From Adineta ricciae (taxonomy: Eukaryota > Rotifera > Eurotatoria > Adinetida > Adinetidae): a stretch of DNA of 64,000 nt. The position numbers and the translations under genes were made by a program. Numbering within the stretch: the first letter of the stretch is position 1; each line of letters starts with the position of its first letter. Under the pieces are notes generated by a model. It worked only from the letters and a program-made list of their open reading frames with translations, was not told the origin of the DNA and did no database searches. Of the stretch, positions 1-64,000 are shown piece after piece. The stretch covers positions 20,807 through 84,806 of the forward strand of contig CAJNOJ010000388.1 in the NCBI GenBank assembly GCA_905250025.1. The letters are read 5' to 3'.

Positions 1-974
1 TATCAAGAAAATATCTTCGCAACTAGAAGAATTATGTGTACGACGAGATTTTGACCTGACTTATCTTAACGCTAATCGATGGGAAATGTTGATAACGGAC
101 TTTCTACCACATCTAAAAAGATTCACATACAATTGCTTTGGAAGCAATTCAAGAGTGCTTAAAGATCGAAATCTGGGTGAAGTTATACATCGATTCATTT
201 CACCGTTCTGGATAAATAAACGATGGATGTTAGATTTTGTAATTAACTATGTTGTGATTTATTTCTCTGTTTGTTCAACAAAGTAAACTCTTACAAATTA
301 TTTTCAATCAATTCTGATTGTTTATGTGGTTTTTTTTAAATAGAAAAACATGCTTTGATTTTGGAGAGACCATTGTGAAGTATCCAAAGTCAGACGAATA
401 TGTCGATCAAAGACAAAGTAGTCCAACCTGTGAACTCACGATGGATCGTTTTCTTTCCAGTATTGAACGGAACCAATCGTTCTTGCGTGACTGTGAATGC
501 ATCTTTAATTCAGTTAAATTTACTCATTTAACGATCAATTGTCACGAGATTTCTTCGCAAATACTCACTCAAATTATCCAATTGTTACCGCATCTCAACT
601 CATTGCATATCTTATCAATATGGTCTATCGAAACCAGTGTTCTTCCGCCGATGTCAGTCGAAAATAAAATAACAAAAGTCAAACTCACGCAGATGACTAG
701 GATGGACAATGTGACATTTCTTCTTTCGCTTTGTCCGTCTATGGAATATTTTCAAGTAAATCTCTCCGACCGGAAGAATGTGAAAAAGCTCGTTCAATTG
801 ATTCTACAGGAGGTCGACGTGTATGTTCCTCTTCTCTCTTATTTATGTGTCAATATTCCCAGTAATGACGAACAACTACTGAACGAATTACGAACATTGA
901 TCGATACTAAACATCTATTAGAGAACTACACAATGAGACGAATTAATGATAATTTGATTTTGAAAAAGCACTAA
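1..974 (+). CDS. F-box/LRR-like protein, 3' part (two exons visible)
   Basis: The frame is open from the first bases (codons from position 2) and continues after a 61-bp GT-AG phase-2 intron at 283-343, which joins ...FSVCST to KKTCFDFGE without a shift. About 300 residues are visible and the gene starts upstream of the window. The protein is rich in Leu, Ile, His and Cys with short amphipathic segments (for example LTHLTINCH-like and LLPHLNSLHIL) recalling the irregular leucine-rich repeats of F-box substrate receptors, of which bdelloid-type genomes carry many. The F-box itself would lie upstream and is not seen, so the family call is inference. No break is visible. Stop is TAA at 972-974. 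Confidence 0.5.
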
Positions 975-1392
975 TCTTGATCTATTGATAATCATATTTT
1001 GATTGAACAAATTGGAAAACAAATAAGATATGGATACTTTTTCAATACTTACATTCTGAAGATATTTATAAAGGATTGTGTTCCGTATTTTCACTGTGAA
1101 AGAATTCGTTTAGTCTTACGGTACTTACTCATTCATCAATAGATCTGTTCTCGTAGTGCATCAAATTGAAACACTAAAGGAAACTCCCGAAACGTAACTA
1201 TTTAGAAACAAGATTAATTCTAGAGACTATTCGAGGGCTTTTAACTCTTCACGAACGCTTCTAAAGCCATCGAGAAATGATAGAACAAGAGCAACACGTC
1301 ACAAAAATTATTTTTCTGAATGATTAATCTTCTAATCCTTTCACTCGTTTCTTCTTTTTTGCAACGAAAACATAACATCACACATCTTACAA
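975..1392. other. Intergenic, AT-rich
   Basis: No coding signal, RNA gene or repeat recognised between the F-box/LRR-like gene and the receptor remnant. Confidence 0.6.
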
Positions 1393-2111
1393 ATGTCATC
1401 TACCGTCGATGTGCAAACAACTATTAAGGCCACTCATTGGCTGAACTATGTTTTCGCAATCCCAATGATCATCTTTGGACTCATCGGATCAATCTTAACA
1501 GCTTTAGTTTTTGCCAGACGCCGAGCATTTTGGCAAAATCCAATCATCACAACAATTCATCGTCTGATTGTTCTTGCGAATGGATTTGGAATAGTTTTAT
1601 GCTGCTCTGAAGAACCGTTTCCATAATATGAAAACTGTTCGTCTAGCAATTTGTGAAACGATCCTTTTGTGGCTAATTTTCTGAACTTTCCAATAATTCG
1701 TGCACAATGAATAATTATTATGCTCGATTGCTCAAGATTTATGTCGTAACACCCTTGTTCTTCACTGTGATTCCAGTGACTCTGATCATCATTGTTCTGC
1801 AAGGAATGATTCGAAACATTCGTCAACTTACACTGAACAGTTGTCAACAAGATCGGTTCGAACGACAAATTCGTCGAATGTTGATTGTTCAACGAATTCT
1901 CCTCGCAGCATCAGGATTTCCATTTGCATTGGAATCCGCTTATCTCCATGCCACAAGCACAACACAAAAGTCAAGTCTTCACAAGACAGTTGAAAATCTT
2001 TTTTTACAGATCCTTCGCTTCGTTTTCCATATGAATTTCGTTGGAACGTTGTATTTTTATTTATATATTTCGAGTGAGAAGTGCGAAAAATACTCCAAGA
2101 GTTATTTATGA
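1393..2111 (+). pseudogene. Rhodopsin-like seven-helix receptor, degenerate
   Basis: The first segment (ATG at 1393) encodes a short extracellular N-terminus and a clear first helix (FAIPMIIFGLIGSILTALVF) followed by a basic loop, then shifts frame near 1620. The second segment (1707-2111) encodes a helix-5-like stretch (FFTVIPVTLIIIVLQGMI), a basic loop and helices resembling 6 and 7. Helices 2 to 4 are missing and the parts are in different frames, so a functional seven-helix protein is not encoded. The layout matches the large chemoreceptor-like family whose remnants recur at 27.6, 46.1 and 55 kb in this window. An intact spliced gene is unlikely because no GT-AG intron restores the missing helices. 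Confidence 0.65.
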
Positions 2112-2697
2112 AATTTTGTTAGTACAATATGATTGCTCCTGCAAGAGTTACTGCTGACAATCAAATGGTTTTATCAGCATTGAACTCTTCAAATCCGACT
2201 TGAGACTTATTTCTAGTGAACTAAGTTCATGTTGACAACTTCTAAACAATTCTTCGCGTGTGCTTGTTTTGTATCTTTAGAATTTTCCTCGAAATGCTGA
2301 ATACACTCGGATACGATTGATCGAAACGAAGTTGTTACCGATTAAATAAAACAAATGTTTTCTAACATTCCGAGTATGTTTTTCGTAAGAGAATGATTCA
2401 TACCGTGGAATAACTTCAATTCAACTTCCTTGTTTTCTCTTTCCTAATTTACAGTGATTCATGTATTATTCAGTATGATGATCTGTTCCTGCTCTAATTA
2501 GGTGTATAATATCCTATTGAGTAACCTAATATTTATTTATGAAAAACAGATTTTTCAAGAAAAATGAGTAACCATAGACGAATATCGAAAAGATAATAGA
2601 TTGCACGTGGGCTTATTTACAGAGTAAATATGAGTCGTTTAACTTTTGTATATTTAAAGGGAAGAATTTATCTTTTCAAAGTATTTCGTGAGATAAT
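2112..2697. other. Intergenic, AT-rich
   Basis: Nothing recognised; short ORFs here do not resemble coding sequence. Confidence 0.6.
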
Positions 2698-3020
2698 ATG
2701 ACGAATGTTAACAATACTGAAGCAGTTACAAATATACGTATGGAACAAATTGATCAAGAACGCATTTGCAATGATGAAAATGTGCCCAAAGAATTGTTCT
2801 GTCCGATATTTTCTGTAGATTATTATGGCGGCCGCATTCTTGTGAAACGTGTCAAAATCTTTTTTGTGAAAGTTGTATTTCGAAATGGCTTCGAACGAAT
2901 ACGAGATGTCCATTTGGTTGCAAAGAAATACGATCTTATGATACATTAGAAGGACATCAACTAAACTGTCATTTTGGACTAAAATGCTTACGAGACAGAC
3001 AGCTTAAAACAATTGCATGA
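2698..3020 (+). pseudogene. RING-finger (TRAF-type) protein, frameshifted
   Basis: The ATG-initiated frame runs to about 2840 (ending around LFCPIFSVDYYGG) and then loses sense. In the next frame the sequence continues SCETCQNLFCESCISKWLR and then CPFGCKE, which is the Cys/His spacing of a C3HC4 RING followed by the first Cys of a TRAF-type zinc finger (LEGHQLNCHFG). The first zinc pair also looks damaged: CPIF instead of CPIC. This frame ends at TGA 3018-3020. RING proteins of this class are E3 ubiquitin ligases; this copy is probably dead. No intron with GT-AG ends bridges the two frames. Confidence 0.6.
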
Positions 3021-3440
3021 GTTTTAAACTGGCCGAGAACCAGCATATTCCAATGTTAATGCATTGCTTTTCTTTTTCTGCGATTTTGATCCAAAAAGAA
3101 AACGTCGACAGAGTAAATTTCGATTGTTTTTCTTGGATATTCATGCGTCGGTCGTCGCGATTGTAACTTTTATTGACATTACTAACATCCATATATTTGC
3201 AATCATTCTTTTGACGATGTAGGTGCATAGTTGTAATGAGAATAAGTTCACTCAAAACGAGTTAGAGCAGAAGAAAAGGTTGTCACAGTTTGGTAACCCG
3301 GTGAAAACTCATCTCGTTAGGTTCTATTTTGCGGCAGTTCTTGAGTTAGAAAATTTCTTCATCATTTGAATGTCAAAAAGTTGAATATATTTGATCTTTT
3401 CAGATCTATCGAATAAAGGACAAATTGATCAACATTATTC
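3021..3440. other. Intergenic
   Basis: No gene recognised. A minus-strand ORF at 3004-3255 has no family resemblance and mostly overlaps non-coding DNA. Confidence 0.5.
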
Positions 3441-4469
3441 ATGGGCACACATAACGGTTGGTCGTTAAGATATGCATTCTTTGCTGGTCTGTTAATTGTC
3501 ATTTCCCTGTTGTACATTTTTTACCACCCGAAGATAATTGGTATTCAAAAACTGACTTGTCTCACTCCTGTTAATGAAACAAAGAGAGATCGACATTTTC
3601 TTGAAGCAACCACATCGGAGGGTTGCAACGTCGATAAACTACTTTTACAAAAATGTTCACATTCAGAATTCGTTAGCTTACGGGCAGATCGACGTATAGC
3701 TGCAAATCCAAATGCAATCTTCGTCCAGAATGCTCGTGTTATAGACCTCAACGACGGATACTTTTATTAATGTCGATGATATATTGTATGGTTATGACGT
3801 TTTGTTTGAAAACGATTATTTGTTTACCGCTTCATCCTGGTTAGGCGTACAATATCAGTCAACTCCAAATGATGCAATGGTGTTTCAACAATTAATCTGG
3901 GGAATCAAGCCCGATCTGATCATTGACTTAGGGACGAATTTTGGTGGTTCAGCAGTATTCTTTGCATCGATCATGTCATTCCATAGTGAGGCTGGGATCG
4001 TTCTGACGATTGATCGCAAGTCGTTCACAATGGATTGGGTTTCCGATAGAAGAACGTTGTGTAAAGATTGTGTCAATGCAACCGATAATAAACTATGGAA
4101 AACATATTTTCATTTCATTCAAAGATCTACAAATGATGTTAGTGTATTAGCGGAAGTTAAAAAGTACGTGGCAAACGCAAGAACTGTGTTTATAAGTCAC
4201 GATGCTGCTCATGACTGCGATTCAGTTTATGAAGATTTATAATAAACTATGCTGAATTCGTTAGTGTTAATTCGTACATGATAGTACAAGACACGAAATT
4301 AGATCGAATGAAGATTCCCTCTAGAGGTCCACTAGCTGGTGTAAGAAAATTCTTGGACTATCAAAACACAAGTGCTCAAAGTTTGAAATACCGATTTGAA
4401 GTGGATCGGTCAGCAAAAGCCTTTTATTATACACATCATGCACATGGCTGGCTAAAACGAGTCAAATGA
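3441..4469 (+). pseudogene. CmcI-like O-methyltransferase, membrane-anchored, two frameshifts
   Basis: Three frames together spell one protein. It begins with a signal anchor (helix near residues 9-28), followed after a frameshift near 3750-3760 by a domain of the cephalosporin hydroxylase/rhamnosyl O-methyltransferase family: STPNDAMVFQQLIW, the SAM-binding strand DLIIDLGTNFGGSAVFFASI, and an ISHDAAHD stretch at the place of the family's DSNH motif. A second shift near 4240 restores the original frame for NSYMIVQDTKLD, GPLAGVRKFL and the C-terminal GWLKRVK. The shifts are +1 and -1, so the net frame is kept. Family members methylate small molecules or sugars in bacteria; a bacterial origin by transfer is inferred. 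Sequencing error at two places is the alternative to a pseudogene. Confidence 0.7.
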
Positions 4470-5251
4470 AGAAAAAAAGACGATCATTACTAAATGGACT
4501 ATATGTGACTCTTTGGATATTTAAAAGAGTTTTTCGCTGACGAGTGTCATTGATGGGAGTGTTAGAAAAGATATGCAATTTGATTATCATTGACGTTTTT
4601 AATATTTTAGTAATTATATTTCCAGAGGGATATGCCTCGTGCGTAAATGTCGAAATGTCTTTATATTGAATAAATCGAATACTTCGTTATCTGATGAGCA
4701 ATGTGAATCGGACTTAGGACAACTCCAAAGTTCGAACAAAAAAAAGACGATTTCCCGGAAAGAAATTCCTAAAATACTTTTGAGAAATAATAACGACGAT
4801 ACAGAGTCAAAATATGATTAATTCAACACCAACTATATATTTCTTGTTAGTACGCTTCTAAATGCCAAAACTTCATGGAATTATGAAAAAATATTTTAGT
4901 AGTTTTGGCAATGAAACACTGCGAAGGAAAGAAGGAGAGGCAAATTTTTCGCTTTTCGATATATTTACCTGAGAGGATCCAAAATCGATAGAAAGGAAGT
5001 GATAAGCACCAGTGTAACCGATGCAATTATGTTAATTATAAGAGTAGAGAGCAATGTTTACTATATGTTTTCAGTATTTAAAAAAGTACTATAGACACAT
5101 TGAAAAAAGACTATTCAATCTAATGAATATTTTTGTTTTTCAGACAAACAACCTTGACGGCGTAATAATTAAGTTTAAAATAAGAACGTCGTTTAGCTAT
5201 GCAATATATATATATAAGCAAAGATAAATATATTTTTTCAAAACATTCGAA
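4470..5251. other. Intergenic
   Basis: No clear gene. An open frame at about 4632-4821 preceded by an AG-ending pyrimidine-poor stretch could be a last exon rich in Ser, Asn and Lys, but no upstream exon or homologue was recognised. A TATA-like run (tatatatataagc) lies near 5206-5219, about 35 bp before the next ATG, and may belong to the promoter of the following gene. Confidence 0.4.
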
Positions 5252-5897
5252 ATGCTAGCTCATTCTGTACAACGCGGTGGTCGCCATCCAATCGGTTATG
5301 GACGAGGATTGACACCAATTGATTACAAATGGAAAGCCCTTTGGCCATCTCTTCTCTCTACAATTATCGGTGCTTTAATTGTATTATCTGGTCTACTCCT
5401 TTTCGTTCTCGAAATTGCATCTCTTGGTGAGTTTTTAGAACACATTTTTTTAGACGAATAAATCTTTTTCAGGTCTTCTCGGTAAAATCGGAATCACACC
5501 TAGTCTCTATGGATGTGCCGTTGGAATTTGGGCAGGACTATTCATCATGGCAGCTGGTGTCCTCATTCTTATGATCGGTAGGTTGTCACTTAATATATCG
5601 ACTGAATAAGACGAGTTTCGTTTAGCATACATGAAATCTGTTCGTTTATGGGCGTTGATAGCGTTTTGTGCAACTGTTGCTGCGACTATTTTTGCTATCA
5701 TTGATTTTTCGATCGTTGCTGCAAGAGTTGCTGATTTAAGATCAGTGGGTGCCTTTGATAGTATTTTCACTGATCTTAAAAGTGTTGCTGGACTCAACGG
5801 AGCACAACTTGCTTTTGGTCTTGTTGCTTTTCTTCTTTGTCTAGCTTTTATTGGTCTTTATGTCCACATCTATATGAAAATTAGAAAATACAGATAG
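5252..5897 (+). CDS. Four-helix membrane protein (MS4A-like topology)
   Basis: Three exons (5252-5426, 5473-5577, 5626-5897) are joined by GT-AG phase-1 introns of 46 and 48 bp, giving 183 residues. Four hydrophobic helices are visible: roughly residues 33-56, 70-93, 97-120 and 153-175, with a short basic N-terminus (QRGGRHPIGYGRG) and a short charged C-tail (KIRKYR). The first two helices are close together and the largest loop lies between helices 3 and 4, as in MS4A/CD20-like or claudin-like tetraspans, but no family signature was seen. It is probably a plasma- or vesicle-membrane protein. The TATA-like run 35 bp upstream and an AATAAA just after the stop (about 5901) support an intact gene. 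Confidence 0.75.
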
Positions 5898-6518
5898 AGC
5901 CAATAAAGACATTTTATTTTTGATTTTTATTAGTAGTGTTGCATTTTCTTAAATAAAAATTTCCTTCTCAATTTAGTCTCATGTTTTCTAACAAATTCTT
6001 TGTTTTATCTTCATGAATATCGATCATAGCGGAGAATGTGAGATAAACCACGAGACCATGAGAAAGAATACGCATCATGATACAATATTTGTATTTTTAA
6101 TTAGGATACTAATTGCCTATGAAAAACGTTTTATAATGTTTACTAAATTAGGTGTGGCGTAGATTTTTCATTTGACAACTGACATTTATCTTTGTGGATA
6201 TGATTGTGCAATTTTCAAACGAAAAATCTGAGTCAGCTATTAGTTCTCTTCTCACATTCAGTTATAGAGAGAATCGACCGATTCAAGGTCATTTCTTCTT
6301 CGTTGCATGTAACTCCACGGCGAGGAGCCTTTTTGAACTCAATGACCTGATTACTAGCAGAAAAGAGAAAAGAAATCTCTCCTATTAACAGCTCCTCTAT
6401 CAGTGCACTATTCTTCTAAGTCACGAGTGAAATAACGTGAACAGCGAAGAAAGTTAATATCGCATTCTCTCGTTTCTTTTCTTTAAACATTCACTTTTTT
6501 ACTTTACAAACCAACAAC
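5898..6518. other. Intergenic with AATAAA signals
   Basis: Holds the polyadenylation-type signal of the preceding gene. The ORF at 6194-6388 has no recognisable features and is not called. Confidence 0.5.
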
Positions 6519-6746
6519 ATGTCGTCGGAATCATCCAACAAAGACACTGCCGCAGATGGAACAACATACGGTGACACAACCGGCAAAGCTGGTACTGCAT
6601 AACACGGTGGATCAGGTGGTGCTGGTGCTCCTAACATTACCGGCACTCATGGAGCACCATCAGGAGGTGGAACAACAACAACACACCCTACAGACAATCC
6701 CGATCATGGTGACAAATCTGAACATAGTGCTGGTTCGAATAATTAA
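6519..6746 (+). pseudogene. Small Gly/Thr-rich disordered protein with internal TAA
   Basis: From ATG 6519 the frame reads 27 hydrophilic codons (MSSESSNKDTAADGTT...), meets TAA at 6600-6602, then continues in the same frame for 47 more codons of equal composition (HGGSGGAGAPN..., GGGTTTTHP, ending AGSNN) to TAA 6746. The downstream part has the same Gly, Thr, Ser, Asp, His bias, so the first stop is probably a nonsense change in a 74-residue disordered protein. It lies convergent to a similar small gene at 6871-7116. Function is not recognised; such proteins are sometimes stress- or desiccation-related, which is only a guess here. Confidence 0.45.
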
Positions 6747-6870
6747 ACACATAAAAAACATTTTTCTATTGATATTCATGCAATACAGTTCTTTTTTGAT
6801 TAAAAATGAATAGATGTTTATTTTTAAATCAATAAAGCTTGATTACTATTAAAAAGATCTGCTTTTTTTT

Positions 6871-7116
6871 CTATATGCACTGTTTATTAACATGGGGAAT
6901 TCCACCTCCCCACGAATCACCGTGTTTATCAATGGGCGCTTTTTCTTGCGTATCGTTGTTGACAGTATCCAATGATGTCGATGCATCCGTACTTTTGCCA
7001 GTACCAATAAGATTTGTTGAACCACCTGCAGTTCCAATAGTGCCAGACGGAGCGTTGTTATTTTTCTCGGGAAGGTTGTTTAAGGACGAATCGGCTTTCT
7101 GTGTCGGTGACGACAT
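6871..7116 (-). CDS. Small Ser/Asn/Gly-rich disordered protein, 81 aa
   Basis: ATG at 7116 opens an uninterrupted 81-codon frame. The product is hydrophilic and low in hydrophobic residues, with runs such as SLNNLPEKNNNAPSGT and GKSTDASTSLDT, and a C-terminal KHGDSWGGG stretch that loosely recalls the DHGDKSEH of the convergent gene at 6519-6746. No signal peptide, helix or domain was seen. Both begin MSS and are about 75-81 residues, suggesting they are diverged relatives. Role unknown. Confidence 0.4.
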   Translation of the reverse strand: MSSPTQKADSSLNNLPEKNNNAPSGTIGTAGGSTNLIGTGKSTDASTSLDTVNNDTQEKAPIDKHGDSWGGGIPHVNKQCI

Positions 7117-7299
7117 GGCGATAGAAACAAATAGTAAAAGATAAATGAATCTAAATATATTTTCACTTGATGATCAGCACAAGAGAACAGAAAAAAGAAC
7201 GTTTTGCTTTTCTTTATCGAAGGTCCACGTGTCACACAATATCGTCGTATTTTTCGAGAAGATTAGTCAAAGTGAGTCCATCCTGAATAAAATTCTAAG

Positions 7300-8002
7300 A
7301 GAGAAAATCAACTTCTTCATGACGAGAATTCATCCAGTCCTTCTTGCCAATAGTGATGTACAAAACCTTTCCGATGAAACGTTCATTTAGCGGAATTGAA
7401 TAAAGATTTCTTTTTGAAACCCATCGATGATTGCTTAATGAATGAATGATCTCCTCATCGATCATCTGCTTTGATGGAATCAATCCACGAATGACCGATG
7501 TGACAGCTAGACATCGTCTATGCTGAGAACCACATATTATCAGTTGATTCTTTCTAACAAACATTTCTCTGATCAGGTTTGATACATCGAATGGTGAGAC
7601 AAGTGTTGGAAGGAAATAATGCACGTTCGAATACGGGCTCATACTTGCGATAAATTTACTTAAGTCACCATTTAGCTGGCCTAGGTCGAGTAGAGAATGT
7701 CGGACGAGTCTATAACGGAAAGTTATCTCTTTTTATCTGAAAATCGAAATCAAGCGGTAAAATCCGATATTGATGTTCGATAACAAATGTCGTCTAAAAC
7801 AATATGATCAAAACAACACGCTATGCATCGAGAGTGTGGCATTGTACGGAATTACATCGTAATCACCAGATCCTGATGATCCGGACAAGCTGTTATTCAT
7901 GAGGGTGAGCAGCGTGTGGTGTACAATTTCCGTTGAATTCATGATAAAAAATAAGATCATTTTCATTGGAAGTCGATTTCCAAAACTAGAAATATCTTTC
8001 AT
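7300..8002 (-). pseudogene. Degenerate beta-tubulin copy
   Basis: Reading the minus strand, fragments in order match beta-tubulin: DVIPYNATLSMHS (VEPYNATLS region) near 7850-7810, LDDICYRT (LYDICFRT) near 7765, LGQLNGDLSKFIASMSPYSN ([15 protein letters not shown]) near 7680-7620, then HYFLPTLVSPF and HRRCLAVTSVIRG matching the [11 protein letters not shown] stretch, to about 7300. Frames change at least twice with stops between, and conserved residues are lost throughout, so this is a dead copy. It lies directly downstream of and in the same orientation as the intact tubulin gene, pointing to an old tandem duplication. The N-terminal GTP-binding third is not seen. Confidence 0.75.
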
Positions 8003-8131
8003 GGAGAAATCTTCTTAAATCAAAACTGTTTCTTCGGCAATTAATACGATTATTCATTTTATTATCAATGTACCAATCAGCACAACAAAGAAAAAGTGTC
8101 GTTAGAATTCAAGTAGAAAAAGCATTTCACT

Positions 8132-9761
8132 TTAAGCCTCTTGTTCCGCATCATCTAAAAAAAGTTCAAATATAACTCACGAAATATGCAAATTTCAGTT
8201 TACCTTCAACTGCTGCGTCTTGATATTGTTGATATTCGCTGATCAGATCATGCATATCCGATTCCGCTTCAGTAAACTCCTACAAACAGATCAAAGTGTC
8301 CACATTTGACTTTTGATCAACATTCAACACAAACCAGTTCGTCCATTCCTTCTCGAAGATACCAATGCACGAAGGCCTTTCGCGCAAACATTGCCTTGAA
8401 TTGTTCAGCAATGCGTTTGAATAACTCTTGGATCGCGGTGTTATTTCCTAAAACGTAAACCACATGAGAATATTTTGGTTTATAGACGTAAAACTTACCG
8501 ATGAAGGTCGCAGACATTTTCAAACCTCGAGGTGGGATGTCACAAACAGCGGTTTTGACATTATTCGGAATCCATTCGACAAAATTTGATGAATTTTTGT
8601 TTTGAATGTTTAAAACTTGTTGCTCGACTTCTTTCATGGACATTTGACCACGGAAGATGGCAGCGACGGTTAAGTATCTTCCATGTCGAGGGTCACACGC
8701 TGCCATTATGTTGTTCACATCGAACATCTGTTGAGTTAATTCCATAACAGTCGAAGCACGATAACCTTCCGATGACCGAGATGTTAATGGAGCAAAACCG
8801 GGAATGAAAAAGTGTAACCGAGGAAATGGAACCATATTTACTGCTAATTTCCGTAAATCGGCATTCAACTGACCGGGAAAGCGAAGACATGTTGTCACAC
8901 CGGACATAGTCAATGAAACTAAATGGTTCAGATCAGGATAAGTCGGCGTTGGCAATTTCAATGTTCGAAAGCAAATGTTATACAACGCTTCATTGTCAAT
9001 ACAGTACGTTTCATCGGTATTTTCCACCAACTGATGGAGGGAAAACGTCGCGTTGTACGGTTCGACAACTGTGTCCGATACTAATGGAGATGGAACCACA
9101 CTGAATGTCATCATGATACCTTTCGAGAAGAAACTCTTGATGAGAGAACTTGACGAGAAGATGAACTTACGATCAGGATATTCTTCACGAACTTTTGAGA
9201 TGAGTAGTGTTCCTAGACCTGATCCAGTTCCACCGCCAAGTGAATGAGTTAGTTGAAAACCTTGAAGACAATCGCATGTTTCCGCTTCTTTACGGATTCT
9301 ATCCAATACGGAATCTACTAACTCAGCACCTTCAGTATAGTGCCCTGTCGCCCAGTTATTTCCCGCCCCGGATTGACCTTAAATTCATTTTTTTTAAATA
9401 TACTCATAAAATTTATCGCAATTAATTACCGAAAACAAAGTTATCCGGACGAAAAAGTGATCCATACTTTCCGCTTCGTACGGAATCCATCGTCCCTGGT
9501 TCAAGATCAACAAGAACAGCACGTGGAACATATTTTCCTTCTTGTTTATTGATTTCATCATAATAAACATTCAGACGTTCTGATTGAAGGTCCGAAGTTC
9601 CGTGATATGTTCCTGTTGTATCAATTCCATGTTCATCGGAGATAATCTCCCAAAACTAGAAACAAACGATGCATCTTTTCTCTCTTTGATGGACTCCGTC
9701 ATACTTTCGCTCCGATTTGATTCCCACATTGTCCCGCTTGTATATGTACGATTTCGCGCAT
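8132..9761 (-). CDS. TUBB: Beta-tubulin
   Basis: Seven exons on the minus strand (9761-9705, 9655-9430, 9377-9171, 9119-8499, 8447-8335, 8279-8204, 8154-8132) with GT-AG introns of 49, 52, 51, 51, 55 and 49 bp give 440 residues. It starts with [19 protein letters not shown], including the MREI autoregulation tetrapeptide, carries the GTP-binding loop GGGTGSG and the VVEPYNAT and [14 protein letters not shown] signatures, and ends in an acidic tail (AAVEDDAEQEA). The product polymerises with alpha-tubulin into microtubules. It is somewhat divergent: SEGYRAST replaces the usual SQQYRALT and REGMDEL the usual GEGMDEM. Two introns are exactly 51 bp, so the genomic frame stays open through them. 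Confidence 0.95.
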
Positions 9762-10053
9762 GATTTTAGTGTTCGAAATGAGGAAGAACGCATACGCATT
9801 TATATTAGTCAGAATATTATCGTTGCACAATATAATGAAAATATTCGATCATCCGGAACGATTTTTGAGTAGGCTTTTTCTCGGCTCTTATACGTAAATC
9901 ACCTTTCATAATAAAATAAATACTAAAAACATAAACGTCTTTTGTGGGTGTTAAATCTTCTACGTATGAAATAAGCTGACATCTTTACTGTAATTTTATC
10001 ATTCGTTGATGCTCTGTCTTCGTTTCTGAGCATTTCTATCAGTGCATTTGGAA

Positions 10054-10828
10054 ATGAATCGAATATCGAAACTCGATTTTGCTGGCTTAAAGAATCTTTT
10101 ATCGTCATCTTTGAAATCTTTCTTAATAAATCCATCATCTGATCTAAAACGTGAAGATGAAACGAATGACTCAGAGTTTTATTCCACACCGCGTTTCGTC
10201 CATCATATAGACGATCGAGCTCGAGCCGTTCTCTCTCAGTTCTACACTTATACAATCAAACAATCACCTGAAACGTTCACTTTGGATTTATGTTCATCGT
10301 GGACTTCGCATTTACCGGAAAATTTCGTTGGTAAATTTCATCGAAGTTCGTTGATCGTAATTTGATGTTTTTATTCAAGGTCGAGTTCATGGTCTTGGAA
10401 TGAATGAGTTAGAATTACGAGAAAATCAATCTTTGAACGAAGGTTACACAGTACAAGATTTAAATTCGAATCCTTCGTTATCGAAATTTTCTTCGAATAC
10501 ATTCGATGCGGTGATCTGCTCTGTTTCGATTGATTATCTCATTCATCCAATCGAAATATTTCACGAAATCGGAAGAATTCTAAAGCCGAATGGTCTATTC
10601 ATAACTTCGTTCTCTAATCGTTGTTTTCCAACGAAAGTTATCCGAAGATGGCTTTCTATGAACGAACCTCAACGCGTCGAATGGGTTGCAAATTATTTCC
10701 TTCAAACAAACATTCACTTCGATCCGAAAACAATCAAAGCCTACTCCTTTTTCGATGGAGAATTCCTACCAACTACAGATAAAGAATTTATTGATCCGAT
10801 GTACATTGTGTTAGGAAACAAAAATTAA
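10054..10828 (+). CDS. SAM-dependent methyltransferase, plant/cyanobacterial type
   Basis: Two exons (10054-10330, 10380-10828) around a 49-bp GT-AG intron give 241 residues. ATG 10054 is chosen because the longer frame has only a GTG upstream. The C-terminal 160 residues are a class I methyltransferase: motif I LDLCSSWTSHLP, VHGLGMNELEL as the acidic second strand, FDAVICSVSIDYL, and ILKPNGLFITSFSNRCFPT. The LCSSW and SNRCFPT wording is typical of a family common in cyanobacteria, algae and plants and rare in animals as far as I know, so transfer from a photosynthetic source is inferred. The substrate is unknown. Its stop overlaps by 4 bp the stop of the convergent transporter gene. Confidence 0.8.
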
Positions 10829-13808
10829 ACAATGTCATCAAGTAGAATATGAACAATATGCATAAATTTCCTCCGTTTAGCTTCGTCTAAAGCTGAATTT
10901 CCCCATCGATCCTTGCATGTTCTGCCGTCATCACCACAATGCTGTAAGACTTTAACAACGTTTACGTAACCATTCAATGCCGCCCAATGCATTGGAGTTC
11001 GTCCGTCGTAATCTGCATACGTGTCGTATGCTGACAAGACTCCGCTCATGAGAAGACTTTTGATTAATTCGGCTTCGTTGTTTAAAACTAATGTTGCGAA
11101 ACGGAAAACTTTTTTCCATTTTTTTACCGAATCAACAAAAGTTCTGGTGGATTTCGACGGCGAATCCGAAGATATTCCCGTCGTTGTTGTTGACAACGGT
11201 AACTTCGATTCTTTGCTTTGATATTCTTTTAGATATTCGGCGACTTGATTATGTCCGTAACGATAAGCTTCTTCGATCGGTGTAAATCCCCAACGATCTT
11301 CTCGATTAATCCAATGTAAATCTTGCTTTTTCACTAAGGAATGTTTACATAAGAACTGAATACTCGATAGTTGACCTTCAGCAGCAGCGATATGTGCTGC
11401 AGAGCGAAAATCATAATCGACGCTATCTGCACGAAATTGCGGAAATTGTTTGAGGATATTTATCATTTGTTTCACATTTCCTTCACCCGCAGCTGTGCAA
11501 AACAAAGCTGGTAATAAACATTCTTCTGTAGTTTTCCTCGATTTCCTTTCGACCGCTTCCGTCTTCACTCCAAAATCATCGTCGATATTAATGTCATCAA
11601 GTTCATCATCCTCGACGAAAATATTTTTTGTATTTTTCACTAAACCAGCTCGCCAATGTTGAAGATAAAATGTAATTTGATTATCCGACAATTGCACCGC
11701 ATCGTCTAACGGCGTATGACCGTAATGATCGACAATTGATGTCGATGCATTCCCTTCTTCAACTAAGTATTTGACAATTAAATAATGATGTCCACAAACG
11801 GCTAAATGCAATGCCGTTCGTCCATTATGATCGATTAGATTTGGATTAACTCCGCAAGCGATCAAATATTGTACCGCTTCGAGATTTCCTTCGAACGAAA
11901 AAGCACAGAGGAAAAATACCAGCTCTTTCATCTTCGATATAGGCATTCGGGCGCCTTTTATGTAAAGATAAGGTATGAGGTGGAAATGTCCGTGACAAAA
12001 AGCATCGTACAATGGCGTTCCATCGAAATCGTCGATCAGATTCGTATCCGCATGAAATTTTTCAATTAACATTCGACATAGTTTCATGTTTCCATCACAC
12101 GCAGCTAGATGCAGTGAACTTCGAAGATCGTAGTCGGTTGCGTTGACATCCGCACCTTCGTTCAGTAAAGATTTCAGATTGAACCAATCATTTTGATGAG
12201 TGTAAGAACATAGAAGTATCGGAACGAATTCATTTTCGATGGTCGATAAATCTTCGCCGGGAATGTTTTGATTTCCTCCAACTTTTTGAAGAATTATCGA
12301 TAGGTCATCCAAAAACTGAAAATGCATTTTCACCAAATTCGACAAACGAAATCGTCGTAGGTGATCTTCCGGAATGCTTATCGATCGAAGTCTGATTCCG
12401 ATCAGATATTTACTCGATCCACCTAATAAACACAAAAACCAACAGATAATTATCGCCGGTAACATCAGTGGCAGTTTTCCAAATACAGGAAAGTATTTAA
12501 TCAAACCAACTTGCACAAAAACAGTCATTATTGATCCAAATATCATGTAAAGCCATATGTGAGGTCCATGTAAGACAAAGAACATTCCTCCTAGTATTTG
12601 AAATGTCAATGCAGAGTTCAGACCCCACAGACCTTGACGAATCTCAGCCAGTGACACTTGGAATAAATAAATCGAGGTTATTTGACCCACGATTGTACCG
12701 ATTAAAGCGAGGATTGTTAATCTTAACGAACAAATCGATACACCCAACAGAATAATCAGACCGGTTAGAGCATTATTAATTAGATAAACTTGACTTATGC
12801 TCGAGAAGATTCCGTCGATGAAACTGATCGTTAATGGCCAAAATGAAGTTGTATTTGTGCCATTGGAGATTTCGGTGAGATTTGATATGAGCAAATCAAG
12901 TTCGATAGGAGAGGAATGCAATTTGGTTGCGGAAATTAGCCAGAGGAACGAACACAGATGAGAACTAAATGTAAATGGTGAAATATCGAATCTCACAACG
13001 AATATTTTACAAAGTGCAACGAAGAAGATGGTTGAACAAATGCAAAAAAATACCATTGGTCCGATAAGTTGAAAAAAAGTGTGACCGGGTGAAAAATGTC
13101 TTAGAATCAATGCAGTTAGACATCCATTTGAACCATACAGGCCGCTTTGGATCGATTGCGAATTCAATCCAAGAAAATGGGCGGTTAACGTGGAAATTAT
13201 CGCTCCAAATAAAGCGTAGGAAGCCGAAGATTTTTCATTCATGGTCAACGCTAGAACGATGACCTAAACAATCTTTCTTACGACGAAACGAAGCAGAAAA
13301 TGACTAAACTTACTAAACCAGATAGAGGATTATTCGCGAACATGAGTTGACCGATTCCTCTGAAAACTGAATCGATAAAATTGATGAAAAATTTGAGAAA
13401 TCGAAGGCCGTGAAGGAATTGTTTATGAGTGAAAAGGTAATGGATTTGTGACATAGTACCAAAAAGTGAACGAAGCGTAATTCGATCGTGAGGAGAATCA
13501 AAACGTCGATTTCGATGAATCAACAATGATCGAGAGCGATGAGGTGATGGATGAACAACAACTTCTTCTAACGAATGAAATGTTTCATTTTCCAAATGTT
13601 TTTGTTGTTCAGAAGGAAGCATAGAAGACCACGGTTGGATTTCATGAATGACAAATGATTCAGCTGATTGTTTTCTTGTCAGACGTTTATTTTCGTGTTC
13701 GTTGTCGTCTTCCTCGAACTGGAATCGAACCGACATACTGGTTGATGAACGTGTTCCGCTTGATAACGAGGATTTCATTGGAGAACTACTTATTGTCGAT
13801 TGCTTCAT
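10825..13808 (-). CDS. Urea transporter fused to ankyrin repeats
   Basis: Exon 1 (13808-13314) and exon 2 (13263-10825) joined over a 50-bp intron encode 977 residues. Residues 1-110 are a Ser/Arg-rich cytoplasmic region. Residues about 120-455 are an SLC14/UT-type urea channel with both pseudo-repeat halves: FANNPLSGL and SGLYGSNGCLTAL, then NNALTGLI and RQGLWGLNSALTFQILGGMFF. From about 515 to the end run ankyrin repeats (LLNEGADVNA, GRTALHLAV, YDFRSAAHIAAAEG, YDGRTPMHWAALNGY, DRWGNSALDEA) interrupted by an acidic linker near residue 720. The repeats should be cytoplasmic and may gate the channel or tether it; that is inference. A 5' partial copy lies at 17612-18472. No frameshift or stop breaks this copy. 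Confidence 0.88.
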
Positions 13809-14322
13809 TAACAGATATGGTTAGACGACTTACGTTGATTTCAATGTAGGAGAAAAGAAAACAGATCTATCAATGATTGACAAGGTTTCAATGAATGAAA
13901 ATATGCAATTATTTTTGACAGCTATGAAATAATAAATGCGCGAAATATCATTAGCCCTTTCTTCTCTTTCGCATATTTAATCGAATTTCTACACGTGTTC
14001 TGTTCTATATCGTATTGAATAAGTGTAAATAAAATATCTATCGATGGACTTGTTTCTAAGGTTTGAATAAACTCAAATCGGTATCGAGGTCATGTAAATT
14101 TTACACGTAAAGCTGACAGAACATATTCTTTTCTACTTGGTCTAATTGAAGATGTGTGTACAGCTAAGATTCGCGTACTTGTATAAAGATGTCGCACAAG
14201 CAATGAGAGAATCCAGCAATATTTACACTGATGATTATGCTTATCACGATAAAAATTACTCTCATTTATTAATACGTATTAGTAGTGTCTTGTTTTACTA
14301 GGATTTCAATGTTTAATAATGA
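13809..14322. other. Intergenic, shared by both copies of duplication 1
   Basis: Upstream region of the urea transporter and downstream region of the Cys-rich gene; conserved with 18473-18991 except for small indels. No element recognised. Confidence 0.5.
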
Positions 14323-14797
14323 TTAAAATCCAATAAAGCCATCGTAACAGCAATTATAGGTTGTATGATTTTTCCATTGCTTGCACCAAGCATTCGCCAT
14401 GTAGGATGATGTGAGACCAGCACGAGAACACGTGCGCCCGTTATCGACTTCATTGGCCGTTCCATTTCGCCATGGACATGCTTCACCCGAAAGGCAAAAA
14501 CGAGCTCGATTGCAAACGCAATAGATTTCGAGCGAATCTCCTACACTGTCAACACCACCATCGTCCATACATTCATCCGGAATCACATAGATTCGTCCGG
14601 TCCCTTTGCACGACAATTTTGACGTCGAGGCTGGATCACACGCACTCGCAGTATCATTACGGCATGTGACACATTCTGTGGACCATATACTGGCGATGCT
14701 AATAGTACAATGAAACTGATTTCCGAAGTAATTTCAATAAATAGTTCTACCTGATAATAACAACAGCAATAAGAAGACGAGGATTTGTGTATTGCAT
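14323..14797 (-). CDS. Secreted Cys-rich protein, 137 aa
   Basis: Exon 1 (14797-14751) encodes a signal peptide (MQYTNPRLLIAVVIIS) and is joined over a 61-bp GT-AG intron (14690-14750) to exon 2 (14689-14323), which reads IWSTECVTCRNDTASACDPA and continues to ...CCYDGFIGF. The mature part of about 120 residues holds about 14 Cys, including CVCN and a terminal NCCYDG, suggesting a disulfide-rich extracellular domain. No known family was recognised. It is encoded just downstream of, and on the same strand as, the membrane serine protease in both copies of the duplication. The second copy (18992-19466) is broken. Confidence 0.72.
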
Positions 14798-15094
14798 TGC
14801 TTGTTTGATTATTTGTATGTGTATGTGACGTAGCGTGTATAAGCTGAGTGTTTATATACATATGCAAATTCAGGAAGTCGAAACAGAAATCATGGGCTAT
14901 TGACAATTACTTCATTTTTTATGACTATTGACCAGTTAGAATATATAAGTAATCATGATTTATCTTCAGTATGTTTTTACCTTACCGCCTATTGTATGTG
15001 ATACAAAAAAAAGAGGCGTCGCTGGCTTCATGATATTTCTACCTGTTTCGCGTTACATGACTATATTTTATGATAGCACTCGAATGAATATCCA

Positions 15095-16256
15095 TCAATC
15101 AAGCAATTTATTCGAATAAACAATCTGATGAATCCATGGAAGATAATAAGCAACACGAGTATAAACATTCGGTCTGCTATTATTCGTTTTACAGTTAAAT
15201 CTTTCAACGTACGATGCAATTCCTGAGACCATCCATCGATTTTGTGCATCTTGGGATAAAAGTGGGCCTCCACTATCTCCACTACACGCTGATACACCTG
15301 TTATATTATTACCAACACAAATCTGTCTTCGTTCATCGACGCCTTCCGTTGACCACCATTGATTGCACCCAGCAATCACTTGGGTAGATGCTTGTTTAAG
15401 CACAGGTGCATATCTTCCTCGGAATTCTGCAGAACCCCATCCAGCTATAATGACCGTATCGTTCGCTAGTGGTTGTTGATCAGATAAACATGCTAATTGA
15501 ATAAATCTATTAAGGTAGAAGGGAGTATTTAATTGAAGAATTGCAATATCACCGAGTGGTGATAATTGAACAAATGTTGGATGAATGAAGACTTTTTCCA
15601 CACGGCGAGTTTGACGAACGTTTCTCTCGAGCGTTGATGAAGTATTGTGTAAACCGGCAATTATTCGAATAAATGATCCATTGGTTGCAGTTATACAATG
15701 CGCGGCGGTGAGAACATATCGAGGATGAATTAATGTTCCACCACAGATGCTCGATGTACAATTTGAATTGTTACATGGAGGAGTTTCGATATAGAAAACA
15801 ACCTTATAATATTGACAGAACGAGATTTTAATTACAGGAAAGAAAAATTCAGCAGATACTTTACCCAGGGCCAAGAATTCGGTATAGCTTCCATTCCTCC
15901 GTAAATACGTTGGAATGGTACGTACGGTAGAATCTCTTGTTTTCCACATGAAACAGCATTCGGCATTGTTGCATCTATTGTTGTTGTTTCTGTTCAAATG
16001 AAATAAAACAAATAAGATGGCAACGAGAATTCGATTATTGAATACCGATTTGATATGTTGATTTGTATAAAGATGCGAATGTAATAACTAAGGCGATGAC
16101 GATGATGCTTAAGCCAAATGAGAATAGAATAAAGAAAACGAGCAAGCACTTAATCGGAAAAGAAGCTTTCCAGTTTGCTGGTTGAGTTGATTTTGTTCTT
16201 TGAATCTGATTATTCAAAAACGAAAATGAACGTGAAATATTCGATGACTGATCCAT
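15095..16256 (-). CDS. Type II transmembrane serine protease (S1, chymotrypsin fold)
   Basis: Three exons (16256-16046, 15989-15865, 15802-15095) with introns of 56 and 62 bp give 347 residues. A short cytoplasmic N-terminus precedes a membrane helix at about residues 36-62 (CLLVFFILFSFGLSIIVIAL). The catalytic domain begins at the activation site FQR|IYGGMEAIPNSWPW. The triad is His in LTAAHC, Asp in LGDIAIL and Ser in GDSGGPL. The position equivalent to trypsin 189 is Ser (SACSGDSGG), so chymotrypsin-like rather than trypsin-like cleavage is expected. The topology places the protease outside the cell. Stop at 15095; ATG 16256 is preferred over an in-frame TTG at 16259. A full intact second copy is at 19742-20898. 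Confidence 0.9.
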
Positions 16257-16259
16257 CAA

Positions 16260-16881
16260 TAGTTTTCGAAATTGTGATGATTTTGCTCGATTAAATTGTG
16301 CAAATGATCACATACGCGGGGATTAAAAAACCGTTGAGGAACGATAAATGTCGCTTTAAACTTTAAAGAGAATAGCATCAGTCGTGTTTTTATTCGAAAT
16401 TTAACAAAGAATGTCATTATAAAGAACATACTACAGACAGAGGCGTATTCAATTTCGTAAATAATCTATCAACACCATTCACTGTACACAATACAGTTAA
16501 CATCAATGTCATACGAGCAACGTACCAACTACAGAATATCAAGAAGTTCTCCGCTTCATAGCATTAGATTATGATTTTCGTATTGATACCACTAAGGTCG
16601 GTAATCAAAAAGAATATTTGTTTGAAGAAAATATTCTTCCAAATTTACTCATACGTTTCCCACGAAAAGACGATTCATCCCTTCATCTATTATGCTGATG
16701 CAACGCACCAACTTCGTACGACAAATTATCTAAAATAAAAATAAGCGGATGAGACTACCAAGTTCTTCACCGTCATGCCCAACTTGTACGTTAGTTCTAA
16801 AAAACTAGTTTACAAAAGCAGTTTATTAGCCCATACAATAGTGAGAGTCTATCCGATGATATTTCCATTCGTAAATGTGCT
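16260..16881. other. Duplicated non-coding stretch with decayed frame
   Basis: Matches 20902-21569. The right copy keeps a 73-codon plus-strand frame (21053-21274) that in this copy is shifted by an extra T near 16414. The protein resembles nothing I recognise, so this is recorded as degenerate sequence, not a gene. Confidence 0.35.
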
Positions 16882-17121
16882 TCACGTGAACCAATCCAAA
16901 GTAAAGCATTTCGCACTTGTAAATGTTCGGTTTGGTTTGATGCTGCTTTTACAACGTCTCTTGTTCTCCACTTTCGGGCGCGGTATCACAAGTTTCAGAA
17001 CTATTACCAGAACATCCACCACACCAATCAACGTCGTCGCGATAGTAATCACATCGTTTTTCACCTCAGTCACATAATTACATTCTTTCGGTTGACATTC
17101 ATCATAGTAACGATCATACAT
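16882..17121 (-). pseudogene. 3' fragment of a Cys-rich single-pass membrane family
   Basis: Encodes YYDECQPKECNYVTEV followed by a membrane helix (ITIATTLIGVVDVLVIVLKLVI) and a basic tail. The C-x-P-x-x-C-x-Y plus C-terminal helix layout belongs to a family I associate with large bdelloid expansions; the longer copy is at 21570-22782. A TAG lies immediately before the YDR segment in both copies, so the gene was already dead before duplication. Upstream exons are absent here because the segment ends at the minisatellite. Confidence 0.55.
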
Positions 17122-17129
17122 CTATGTTT

Positions 17130-17610
17130 GAGAATACATCCTATTCCGCAATGTTGCACATTTGGGAATCAGTTCCGCACACGGAATCAGTTCCCACGAT
17201 TCCGGAATTCACCCGAAGCAATTCCGGAATCCATACACACAATTACACGGAATTCCTACCAATTCCGGAATTACACCCACTCCCTTCACCCTCACATATC
17301 ATCTCCCCTATACATGACCGAATTCCGTTTACGGAATTCCGGAATTCAGTCATACCCGGAATCGCTAGGAATTCCGTGGAATTCCTACCAATTCCTACCG
17401 ATTCCGGAATCGCACCGAATTCCGGAATTCCGTAAACGGAATTGAATCGTTCCAGGACGATGATAGCAAGTCCTACTTAAGCAAGCATGCAATTCCGGAA
17501 TCGCTAGGAATTCCATGGAATTCCGCGGAATTCCTACCAATTCCGGAATTACACCCACCCCCTTCACCCTCACATATCATCTCCCCTATACACCACCCAA
17601 TTCCGTTTAC
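17130..17610. repeat. GGAATTCC-rich minisatellite
   Basis: The stretch is built from the palindromes GGAATTCC and CCGGAATT with short spacers. A segment of about 75 bp containing acacccac(t/c)cccttcac and tcacatatcatctccccta occurs twice, from about 17255 and 17533, 278 bp apart. The second copy runs directly into the assembly gap at 17611, so the array is probably longer in the genome. It marks the junction between the two copies of duplication 1. Confidence 0.85.
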
Positions 17611-17611
17611 N
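17611..17611. other. Assembly gap (single N)
   Basis: A single N separates the minisatellite from the truncated second copy of the urea transporter gene; the true gap length is unknown. Confidence 0.95.
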
Positions 17612-18472
17612 ACGAACACAGATGAGAACTAAATGTAAATGGTGAAATATCGAATCTCACAACGAATATTTTACAAAGTGCAACGAAGAAGATGGTTGAA
17701 CAAATGCAAAAAAATACCATTGGTCCGATAAGATGAAAAAAAGTGTGACCGGGTGAAAAATGTCTTATAATCAATGCAGTTAAACATCCATTTGGGCCAT
17801 ACAGGCCGCTTTGGATCGATTGCGAATTCAATCCAAGAAAATGGGCGGTTAACGTGGAAATTATCGTTCCAAAGAAAGCGTAGGAAGCCGAAGATTTTTC
17901 ATTCATGGTTAACGCTAGAACGATGATCTAAACAATCTTTCTTACGACGAAACGAAGCAGAAAGTGACTAAACTTACCAAACCAGATAGTGGATTATTCG
18001 CGAACATGAGTTGACCGATTCCTCTGAAAACTGAATCGATAAAATTGATAAAAAATTTGAGAAATCGAAGACCGCGAAGGAATTGTTTATGAGTGAAAAG
18101 ATAATGGATTTGTGACATAGTACCAAAAAGTGAACGAAGCGTAATTCGATCGTGAGGAGAATCAAAACGACGATTTCGATGAATCAAAAATGATCGAGAA
18201 CGACGAGGTGATGGATGAACAACAATTTCATCTAACGGATGAAATGTTTCATTTTCCGACTGTTTTTGTTGTTCAGAAGGAAGCATAGAAGACCACGGTT
18301 GGATTTCATGAATGACAAATGATTCAGCTGATTGTTTTCTTGTCAGACGTTTATTTTCATGTTCGTTGTCGTCTTCCTCAAACTGGAATCGAACCGACAT
18401 GCTTGTTGATGAACGTGTTCCGCTTGACAACGAGGATTTCATTGGAGAACTACTTATTGTCGGTTGTTTCAT
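17612..18472 (-). CDS. Urea transporter-ankyrin copy 2, 5' part cut by gap
   Basis: Exon 1 (18472-17978, 165 codons) and the start of exon 2 (17927-17612) are joined by a 50-bp intron with GT-AG ends. About 270 residues are visible: the Ser-rich N-terminus and the first helices of the urea channel, including SGLYGPNGCLTAL. The frame is undamaged up to the gap; the second half of the channel and the ankyrin repeats are not in the assembly here. Compared with the first copy, changes such as S4P, H71Q, L72S and S79P lie mostly in the N-terminal region. It may be an allele of the first copy placed in tandem by the assembler. Confidence 0.8.
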
Positions 18473-18991
18473 TAACGAATATGGTTAGACGACTTACGTT
18501 GATTTCAATGTAGGAGAAAAGAAAACAGATCTATCAATGATTGACAAGGTTTCGATGAATCAAAATATGCAATTATTTTTGACAGCTATGAAATAATAAA
18601 TGCGCGAAATATCATTAGCCCTTTCTTCTCTTTCGTATATTTAATCGAATTTCTACACGTGTTCTGTTATATCGTATTGAATACGTGTAAATAAAATATT
18701 TATCGATGGACTTGTGTCTATAGTTTGAATAAACTCAAATCGGGATCGAGGTCATGTAAATTTTACGTGTAAAACTGACAGAAGAAATGAACATATTCTT
18801 TTCTATTCGATCTAATTGAAGATGTGTGTACAGCTAAGATTCGTACTTGTATAAAGATGTCGCACAAGCAATGATAGAATCCAGCAACATTTACACCGAT
18901 GGTTGCTTATCATGATAAAAAATTACTCTCGTTTATTAATACGTATTAGTACAGTGTCTTGTTTTACTAGGATGTCAATGTTCAATAATGA
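18473..18991. other. Intergenic, duplicate of 13809-14322
   Basis: Same content as the left copy with small indels; nothing further recognised. Confidence 0.5.
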
Positions 18992-19466
18992 TTAAAATCC
19001 AATAAAGCCATCATAACAGCAATTATAGGCTGTATGATTATTCCATTGCTTGCACCAAGCATTCGCCATGTAGGATGATGTGAGACCAGCGCGAGAACAC
19101 GTGCGCCCGTTATCGACTGCATTTGCCGTTCCATTTCGCCATGGACATGCTTCATCCGAAAGGCAAAAACGAGCTTGATTGCAAACGCAATAGATTTCGA
19201 GCGAATCTCCTGCACTGTCAACACCACCATCGTCCATACATTCATCTGGAATCACATAGATTCGTCCGGTTCCTTTGCACGACAATTTTGACGTCGAGGC
19301 TGGATCACACGCACTCGCAGTATCACTACTACATGTGATACATTCTGTTGATCATATACCAGCGATGCTAATAGTATAATGAAACTGATTTCCGAAGTAA
19401 TTTCAATAAATAGTTCTACCTGATAATAACAACAGCAATAAGAAGATGAAGATTTGTGCATTGCAT
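18992..19466 (-). pseudogene. Secreted Cys-rich protein copy 2, splice acceptor lost
   Basis: The body of exon 2 (from 19285 to 18992) is still open and nearly identical to the first copy, ending CCYDGFIGF. However, the intron 3' end reads ctGG|tata instead of ccAG|tata, and the following Trp codon TGG is changed to TGA, so both the acceptor and the frame into exon 2 are lost. The next AG downstream leads to a stop within a few codons. The signal-peptide exon (ATG at 19466) remains. Confidence 0.7.
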
Positions 19467-19741
19467 TGCTTGTTTGATTATTTGTATGTGTATGTGATGT
19501 AGCGTGTACATATGCAAATCCAGGAAGTCAAAACAGAAATCATGGAGTCTTGACAATGACTTTTTTCTATGACTATCGACCAATCAGAATGTAGAAGTAA
19601 TCGTGATTTATTTTCAGTATGTTTTTACCTTATCGCCCATTGTATGTGATACAAATAATTGGGCGTCGCACTTTTCATGATATTTCCACCGGTTTCGCGT
19701 TATATGACTATATTTTATGATAGCACTCGAATGAATATTCA

Positions 19742-20898
19742 TCAATCAAGCGATTTATTCGAATAAGCAATCTGATGAATCCATGGAAGATAATAAGCAA
19801 CACGAGTATAAACATTGGGTCTACTATTATTCGTTTTACAATTAAATCTTTCAACGTATGACGCAATCCCTGAGACAATCCACCGGTTTTGTGCATCCCT
19901 GGATAAGATTGGACCTCCACTATCTCCACTACATGCTGATACACCTGTTATATTATTGGCAACACAAATTTGTCTTCGTTCATCAACGCCTTCCGCTGAC
20001 CACCATTGATTGCACCCAGCAATCACTTGGGTAAATGCTTGTTTAAGCACAGGTGCATATCTTCCTCGGAATTCTGCAGAACCCCATCCAGCTATAATGA
20101 CCGTATCGTTCCCTAGTGGTTGTTGATCAGATAAACATGCTAATTGAATAAATCTGTTAAGGTAGAAGGGAGCATTTAATTGAAGAATTGCAATATCACC
20201 GAGTAGCGATAATTGAACAAATGTTGGATGAATGAAGACTTTTTCCACACGGCGAGTTTGACGAACGTTTCTCTCGAGGGTTGATGAAGTATTGTGTAAA
20301 CCGGCAATTATTCGAATAAATGATCCATTGGTTGCAGTTATACAATGCGCGGCGGTGAGAACATATCGAGGATGAATTAACGTTCCACCGCAGATGCTCG
20401 ATGTACAATTTGAACTGCTACATGGAGGAGTTTCGATATAGAAAACAACCTTATAATATTAAGACAACGAGATTTTTTGTCACAGAAAAAAAAACAAGAA
20501 ATTTTACCCAAGGCCAAGAATTCGGTACAGCTTCAATTCCTCCGTAAATACGTTGAAATGGTACGTACGGTAGAATCTCTTGTTTTCCACATGAAGCAGC
20601 ATTCGGCACTGTTGCACCTATTGTTGTCGTTTCTGTTCAAATGAAAGCAAAAAATAACATAACAATGAGAATTCGATTATTGATTACCGATTTGATATGT
20701 TGGTTTGTATAAAGATGCGAATGTAATAACTAAGGCGATGACGATGATGCTTAAGCCAAATGAGAATAGAATAAAGAAAACGAGCAAACATTTGATCGGA
20801 AAAGAAGCTTTCCAGTTTGCTGGTGGAGTTGATTTTGTTCTTTGAATCTGATTATTCAAAAACGAAAATGAACGTGAAATATTCGATGACTGATCCAT
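19742..20898 (-). CDS. Type II transmembrane serine protease, copy 2
   Basis: Exons 20898-20688, 20632-20508 and 20449-19742, with introns of 55 and 58 bp, give 347 residues, the same length as the first copy. All key features are kept: membrane helix, FQR|IYGGIEAVPNSWPW activation site, LTAAHC, GDIAIL and GDSGGPI, and Ser at the position equivalent to 189. Differences from the first copy are scattered conservative substitutions, so both are likely functional or allelic. It lies upstream of the broken Cys-rich copy on the same strand. Confidence 0.88.
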
Positions 20899-20901
20899 CA
20901 A

Positions 20902-21569
20902 TAGTTTTCAAAATTGTGATGATTTTGCTCGATTAAATTGTGCAAATGATCACATACGCGAGGATTAAAAAACCGTTGAAGAACGATAAATGTTACTTTA
21001 AACTTTAAAGAGAATAGTATCGGTCATGTTTTTATTCGAAATTTAACAAAGAATGTCATATAAAGAACATACTATAGACAGAGGCATATTCGATTTCTTA
21101 AATAATCGATCGACGCCATTTATTATACATAATACAGTTAACATCAATATTACGAACAACGTACCAACTACAGAATATCAAGAAGTTTCCCGCTTCATAG
21201 CATTAGATTATGATTTTCGTATTGATACAACTAAGGTCTGTAATCGAACAGAATATTTGTTTGAAGAAATCTGAACATTATTATTAAAGCCTTATACAGG
21301 AATATCTACGAAAATATTCTTTCAAATTTACTCAAACGTTTCCCACGAAAAGGCTATTCATCCCTTCATCTGTTATGCTGATGAAACGCACCAACTTCGT
21401 ACGACAAATTATCTAAAATAAAAATAAGCGGATGAGACTACCAAGTTCTTCACCGTCACACCCAACTTGTACGTTAGTTCTAAAAAACTAGTTTACAAAA
21501 GCAGTTTATTCAACAATACAATAGTAAGAATCTGTCTGATGATATTTCCATTCAAATGTTCTTCATGCT
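20902..21569. other. Duplicated stretch with an unassigned 73-codon frame
   Basis: Right-hand counterpart of 16260-16881. The plus-strand frame at 21053-21274 is open (Asn- and Thr-rich middle) but is broken in the other copy and has no recognised relative. Confidence 0.3.
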
Positions 21570-22782
21570 TCACGTGCACCAATCCAAAGTAAAGCATTTC
21601 GCACTTGTAAATGTTCGGTTTGGTTTGATGCTGCTTTTACAACGTCTCTTGTTCTTCACTTTCGGGCGCGGTATCACAAGTTTCAGCACTGTTATCAGAA
21701 CATCCACCACACCAATCAACGTCGTCGCGATAGTAATCACATCGTTTTTCACCTCAGTCACATAATTATATTCTTTCGGTCGACATTCATCATAATAACG
21801 ATCATACATCTATGTTTCAATCATCAGATTGTTCATGATCTGTTGAATGTTCGTGTCTGGTGCATAGTTGTTTGATGCCGATGAATCAAGAGATATGACA
21901 TCGAGCCATAACGATGTACTGAGAGATATGTATAAAAACCTGGTACATCGAAGCGGCTTTGATTACTATTGTAATTGAAAACGGACGACTGTTTAGTACA
22001 TCTTGGAGAGCTTTGACATGAACAATCAGAGTAGACAGCCGTACTTGCACACACGGAGTCGTTACCGTTAGCAATCTCTATAACAAAATTAGTTTGTAAC
22101 GCAGACAAAAGACCATTGCTTCGAATGATTTCACGTATTGTCGAAAGGAATAATAGAAAATTGTTTGTTGTTGATGTTCTGAATTGATTATAGTGCTTGA
22201 CATTGAGATTCAAACACTTGCTTGATTATGACAGATTCACTGGTATACTGGTTGGAATAGGAGCTGAGCGACACTGTGTGGAAAGTGTTTCTTTGCTGAA
22301 TTCACAAAACATTCTCATTGCCTGAAATGCTTCCACACCTATCCAACGAAAATCATCTGCCCGGTAAACTCCAACAAACGAACTCAAGTATTGATTCCAA
22401 ACCGGACTGATGAAGTCACTTTGACATACTTGATGTAATGTGTAGTCGATGTGCAGAAGCTGCTCGTATTTGATTGATATTGTTGTGCATGGACATGTGA
22501 GAGATGATGAGTATGTGTCGAAAGATGACCAGTGAACGGTGATGGGTTTTATGATGGTGACGAGAGAAGGAGAATGGTTAGTGAGAGAAGAAAGATGAGA
22601 ATGAATAGTCGTGTCGAGATGCGTTGGGTGTGAAGTTGATGGGAATCAGTTGTTGGTGGAACAGAGAGAAAGAAATTGAGATTGTGTAATTGACGCGCGA
22701 CTTTTTGCCGAAACTGCCCAACTGGTACGAGAACTGTGAACACTAGAGAGAAACATAAGGACGAAAGGATATGTGCACTCAA
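21570..22782 (-). pseudogene. Cys-rich single-pass membrane family member, broken
   Basis: Parts in order on the minus strand: an N-terminal cytoplasmic segment and helix (RLFILIFLLSLTILLLSS) ending near 22550; after a frameshift, an extracellular domain with TCPCTTISIKYEQLLHIDY and HQVCQSDFISPVW to a stop near 22230; then FLSTIREIIRSNGLLSALQT and the Cys cluster DCSCQSSPRC with FDVPGFYT; and, after TAG near 21812, YYDECRPK with the C-terminal membrane helix. At least one frameshift and two stops separate them. The family has an N-terminal helix, a large Cys-rich ectodomain and a C-terminal helix; its function is unknown to me. It is the longer version of the fragment at 16882-17121. Confidence 0.6.
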
Positions 22783-23662
22783 AGCAGTCGTTTTTCACGA
22801 CGTCATAGAATTTACTTCACCGTTTCGGCGTCTTTTCTTAGTCTCTAAGATAAGACATATCTCTTCTTTTGAAGTAGTTTTCTGCATTGTTAACTGAGAA
22901 ATCAACGTGAACCGTCAGTGAGACAAAAAAAAATACCAGTGCTGATATTTTTCTGTACCGTTATCGATTCAACGGTAAGCTTTTCCGAGTTTACAGATGA
23001 CGATAATCGAAAACGATCTTTCCACGCTCAAAGTGCGTTATTTGTAAACTCTACTCTAGACATACTTTCTGTCACTAGATATACGAGATTAGCAAGAGAT
23101 ACTAGATTCTTTCAATAAAATCAGCTGTTTATCTATGTCTACATGGTTGACAAGAAAAACATAAAATAATCTAGTTCTTACTTGTGTTTTGTAATAAATA
23201 TCTGAATGTCAACACTTTCATATGTTGAAGTTCGCGTTATTGCGTATAAGCCTGAAACTACAATGAGTTGAGCATGTATTGACTGTTCAAGAAAATACAA
23301 ATTTAGATGAATGTTTCTTCATTAAAGAAGAGAGAACAGATAGAGATACATAGGGAAGCAGCTACACCTGTACGTGATTAGATATAACCACTAGAAGCAG
23401 AAGAAAACACGCTCACACATTGTTAAAGAATATGCATAGTCGATTTTTGTAAAAAAATGATTCCTCAATTGAGAATCCTGTTAGAAAAGAAATAGAACTA
23501 AACTTGATCGTATATGTTCTTTCGATGATCAAAGAAAATGCTATTATAAAGTAAAAATAAAGTTCAGCTATTAAGAAATCGTCTTCATTCCGTGTTTAAA
23601 AAAAAAGCAATCTTCTCGTCATTCATGATGATACGATGTACTTTTTTGTCGTTATTTTGTAC
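22783..23662. other. Intergenic
   Basis: No gene recognised; the ORF at 22918-23118 lacks an ATG and any family resemblance. Confidence 0.5.
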
Positions 23663-24030
23663 TCAAGATGGTTTTTTAACAATATTATCAATCATATTCT
23701 TAGTTTCTCGTGAAAACCCGCACAAAAAGCCAATGCCTTTAAACCTAACCCCAACAGAAACTTCAATTTTCTTGCTAATCGATGTATGTAAATGTTCCAT
23801 TGTATCAACCATCTCGCTATCAACAACTTGTGGCGTTGACGGTAAACAATCAAGCTCCACATGATTTGGTAATAATTTATTGGTACATGATCCAACGGGT
23901 GGTTCTGTATAATTAAGTTTACAAATTTAACGCATAAATTCGTTCATTTCACATGCACCTGTGTATCATAAGGGAGATCCAGCAAGTATAGATTATAGCC
24001 AAATCCGATCTTATTACTGTTTGCCAACCA
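23663..24030 (-). pseudogene. MACPF (perforin-like) domain remnant
   Basis: A first piece near 24015-23970 reads GFGYNL...LDLPYDTQ, resembling the start of a MACPF domain, and after an AG-ending intron-like stretch the frame continues with TNKLLPNHVELDCLP and SISKKIEVSVGVRFKGIGF to TGA at 23663. MACPF domains are normally around 300 residues and form membrane pores in immunity; only about 100 residues are present, the joint between the pieces is out of phase, and the frame is stopped early. It is probably dead. Confidence 0.45.
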
Positions 24031-24670
24031 ACTTACACTCGACAACGTTCGAGTTATCTTACTTTTGTGCAAATATTTTCATACACAATCAATCGTTTGT
24101 CGACGATCTTCACGAATAGATGAGATATAATTGCAAAACCATTACAATTGAATGAGTATTTTATTCTTTTTTGTAGACTATTTATACAGTTAAGGCAAAT
24201 TCGTGGTTATCAAGATATGCATTCGATTTTCCCGAAAAGAACACAGCACTTCATACTTTAAAATGTTTAGATGACTCTTTATTTCGTAGAACAACCTTCA
24301 ATACGAGACAAGTCTGATCAAATATTTATTTTCGAGAACTAAAAACGTAGATGAAGTCAACATTTTGACTAGAGCAAAACGACAAGCCTCGATGTATGTT
24401 TATATCAAAGATGTTGTGGACTAGATTGTGTCCTTTATAGATAAGCAATACTCAAAATATTCAAATAACCATTAGTCAGAAACCAATCATTCACCTTTTT
24501 TTTTCTTCTTTACATGTAAATGTTTATATAAAAACGCACGTTTCATTCTCACTTTCTCATACATGTAGCATGTTACGCCTCGGTAATTGTATTTCGTTTG
24601 CTGTGATTGTGTCAATTTGCACGTTGCGACTTCGATCATTATTTTGAATCTCAAAAAAACCATTGATAAT
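24031..24670. other. Upstream region of the permease; start of block A
   Basis: From about 24279 this stretch matches 43250 onward, so the duplicated block begins here. No RNA gene or named regulatory motif was seen. Confidence 0.5.
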
Positions 24671-26371
24671 ATGTCCCTGCAAAATCAATCATCCAGCATA
24701 CCTCTGATATCAAATGATGATGAAATGCATATCAATCCACTTGGACAAAATAAAGATTATCAAAGTATTCAAAACTCGTCTTCGTCATCACTCAATTCGA
24801 ATTCCAATCGATTAAACAAATTTCTAAACAGTCTCGATTACATTCATGCAGAACAACGTGGCATCCAGCGTGTTCTACCTTCAGAACGTACTGATTCATC
24901 GGTTCTAAACACGTCTATCATTTGGGTATGATAAGAAGATATATTTCTCGTTTTTAATGCTTCGCTTCTCTTTGAAGATCGGAATGAATATTATTATTCC
25001 ATGCTTTGCTGTTGGTGCAATTGGACCAGCTGTTTATAAATTGGATCTCTATGAGTCATTCTTAACAATTCTCATTGCCACCAGTTGTTCAATTCTCCCT
25101 ACTGCAATTATTTCTTGTTTTGGTCCACCGTCAGGTTTGCGGACGATGGTTATCATCCGTTACAGCTGGGGTTACTATGGCGCATCGGTCATATCTATTC
25201 TATCGGTGATCTCGGCTCTAGGATGGTCAACTGTGAATGTTATAACTGGTGCTCAAGTACTACGTGTTGTTTTCGATTATGAAATCTCGTTAACTGTTGG
25301 AATTCTCCTTATAGCCATTATTGTTATAATCGTTTCATTTGCTGGTTACGAATGGATTCATATTTATGAAAAATACGCATGGATTCCAGTATTTATTGCA
25401 TATTGTTTTGTCGCTATCCTTAGTGTTAACGACATTCAACATTCACAAGAAGTAGGGTCGAGATTGATCGACATTATCAATTGAATTTCTCCGTTTTCTA
25501 GGTGTACTTAAACGCAACAAGAACAATGTACAGGAGAAGTACATGGAATACCAATGGTATGTTAAGTTTCAGCGCGTCATGTACCGCTGCCGCTACGAGT
25601 TGGTCGGTCTTAGCTGCCGATTATAATACGTATTTATCAGAAGATGCAAATCAAATGAAAATTTTTCTTTTCACTTATTTCGGAAACTTCTTTGCGATAA
25701 TTCCCTTAGAACTTCTCGGCACAGCCGTTTATACAGGCACTTATACAAATGAACAATGGGCTTATGCATACCAAGTTGATAATGCTGGCGGATTATTAGG
25801 TGCATCTCTTGCATCTCTGGGTGTTTTTGCTAAAATTCTTCTCATTTTATTTTCATTCTCAGCAGTTGCATGTACTATTCCAAACATTTATTCTTTCTCT
25901 TTGTCTGCTCAAGCTATCTCATCAATATTTCAACGAATTCCTCGAATGTACTATGCAATAGTTGGCACTCTGATTTATACGATATTAGCAATTGTGGCCG
26001 CAAAGAATTTTAATCAAGTATTGGTATCGTTCATGGATGTTGTATCAGGCTTCGCTTCAATTTATATCGTTGTGCTGCTGGAAGAACATTTCATTTTCCG
26101 ACGTTGTTCGTATAAGAACTATGATTTCAATTCATGGAACGATCGAAAAGCTTTACCTATTAGTTTCGCTGCAATATTTGCCGGTGCAGTAGGAGTGATT
26201 GGATTTGTCCTCGGTATGTCGCAAGATTGGTATCAAGGTCCTATTTCAAAGGTGTTCTCAAATAATGGAGCTGCACAAAGTCCAAATTTGGGATTTCTAT
26301 GTGCATTGATTTTCACAGCTATTACTTTTCCTCTATTTCGATGCATTGAGTTACATTATGTAAAACGATAA
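24671..26371 (+). CDS. NCS1-type nucleobase permease, block A copy
   Basis: Three exons (24671-24925, 24978-25451, 25502-26371) with phase-0 GT-AG introns of 52 and 50 bp give 532 residues. After a Ser/Asn-rich cytoplasmic N-terminus the NCS1 purine-cytosine permease pattern begins: EQRGIQRVLPSERTD, then NMxIxxF-like GMNIIIPCFAVGAIGP, CFGPPSGLRTMVIIRYSWGY and GWSTVNVITGAQVL, followed by LAADYNTYLSEDAN in the middle and about 12 membrane helices. Family members import cytosine, purines or related bases with protons or sodium. The wording is closest to fungal permeases as I remember them, so transfer from a fungus is a plausible inference. AATAAA follows the stop directly. Confidence 0.85.
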
Positions 26372-27612
26372 ATAAAGGAATATATCGTGTATTTTCACAT
26401 GTATTGTTTATTACACGAAGTCATATATTCTGGATAGATCTGTATCCATAGAATATCGAACTGATTGCCTCAGTGGAACAGACGAACCGCGAGATTATGC
26501 CGTTCGGTCAACATAATACAAAATAAGAATAATTTCCATTGTGAAACAATGACGGATGACATCTGTGTAGTAATCAACGAAAGAAATGCCTTTCGAGAGA
26601 AGATTGTCAGTCTTGTACGATCAAAATCGGTTCGTACTTTAACTAGACGTGTCGATTGTGGAAGTACATCAAACGAGTAGCACCATTAGACTTTACGGTC
26701 AATATCGAGAAAATGGCCAAAATACATTCGTCGGATAATCCATTCGGTTCAACAAAGATTAACACGTCTGTTCGATATGAATTCTACTGTTATCTTCATC
26801 AGAATATGCTCGTTTGGGTTGATACAAAACAGAATTTAACAACACGGACATGGTTTTGCTCACCGAACCACTATGGTGAAAGATCTCAATATCAAAATGA
26901 ACGTCTTAATTTCACCGCTCAACTCCAAATATTTCCTGGTTTACTACGAGTTCCGGTTCTTTTCCCATTCCCACCTGTTCAATGCATCTCCACTCTCCTA
27001 TACATCTTGCGAACGCATGATAATGTCGACCAATGTACCGATCGTCATTGTCGTGTATGGGTCAAATCCATTTCATGTAATTTTCATTGGGTTTAGTCCA
27101 ACGAATTATTATTTAGTTTTTGTGAACAAGTTCTTCAAACCATGGCGAACAATAACGACAGAAATTTATTTACCTGACTATTATAAACACATTGATGAGA
27201 TCTTTAATCAAACAATTGTGCAATGACATTCCGTTCGACGAATGAAATTTTATCAGATTCTATGCCAGGACCTATCAGCGACCTTGTCTTGCTTTCACGA
27301 CGACATTTATTTCTGTTTTGGTATCAATTTAGGCATGAACGTGTGATATACTCAAATATCGATCTGTCGATATCCAGTATGTTTCTGTGAAACACAAGAT
27401 CAACGGAATATTAACGATTCATATGGGAATAGTCAGAATTATCAGTTTTAGAGAAAAAGATCTTCAAACAACTGGTAGTGCGTTCTATTTACTAGATTCA
27501 TCAATTGCAAGTTTGTTTACAATAGTACTGTTTTTTTCTTAAGTTTTGGATTTTCATCATTTCGTAAGTAATTTCGATAACAAATCAGTTATTTCTGTTT
27601 TCAATGTCTTTT
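26372..27612. other. Degenerate stretch with unassigned open frames
   Basis: Frames at 26656-27096 and 26873-27226 carry coding-like stretches (KINTSVRYEFYCYLHQNML; MSTNVPIVIVVYGSNPFHVI) but shift against each other. Block B lacks about 157 bp here between two copies of aagatt, and another piece between caccg and gcgaac. I do not recognise the protein; it is treated as decayed. Confidence 0.35.
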
Positions 27613-28110
27613 CATGGACATCATTCGTCGAATTAGCCTTGATACGGATCAATGGTTAAATGCGTGTGTTGCTATCAAACAAACACTATTAACGAGACAA
27701 CAAGAACAGTTTAAGGAAGAAAATAGTTAAACTATTGCAAAGTATATTATCGTTCTTATCCTTCTCTTTACCATCGGAAAAGCAATGCATGGACCATTTC
27801 TTTATTCCGTTTTTGATTAATTTGATCGCCGCAGTTAACACATGATCGACGATTATTACATAAACAATTTCAACAGCGAAAACAAGTACCTTTAACTTTT
27901 AGTTTTCTTCTCTTTTTTGTGTCACCTTTTGTATCATCATTTATCTTGTCACGCACTATATCTATAATCTCTGAACGCATCGCAAACATTCATCGCCGAC
28001 TATTTCATGTCATTCGGCCTACCGTTATCCACCTTTCTTCTTATTCATTTTTACCCTCAAAGTTATATAAGAACAAAATTTCTAATCAGTTTCTAACAGT
28101 ATCGATATAA
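27613..28110 (+). pseudogene. Seven-helix receptor remnant, block A
   Basis: The plus strand carries pieces typical of the chemoreceptor-like family: DIIRRISLDTDQWLNACVAI, then a stop and KYIIVLILLFTIGKAMH, INLIAAV-like FLIxLIAAV, the basic loop LHKQFQQRKQVPLTF and FVSSFILSRTISII ending in LPSKLYKNK. They lie in several frames, and the third intracellular loop has lost about 50 bp relative to block B. Not functional. Confidence 0.55.
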
Positions 28111-28775
28111 TACACAAAATCATTTATATCGTCTGCGACATCGAACTTAAAATTACTCATACTTTTCGCGTTTCAATGAAATGACACACGAAAATATTTT
28201 TCTGATCAATACGCAGTGGTGTGTAGCTTAGCTGTTTTCTCTCATCTGGTGCAAAATATAAAGCAGAAGATAGACATGACATGGATGAATAATGTATTCA
28301 TCTAAACGAAAACGAAACGTCAGAGAGCGAAGGTATACGTTTGTATGGACGAGCATGTAAAAGTGCTTTGTCATATTGGGGAAAAGGTAAACACGAATTG
28401 TTTATTCTGACGAAGCACACCTTTTTATTTTACGTTTAACATGGATGTATATTCAAGTAGGAGTAAAATGTTTGATTTTAACCGAAAAAAACCGGACTTG
28501 TCTTTTTCTTTTGAATATATGTGTTATGATGAGTAATAAAAATAGTTGACCTGATGGGAGCCGTTCGTTAACGAACTTTGCTCATTCTTATGACGGAACT
28601 AGATGTGAGTAATTTTTAATTAACATTGCGTACATCATATCTGAGTAACTCAATAATTAGAGCGTCACCTACACACTGCGGTGAGTATTTATATTTCGCC
28701 TTGCCATAATGTTGATTTCATTATCAAGTGATCAAAAGTGTCTTTTTTCCTACCGTCTACTTTTTTAATCCAGAT
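28111..28775. other. Upstream region of ovothiol synthase gene A
   Basis: Conserved in block B. The pyrimidine stretch ending TTTTTTAATCCAG just before the ATG resembles a splice acceptor, so a 5' UTR intron is possible. Confidence 0.4.
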
Positions 28776-31010
28776 ATGTCTGCTGTGGCGTCCAGTAATT
28801 TTATTCTTCATTCTCCTTCGTTCTGGACGGGCAAATCGCCTGTTTATGGTATTTGTCCTGGTGTGGAACCAGATGGAACTATAAAATCGCTACCACAAGT
28901 GAAAACCAATGCTACTCGAAGAGAATTACTCGATTATTTTGACAACACATGGACATTAACAGAAGTACTATTCGACGGGTTAGCTAATGAAGAAGCTTAT
29001 TACCGTCGGCCGTACCATAAGTTACGTCACCCGATGATATTCTATTATGGCCATCCAGCTGTACTGTATATGAATAAGTTACGTGTAGCTGGTCTACTGG
29101 TTAATGGAATAAGTAGTGAATTCGAACGATTGTTCGAAACTGGTGTTGATGAAATGCGATGGGATGATTTGTATGAAGGTCATGATGACGTTTGGCCATC
29201 AATAGATGAAATACACCAATACCGCCGCGAAGCTTATCAAATTATTCGTAAATTAATTGAAACACATCCATCGTTTGATGAACAGCATATGCCAATTACC
29301 ATTGATAAACCAACGTGGGCGTTACTAATGGGTTTTGAACACGAACGTATACATCTGGAAACATCATCGGTATTGATTAGAGAATTACCGATTGAATTCG
29401 TACGTGCAAGTAAGATCTGGCCAAGTCTATTGTTGGAGACGAAAGATCAACCATCGAAAAAAAACTTGATGATTAATTTAAATAAATCTGAAGTTAAGTT
29501 AGGTAAACCGATTGCTTGGCCGACTTTTGGATGGGATAATGAATATGGCGACGAAAAACGAGTTGTTCAATCTTTCAGCGCAAGCAGTATGCTGATAAGT
29601 AACAGAGAATTTTATCTATTTGTTACCGGGGGCGGTTATATACAAGAACGATATTGGTCTACTGACGGTTGGACGTGGCGCTCTTTTCGTAATGTTAAAG
29701 CACCATCATTCTGGGTACCCATTGGTCCATCTGGGCTGCATCAATATAAATTACGTACGCTTTTCGAAATTGTTGAAATGCAATGGAATGCGCCGGTTTG
29801 TGTTAATTTTCATGAAGCAAAAGCGTACTGTGCTTGGCGCACGGAGCAAGAGAAGAGTGTGATGCCTTATCGCTTATTGACAGAAAGTGAACATAATCTC
29901 ATACGTGATGGCAAAGATTATCAATGGAACAATAATTTACGTCATGGTGGAGAAGTAGCAGTTACGGCGAGTCAAGTTAATGATAACGGATTCTACGATG
30001 TCTTTGGAAATGTTTGGCAATGGTGTGAAGATCACTTTCATCCTCTGGATGGCAGTCAACCACATCCATATTACGATGACTTTAGCGTACCATGTTATGA
30101 TGGAGAACATCACATGATTTTAGGTGGTTCATTTGTAAGTACTGGTGATGAAGCAAGTGTTTGGGCAAGATTCCATTTTCGTCCACATTTCATGCAACAT
30201 GCCGGTTTTCGTATCGCACGTAGCGATGATATATACACTTGTAATGCTCGATTTATTAAAAACTCAACGACGAATACTTACGAAACACAACAAATGGTCG
30301 ATATGTACGTTCTGATGCATTGGGGCGAAAAGCAGCAACGTTTTGATCCTCTGATCTCTGCAAAAATTATCTTTCCAAAAGTGCCTGACTTACCTATTGC
30401 TTGTGCTGAATTCGTCAATCGCTTTGCCACTCATACTGATCGTGCACTGGATTTAGGCTGTGCTGTTGGTCGCACAACTTTTGAATTGGCGATTACTTTT
30501 AACGAAGTTATTGGAATCGATTACAGTCAGAACTTTATTTCCGTTGCTCGACATTTACAACAGTATGGAAAATTCGAATACAATCGAAAGGATCAAGGAA
30601 TGCAGCAGACAACCTTAACCGCTGTCGTGAACCCTTCTATCGATCGAGATCGAATACAGTTCGAAGTTGGTGATGCATGTTCCCTACGTTCTGATCTGAA
30701 AGATTTCGATGCAGTCGTATTGGCAAACGTCTTATGTCGTCTCCCGAAACCATCGACCTGTTTGAAACGTATGCAAGGTAATGGTGGATTAGTGAAGAAA
30801 GGAGGTATCTTAGTGATGACAACACCATTCAGCTGGCTGCCTCAATACACACCGCAAAGTGAATGGATAAATGGTGTGAAAGAAATTCAAAATATTCTCA
30901 CTGAATTCGATTTGATACATGAAGAAGAAATCCCATTTATGATACGAGAACATCGTCGAAAATTTGAATATATTATCACATTAGGTACTGTTTGGAAACG
31001 AAGATTATAA
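28776..31010 (+). CDS. ovoA: Ovothiol synthase OvoA (5-histidylcysteine sulfoxide synthase / methyltransferase), block A
   Basis: A single 744-codon exon. Residues about 50-200 form the DinB-like iron-binding part, with YYGHPA (H93) and the HxxxHxE motif HERIHLE (H189, H193, E195). Residues about 240-495 are the FGE-sulfatase-like domain (FGWDNEYGDE, VTASQVNDNGFYDVFGNVWQW, LGGSFVSTGDEAS, RPHFMQHAGFR). Residues about 540-744 are a SAM methyltransferase (ALDLGCAVGRTTFEL, VIGIDYS, DAVVLANVLCRLP). This fused layout is that of OvoA, which joins cysteine to histidine C5 as a sulfoxide; the methyltransferase later forms the N1-methyl of ovothiol A. The ATG at 28776 matches the start in block B. There is no intron, unlike all its neighbours. 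Confidence 0.92.
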   Translation: MSAVASSNFILHSPSFWTGKSPVYGICPGVEPDGTIKSLPQVKTNATRRELLDYFDNTWTLTEVLFDGLANEEAYYRRPYHKLRHPMIFYYGHPAVLYMNKLRVAGLLVNGISSEFERLFETGVDEMRWDDLYEGHDDVWPSIDEIHQYRREAYQIIRKLIETHPSFDEQHMPITIDKPTWALLMGFEHERIHLETSSVLIRELPIEFVRASKIWPSLLLETKDQPSKKNLMINLNKSEVKLGKPIAWPTFGWDNEYGDEKRVVQSFSASSMLISNREFYLFVTGGGYIQERYWSTDGWTWRSFRNVKAPSFWVPIGPSGLHQYKLRTLFEIVEMQWNAPVCVNFHEAKAYCAWRTEQEKSVMPYRLLTESEHNLIRDGKDYQWNNNLRHGGEVAVTASQVNDNGFYDVFGNVWQWCEDHFHPLDGSQPHPYYDDFSVPCYDGEHHMILGGSFVSTGDEASVWARFHFRPHFMQHAGFRIARSDDIYTCNARFIKNSTTNTYETQQMVDMYVLMHWGEKQQRFDPLISAKIIFPKVPDLPIACAEFVNRFATHTDRALDLGCAVGRTTFELAITFNEVIGIDYSQNFISVARHLQQYGKFEYNRKDQGMQQTTLTAVVNPSIDRDRIQFEVGDACSLRSDLKDFDAVVLANVLCRLPKPSTCLKRMQGNGGLVKKGGILVMTTPFSWLPQYTPQSEWINGVKEIQNILTEFDLIHEEEIPFMIREHRRKFEYIITLGTVWKRRL

Positions 31011-32011
31011 CATTTATTTCATAACCAAAGAACTATTGATCGTATTGAATTCAAATATAGCTAGAAATGCAAATAAACCATCGTCATCAAGAGTGATATA
31101 TAACATGCTACTGTTTTAAAATGACGTAATATTGATCATTTTTTTGTGCTGTGACTCACAGAATGAAATGACTGACGAAATTTTCACGCGATTGTTTCAT
31201 CCTAGAGTAACGGAATCGATATACTTATACTGCATTGCCATGTCGTTCTAAACAAGTATTAGAGTCGTCATACAGGTAGTCTCATATCTTATATTTGCAT
31301 TTTGGTCTCCGAGCTATAGCGTATCAAAGAAAGATGCTCAGTAATTGAGTTTTGGAGTATGAATTTACTGGGAATCAGCGATTGACACCGACCTCACTTT
31401 ATTCAATGTATAATTGAGATGTCTGATGTTATCTGTCTAAAGTAATCAAAGTCAAAGAAGTATTGGGTTTCTTTATGACACTATTTGGCGATTTGGTAGG
31501 TCAATGTAAATTCTATCTAATCTGAAACCACCGTTTTTTTTTCAACAATAGCGGCATAATCACGATGGAGTCCTTAATGCAGCGATTCAACTGTTCGACA
31601 GCCATGATACGAAAGGATAAATCTGTTTACTACTTAGCTTTTAAACGGACTAACTTTTATCTATCTAAAGAGAAGAGGAAAAATCATGCAACAGTTTCTG
31701 GGTTCACATAATCTCCGTGACTTTATAATTGTGACTAATATCCAATTTTAAGTTATGAATTAGTATCGTTGTGCACCACGTGACTTTTGCATTGTAATAT
31801 GATAGTTGTCTGAAGTAGAATTTTTTTTTCCTTTTAGAATAAGTTTAATTAAAAATATTTTTACTCAACTAGTTTCATCGGTTTCACATGTGACGTACTC
31901 TTTTATGCAGAAAGAGCATTTGCGTTTCCGTCGATTTTCATTTAGCAAATTAGATTTGAGAAGTGTAGCAGAAGAGAAAATCAGCATTGAAATATTTTGC
32001 AAACTACGTAG
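31011..32011. other. Intergenic, conserved between blocks
   Basis: No gene recognised; aligns to 49489-50397 with several deletions in block B. AATAAA-type signals lie near 31073. Confidence 0.5.
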
Positions 32012-33478
32012 ATGCGGCAAATACTCGTTTTCTTCTCAATATTTTCTGCTGTAAATTGTATTTTAATCGGCAAAATAGAAAATTATCGGAATATTGGAAA
32101 TGTTTCCCAAATACTACTGAATAAAACTCTAAATGAATGTATCTGCCAGATGCTTCAATCCAACAATTTCATATTATCATTGAATTATTACTTGAACAAT
32201 CAATCCTGCCATTTATTTCATTCAAATATAAACACAACTACAATTGATTTTGATCCCAATTCATCTCTCATATTTACTAATCAATCAACAATAGCAATAG
32301 TACTCAGTAAGTGTCAAATAGTAATTTTGACGATTAGTAAACTTTTTTGAATGTTTCACTTCGTTATTATACGATACAGGAACAACATCCTTATCAACAT
32401 CAACATCAACAACAACAACAGCCGTGCCAGGTCAGTAATAAAGCTTGATTTGAAGCTATGCAGATAATATCATGTGTTCTATTAAGTTTGGATATCTTCT
32501 GGAAGTATGAATAACGCAAGGAATGGTCACACAGCATCGATCCTATTCGATGGATCTGTCTTAGTTGTTGGTGGCTCGAATTCCAATGGTTATCTTAATA
32601 CTTCGGAGTTATACAATTCGTCGACAGGCATTTGGACTTTGACGAGACAGTTCAATGTTGGACGAGAAGATCATACAGCGTCGGTACTATCCAATGGACA
32701 AGTACTTATTGTCGGCGGATATAATCTGAGTGGTGCTATGGTGAATGTTAATTTGTATGATCCATTGGCGAATATTTGGACAACTGGTAAACGTTTGAAC
32801 ATTGCACGAGAAGATCATCGATCAGTTACATTGGTTAATGGAAAAGTCTTAGCTATCGGTGGACGCAATACTGCTGCGTTGAGTTCTTCTGAATTATATG
32901 ATCCATTAACAGACACTTGGACACTTACAGGCAGTTTGAATAGCGCACGAGAAGATCACACAGCATCAGTTTTAAACAACGGAAAAGTTTTAATTGCTGG
33001 TGGGATGGATGTGAATGTTCTTAAGAGTGCAGAGATATACGATCCATCGACAAACATATGGACATTGACAGGAAATCTCAAGATGGCACGAAGTCACTAT
33101 ACCGCAACGATCTTGTTTGACGGAAAAGTGTTAGTCGCTGGTGGATTTGGAGCTAGTAGTGTTTTGAATAGTGCCGAATTATATGATCCATCAACAGGTG
33201 TGTGGACATTAACAGGAAATATGGTCAATGCGCGGTTCGGTCACTCAGCATGTGTCTTAGCAAATGGAAATGTTCTAGTGGTTGGTGGATATGATGGTAC
33301 TGTTTATTTAAAAGCTGCTGAATTATACAATCGATCATCGGGTACTTGGACAAGCATAGTAGATATGAACTTTGCTCGACTTTTTTTCACACAGTCTGTT
33401 TTACTGAACGGAAAATTACTTGTTACTGGAGGTCAGAGTCAGAAAGGCATTATCTTAGATAGTACTGAACTGTATTGA
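32012..33478 (+). CDS. Secreted Kelch-repeat protein, block A
   Basis: Three exons (32012-32306, 32380-32430, 32487-33478) with GT-AG phase-1 introns give 445 residues. Exon 1 encodes a signal peptide (MRQILVFFSIFSAVNC) and a domain with NECICQML; exon 2 is a 17-residue Ser/Thr linker (SLSTSTSTTTTAVP); exon 3 encodes about seven Kelch units of about 47 residues, each with a VLVVGG-type strand, an AELYDPSTG-type turn and WTLTGN. They should form one beta-propeller outside the cell. The repeat wording resembles bacterial Kelch proteins; the ligand is unknown. It is convergent with the dioxygenase gene, 85 bp between stops. Confidence 0.85.
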
Positions 33479-33563
33479 AGAAAAGTGATATTTTAATTGA
33501 AAAGTTTATTCTAATAATAAAACAGCCTATGTGATTACGATCTTCGTTTGCTTCGTTAATGAA

Positions 33564-34571
33564 TCAATACGTATGAGTTTTATTTAATCTCATCTGAAGA
33601 TGTTCACCCGCTGTTAAAATCCGTTGATCATCGTCAGGAAAGACATGTGTCGCATGTTGATCTTTGATGTAGATTCGATCCTGAATTAATTTGGAAGGGA
33701 TCGGCGTTAAAAGTGTATCGCCATTGGGATCGCAGAAGAAAGCGATTGAGTATCGCGAATGATGCTGCTGATCAACAGTTGGAAGATTAACACGATGAAT
33801 TGTACTTTTAATCATTCCTTTACTCCAATATTCAAAAACATCGCCAAAATTAACGACAATCTTATCGTCATGAGCTTCAACAGGATGCCACTGGTTCGTC
33901 GAACGATCAAAGACTTCTAAACCGGATTGATTATCATGTTGAAATAGAAGAGTCAACGATCCATAATCGGAATGAGCACCCTGGGGAAAAGAAATACATT
34001 CATTGAAATGAGTGAAGAATGAACTCACCGCTCGGATCGAATCTGTTTTGTTCGTTGGTGGATAATGTAAGAATTTCATCGTTGCGCCTGGTGGTTTGTC
34101 CCATTGATGTTTAGATGTGAAATAATCTCGATTAATTTCGAATGTTTCGGCCAGATGTTCGAATAAACGAAGACAAAGATCGTAACACGAGTGAAAGAAG
34201 GTCTGAATCAATTGGAAATTCTCGCCATGATGAAAAATTTCAGGAAATTGATCGATGTTGTTCAAACCTGACTGGCCAAATTTGAAGGCTTCTTTTTCGT
34301 CAATGAGCTTTAAATTGGTTGAATCCAGATTTTCACGGCCGATTCGTAAATAACCGTGATATGAAGTTGGACTTAGAGCATGACGAAGTTTTTCGTCCAA
34401 CGGCCGATGAAAAAACTCTTTCACTAGATTAAAGACTTGATCCTGAAGTGGATGAAGACCATGGTTGGATAAATAGAAAAAACCGGTTGTGAAACAAGCG
34501 TTTAACAGAGATTGACGAATCTCATCGGATGTTGATTGTAAATCAACGATTGGAAGTGATGAAAACGACAT
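33564..34571 (-). CDS. Isopenicillin-N-synthase-like 2-oxoglutarate/Fe(II) dioxygenase, block A
   Basis: Two exons (34571-34029, 33980-33564) around a 48-bp GT-AG intron give 319 residues. The N-terminal DIOX_N-type part reads LPIVDLQST and GFFYLSNHG; the catalytic jelly roll carries the iron ligands His and Asp in AHSDYGSLTLL and the distal His in STIHRV, with RYSIAFF supplying the Arg-x-Ser that binds the 2-oxoglutarate carboxylate. The enzyme should oxidise a small molecule; the substrate is unknown. The intron is a multiple of three and contains no stop, so the unspliced frame is also open. ATG 34571 is preferred over a longer frame that has no conserved residues. Confidence 0.88.
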   Translation of the reverse strand: MSFSSLPIVDLQSTSDEIRQSLLNACFTTGFFYLSNHGLHPLQDQVFNLVKEFFHRPLDEKLRHALSPTSYHGYLRIGRENLDSTNLKLIDEKEAFKFGQSGLNNIDQFPEIFHHGENFQLIQTFFHSCYDLCLRLFEHLAETFEINRDYFTSKHQWDKPPGATMKFLHYPPTNKTDSIRAVSSFFTHFNECISFPQGAHSDYGSLTLLFQHDNQSGLEVFDRSTNQWHPVEAHDDKIVVNFGDVFEYWSKGMIKSTIHRVNLPTVDQQHHSRYSIAFFCDPNGDTLLTPIPSKLIQDRIYIKDQHATHVFPDDDQRILTAGEHLQMRLNKTHTY

Positions 34572-35166
34572 TTGTGTCGATCGAGTTCTATAACTTTCGA
34601 TTTTATAGATAAAAAACAAAAGAGCAAAGGACGCCTATTCGAATGCTGTTGTTTCTTATCTTCACATCAAGTAAGATAACGTAATTTAACAAAAAAACAA
34701 AACAGTTGCGAACTTGGTACTAGATTTCTTTTCTTAGTGTAACAAAAAGATTGTCTGGAAACAAAAAATCACATTTATTTCAAATTGTGTTAATCAATTA
34801 ATTCAGTATTGACATGTAAGCAAGTAGAGAATTTATGTTTGTCAGGCTGTTTCCTGCAGCAGACAGAAACGGAGGATACTGGTTCAGATTCTTTAACTGG
34901 TCGTATTTACCGACTGCCTTCGATCATGTTGGTAGATGCATATCCAGAGACAACTAGAAGATCATCGCGCAAATGATTCAAATAATCATGTATTTGTCTT
35001 CCATTGCAGTGTCAAAATCCTATTAAGTGGATTACTACTATTAAAAACTACTTTAACTGGCAAGTTATCATAATATTTATTTGGGTATATTAAAATACCA
35101 GAATGAAGAAAACTTGATATTCTTTACAAGTTTTCGTGAGAGCTTATTTGACTAATATAAGAATTT
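34572..35166. other. Intergenic
   Basis: Upstream region of the dioxygenase, conserved in block B up to about 35022. No element recognised. Confidence 0.5.
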
Positions 35167-35317
35167 TATATTCGACTGTTAGCATGGTCAATTGCATATA
35201 CATCGAATTGATAATCAACAACAACACAAGTAGGTTGATTAAGTAGAGTAGATGAGTTTTCAACTACACCTGTTGTACCAATTGTTGTTATTACACTAGA
35301 TTGTCCAGCATCTGTCG
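35167..35317 (-). pseudogene. NHL-repeat fragment
   Basis: About 48 codons read ...LNQPTCVVVDYQFDVYAIDHANSRI then stop, which fits one NHL propeller blade (LxxPxxVxVDxxxxxYVxDxxNxRI). No adjoining blades follow in frame. This fragment lies in the part deleted from block B. Confidence 0.45.
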
Positions 35318-35330
35318 AAGCAGTTTATGA

Positions 35331-35873
35331 TAGGGATGTCACAATACCAATACGGTATTGGAGTATTGGTATTGATATTTTTATGAGAACTAAACAAAAG
35401 AAGCTGAATAAATTCGAAGAAACCATAGTGTTATGTGCTGGCCAGTATGGGAAAAGATTCATAAGGAATTTTGATCAATTGCAATGGTCAAAGAGCGCTA
35501 CTTTACTTTAAACACAGTATACACACGCGTAGCATTGAGTGCCGACGAGAACACTGTGTTTAAAGTGAAGAACTACCAAGTTTGAACTTTTCTATTTGAC
35601 ACATACGGTATCAGGAAGAAAATTTCGCATCGTTCTATGGACACTGATGATCTCACCGGATTTAGAGAAGACCGGACAACACACACATCTCCCGCAATTT
35701 TATAAATCCATAGTCACATATATATGACTCAAGTTACTTGAGTCAAGTATTTGGATTTTATACACACGACAAATACGCAAACATAGATAGTGCTTATATT
35801 GCTAGCTTTCTCAAATACTAATACCGGCTAATACCAATACCAATACTATTGGTATTGTTACGTTACATCCCTA
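35331..35873. mobile_element. MITE-like element with terminal inverted repeats
   Basis: The left end TAGGGATGTCACAATACCAATA and the right end read inward (TAGGGATGTAACGTAACAATACCAATAG) match as imperfect inverted repeats, giving about 543 bp with no transposase frame. TA lies at both ends, which fits TA-targeted insertion, but a longer target-site duplication was not found. Arms at 35501-35518 and 35552-35570 (cttTactttaaacacagt and its complement, one mismatch) form an internal hairpin. Block B keeps only the right end, near 53545-53603. Confidence 0.6.
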
Positions 35874-36894
35874 GAATTAGTCATCGGTTTTTTCCATCGA
35901 AAAGATCAAGATTCACCAACAAATAAGAAAATATTATGAAAAATAAACCTGTGCGTCTTTTATAGTGACATCTGTTCCAAATCGTTCTAAAGGTATTTCT
36001 CCGTTTTCGTTTACATTTCACAAAATACGAACAATTGATTCGATCTCAACAATGAAGACAAAACGAAAAAAAGAGAATTTCTTTTTCACTTTGGAATTTT
36101 CTTCATAAACACAAGAAAAGTTATTTTCAGAAGAGATTTCTTCTCTTTTCTTTTTAATTTTTAATAACTTCATCGTAAATTTTCTTAGAAAATCTCCACA
36201 AATTATTTTCTTTAACAAATATTTCCAACGTTGATTTCAATTTTGATTGAAATTAATTTCATTTTAGTTGATTTGAGAATGAAACACTCAAATTCTGTTG
36301 ATCTTCTTTTGTCACAAAGTGAAACAAAATTGATTTGAAGAAATCTTCTTCTTGTCAGAAAATTATCGAAGAAAAACACGAAAATTTATTAAAAGGAAAA
36401 AACCAAAAGATTCACAAAAGTAAAAATTGATTGATCATTTCGTTTTTCTTATTCAAAATCTTTTTTCAAAATGAAGAAATTCTTCATTTATGAACTTCGA
36501 AATCTCTTTTGAGTCAACGATCATCGTGTTATTTCCAAAAAAGTCATCTTTATATGAAAAAATTTCTGTTTAGATCGATAAATTAATGAACATTTCTCGA
36601 TGAAAATCATTTTCGATTCAACAATTTCTCTTTGAAATGTTCTTTTCTTTATCTTCATTCGAATTTTTCATCAAAATTCTTTTTCACAAAACTTCATTTT
36701 CTCTTTTGTGTTGAATTTGTTTTTAAAATGATTTTCTATAAAATATTCATTTAGAAAATCGAACGAATTTTCTTTTTTTATTGGAAAGAAAAAAAAAAAC
36801 AAAATTTTCTCGAAAACTTTCCTTTAAACTTTGTTTTTCATTTCGAATTGTGTTTTATTTTAATTTCGAAATTTAAAATAAAATTTTTCTCTTT
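35874..36894. other. Very AT-rich low-complexity DNA
   Basis: Runs of A and T with recurrent ttctttt, gaaattt and attttcttc; no gene. Homology to block B fades near 36130. Confidence 0.55.
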
Positions 36895-37498
36895 TCAAAT
36901 GATAAAATCAAATCGTTGAATTCGATGATTTCCCCAATCAACAACATAAAGATTTCCTTCATCATCAAATGATAAACCACAAGGACCAGCCAATTGATTG
37001 GGTTCCTCTCCTTTTCCATTTGCACCAACAATTATTTCACCTTCTTTATCTCCTCCACACCATCGCATTATTCGATGATTGTACATATCCGCAACATAAA
37101 TTCGACCCTCATGATCAACAATGATTCCTTGAGGATGATTCAATTGATTCAGATTCTCTCCTCTTCCATTTCCACCAGCAACAACAATTCCTTCCTGTGC
37201 ATCTTTTCTCCATTTCATCACACGATAATTCCAAAGATCTGAAACATAAAGAGATTGTTCGTCATTGACAAACAGAGAATTTGGAACGTTGAACTGATTG
37301 AGTCGATCTCCTTTTCCATTTCCACCAGCAACTAATGTTCCTTCGCCCTTTTCTCCTATTTTCCATCTTCTCACTTCATCTTTCTCACCATCACAAACAT
37401 AAATAAATCCAAATTTATCCATTGTTAACCGCCAACAGTCGATATTATGAATGAGAATCTCCGACTGATTTGTGTTCAAAAACCATCGCATCACTCTT
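36895..37498 (-). CDS. NHL-repeat beta-propeller protein, 5' end cut by gap
   Basis: About 200 residues are visible before the N run. Blades follow the pattern GNLYVVDWGNHRIQRF, GRIYVADMYNHRIMRW and QSLYVSDLWNYRVMKW, linked by GGNGKGxxxNQL segments, ending with a stop at 36895. NHL propellers of this type are common as extracellular or TRIM-associated binding domains. The N-terminus, including any signal peptide or B-box, is lost in the gap at 37499-37527. No frameshift is seen. Confidence 0.8.
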
Positions 37499-37527
37499 NN
37501 NNNNNNNNNNNNNNNNNNNNNNNNNNN
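37499..37527. other. Assembly gap (29 N)
   Basis: Gap within or just upstream of the NHL-repeat gene. Confidence 0.98.
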
Positions 37528-38212
37528 TGCGAAAAAATGTGATTTTATCAGAGAATGGTGTATTTTGTGAGGCAGATTTGAACACTTCGTGCAACTTTGA
37601 TTTTAAAAGTTTTATAGGCGTTCGATAGCCCTTCATTTGCTCTATCTAAATCAGTAGAAATCATTCTGGGTGGCTTGCAAATGGCAGAAAGAGACGGGTT
37701 ACATTGAAAAACAGGAGAAAAAAAAAGACACACGAAGCAAAGTTTCTATGATGAAAATGGTATGTTTCTCAGGTTTTAAGAGAAGCCATATAGGCAGTTT
37801 TGTAGAGCGGAATTTCCTCTACTGGATGGTATCGAGTTTAGCAATGCCACATTGAAATATAGTGGACAAAAAACAATAGTTTTGAAAAACTTGAAAATTT
37901 GAGATTTTCATGAAAAATAGCGTAGCACCGTTCAATGCGAGGCTCATAACTCTTCAAAGGTAAGTCCAAATGAGCTGAAAATTTGGGTGTAGTAGTTTTA
38001 GATGATGCTCTTTCATTTGCGATCATAAAAAAGGAGGGTCAAAATTTTTGAGAGTATGGCTAATAGTGCGAACAAACCAATAAGCTAATAAATATTTAAC
38101 TTCCACCAAGTTCTATCACAAGAAATACACGACTATAATTATTATTAATTGTATATATTTTAAAGTGAGTATGAAGAGTCATTCTTCAATTTAACAAAAT
38201 TTTTGTTTTCAA
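37528..38212. other. Intergenic next to gap
   Basis: No gene recognised; base composition and short frames look non-coding. Confidence 0.45.
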
Positions 38213-38862
38213 GGGCACATGGATAAATGAGTTTGATGAACGATCAACTGATCAAAATGCTAATTTTTATGAAACGAATGGAATAGTTTCGAAAATCCAA
38301 TTAATGCATTGAAAACAAGAATATCCTTATGCAGAAAATAAACAATTACGTATACAAATGGTGGATTTTCCTTATAAACGTGCTAATAAAGATATTCAAT
38401 TTGTTTTCAGGATTACTTTACCAAACGGAGGTGTTTTATTGTCTGAAATTCAACAAAAATTTACTTCACAACCAACTTTATTAGAAGATATTTTTAATCA
38501 ACAAAAAACAACAACACAAGAAATATTATTATATATACCAAAATTTAAAATGGAAACACAATTTGAATTGAAAACTGACTTAGAACAACTTGCCATACAT
38601 GACGCATTTGATACAAGTAAGGCGAATTTCTCTGGTATCGTCAGTCAACAAAATAGTAGTTCTGGTTTAGTTATCATAGCAAAGTAATTAATTTATAAGA
38701 ACTATATTTCTAGATACGGAAGCGGCTGCTGCTGCTACGAATGTAATAATGACATTATCATGTGCAAAAGTACAACAACCTCCTCACATTGTATTTCGAG
38801 CTGAACGTCCATTTTTGTTTTATATTCGTGAAAGGAGACAGTTTCGTGCATCAACATCTTAA
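38213..38862 (+). pseudogene. Serpin, degenerate 3' part
   Basis: After an AG acceptor-like site the frame reads GTWINEFDERSTDQNANFYE and meets TGA near 38310, then continues in the same sense with QEYPYAENKQLRIQMVDFPY, ILLYIPKFKMETQFEL and DAFDTSKANFSGI, as in serpins. After a break near 38670-38710 the hinge and reactive loop follow (DTEAAAAATNVIM) with the terminal signature PHIVFRAERPFLFYIRE. The conserved strand before the hinge is missing, the parts are out of phase, and the N-terminal half is absent. Serpins are suicide inhibitors of serine proteases; this copy cannot make a full fold. Confidence 0.7.
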
Positions 38863-40271
38863 GTGTAATGATGTGGAAGTGACAATGACACATGGAATAT
38901 AACTTTTATTTATTTATTTTGCGAGTTAAGTTAGTTTAAACTTCATAGCTAAGAATATTTTCGTTTACAATTTTTCGAACATCTTCTTGTTCAATTTTAC
39001 CCATTGTATTTATGTTATCTATATAATAACCTGTTGTATTTTGTGAATAACTATTATATCCAAGTGTTTCATCAGCTTTTTAAGCAAATTCAGAAACAAA
39101 TCCAAATGGTTTTGCATCACCATATATGTTATAATACTATTGTAATAATTGATTATGTTGAGTATCACCGTTTACTTGATAAATGTAACACTGTTCACAT
39201 AAACAAGTAGTACAATATTCTTACAATTTGTATCAAATGGATATAATACCAAACCTGTTTTCTTTGCTGCACATTGACAATAATGTGTTGACCAACCATA
39301 ACGTTTTGAAATAGGATATCGTGACTATTTTGATGGGTCACTGTTAAATCACCATTATTTTCATGATTGATACGAGCCATAAAGAGCTCATCTTCATAGT
39401 TATTCATAGGGAATTAAGTTATTTTGACTACTATGGAAATCAATAGTAAAACTAAAATAATTTCAGGTTTTTATATCTCTTTAATTGCTACTAATGAGTA
39501 ACTATAGAAATAAATCGATGTTATAAGGACTGTAGATACCTTCATGGAGTCATTTTATGCGTAGGAATGTATTATCTATAGTTAATACATAAATAAGAGA
39601 AAAAAACTAACTGTACACTACTTATTTTAGCCCACTATAATCCAAACAGATAGAATTCATTTGAGTAAGAATGATCTGAATATAGAAGACGTCAGATAGG
39701 AGCAATTTTATATTCATTGTTAACATAATTCATTGAATAGCGAAAAGATTCGATGAAAAATGGTTCTAGGCTGTAAATGTAAGAAGAATTGCCGTGTCTA
39801 TATACTATGCTTAGTCACTCTCACGAAATAAAGTTAACACTAGTTGGTGAAAATGTTTTTTTCGTCGTTCTTTTCCACTTACATTTTTCTTTTTTCCTTC
39901 TTTGGAAGGATAAAAAAGTAAACAGTGACTCAAAACACTTGAAATTACCTCTAAAAGAGAAAATCAAGTTTGTACATACTGGGTTCTCTTTTTGCTATTG
40001 ACGTACTTCTTTTATACTTTTGCATAAATCAAAGAAAACGAAAAGTTTTTTCCCAATTTTTCACTCTCTAACAGAAACATTCATTTGTCGTGCCTGTCTC
40101 GCCGACTGCCAACCGTGAGAATAACTCATCATGTAAATTATTTTTTATCAAAAAGCATTGCAACGAATATTTACAAAAAGAACAAAAGCATCTGGTAAGA
40201 AGACAGAGACATATTCAAAGACGATATTTTCATCATTCACTATTATTAGTAATATCGAAACTGCACGCTCA
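38863..40271. other. Intergenic with an unassigned decayed minus-strand frame
   Basis: Between about 39410 and 38930 the minus strand holds coding-like pieces in shifting frames (ELFMARINHENNGDL; RYGWSTHYCQCAAKK; DAKPFGFVSEFA; MGKIEQEDVRKIVNENI). I do not recognise the protein. The remaining DNA to 40271 shows nothing. Confidence 0.3.
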
Positions 40272-42164
40272 ATGGCAAGTAACAACTCAACTACCTCTAC
40301 AACAACTCAGCAAGTACGTGGACGTCAACACATCGATATGCAAAGAATCCACAATGTTCTGCTGATCTGGTTAGATGCCAACATTGATGAGAACAACGAA
40401 GATTGTCAAAATACAATGAAGCATCTTCGACGCGCTGTTAATGAATTAAACGCCTATACTGATGGTGAAGAATGTATTCAATTCATCAAAACGATCAAAG
40501 ACCGCAAGGTATACATGATCATTTCTGATTCACTTGGCCAGCATATTGTACCTCGAGTACATCATCTGTTTGGAGTAGATTCGATATTTATCTTCTATGG
40601 TAACAAACAACGACACGACGGGGGGGTAAAAGATTGGCCAAAAATCAGAGGAGTTTTCACAGAAATCAAACCCATCTGTGCAGCTCTCAAACAAGCAGCT
40701 CAACTATGTGAACAAAATGCTGTCTCCATGAGCTTCGTAGCATCAGGTGAAAAGTTGGATCAACTAGATCCTTCCTTCATGTACACCCTGATTTTGAAAG
40801 AGATTTTACTGACCATCCAATTCGACAACGCACATATCCAAGATTATGTGAACTATTGTCGAGAAGTTTTCGTTAATGATGATCAAGAAGTGGAAAATGT
40901 GAATCTACTGGAAAGGAAATACCATGAGGAAACGCCTATCTGGTGGTATACTTTTGACTGTTTCTTCGTCCGTATGCTGAATCGAGGAATACGACTGATG
41001 GATGGTGATATCATGACACGAATGGGTTTCTTCATCAATGACTTACATCGATGTATTGACTCTGTGAACAAGGAACAACACATTGATTATACTTTCACAG
41101 TCTACCGTGGACAAGGATTATCATTGACAGATTTCGAGCAACTGAAGCAAACAAAAGATGGACTCATGTCGTTTAACAGCTTCCTATCCACAAGTAAGGG
41201 TAGGAAAGTTTCATTGTGATTTACAAAACTAAATAGAAGTAATCCAGATATGGTAGCAATTCTATTTGTGATGACAGTCGATCCAAAACAATCGACAGCA
41301 ACATTTGCTTTTATTCGCGATCTTAGTGCAATCGAAGGTCAAGATGAAGTGCTCTTTGCAATGCACAGCGTGTTTCGAATTCAAGATGTCAAGGCAACGG
41401 GCGGAGATAACAAACTATTCGAAGTGAGTTTGACACTGACGAGTGACAATGACAAAGAATTACCTGAGTTAACTGAACAAATACGACAACAGAGTTTTCC
41501 TGACGTTGAGAGTTGGCACAGGTTGAGCCAGTTACTAACTAAACTACGTCAAAATGAGAAGGCTGCAGAGATCTACGAAATGCTACTTGATCAAACAACG
41601 AAGGAAAGTGAAAAGGCGCCAGTTTATCATCAACTTGGTTTGATCAAAGACAACCAAGGAGAATATGAAGAGGCCATTCGATGGTATGAACAGTCACTTA
41701 CCATCTATGAAAAAACTCTTTCTCCTCAAGATCCTGTGTTGGTTGCATCTTACAATAACATTGGTAACGTGTATAAGAACGTGGGTGACTATCCAAAAGC
41801 ATTTTCATATTACGAAAAAGCCCTTGCAATCAGTCAACAATCACTTTCTCCAAATCATTCTCATCTGGCTTCAACTTACAACAACATAGGTTTGGTATAT
41901 GACAACATGGGTGATTATCCACAAGCACTTTCATATCATGAAAAAGCCCTTGCAATCAGTCAACAATCACTTCCTCCAAATCATCCGCATTTGGCCGTAT
42001 CTTTTGGACATATAGGTAATCTATACAAGAGCACAGGTGACAATTCCAAAGCACTAGCATTTTGTGAACGTGCTGTAGAAATTGCACAACAACCATTACC
42101 ATCAGAGCATCCTCATCTTTTGTGGTACGAAAAGAACTTAGATGATGTGAAGAAGTTGTTGTAA
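40272..42164 (+). CDS. Mono-ADP-ribosyltransferase/TPR protein with one in-frame TGA
   Basis: From ATG 40272 one frame runs 630 codons to TAA 42164, interrupted only by TGA at 41217-41219 (codon 316). The N-terminal third is a conserved-looking helical domain (VLLIWLDANIDE, KVYMIISDSLGQHIVPRVH). The ART domain follows with the Arg motif VYRGQGLS, the Ser motif LMSFNSFLSTS and the Glu region IEGQDEVLFAMHSVF. From about residue 430 come kinesin-light-chain-like TPRs (SYNNIGNVYKNVGDYPKAFSYYEKAL and relatives). The stop falls between the Ser and Glu motifs, and the sequence on both sides reads on without a shift (KGRKVSL*FTKLNRSNPDM). A GT-AG intron removing it would shift the frame. A nonsense allele, readthrough or sequencing error are the options. 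Confidence 0.8.
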
Positions 42165-43640
42165 CGATAATGATATCGTTCATCTCTTTCTGTTCTTCAT
42201 CCTCTCACCTCTATATCATACTATCTCCGGGTCATCTCTCTCTTTCCTCTTCTCTATATAAGCGCATGTCTTATTGTGAAAGAGATACATTCTGGTCATG
42301 TAGAGTAGTCAATAAACATTTATACCGTGAGAAACGGTCAACTACTCAACCAGTTTGTCTTTACAACAACTAATTTTCATTTTCATTTGCAGAAATTTTA
42401 AAATGTCATTCTTCAGAAAATTTTCGCAATGAGATTTTTGTTGCAATATTTATTTTCATGCATTTTGTTCAACAGGAAGATTCGACCAATAGGAAAATTT
42501 ACAGAATATGACTATCAGCTCAGAACAATGGTTCATTGTTTGCAAACCTACCAAAGAAGGGCATATATAGTTTTCTACCCCAATTGCACAAAATAAATCA
42601 GACAAAAGAATATCCCATCACTAATTACAGTTTTTGCGAATTTATCACGATAAAGTTTTTGAAAAAGTATCGTTTTTTCCATTGCTTTATTCTCATTGAT
42701 CCAAAAGGGTGAACCAATGAGTAATAGGGAAGTAGCTGTATGTTTGTGATCTATTGCTGATTAGCATTTTTCTTGATAATAAAATGTTCCTACTTGATAA
42801 ATTAGATCTGCAATCGATCGTGGCAGTCAAGATCATTGTGACACCAATGATTGTTTCATTGTAAACAACTCTTCAAGGAGATGCGACGACGAAAACTCGG
42901 TTTTTCACACATTGATGGTGGTTTTTCGCGTTTTGAGATGGGAAGAGAGGTTCTGGCAGAAACGTGTCAGTAGCCAAAGCTGTAGAGCTCGTCGAGTTGC
43001 ATCTAGAAAGCATGTTGGCATAGTTGGAAAGCTTTCACAAGCGAATCCGGCCTGGAAATACTCGAATCCAGAGCTGGGATATCCCACAGCTATAAGCCCC
43101 ACTTATGGCCGATGACCCCCACTTATCTTACACCATTCGATGCAGAATGACGAGATCTATCCATCCCAGGAGTTTCCCAAGACATCCCAAGTACTGGAGC
43201 GAACGTCAGCGGGATATACTCGAATCCGGTGCTAACTTCCATTACGTCTTTATTTCGTAGAACAACCTTCAATACGAGACAAGTCTGATCAAATGTTTAT
43301 CCTCGAGAACTAAAAACGTAGATGAAGTCAACATTTCGGCTAGAGCAAAACGACAAGCCTTGGTGTATGTTTATATCAAAGATTCTGTGGGCTAGATTGT
43401 GTCTTTTATAGATAAGCAATGCTCAAAATATTCAACCGACCATCAGTCAGAAAGCAATCATTCGCCTTTTTTTTCCTTCTTTACATGTAAATGTTTATAC
43501 AAAAACGCACGTTTCATTCTCACTTTCTCATACATGTAACATGTTACGCCTCGGTAATTGTATTTCGTTTGCTGTGATTGTGTCGATTTGCACGTTGCGA
43601 CTTCGATCATTATTTTGAATCCCAAGAAACCATTGATAAT
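42165..43640. other. Intergenic and left edge of block B
   Basis: No gene. At 43040-43250 the phrase tactcgaatcc(a/g)g occurs twice near gggatat, suggesting a short repeat element lying just at the block boundary (about 43250). From 43250 on the DNA matches the permease upstream region of block A. Confidence 0.4.
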
Positions 43641-45341
43641 ATGTCACTGCAAGATCAATCGGCCAGCATGCCTCTGATATCAAATGATGATGAAATGCAG
43701 ATTAATCCACTTGGGCAAAATAAAGATTATCGAAGTATTCAAAACTCGTCTTCGTCATCACTCAATTCGAATTCGAATCGATTAAAAAAGTTTCTAAATA
43801 CTCTCGATTACGTTCATGCAGAACAACGTGGCATCCAGCGTGTTCTACCTTCAGAACGTACTGATTCATCGGTCTTAAACACGTCTATCATTTGGGTATG
43901 ATAAGAAGAAATATTTCTCGTTTTTAATGCTTCGCTTCTCTTTGAAGATCGGAATGAATATTATTATTCCATGTTTTGCTATTGGTGCCGTTGGACCAGC
44001 TGTTTATAAATTGGATCTCTATGAATCATTCTTAACAATTCTCATTGCCAACAGTTGTGCAATTCTCCCTACTGCAATTATTTCTTGTTTTGGACCACCG
44101 TCAGGTTTGCGTACGATGGTTATCATCCGTTACAGCTGGGGTTACTATGGCGCATCGGTCATATCTATTCTATCGGTGATCTCGGCTCTAGGATGGTCAG
44201 CTGTGAATGTTATAACTGGTGCTCAAGTACTGCGTGTTGTTTTCGATTATGAAATCCCGTTAACTGTTGGAATTCTCCTTATAGCCATTATTGTTATAAT
44301 TGTTTCATTTGCTGGTTATGAGTGGATTCATATTTATGAAAAATATGCATGGATTCCAGTATTTATTGCATATTGTTTTGTCGCTATCCTTAGTGTTAAC
44401 GACATTCAACATTCACAAGAGGTAGGGTCGAAATTGATCGACATTATCAATTGAATTTCTCTGTTTTCTAGGTGTACTTGAACAGAACAAGAACAATGTA
44501 CAAGAGAAACACATGGAATACCAATGGTATGTTAAGTTTCGGCGCGTCATGTACCGCTGGCGCTATGAGTTGGTCGGTCTTAGCGGCCGATTATAATACA
44601 TACTTATCAGAAGATGCAAATCAGATGAAAATTTTTCTTTTCACTTATTTCGGAAACTTCTTTGGGATAATTCCTTTGGAATTTCTCGGTACAGCTGTTT
44701 ATACAGGCACTTATACCAATGAACAATGGGCTTATGCATACCAAGTTGATAATGCTGGCGGATTATTAGGTGCAACTCTCGCATCTCTGGGTATTTTTGC
44801 TAAAATTCTCCTCATTCTATTTTCATTCTCAGCAATTGCATGTACTATTCCAAACATTTACTCTTTCTCTTTGTCTGCTCAAGCTATCTCACCAATATTT
44901 CAACGAATTCCTCGAATGTACTATGTAATAGTTGGCACTCTGATGTATACGACATTAGCAATTGTGGCCGCACAGAATTTCAATAAAGTATTGGTATCGT
45001 TCATGGATATTGTATCAGGCTTCGCTTCAATTTATATCGTTGTGCTGCTAGAAGAACATTTCATTTTCCGACGTTATTCGTATAAGAACTATGATTTCAA
45101 TTCATGGAACGATCGAAAAGCTTTACCTATTAGTTTCGCTGCAATATCTGCTGGTGTAGTAGGAGTGATTGGATTTGTCCTCGGTATGTCGCAAGATTGG
45201 TATCAAGGTCCTATTTCAAAGATGTTCTCAAATAATGGAGCTGCACAAAGTCCAAATTTAGGATTTCTATGTGCATTGACTTTCACAGCTATTACTTTTC
45301 CTCTATTTCGATGTATTGAATTACATTATATAAAACGATAA
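43641..45341 (+). CDS. NCS1-type nucleobase permease, block B copy
   Basis: Exons 43641-43895, 43948-44421 and 44472-45341 keep both GT-AG introns and encode 532 residues, the same length as in block A. The family motifs are unchanged (EQRGIQRVLPSERTD, GPPSGLRTMVIIRYSWGY, LAADYNTYLSEDANQM). Differences are mostly conservative and spread over helices, for example CTAAATS to CTAGAMS near residue 270, so both copies look functional. AATAAA follows the stop. Confidence 0.85.
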
Positions 45342-46079
45342 ATAAAGGAATATATCGCGTATTTTCACATGTATTGTTTATAACACGAAGTCATATATTC
45401 TGGATAGATCTGTATCTATAGAATATCGATTATGATTTGTAACTGTTGATAAGTTGCTTGGCAAGCCGTTACGTTTGTGCTTCTCGATTGAACGAGCGAA
45501 TTACAATCAAACTGATTGCCTCGGCGGAACAGACGAACCGAGATTATGCCATTCGGTCAACGTAACATAAAATAAGAATAATTTTCATTGTGAAACAATG
45601 ACAGATGACATTTGTGTGTATCCCCTGTTGCTGCGTAATAATCAACGAAAGAAATGCTTTTCGAGAGAAGATTAACACGTCTGTTCGATATGAATTCTAC
45701 CGTTATCGTCATCAGAATATGCTCGTTTGGGTTAATACAAAACAGAATTTAACAACACGGACATGGTTTTGCTCACCGTGCGAACGCATAATAATGTCGA
45801 CCAATGTACCGATCGTCATTGTCGTGTATGGGTCAAATCCATTTCACGTAGTTTTCAGTGACTTTAATCCAACGAATTATTATTTAGTTTTTGTGAATAA
45901 GTTCTTCAAACCATTGTAAACACAGTGATGAGATCTTTAACCAAACAGGTGTGCGTTCCATTCACTAGATTCATCAATTACAGGTTTGTTTACAATAGAA
46001 CTGTTTTTTCTTAAGTTTTGGATTTTGATCATTTCGTAAGTAATTTCGATAACAGGTCAGTTATTTCTATGTTTTGACC
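45342..46079. other. Degenerate stretch, counterpart of 26372-27612
   Basis: Retains the unassigned frame with KINTSVRYEFYRYRHQNML but carries two internal deletions relative to block A. No gene called. Confidence 0.35.
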
Positions 46080-46600
46080 GTCTTTTCGTGAATATCGTTT
46101 TTCGAATTAGTCTTAGTACGGATCAATGATTAAATGCGTGCGTTACTATCAAATAAACACTATTAACATTACAACAAGAGCGGTTTAGGGGAGAAAATAC
46201 ATAAAATATTGTAAAGTATATTATCGTTCTTGCCCTTCTCTTTATCGTCGAAAAAGCAATGCATGAACCATTTCTTGATTCCGTTTTTGATTGATTTGTT
46301 CGCCGCAGTTCTTATCCTCGTTAAATTAACTCGTCAATATCGATTTTTTCAAAACGTTCGAACACGTGATCGACGACTATTACATAAACAATTTCAACAA
46401 CGTAAACAAGTACCTTTAACTTTTAGTTTCTTCTCTTTCTAGTTTCACCTTATATCATCATTTGCCTTGTCACGAACTATATCTAATCCCTGAATGCATC
46501 GAAAACATTCATCGCGTTATTCACCTTTTTTCTTATTCATTTTACCTTCGAAGTTATATAAGACAACATTTCTAATCAGCTTCTTACATAATCGATATAA
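46080..46600 (+). pseudogene. Seven-helix receptor remnant, block B
   Basis: Counterpart of 27613-28110. The stretch FLIPFLIDLFAAVLILVKL with the basic loop TRQYRFFQNVRTRDRRLL and HKQFQQRKQVPLTF is better preserved here, but stops precede and follow it. Not functional. Confidence 0.55.
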
Positions 46601-47253
46601 TATACAAAATCGCCTGTGACATCGAACTTAAAGTTGCTCATACTTTTCGCGTTTCAATGAAATGACACACAAAAACATTTTTCTGGTCAATGCGCAGTGG
46701 CGTGTAGCTTACCTGTTTTCTCTCGTCTCATGCAAAATACAAAGCAGAAGATAGACATGACATGGATGAGTAATGTATTCATCTAAAAAAAACCAAACGT
46801 CAGAGAGCGAAGGGATACGTTTGTATGGACGAGCATGTAAAAGTGCTTTGTCATATTGGGAAAAGGGTAAATACGAATTGTTTATTCTGACGACGCACAC
46901 CTTTCTATTCTGCGTTTAATATTAATGCATATTCAAGTAGGAGTAAAATGTTTGATTTTAACCGGAAAAAAACGACCTTCACTTTTCCTTTTAAATATCT
47001 TTGTTATCATGAGTGATAAAAATAGTTGAACTGATGGGAGTCGTCCGTTAACGAACTTTGCTCATTCTTATGACGGAACTAGATGCGAATCATTTTTAAT
47101 TAGCATTGCTTACATCATATATGAGTAACTCAATAATTAGAACGTCACCCACACACTGCTGTGAGTATTTATTTCGCCCTGTCATCATGCTGATTTCATT
47201 AGCAAGCGATCAAAAGTGTCTTTTTTTCTATCGTCTACTTTTTTGATCCAGAT
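46601..47253. other. Upstream region of ovothiol synthase gene B
   Basis: Matches 28111-28775; no element recognised apart from the acceptor-like TTTTTTGATCCAG before the ATG. Confidence 0.4.
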
Positions 47254-49488
47254 ATGTCTGTTGTTGCGTCTAGTAATTTTATTCTTCATTCTCCATCATT
47301 CTGGACAGGCAAATCGCCAGTTTATGGCATTTGTCCTGGTGTGGAATCAGATGGAACTATAAAATCGCTACCACAAGTGAAAACAAATGCTACTCGAAGA
47401 GAATTACTCGATTATTTTGACAATACATGGACATTAACAGAAGTACTATTCGACGGGTTAGCTAATGAAGAAGCTTATTACCGTCGGCCGTACCATAAGT
47501 TACGTCACCCGATGATATTCTATTATGGCCATCCAGCTGTACTGTACATGAATAAGTTACGTGTAGCTGGTCTACTAGTTAATGGAATAAGTAGTGGATT
47601 CGAACGATTGTTCGAAACTGGTGTTGATGAAATGCGATGGGATGATTTGTATGAAGGTCATGATGACGTTTGGCCATCAATAGATGAAGTACATCAATAC
47701 CGCCGCGAAGCTTATCAAATTATTCGTGAATTAATTGAAACACATCCATTGTTTGATGAACAGCATATGCCAATTACCATTGATAAACCAACGTGGGCGT
47801 TATTAATGGGCTTTGAACACGAACGTATACATCTGGAAACATCTTCGGTGCTGATTAGAGAATTACCTATTGAATTCGTACGTGTAAATAAAATCTGGCC
47901 AAGTCTATTGTTGGAGACGAAAGATGAACCATCGAAAGAGAACTTGATGATTAATTTAAGTAAATCTGAAGTTAAGTTAGGTAAACCGATTACTTGGCCG
48001 ACTTTTGGATGGGATAATGAGTATGGTGAGGAAAAACGAGTTGTTCAACCTTTCAGTGCAAGCAGTATGCTGATAAGTAACAAAGAATTTTATCAATTTG
48101 TTACCGGAAGTGGTTATATACAAGAACGATATTGGTCTACTGACGGTTGGACGTGGCGCTCTTTTCGTAATGTTAAAGCACCATCATTCTGGGTACCCAC
48201 TGGTCCATCTGGGCTGCATCAATATAAATTACGTACGCTTTTCGAAATCGTTGAAATGCAATGGAATGCGCCGGTTTGTGTTAATTTTCACGAAGCAAAA
48301 GCGTACTGTGCTTGGCGCACGGAGCAAGAGAAAAGTGTGATGCCTTATCGTCTATTGACAGAAAGTGAACATCATCTCATACATGATGGCAAAGATCATC
48401 AATGGAACAATAATTTACGTCATGGTGGAGAAGTAGCAGTTACGGCTAGTCAAGTTAATGACAAGGGATTCTACGATGTCTTCGGAAATGTTTGGCAATG
48501 GTGTGAAGATCACTTTCATCCTCTGGAAGGCAGTCAACCACATCCATACTACGATGATTTTAGCGTGCCATGTTATGATGGAGAACATCACATGATTTTA
48601 GGTGGTTCATTTGTAAGTACTGGTGATGAAGCAAGTGTTTGGGCAAGATTTCATTTTCGTCCACATTTCATGCAACATGCCGGTTTTCGTATTGCACGGA
48701 GCGACGATATATGTACTTGTAATGCTCGATTTATTAAAAACTCAACGACAAATACTTACGAAACACAACAAATGGTAGATATGTACGTTCTTATGCATTG
48801 GGGCGAAGAACAACAACGTTTTGATCCTCTGATCTCTGCAAAAATGATCTTTCCCAAAGTACCTGACTTACCTGTCGCCTGTGCTGAACTCGTCAAATGC
48901 TTTGCCACTCATACTGATCGTGCATTGGATTTAGGCTGTGCTGTTGGTCGTACAGCTTTTGAATTAGCAATTACTTTTAACGAAGTTATTGGAATCGATT
49001 ACAGTCAGAACTTTATTTCAGTTGCTCGATATTTGAAGCAGCATGGAACATTCGAATACACTCGAAAGGATCAAGGAATACAGCGGACAAGCTTAACAGC
49101 TGTCGTGAACCCTTCTATCGATCGAGATCGAATACAGTTCGAAGTTGGTGATGCATGTTCCCTGCGTTCTGATCTGAAAGATTTCGATGCGGTCGTCTTG
49201 GCAAACGTCTTATGTCGTCTCCCGAAACCATCGACTTGTTTGAAACGTATGCAAGGTAATGGTGGACTAGTGAAGAAGGGAGGTATCTTAGTGATGACAA
49301 CGCCATTCAGCTGGCTGCCTCAATACACACCACAAACTGAATGGATAAATGGTGTGAAAGAAATTCAAGATATTCTCACGGAATTCGATTTGATACATGA
49401 AGAAGAAATCCCATTTATGATACGAGAACATCGTCGAAAATTTGAATATATTATTACATTAGGTACTGTTTGGAAAAGAAGATTATAA
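47254..49488 (+). CDS. ovoA: Ovothiol synthase OvoA, block B copy
   Basis: A single exon of 744 codons, collinear with the block A copy without indels. The HERIHLE iron motif, the FGE-like GFYDVFGNVWQWCEDHFHP stretch and the methyltransferase motif ALDLGCAVGRTAFEL are all kept. Changes such as S114G, K159E and T487-region substitutions lie outside visible active-site motifs. Both copies are therefore expected to make a full ovothiol-pathway enzyme. ATG 47254 has no in-frame upstream alternative, which supports the start chosen for block A. Confidence 0.92.
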   Translation: MSVVASSNFILHSPSFWTGKSPVYGICPGVESDGTIKSLPQVKTNATRRELLDYFDNTWTLTEVLFDGLANEEAYYRRPYHKLRHPMIFYYGHPAVLYMNKLRVAGLLVNGISSGFERLFETGVDEMRWDDLYEGHDDVWPSIDEVHQYRREAYQIIRELIETHPLFDEQHMPITIDKPTWALLMGFEHERIHLETSSVLIRELPIEFVRVNKIWPSLLLETKDEPSKENLMINLSKSEVKLGKPITWPTFGWDNEYGEEKRVVQPFSASSMLISNKEFYQFVTGSGYIQERYWSTDGWTWRSFRNVKAPSFWVPTGPSGLHQYKLRTLFEIVEMQWNAPVCVNFHEAKAYCAWRTEQEKSVMPYRLLTESEHHLIHDGKDHQWNNNLRHGGEVAVTASQVNDKGFYDVFGNVWQWCEDHFHPLEGSQPHPYYDDFSVPCYDGEHHMILGGSFVSTGDEASVWARFHFRPHFMQHAGFRIARSDDICTCNARFIKNSTTNTYETQQMVDMYVLMHWGEEQQRFDPLISAKMIFPKVPDLPVACAELVKCFATHTDRALDLGCAVGRTAFELAITFNEVIGIDYSQNFISVARYLKQHGTFEYTRKDQGIQRTSLTAVVNPSIDRDRIQFEVGDACSLRSDLKDFDAVVLANVLCRLPKPSTCLKRMQGNGGLVKKGGILVMTTPFSWLPQYTPQTEWINGVKEIQDILTEFDLIHEEEIPFMIREHRRKFEYIITLGTVWKRRL

Positions 49489-50397
49489 CTTTTATTTCAT
49501 AACCGAAGAACTATTGATCGTATCGAGTTCAAATATATCTAGAAATGCTAATAAATCATCGTCATCAAGAGTGATATATAGCATGCTATTGTTTTAAAAT
49601 TACGTAATATTAATCGATCTTTTTCGTGCTGTGACTGACAGAATAAAATGACTGGCGAAATTTTCACGCGATTGTCTCATCCTATAGAGTAACAGAATCG
49701 ATACATACACTTATACTGTATTGCCATGTCGTTCTAAGCAAGAATTAGAGTCATCATATAGGTAATCTCATATCTTATGTTTGTGTTTTGGTCTCCAAGC
49801 TATAGCGTATCAAAAGACGATGCTCAGTAGCTGACTTTTGGAGTATGTATTTACCGGGGAATCAGCGACTGACACCGACCTAACTTCATACAATGTATAA
49901 TTGAGACGTCTGTTGTTATCTGTCTAAAGTAGTCAAAGTCAAAGAAATATTTGGTTGCTTTATGACAATATTTGGCGATTTGGTAGGTCGATATAAAGGT
50001 CTCTTAACATTCTTTCTGTCTAATCTGAAACCACCGGTTTTTTTTTCAACAATAGCGGCATAATCACGATAGAGTCTTTAATGAAACGGCCCAACTGTTG
50101 TCTATCTAAAGAGAAGAGGAAGAATCGTGCAACAGTTTCTATGGGTTCACGTCATCTCCATGACTTTTGCATTGTATAATATTATAGTTGTCTGAAGTAG
50201 AGTTTTTGTTTTTTCCTTTTAGAATAATTATAATTAAAAATATTTTTACTCAACTAGTTTTCATCGGTTTCACCTGTGACGTACTCTTTTATGCAGAAAG
50301 AGCATTTGCGTTTCCATCGATATTCATTTGGTGAATTAGATTTGAGAAGTGTAGAAGAAGAGAAAATCAGCATTGAAATATTTTACAAACTGCGTAG
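49489..50397. other. Intergenic, counterpart of 31011-32011
   Basis: Shorter than in block A owing to deletions; no gene recognised. Confidence 0.5.
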
Positions 50398-51815
50398 ATG
50401 CGGCAAATACTCGTTTTCTTCTCAGTATTTTCTGCTGTAAATTCTATTTTAATCGGCAAAATAGAAAATTATCGGAATATTGGAAATGTTTCTCAAATAC
50501 TACTGAATAAAACTCGAAATGAATGTATCTGCCAGATGCTTCAATCCAACAATTTCATATCATCATTGAATTATTACTTGAACAATCAATCCTGCCATTT
50601 ATTTCATTCAAATACAAACACAACTACAATTGATTTTTATCCCAATTCGTCTCTCATATTTACTAATCAATCAACAGTAGTAATAGCACTCAGTAAGTAT
50701 CAAATAGTAATTTTGACGATTAGTAAACTTTTTCAAATGTTTTACTTCGTTATTATACGATATAGGAACAACATCCTTACCAACATCAACGTCAACAACA
50801 GCCGTGCCAGGTCAGTAATAAGCTTGATTTGAAGCTACACAGATAATATTATGTGTTCTATTAAATTTGGATATCTTCTGGAAGTATGAATAACGCACGG
50901 TATGGTCACACAGCATCGATCCTATTCGATGGATCTGTCTTAGTTGTTGGTGGCTCTAATTCCAATGGTTATCTCAATACTTCGGAGTTATACAATCCGT
51001 CGACAGGCGTTTGGACTTTGACGAGACAGTTCAATGTTGGACGAGAAGACCATACAGCGTCGGTACTATCCAATGGACAAGTACTTATTGTCGGTGGATA
51101 TAATCTGAATGGTGCTATGGTGAATGTTAATTTGTATGATCCATTGGCGAATATTTGGACAACTGGTAAACGTTTGAATATCGCACGAGAAGATCATCGA
51201 TCAGTTACATTGGTTAATGGAGCAGTCTTAGCTATCGGTGGACGCAATACTGTTGCGTTGAGTTCTTCTGAATTATACGATCCATTAACAGACACTTGGA
51301 CATTTACAGGCAGTTTGAATAACGCACGAGACGATCACACAGCATCAGTTTTAAACAACGGAAAAGTTTTAGTTGCTGGTGGGATGGATGTGAATGTTCT
51401 TAAGAGTGCAGAGATATACGATCCATCGACAAACATATGGACATTGACAGGAAATCTAAAAATGGCACGAAGTCACTATACCGCGACGGTCTTGTTCAAC
51501 GGAAACGTGCTAGTCGTCGGTGGATTTGGAGGTAGTAGTGCTTTGAATAGTGCTGAATTGTATGATCCATCCACCGGTACGTGGACATTAACTGGAAATC
51601 TGATTAATGCGCGTTATGGTCACTCGGCATGCATCTTAGCAAATGGAAACATTCTAGTGGTTGGTGGATATGATGGAACTGCGTATTTAAAAGCTGCTGA
51701 ATTATACAATCGATTATCGGGTACTTGGACAAGCATAGTAGAACGGAAAATTACTTGTTACTGGAGGTCAGAGTCAGAATAGTATTATCTTAGATAGTAC
51801 TGAACTGTTTTGAAG
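50398..51815 (+). pseudogene. Secreted Kelch-repeat protein, block B copy, disabled
   Basis: Exon 1 (50398-50692, signal peptide) and exon 2 (50766-50810) are intact, but the second intron's acceptor AAG before TTTGGATATC has become AAA, and the nearest other AG leads to a stop. In addition, 44 bp matching 33364-33407 of block A are missing after 51740, shifting the frame so that the last Kelch unit is replaced by RKITCYWRSESE and a stop at 51782. The six preceding Kelch units remain open from 50886. Two independent lesions make a functional product unlikely. Confidence 0.75.
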
Positions 51816-51898
51816 AAAAGTGATATTTTCATTGAAAAGTTTATTCTACTAATAAGATAACCTATGCGATTACGATCTTTATTTGTTTCGTCAATGAA

Positions 51899-52905
51899 TC
51901 AATACGTATGAGTTTTATTTAATCTCATCTGAAGATGTTCACCCGCTGTTAAAATCCGTTGATCATCATCAGGAAAGACATGTGTCGCATGTTGATCTTT
52001 GACGTAGATTCGATCTTGAATTAACTTCGAAGGTATCGGCGTTAAAAGTGTATCGCCATTGGGATCGCAGAAGAAAGCGATTGAGTATCGCGAATGATGC
52101 TGTTGATCAACAGTCGGAAGATTAACACGATGAATTGTACTTTTAATCATCCCTTTACTCCAATATTCAAAAACATCGCCAAAATTAACGACAATCATAT
52201 CATCACGAGCTTCAACTGGATGCCACTGGTTCGTCGAGCGATCAAAGACTTCCAAACCAGATTGATTATCATGTTGAAATAGAAGAGTTAATGATCCGTA
52301 ATCGGAATGGGCGCCCTGAGCAAAGGATTACATTCATTGAAATGGGTGAAGAAAGAACTCACCGCTCGGATCGAATCTGTTTTGTTCGTGGGTGGATAAT
52401 GTAAGAATTTCATTGTTGCGCCTGGTGGTTTATCCCATTGATGTTTAGATGTGAAATAATCTCGATTAATTTCGAATGTTTCGGCTAGATGTTCAAATAA
52501 ACGAAGACAAAGATCGTAACACGAGCGAAAGAAGGTCTGAATCAATTGAAAATTCTCCCCATGATGAAAAAAGTCAGGAAATTGATCGATGTTGTTCAAA
52601 TCGGATTGGCCAAATTTGAAGGCTTCTTTTTCGTCAATTAGCTTTGAATTGGTTGAATCGAGATTTTCACGACCGATTCGTAAATAACCGTGATATGAAG
52701 TTGGACTTAGAGCATGGCGAAGTTTTTCGTCCAACGGCCGATGAAAAAACTCTTTCGCCAGATCAAAGACTTGATCCTGAAGTGGATGAAGACCATGGTT
52801 GGATAAATAGAAAAAACCGGTTGTGAAACAAGCGTTTAACAGAGATTGACGAATCTCAGCGGATGTTGATTTTAAATCAACGATTGGAAGTGATGAAAAC
52901 GACAT
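51899..52905 (-). CDS. Isopenicillin-N-synthase-like dioxygenase, block B copy
   Basis: Exons 52905-52363 and 52315-51899 encode 319 residues, exactly as in block A. The intron is 47 bp here instead of 48 and therefore splits the genomic frame, which shows that splicing is needed and the block A intron is real. The metal ligands (AHSDYGSLTLL, STIHRV) and the RYS motif are unchanged. It is convergent with the disabled Kelch gene. Confidence 0.86.
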
Positions 52906-54884
52906 TTGTGTCGATCGAGTTCTATGACCTTCGATTATATAGATAAAAAAAAACAAAAATACAAAGCACGCCTATTCGAATGCTGTTGTTTCTTATCTTC
53001 ACATCAAGTAAGATAACGCAATTTAACAAAAAACAAAACAGTTACAAACTTGGCACTAGATTTCTTTTCTTCGTGTAACAAAAAGATTTTCTGCATAAAA
53101 AAATCACATTTATTTCGAATTTTGTTAATCAATTAATTCTGTATTGACAGGCTGTTTCCTGCAGCAAATAGAAATGGAGGATACTGGTTCAGATTGTTTC
53201 ACTGGTCGTGTTTGCCGACTGCCTTCGATCATGTTGGTGGATGCATATCCAGCAACAAGTATAAGATCATCGCGTAGTAAATGATTCAAATAGTCATGCA
53301 TTTGTTTCCCATTGTAGTATCAAAATCCTGAGAGTGAGGGCACTGTGTTTAAAGTGAAGAACTAACAAGTCTGAACTTTTCTATTTGATACATACGGTAT
53401 CAGGAAGAAAATTTCGCATCGTTCTATGGACACTGATGATCTCACCGTATTTGGAGAAGACCGGACAACACACACACACACATATACACGACAAATACGC
53501 CAACATAGATAGTGCTTATATTGCTAGCTTTCTCAAACACTAACCGGCCAATACTAATATCAATACCAGTATTGCAAGTATTCGTATTGTTACATCCCTA
53601 GAATTAGTCACCGTGTTTTTCCATCGAATCGATCACGATTCACCAACAAATGAGAAAATATTATGAAAAATAAACCTGTGTGTCTTTTATAGTGACATCT
53701 CTTCCAAATCGATGTAAAGGTATTTCGTCTTTTTCTTTTACATTTCACAAAATACGAACAATTCATTTGATCTCAACAATCAAAACAAAACGAAAAGAAA
53801 AGAATTTCTTTTTCACTTTGGAATTTTCTTCAAAAACACATGAAAAAGTTATTTTGAGAAAATTCAAATGAATTCTTAAAACGATCATCGTCTCATCTAA
53901 ATTTTCCTTTTCATTTCTGAACAATTGATGTTTGACTGAGACAAAAATCTTTTTCTTCTTTGTTTTTGAGAAATACGTCAAAATCTACAAACTTGTTTTG
54001 CATATACTAAATATCTTGGATATTATATAAGAACAACTATGAAACAGAAGATGAATTACGTCAAATCACGACTAAGTGTCATACGATGTTAAATAAAAAC
54101 AAAAGACGATTGCTGTCAACTAATGATCAGATGAAAAGATGAGACCCACAGAGAAAAATATTAATCGAGAAGAAATTCAATAAAAATATGAATGTTGCGT
54201 ACGCATAAGTTGTTCTATTGTCTTTTGGAAAACTTGAATTGATATTCAATATCAGATCGAATAGGTTACAGGAAGAGCTTTGTCTATTCTATTACTTTGT
54301 TAAACATATAACGGTCATTTCTTTTTCCAAAGTAATGCACTGAAAAAGCAGAAATATTTTCTATCAGTCGATGGTATTTTTAACAAAAATCGAAGTAAAT
54401 GACAAGTTTTACGTTCGAGGATATTTTATTCAACTAAAAACACATTTATCGATGATTTCTATTCGAAAGAGGTCTCGTAGAGTAAAACGTTCATTTTTAA
54501 GAGATTTGTCTTCATAATTACGAACTGCAATATTGTTGTAACAGGTAAACACCGAACAATCGCTACTTGAATAACTTAGAAAAGTGAAGGGAAGATGTTT
54601 GTATTTTATAAGAGAAAGAGTCAAGTCTCAGTAGTGCATGAAATCATCTACTTGATTTGTTGCGTCACTTTCATTTCAGAATCAGATTTTCTCCGTATTT
54701 TACACTGATTGTTACTTTCATCAGGTGGATTTAGTGAAATCTTTATTCGTGAATTGATACATTGAACAAATTCCGATCTTCAAAGTTAATTTTGTCATTA
54801 CGTGATCTGATCGAACTGCCATTTCTTAGTATCGATTGGAATCTGATGTGTATAAATCATCAGAATTCGACAAAAACACGATAT
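52906..54884. other. Intergenic, right end of block B and AT-rich DNA
   Basis: Matches block A to about 53850 apart from a deletion near 53330. The right end of the MITE-like element remains at 53545-53603. From 53850 to 54884 no gene is recognised; the small frames at 53763-53981 and 54430-54624 look random. Confidence 0.5.
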
Positions 54885-55679
54885 TCAACTAATTGCTGGT
54901 AATGGTTGAATAGTTTTTCTAATGTTCATTGGATGCGATGAAATTTGATTTCTTTTTCGAAATAAAATCTGTCTAACGTGTCGATTTACGCCGAGGTAAA
55001 TGTCAGTGATAAAAGTTCGAAGGAATATAACGAAGCAGAGGCTCGACGAAACGGATTCATTAAAAGACGAAATAATGAAATAATTTTCGATTTCTACTAC
55101 GTGAATTGAAATCAAATTGATCAATTGTTTGGTAAAGAATAATTCCATAGAGAATTATCAAGGTGAGAGCAGTAACGAATACGAAAAGGTTGTTTATTGA
55201 AAATGATGTGCGGAAATAATGAGTTGTTAAGGTACAAAAATGAGATTCGGGATCATTTTGATAAGCAAATGGAGAAATGAACATTCCGACACCAATGAGA
55301 AGATTTATCAACCAACTGATGAGAATAATAATCGAATTTGTACGAAATGTTGCTAAACAAGCACTAATTTGACAGAATAATCGACTTGATTGTGATCCAT
55401 CGAAATAAATCTGTCGAATAAATGAAGGTGTTTGAATGGAATAGGAAATTGCCAAGAAAATCAAACAAATACAAGAATTACACATGAGAAGATTACTAAC
55501 CAATTATACAGAATGATAATCAATATCGTTAAAGTTGGAATTACGATGAATAAACAAAATATTAGAAAAAGAACATCAACAATTTCATGAAAAACTCGAT
55601 TGGACATCATTTTTAGATACGATGAAGAATCTAAGATGAAGTAATAGTAGAAATGAGTCTGGGATCTAATACAACACAA
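54885..55679 (-). pseudogene. Seven-helix receptor, frameshifted
   Basis: The first helix (VLFLIFCLFIVIPTLTILIIILYNW, about 55590-55510) is followed after a one-base shift by helix 2 (SNLLMCNSCICLIFLAISYS), a DGSQSSRLFCQISACL extracellular stretch with the conserved Cys, helix 4 (IIILISWLINLLIGVGMF) and helix 5 (SINNLFVFVTALTLIILYGIIL), then a stop. Later C-terminal sequence (ITDIYLGVNRHVRQILF) is in another frame. Helix 6 is not seen. It is the fourth remnant of this receptor class in the window. Confidence 0.6.
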
Positions 55680-56207
55680 TGATTTAATCCATGAAGATGT
55701 AAAACGAAGTTACCAAAACAGAAACCTACGTATTAGACTTCTATGTTTGGATAAAAATAACTTTTCTTTAAGTAAAAGAGTACGAATTGAGGACTGTTGA
55801 ATAAATGAGAAGCTCAATAATAATGTACAAAATGATTCTTTAGAAGAAAAAAGAGTTTACCAAATCTTTACACTAATATCATTTGCTATCGAAGTTTGAT
55901 GCTTGAAAGAGCTCAGACTATTGTATAATAAAGGAAACAAATGATAATTTAATTAAACATCATGATTAAAAGTGCTTTATGATTTGATAAAGAGATATAC
56001 CAGATGGAGCATAGCCACTGACTATTGAGAAACGTCACCATAGAAAACTATAGGAAGTGCGCAGATGAATAAACTTCAAACTGAAGAACCATCCGATTCT
56101 TTTCCTTCCGATCAAGTTCTAATTGATTATTTATTGGAGTTTATTTCTATCAAACAATGTTTTTCTCGACATTGTACCTTCATTCATTAGAAATATTCCT
56201 GTCTTTT
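55680..56207. other. Intergenic
   Basis: No gene or repeat recognised. Confidence 0.5.
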
Positions 56208-57352
56208 TTAAATGGCAGTCGGACGGGTCACTTCATGATAGATAAAACATTGATTTTCACCTGGTTTACGTTCAAAACGTGCAAAACCATTTTCACCCCA
56301 TCCTGCACCCCATGAATTTTTCACACGCCAAAACGGAACACCTGTTTGTGCATCCGTACCCCAACCCGTCAGTAAAACAGCATGATTGACATGTGGTGGA
56401 CACGGACCACGATAAACTCCACCTCCATATCCACCCATAAAATCAGCATTAATAGCAATAGCGACAGGGCCGTTGGATACAAGTCGTATGAGTAAATACG
56501 TTGAGCAAAACGTTCGCTACATGCATGTGCATTGAAATTTGTATTATGAAGACCTTGATATGGATAACGAGCTTCAGTTGCCAAAGCTGTTTTCGGCGAT
56601 TCAATCATCGAAATTCGATGACCAACAGCCGCCTTTGCCTATGGAATAGAACAGTCCATCAGTCGTTGTTCTGACAGAGGAACAGCATTCCGTTCATGTC
56701 GAATTGCATAAGCACTTTCTAATGCAGCGGTGACCCTAAACATTAGAAAAGGATGAAAATATTGTGAACTTTGAATTTATATCCATACGCAAGAATGTGC
56801 AAGTTCCACATCCACCTTGATTTTTTGCATTAGTAACAGTTTGGTAGGTCATTGATGTCCAATCGAAATCTTTGGGATAACCATTTGACAAAAGATTCCC
56901 GCGTCTACCCCACCAGCAGGGTGAGCACCACGGCACCATTCTCCATCCCACCAGGCAAAACCAAGCGCTGCACAACATTCACTTGGATTTCCTGATGATC
57001 GACAACATTGTGAATCATGGTGAACACAGCCGTTTGTTACAACACCGTTGACACGACCATCATCACTACATTGACGACGATTCCAATCACCTAAACCAAG
57101 AGCTGAGCAACAAGCATTAGGATTCGATGATGATGAACGAGTTTGCACAGATGTTGGCGGTGGATTTGGAATAGGAGCAAAGGCTAATTGTGGCGTGAGA
57201 ATTTCGGTTTCGAATTCCAATTGAGTAAAATCGGAAAACTGATTGACGGCCTTTGTATAAGTTCGGTTAACTTGGGCATTATGTCGTTCAATTTCGTGTA
57301 GATTGGAGAGAAAAATCAACGAGAATGCTGCAGAAGGAGCCAGCACCTTCAT
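56208..57352 (-). pseudogene. Papain-like cysteine protease (C1A) with Cys-rich inserts, broken
   Basis: Order on the minus strand: end of an I29 propeptide (IERHNAQVNRTYTKAVNQFS), a Pro/Ser linker, two Cys-rich units (NACCSALGLGDW...C and SECCAALGFAWW...C), then after a frameshift the mature start PKDFDWTSM, the active-site Cys in NQGGCGTCTF, an AG acceptor and VTAALESAYAIRH, an in-frame TAG after LMDCSIP, GLATE-like ALATEARYPYQG, another frameshift, and the catalytic His and Asn in NHAVLLTGWG and VKNSWGAGWGENGF. At least two frameshifts and one stop are present, and the oxyanion-region GCGGG segment is missing. The insert between propeptide and catalytic domain is unusual for the family. 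Confidence 0.7.
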
Positions 57353-57678
57353 ATTTTGTCTGTCTATATTTTTCAATATATCGTATTAAATATTTATAGT
57401 CTCAAACATGACGAGGTCGGTTAAAGTGCATTTATTCAGTGAAAGACAGAGGCGGTAAGCTAAAACAATCAGGCTTCTGATATTTGATAGCCATGATTTA
57501 CAATATATCGTTGACTTTCATCTTCGCTAATCGATATTTTAAAAGGAAAAACGCAAAAGTAGAATTCGTATATGAAATCTGAGAGCGAGAATCAACTTGT
57601 TTTTGTCTCCCACCTTCATTCGTTGATGAGAATCTTTCAAAGCGGTTTATTAATGATAAATAAGAGAAAAAGAAATGT
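57353..57678. other. Intergenic
   Basis: Nothing recognised between the protease remnant and the LamG gene. Confidence 0.5.
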
Positions 57679-59206
57679 TCAAGGATTTGATAAATGACAA
57701 ATATCATTCGGTGTTAATGCTTCGCTAAAAATGTATAATTCATCAACAACACCAACAAACTGTTTCATTGAAATCGATCCTCTTTGACAAGAACTCGTAT
57801 TTGTTGGCGATGAACCAAGAAAAACATAAGATCCAATGGGCGAACGTGTTGATAATGATGCATTTGATATAATCACAGTTCCATTCACGTAGAAATCAGT
57901 TCCACTTGATGGATCATATCTTTGAAGAAGATGAGTCCATTGATTCAATGAAAATGAACTTGAAATCGTCATTGAAGTAAGTTGATTTGATGAATCAATG
58001 AAATTTACATTGAATGAACCATTCGAAGAAAATCCCCACAAGGAAAAACAAACACCCAAACCTAAAAAAACCAACAACAAGAAATAATGAAAATCATCTT
58101 CGAAGTGAAAGAAAATCATCACCATTAGATTGAGTTGATGCATGAAGAAGTGTTCCACCACCAGTCAAATTCATTGGTTTAATCCACATAGAGATTGTAA
58201 ATGGATAATTTAACATATTGAAAAGATTAATTCCTTCAATTGTCACATATGACAATGAAGATGAGAATTGTATTCCTTGATTTACTCGTCCAATTGTTTG
58301 AATTCCATTTGAATTGATGGCATTGATCAGATTTGGTCCAGAGTCAATTAAAGGTGAGAAAGATTCAAATTGAAAATAACAGAAAAGTATTGCATTTAAG
58401 TAGATTTCACATGGACTTTTAACCCGATAACTGATTCCAAAATGATCAATAGAACCAGAATAATAAACAAACGGTGATGAATCTCCACCAGCCGGTCCAC
58501 CACCAATCGTAAATAATGCAACTGTTGCAGACAAATGATTACTCACAGTTGCATTCCCATCTAATAAACCATTTAAATAAATCAACTGTTGTTTTACTGT
58601 CGAATCGTACACATATGTTGCGTGATACCATCGATTTATCATTAAATGTGTTTTGGCAAATGTATCATCGCTAAAAAATACTAGGCGAAGAAGTTTATAA
58701 CGAACATTGAGACATAAACAGTGATCGTTTGTCGATGATTGACATTCACCAGCAAAAATCAAATCTTTAAAACCTGTGAGATTAGTTGTATAAAACCAAA
58801 AATCAATTGTAAATGAACGATTATTCAATGGAATATGACTTTTNTTTTGAACTTTTTTCATTTTTTCTGTTATTTCATCAAATTTTCTCCTTAATTTATC
58901 GAGATCTTTTCTTTCTTTTTCGATTAAAATATTTCGATATCGTTGAGCAGTTTGTTGAATTAATTCGATCGATTTCTTTTCCCATTGATCAATTTGTTTC
59001 ATTGAGGAAGAAACGGATTGCTTTTTATTGATTTGATCCCTAAATTGATCATAATCATTGATAATCGTGTTGAAATCTTCATTTAAACTTTGCAGATGTT
59101 CATTTAAATGTAATAAACAAAACTCTTTGGAACAACCTGAACAAGAATAAATGATTTTGTCTTTGTTACAAACGAAACATCGTTTTTTGTTATTTATCAT
59201 TGCCAT
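57679..59206 (-). CDS. B-box/coiled-coil plus LamG-type lectin domains, joined across an N
   Basis: Exon 59206-58123 and exon 58061-57679 are joined by a 61-bp GT-AG intron, giving 488 codons including one unknown. Residues about 9-37 form a B-box-like zinc site (CFVCNKDKIIYSCSGC, CLLHLNEHL) followed by a Lys/Glu-rich coiled coil. After the N at 58844 come two concanavalin/LamG-like domains (FTIDFWFYTTNLTGFKDLIF; WYHATYVYDS; FTISMWIKPMNLTGGGTLLH; WTHLLQRYDPSSGTDFYVNG). B-box proteins are intracellular while LamG repeats are usually extracellular, so the N may hide a missing stretch joining two different genes. The frame is continuous on either side. Confidence 0.6.
58844..58844. other. Assembly gap (single N) inside a coding frame
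   Basis: Falls between the coiled coil and the first LamG domain. Confidence 0.95.
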
Positions 59207-60345
59207 TGTGAATGAAATGAGATGTTTTTATGAAGCACTCGTCTAAATTGTTCGAGATAAAAAGATAAATTCGGAGTCAAAGTCAATAAAATCCAGAACG
59301 TGATGTGTTTAAAGAGAAAATTTCTTTCCGTTGAGAAAAGTAAAATTGTTTCGAGTGTTGAAATGACGTCATAGGCCTCTAACACCTGGTATTATCATTT
59401 TTTACCATGTTACTCATTCTGCATAATTACTTGAATAAGCGAAAGTGATGCTCTATTGTTAATAATTGCAGATATCTTTGATGAATTAGAATGGAAACAA
59501 AGTTTTATCGTAACAAAAAGAAACGTATTGATAACTCGGAGAACAGTTGATCGTTTTTTGGACAGTGTAATGAACATTTCTGCCATTTTCGGTTTCTTTT
59601 TCTATTGGATTTGATATAAAGTATCGTCCAAACTTTTCTTTTCCTGAGAAGAACATTTGAATCAATTAGAAAGATTTTTCAAGTGTAATTTTGTCAAATT
59701 TCCGATGAATTGAAATGAGAATATTTTGATTTTTATCAACAAATGTTCCCATAGGACGTGATACAATTGGTCTTTCCTTTTACATTTCTCTACTTCAATA
59801 TGTTTTGTATTTGTTATATTATCATTGATGTATAACTTTAGAGACATATAATCATTACAAGTTTATCTGGTTCTTAGCGAGAAACGTTTCTCTGTTGGTA
59901 AACAACCAGCGGCTATTATAGTTGTTACTCATCTGGAAAGGGTTATCTGTTTTGTTGTGTTTGGTTTCAGGGTGAATCTGATCGCATTGGGAGCAGAAAA
60001 ATCAATAGTTACTCCGTTATCTTCACTCCACACTCTTCTCTGAAACGACTTTTGTTTCTGAACAGAAGAACGTTTTCTTTGATGAAACAATCGGCATATT
60101 TTTCATTGGAAAGTACAACTCGTTCTCGTTTATTTAATGAAACCTGAGTTTCCCGATCAAATAGATCGATCTCTTTTGACGTCTATGAAGATTTTATTTG
60201 TTTTAATTGTTTATGCACGTTACATAAACGTACACTTTAATGACTTTCTCGATGATTCTTTGTCTCCTTTTAAATATTAAATCTGTCGAATAAAAAGAAG
60301 TTAGAACGAACAAATGTGTAAGAAATCGACTCTGACTTCATCATA
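59207..60345. other. Intergenic
   Basis: No gene or repeat recognised; AT-rich. Confidence 0.5.
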
Positions 60346-60484
60346 ATGATCATTCTATTGATTCTTCTATTACTTTTCAATTGTATTCAAACTATTCAAG
60401 TCGGTTTGATACAAAATGTTTATTTAAATGTACCGAATTTTTCATCTCCTCTTATTTATGGTTCATGTGATCAATGTTTATGGT
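60346..60484 (+). CDS. First exon of a secreted protein, cut by gap
   Basis: Encodes a strong signal peptide (MIILLILLLLFNCIQTIQ) and VGLIQNVYLNVPNFSSPL followed by GSCDQCL before the N at 60485. The layout matches exon 1 of the Kelch gene at 32012 (signal peptide, ENYRNI..., then a NECICQ Cys pair), so this is probably the start of a related secreted beta-propeller gene. Sequence after the N is not in keeping and no Kelch units follow. Confidence 0.5.
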
Positions 60485-60485
60485 N
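60485..60485. other. Assembly gap (single N)
   Basis: Ends the secreted-protein exon. Confidence 0.95.
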
Positions 60486-61026
60486 CAGAGTAACAATCAC
60501 TAAGAGAACTAAATCGATCAAGATATACAAAAAAACATCATTTAAGTAAAAGTTGCAGTAACATTGACATTTCATGTGATCTCTTGATAAGGATAATATT
60601 TATATAAGATTTCACAGTGGTTTGAGAAAAAGAATTGGAAAAAATGTTCATCCTGTACCGATTACTATTTTAAATAATTTCAAGTAAACATTCGGGTAGT
60701 TGATACATATGAATTTGTTGTTCGAGAATATCAGATTTGAAATTTTATTAACTCTTTTACTGATTGAGTAATCGATGAGCGTGAAGGTAAATGTTAGTTT
60801 CTTTCTTACATTGATTCACTGGCGTCATCGAAGCCCTCAAGATTATCGACTTTTTTGTGCGATAAAACTAAGAATAATAAGGAATAAAGTTACATTTCTC
60901 CAATAAACGGATCTTTACTATTGCTTCCTTGACTACCTTCATGATTACTATTGATAATATGAGCCTATGGTCACATGAAAGATGTTGTCGATAATATGAA
61001 ACTAACTGTTCATGTCTCGATCCCGT
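60486..61026. other. Intergenic
   Basis: Nothing recognised. Confidence 0.5.
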
Positions 61027-61570
61027 TCATTCTTCTGTTGCAGCAAGTACTGGTATTTCCTTTGAATCCTTAACTTTATATTGCTGAGAAGCACTTTGAT
61101 AGAGATATTTTGAAAAACCACGAATTAATCTAAAGTCCCCAAATGTCACATCTTCCCATGTATTACAATTAAACTCCATTCTTGTAGTTGGATCTGTAGG
61201 AGCACCAGTAACCTTCTATAATCTGTCTTCCCATTCATGATCAAGAGTAATAGTCTCACTTTCTTCTTGGTCATAGATGAAAATCGTTCGTTCTGCCAAA
61301 AGCCACCTAAATTCTTGCAGAAACCAATATTGACCACGTGATTACCTGAACATTTCCGAGTAGAAGTAGCAAAGAACAATAACATGCGAGAAAAAACACT
61401 CTGATTGTGCGTTTATTTTTTCTATAAAAAGAAATAAGAAAACTTTTATTCGATTTGAGGTTATTCAATGTTGAAATCGTAAAATTTACACTCAAAATGT
61501 CTGCGAATGGAATTACAACCGTTTCTTGGATTCGAATCTTAATGAAGATACGATGAAACTGCATCTTCAT
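61027..61570 (-). CDS. Possible small secreted protein, exon structure uncertain
   Basis: A hydrophobic signal-peptide-like run (VFFLACYCSLLLLLGNVQ) near 61400-61346 is followed by a 32-bp GT-AG stretch (61314-61345) whose removal keeps phase and leads to NLGGFWQNERFSSMTKKK. A second, 44-bp GT-AG intron (61216-61259) then leads in phase to KVTGAPTDPTTRMEF, a segment with NCNTWEDVTFGDF, and the end VLAATEE at TGA 61027. Without the 32-bp intron an alternative start ATG 61385 reads through with two extra Cys. No family was recognised and the start is unresolved. Confidence 0.4.
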
Positions 61571-63770
61571 TTATCTATGTTTCACTTAACAATCGCATCA
61601 TTCTCATATGAAATCCATACTTCTATACTATTTTAATAAAATAAAGAAATTCACCAGAAATAATATTTTTCCTCCAATTCTCTCCAGCTGAAGCAATAGA
61701 GGACGATGGGAGGAGTGTCTGGCAACGAGCTCGGAATTGATTTTAACTTTCTGTATAACTTATTGCTTGCATAGTAGTTATGGAAGATACAAATCTCAGT
61801 ATATGAACAACTTTCATGAGATCGAGAACACCGCGAAAGATGTTTGCATAAGGGTAGATCGCTATCAGTATCTTTCTTTTTAATAGATAGATTTGATAAT
61901 TATTCAAATCGTAACATGTAGTATAGAGGAATGAAGAAAAGTTCTCTTTAAAGGTGTTTGATAAAATAAAGATGTTGGCGAATCGTCTTTTAAACCCGCC
62001 TGTAAGATTGCGTTTGAATAGTTGTAATGGATTGCATTCGATCGACTTAAAAAACGAAGGAAGTCCAGTGAAAACTATGAAACGATATCAAATGTATTTT
62101 TCGAAGTCATTATGATTTCCATTTTACAGTAACTGAAATCGTTGTTGGTTTCATATTGAATGTAATTGGGTGGACTTTTATGTTGATTCTTTTTGATCAC
62201 CGCGGTGCATCAAATCGAACGATACGCGATGATGAGACTGAAAAAAATTGATTGAAATAGCTTTTGATGTTCTAAATGGTTTACTTTTTTATTCGAATCG
62301 TTGGTATCTTGGCATGACCTCTCTTTAATCTGGATATACTTCATTGGAAATGTCGACCGAATTTAATTGAACGTTATTCGACGAGCATCGTTTGAATTCA
62401 CATTTTCTTTTCATTATATTCCGTCTAGCGATTTGATTAGATGTTCATACTCTCCTGACCGGTCTAAATAAGAGGCGAACAAAAAATAAATGAAGACGAG
62501 CAATGGAAATCTGAGGTCAATTTTAATTAATCGATTTATTATTAATATTTCTCAAAAACTTGACCAAGGGTAGTCGAGAGGGGAAATTCTAAAGTAAGAT
62601 TAGTTTGATAATTGTCTTGTACTACGATTCTTCGTATATCAAGGTGAACGAGTAGTAAGATTTACACAATACTTTAAAATCAAATCAAATGTCTAATTCT
62701 AAGGTATCGTACATAAAAAATATGGCTCAGTGTCTTATGACGAAACAATTTATATAGGATAAAAATCCAACTTCAGCAAATGACTTTAGAATTGTGTAAG
62801 ATTACTATTCCTTCTACAGATACGAACGACTGACACTCGAAAAAGCGGACAGGTATTCGATAAACGTGTTCTTTTTCAATAGTATGTTGTTCATTATTAG
62901 TCAAATATGAATATCTTCGAATAGTTCATTGTTCTTCTTCAACATATCCATTTATATTCTAAGCCTTTCGTGTTAACAAACCGATTGTTTAAAATTTCAT
63001 TGTTTCATCAAACAAATTGAGATTTTTTTCTCCTCTGTGTAACAGAGAACTTGAACATTATTATAAGTTGCCGCTTCTGCATGTTTCTCGAAGTTCAAGT
63101 GACATATCAGAAAGAGCAAATACTTCGCCATGCAGCTTCCGTGTTCCTTTAGTTTGTCCTAGTAGTTTGTTAAGAAATGACCTTAAACAATCTCTAATAA
63201 ATGAATTGTATTCGAAAAAAACGATCACTTCTAGTTCCTTGAGCTTGAAAAATTCGAGGGAGAATATGAAAAGATATGATACATCTTTGTCGACATGTTG
63301 TTTCGATTCAATTCTCTTCAAGTCAAAAAATCTTTAATAGTTCATTGACTGTTTTTGCAAATCGAATGGTTTTTTTATTCGATTTTCTTCACTTCAGACT
63401 AAACAATTAGTAAATTTCTCAGCTGCGATTTGATCAAACGTGAAAGAAATTGTATTTAAAATAGATTTACATAGAAGAAATACGCGAAACTTCAAATCGC
63501 AAAAAAAGTTCGATGAATTATGTTGAACGGACATCAGTTGATCGAATAAATGCTTCTTCATTGAATGATATTCGATTTGAAGATGTGTTCGAAAGAAATA
63601 TCTTATAACAAAACATTTTCACTTCAACGATCTCAAGGGAAATCAGACCGAATAATCTCTAATCTTGATGGTGAAAGTGTCAGAATATCCGTGGAATTTA
63701 ATTTAATATTTTGAGATCTGAGTTTTTCTTAGAACTTGAGGCTAAGAGTGTGAATATTGACTTTTCTTTA
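61571..63770. other. Mostly non-coding; one possible terminal exon
   Basis: No clear gene. An acceptor-like ...tgtgtaacag at 63045 is followed by an open plus-strand frame to 63337 (ELEHYYKLPLLHVSRSSS..., Ser-rich, ending LFKSKNL). It could be a last exon, but no upstream exon was found. Confidence 0.35.
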
Positions 63771-64000
63771 TCAAGCTAAAATGACTCGTGTCGCTCGTAC
63801 AACTTCCTCTTTCCGTAGATGAACTTCGTTCTGTCTAACTAAGATTTGTTGACATGTCGGAGTGACTTTGTTCTTCTTCTGCCCACCAAACTTCTGTCGA
63901 ATTGCATCAAACGATTTTCTCCATGCCATTTCAAAACGTTTGTCCAAAAAAATAAGAATAACACCATCTAAACACGATTCGAATGTATTTCCAGCCGTCG
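63771..64000 (-). CDS. C-terminal end of an unassigned protein at window edge
   Basis: The frame is open from the window edge to TGA 63771-63773, giving 75 residues: a hydrophobic stretch (FESCLDGVILIFL) followed by a long basic, polar tail (MAWRKSFDAIRQKFGGQKKN, then EVHLRKEEVVRATRVILA). This fits the last membrane segment and cytoplasmic tail of a membrane protein, possibly a receptor, but no family signature is visible in the part present. No in-frame stop interrupts it. Confidence 0.45.
   Translation of the reverse strand, partial: TAGNTFESCLDGVILIFLDKRFEMAWRKSFDAIRQKFGGQKKNKVTPTCQQILVRQNEVHLRKEEVVRATRVILA

Follow-up and report, generated by a model that had tools for sequence, protein, structure and literature searches.

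On the reverse strand of the window (the whole 64,000-nucleotide stretch that was analysed), positions 13808-10825 (-) hold a two-exon gene whose spliced product is 977 amino acids long with zero internal stops. The gene belongs to a small family, carried by this animal genome, probably that of a bdelloid rotifer close to Adineta ricciae, in which a urea channel is fused to a long ankyrin tail. Its intron splits the first UT signature (NNPLSGL/VIVL), and the junction between channel and ankyrin repeats sits within the 812-codon frame of a single exon. An earlier note on this DNA had described a single unbroken polypeptide that joins both halves of the channel to an ankyrin stretch of about 460 residues; the two-exon frame and its Pfam UT and Ank_2 matches bear this out, with a measured ankyrin stretch of 471 residues (507-977). 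The features are as follows.

13808-13314 (-): exon 1, residues 1-165, an N-terminal region of about 140 residues and the start of the UT domain (spliced translation, Pfam)
13313-13264 (-): intron, 50 bp, GT-AG (GTAAGT...TTTAG), identified by script; same donor and acceptor in the 5' piece of the second copy
13263-10825 (-): exon 2, residues 166-977 and the stop; remainder of the UT domain, bridge and entire ankyrin tail in an 812-codon open frame
13376-12424 (-), interrupted by the intron: UT (SLC14-type) channel domain, residues 145-445 (Pfam PF03253, PDB sequence and fold matches)
12423-12241 (-): membrane-to-ankyrin bridge, residues 446-506 (identity to the paralogue C70, dN/dS)
12240-11947 (-): ankyrin module 1, residues 507-604, read as three repeats (module alignment)
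11937-11647 (-): ankyrin module 2, residues 608-704 (module alignment)
11646-11527 (-): acidic, poorly conserved linker, residues 705-744 (composition, comparison with C70)
11526-11218 (-): ankyrin module 3, residues 745-847, glutaminase-like (module alignment, 5u0i match)
11127-10828 (-): ankyrin module 4, residues 878-977 (module alignment)
17612-18472 (-): 5' part of a second copy, residues 1-270, ending at a single-N gap at 17611 (overlap, self-alignment, translation)

Judged by its sequence, the window gene is a member of the UT/SLC14 family by descent. The PF03253 match (E 2.7e-55) spans positions 1-290 of the 292-position profile and scores 188.1 bits, with the cut-off at 25, and a phmmer search of residues 1-489 against the PDB returned 12 distinct sequences at E <= 0.001, all urea transporters by name (4.7e-54 to 2.6e-25). 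UT structures were also matched by a model of exon 2 only, the first part of the domain being encoded in exon 1 (Foldseek: 3me1_B, E 3.7e-10, TM by target 0.76). Both homologous halves are present, as shown by the GxQxxF..NN..(S/T)G and GL.G.N..L motifs (Q154, F157, Q323; L214, L384). In the AlphaFold prediction the channel part is mostly well folded and the ankyrin tail poorly, with a mean pLDDT of 61.9 for exon 2 and 40.8 for the tail alone.

Three Pfam ankyrin families exceed their cut-offs: Ank_2 (146.7 bits, E 3.1e-43, four stretches), Ank (105.4 bits) and Ank_4 (97.2 bits). The tail reads as four modules of about 100 residues with three repeats each, 12 repeats in all, with a pattern in the module alignment (DYDxRxxxH...DRWGxTPLDEA) that presumably resembles glutaminase. 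Module 3 aligns in one stretch with 5u0i, the ankyrin domain of kidney glutaminase (3.6e-10). Among the best 60 of 218 matches of module 3, 5u0i is the sole entry in which one stretch passes the threshold by itself, but its whole-chain E-value ranks 33rd; with a profile of all modules, glutaminase was not singled out and 5u0i was absent from the best 60 of 496. A fold search with the exon 2 model returned six 5u0k chains (TM by target 0.70-0.77, E 0.006-0.008). The linker carries 10 D/E in residues 700-735, and only 3 of 29 positions across 706-734 are identical to C70.

An exon-by-exon search of the genome for UT domains found five places, all five in the fused family, and no plain urea transporter lacking ankyrin repeats. 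Two of these, C70 and C181, are deep paralogues of the window gene, about 40% identical to it. C70 is a single 970-codon frame (UT 1.3e-78, Ank_2 1.1e-37) that keeps all four ankyrin modules in the same order. C181 has the same channel-ankyrin build, broken by two stops in the tail region; since one stop codon directly follows the channel domain, this genome may also make a product consisting of the channel alone. Between the window gene and C70, the parts have diverged in step, with identities of 42% for the UT domain, 42% for the bridge (24 of 57 positions across 446-505) and 44, 38 and 44% for the ankyrin blocks. The fusion is older than the split of the three paralogues.

The earlier note had also reported that the 5' half of the gene recurs at 17612-18472. 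The repeat is real: self-alignment of the contig shows that window positions 12948-17129 recur at 17612-21817 in a block that is 92% identical. The 3' part of this second copy lies upstream of the window, at C388:15339-17604, and it too adjoins a single N. The first 143 bases of the 17612 block are identical to the end of that upstream piece (143/143). Since the window copy differs from this stretch at just one base, the identity alone is a weak test, and more weight rests on the overlap lying at both gap edges. The two pieces appear to be halves of a single second copy flanking the contig portion that carries the window gene, and the second copy is probably allelic and split by a misjoin. The self-alignment and the gap-edge overlap speak for a misjoined half of the second copy at 17612, and an independent truncated gene there was rejected.

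The pore was compared with known filter residues (excerpt of PMC4357013) and with 80 bacterial channels; the F243 site, absent from the residue list in that excerpt, was added by symmetry. At the sites of dvUT V25, F80, L84, T130, F243, L247 and T294, the window gene has L, S, L, T, L, L and M, and it thus departs from the canonical urea-pore set at four of seven sites, listed here.

13346-13344 (-): codon of L155, dvUT V25 / UT-A2 V68 site; Val in 80 of 80 bacterial rows
13131-13129 (-): codon of S210, dvUT F80 / UT-A2 Y123 site; Tyr in 47 and Phe in 33 of 80 bacterial rows
12621-12619 (-): codon of L380, four before dvUT L247 (F243 by count); Phe in 68 bacterial rows, Tyr in 11, gap in 1
12465-12463 (-): codon of M432, dvUT T294 / UT-B T334 / UT-A2 T338 site; Thr in 79 of 80 bacterial rows, gap in 1

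The changes include two aromatic losses and the loss of one filter threonine. All seven sites are kept in C70 (V, Y, L, T, Y, L, T) and C181 (V, Y, L, T, F, L, T), and at the four changed positions 79-80 of 80 bacterial channels, human UT-A and both paralogues carry the constant residue or an aromatic one. Because four otherwise near-constant pore-region positions are changed, the window gene may not be an ordinary urea channel, and its conduction of urea is uncertain. The description of a full urea channel in the earlier note is accordingly right for the domain, which is complete, and calls for a reservation about the pore.

It is possible, if not the reading we favour, that the window paralogue no longer conducts urea at all, being either pore-dead or selective for something else (water, ammonia or another small solute), with the tail serving as a scaffold or urea sensor. 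The substitutions themselves point this way, as does the second copy, which shares L155, L380 and M432 where it is readable and has proline in place of serine at 210 (S210P). The UT domain of the window gene also lies on a long, accelerated branch (1.4 versus 0.26 and 0.41), which could also reflect relaxed constraint, and purifying selection persists on it (dN/dS 0.185 between the copies, residues 222-445). Against a loss of urea conduction, the window gene retains both pore glutamines (Q154 and Q323), both leucines (L214 and L384) and the other filter threonine (T263), and the F80-to-alanine variant of dvUT was stable enough to yield a structure (3m6e, by its title).

Between the window gene and the second copy, dN/dS is 0.163 over 754 codons. 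By part, it is 0.064 in the bridge (residues 446-505; 8 synonymous and 2 amino-acid changes), the lowest among the stretches measured, and 0.17 in the ankyrin region, showing that purifying selection acts on channel, bridge and tail. It is improbable on this evidence that the tail came by a chance fusion and has persisted, as a passive by-product, simply through being harmless: its constraint as a whole is close to that of the channel (0.17 versus 0.185), and C70 retains the four modules in order. Some observations fit such an origin, for instance the many other ankyrin frames of this genome that match the tail and could be raw material for fusions, and the two stops in the tail of C181, which indicate that a tail can be lost. 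Similarly, residues 735-977 are the least constrained between the copies (0.272, versus 0.082 for the first ankyrin block), so the parts of the tail need not all matter equally.

The suggestion that channel and ankyrin repeats are two genes or transcripts merely appearing fused in genomic DNA finds a foothold in the stop codon directly after the channel in C181, yet it is highly improbable, given that one exon crosses the junction without a stop in the window gene, the second copy and C70, and that the bridge combines the lowest dN/dS with its conservation in C70. A gene-merging artefact is rejected, as a single exon spans the junction and three loci agree; a merging error would not fit a junction that sits within one frame, shows purifying selection and is found again in two deep paralogues.

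Bdelloids are known to hold many genes of foreign origin, and acquisition of the fused gene from bacteria or viruses by horizontal transfer was considered on that ground. In a midpoint-rooted tree of 41 rows, with 35 of the 80 bacterial loci and one vertebrate protein (human UT-A), the rotifer UTs and both human UT-A halves separate from the 35 bacterial rows and dvUT (support 100/99). Of 171 bacterial relatives found, 80 UT frames were used, and the tail as a phmmer query at E 10 matched none of them; the longest reach up to 588 aa (L082) and one (L052) ends at a contig end. Among viral contigs, none of 56 pattern matches was a UT relative with the patterns used. An earlier scan of bacteria, for which the channel of C70 served as query, gave 28 pattern matches and no confirmed relative among them, its patterns probably being too specific. 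With the window UT domain grouping with human UT-A, away from bacteria, and an intron in the gene, horizontal transfer of the fusion deserves very little credence.

To our knowledge, a UT is a passive solute channel with no known gate, and known members contain no domain other than the channel, which is single or, as in UT-A1, in tandem. The tandem domains of UT-A1 are described in an excerpt of PMC10541013. With human UT-A, UT-B, zebrafish UT and dvUT, the window protein shares the full-length two-half channel, the fold matched by the exon 2 model, the paired pore glutamines and leucines and one of two filter threonines; it differs from them by its 471-residue ankyrin tail and, in the window copy, by the changes at the dvUT V25, F80, F243 and T294 sites. 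The earlier note took known urea transporters to be essentially channel domains, and we found no UT-ankyrin fusion among the papers listed by the literature searches, judged by titles and abstract openings, or in the 80 bacterial UT frames.

Other proteins offer parallels for the tail. The plant Shaker-type K+ channels GORK, SKOR and AKT1 have the same order of channel, bridge and cytosolic ankyrin repeats, and GORK can be aligned with ankyrin block 1 across some 180 residues (2.8e-28). They differ, according to an excerpt of PMC12318183, in having an unrelated voltage-gated K+ pore and a cyclic-nucleotide-binding domain between pore and ankyrin repeats; in the same excerpt, their ankyrin region interacts with kinases and phosphatases and the bridge affects channel state. 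The C-terminal ankyrin domain of glutaminase (KGA/GLS, GLS2) shares the three-repeat module of about 100 residues, present once on a soluble enzyme, whereas in the window protein a membrane channel bears four such modules in tandem. In glutaminase, the repeats seem to reduce the activity of the enzyme (excerpt of PMC10912226). TRP channels (TRPA1, NOMPC), also matched by the tail, are animal membrane channels with a large ankyrin region. In these, the ankyrin repeats are N-terminal and the cation pore comes from another family. Finally, UT-B is corralled by stomatin in red cells, a case of a UT placed by a separate protein with no fusion (excerpt of PMC12407830).

We consider it probable that the family comprises an animal UT/SLC14 channel with a permanent four-module ankyrin tail that anchors the channel, regulates it or both, and that the window paralogue has diverged in its pore. 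Plant K+ channels and glutaminases serve as the analogies from which we infer a tethering or regulatory role of the tail. The protein would be trimeric like other UTs, in which each subunit has 10 membrane helices and 2 pore helices, with a cytosolic C-terminus, so that three ankyrin arms would hang beneath the channel; through the conserved bridge, these arms could bind a partner, and binding could fix the channel at a membrane site, alter its activity or both. In the window paralogue, urea permeation is probably altered or reduced. Since its pore has diverged and that of C70 is canonical, a scaffold or regulated role may weigh more in the window copy than in C70. A more specific version, which we regard as rather unlikely, has C70 as a partner-gated or anchored urea channel and gives the window paralogue, with its altered filter, the role of a urea sensor (transceptor), or of a channel passing another small solute, with the 12-repeat arms carrying the signal.

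Arginase-family sequences (10 matches) and sequences of the ammonium-transporter type (55 matches) occur in the same genome, as do two urease-alpha matches in one gene, in which gamma, beta and alpha parts were read by eye. UreD and glutaminase were not found in the genome search, which in an intron-rich genome is weak evidence of absence.

Urea transporters are largely viewed as passive channels that follow the gradient, their control lying in expression, phosphorylation and trafficking. With a conserved UT-ankyrin family, an unrelated type of pore would be added, a solute rather than an ion channel, and there would be a natural system in which to ask whether an arm in the cytosol can gate a urea channel or determine its place. 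One genome offers three natural variants: a canonical pore with a tail (C70), an altered pore with a tail (the window gene) and a canonical pore followed by a stop (C181). If the more specific version above is true, C70 would be the first UT to contain a cytosolic regulatory assembly of its own, and the urea transporters of this lineage would be constitutively ankyrin-armed.

The earlier note proposed that one two-exon frame encodes a urea channel that continues without a break into ankyrin repeats, and the gene model bears this out. The following exons, on either side of a 50-bp GT-AG intron, form a 977-residue frame without stops:

13808-13314, minus strand: exon 1 (spliced translation)
13263-10825, minus strand: exon 2 (open frame, 812 codons)

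Pfam places the urea-channel domain (UT) at residues 145-445 (E 2.7e-55) and Ank_2 over four stretches (E 3.1e-43), and all 12 PDB matches to residues 1-489 by sequence are named urea transporters. The boundary between channel and ankyrin region lies deep within exon 2, in the same 812-codon frame. At 10825-10828, this window gene shares TTAA with a methyltransferase-like frame that runs towards it (plus strand, 10361-10828; Methyltransf_11 1.4e-07), each drawing its stop codon from the TTAA; the layout recurs in the gene's second copy.

Searching the host genome (130 Mb, 1033 contigs) yielded five UT places. Three lie on contig C388, namely the window gene and a second copy in two pieces; contigs C70 and C181 hold one each. 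Ankyrin continues after UT in the window gene, in the second copy's 3' piece and on C70, while in the second copy's 5' piece a gap cuts the frame before the ankyrin region. The C70 gene is a single 970-codon frame with a provisional start. On C181, an intact UT frame with a canonical pore (L029:4173-5276) is followed directly by TGA (codon 368) and, about 100 codons further, by TAG (codon 469), with ankyrin readable in the same frame; the locus could be a pseudogene, or else a natural variant whose product has become a tail-less channel, and an assembly error is also possible. Frames resembling, by eye, MmgE/PrpD and isocitrate/methylisocitrate lyase adjoin this channel (L029:5450-7754). UT-less tail pieces occur on C96 and C16, both with internal stops, and at C181:144562-144816.

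Between the window and C70 genes, identity is 127/303 (42%) in UT, 24/57 (42%) in the bridge joining UT to the tail, 87/196, 43/114 and 45/102 (44, 38 and 44%) in the ankyrin blocks, and 3/29 (10%) in the acidic linker. Since UT, bridge and ankyrin diverged in step, the fusion is, judging by these identities, older than the split of these paralogues.

A pattern search found eight ankyrin cores in the window gene's tail, spaced in pairs, each pair being preceded, as read, by a cap repeat. Four units of 95-103 residues align in register with four from C70 and two from C181 (the first two C181 units were left out), and across the 10 sequences three columns are invariant and four more nearly so. 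By our reading, the tail would comprise 12 repeats in four three-repeat modules. Against the PDB, module 3 matched the ankyrin domain of kidney glutaminase in one stretch (E 3.6e-10); among the best 60 of 218 matches, this was the only one with a stretch passing alone. Matches listed in a fold search with the AlphaFold model of exon 2 include six liver glutaminase ankyrin chains (TM by target 0.70-0.77, ~100 columns, E 0.006-0.008). Ankyrin block 1 can be aligned with the plant K+ channels GORK, SKOR and AKT1. An all-module profile search did not single out glutaminase among its best 60 of 496 matches. The tail pattern thus appears glutaminase-like, a resemblance that does not prove common descent with the glutaminase ankyrin domain.

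For the pore, the numbers Q24, V25, F27 and F243 were assigned in part by counting from listed sites. Rotifer proteins, both human UT-A halves, 80 bacterial channels, each in the frame of its match, and the Desulfovibrio vulgaris transporter dvUT (the F80A construct 3m6e, hence A at the F80 site) were aligned, and filter positions were mapped from PMC4357013, whose list does not include F243, the symmetry partner of F80. The window gene keeps Q24, F27, L84, T130, V188, L247 and L293, and carries Q at the E187 site, like vertebrates. Changes fall at the V25 site (L155; V in 80/80 bacterial rows), the F80 site (S210, with P in the second copy; bacteria Y 47/80, F 33/80), the F243 site (L380; bacteria F 68, Y 11, one gap, n=80) and the T294 site (M432; bacteria T 79, one gap, n=80). 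L326, which occupies the F190 site, matches the residue most frequent in bacteria and was left out of the changed-site count. C70 and C181 have canonical residues at the changed sites, and the window gene's UT branch length is 1.4, versus 0.26 and 0.41. Together, the changed pore sites and long branch mark the window gene as the odd member of its family, and "urea channel" is a name that exceeds the evidence.

In a midpoint-rooted tree of 41 rows (35 of the 80 bacterial loci, one vertebrate protein), the rotifer UTs and human UT-A split from bacteria (100/99). With such rooting and a single vertebrate protein, the tree indicates that the rotifer UTs are animal-like and nothing further. The tail had no match at E 10 in bacterial UT frames (80 examined, 171 found). 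Viral contigs gave 56 pattern matches, with no UT relative among them.

The 5' half of the gene had been noted as present again at 17612-18472. That repeat is real, as self-alignment of C388 confirms (11985-17604 with 28378-33896, and 38418-42623 with 33754-37935, both 92-93% identical), but it probably forms part of a split second copy. A single N stands at C388:17605 and at C388:38417, and the left piece's end and the right piece's start have 143 identical bases in common. This identity alone is a weak test because the window copy matches the stretch but for one base, but the overlap is located exactly at both gap edges. The simplest reading is that the second copy was cut in two and the window copy's contig scaffolded between its halves. 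The two copies differ by a dS of 0.156, and published homologous copies in A. ricciae have KS 0.14 (PMC5916493), a source that also describes linked homologous blocks, suspected scaffolding errors and a GC of 35.6% (35.7% in the window). We infer that the host is a bdelloid near A. ricciae and that the two are allelic copies.

The sequence leading up to the gap at 17611 (17140-17600) is, by eye, rich in repeated GGAATTCC- and TTCCGGAAT-like words. A 764-residue frame occurs twice, 18.5 kb apart (28716-31010 and 47203-49488), with DinB_2, FGE-sulfatase and methyltransferase domains (Pfam on the first copy only), the build of ovothiol synthase OvoA; the pair is probably two homologous copies scaffolded in tandem, like the UT-ankyrin copies. 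Two adjoining NCS1-type permease frames are likewise present twice (24909-26371 and 43879-45341) and match Transp_cyt_pur (cytosine/purine/allantoin; Pfam on the first copy only); such permeases may be out of the ordinary in an animal, and horizontal acquisition is possible.

Single pairwise dN/dS estimates between the window gene and second copy, which few changes underlie, are 0.163 overall (754 codons), 0.185 for UT residues 222-445 (222 codons), 0.064 for bridge residues 446-505 (60 codons) and 0.17 for the ankyrin tail (472 codons; 0.082 for residues 506-705, 0.272 for 735-977); the second copy's 5' piece gives 0.262 (270 codons). Constraint acts on channel, bridge and tail alike, and is weakest on the tail's last part.

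Literature searched on UT plus ankyrin, rotifer UTs and invertebrate SLC14 described no such fusion, and unremarked entries in eukaryote protein databases may well exist. The host genome holds urease sequence: at L123 (C42:287001-297000), a gene reads by eye as urease gamma, beta and alpha parts, which succeed one another on a single strand and span several exons, in an animal genome. The nickel accessory UreD had no match in the host-genome search, weak evidence of absence in an intron-rich genome. Given the urease sequence, urea may be a nitrogen source for this animal.

The termini of urea transporters are cytosolic. Known UTs are described as trimers with 10 membrane and two pore helices per subunit (PMC10541013). 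If the window protein were such a trimer, three 12-repeat arms would be predicted to hang in the cytosol, each joined to the channel by the conserved bridge of 61 residues. Kinases and phosphatases interact with plant K+ channels at the ankyrin domain, and the bridge there influences channel state (PMC12318183); in glutaminases, ankyrin repeats appear to reduce activity (PMC10912226). By analogy, either role, docking or restraint, would be compatible with the ankyrin tail here.
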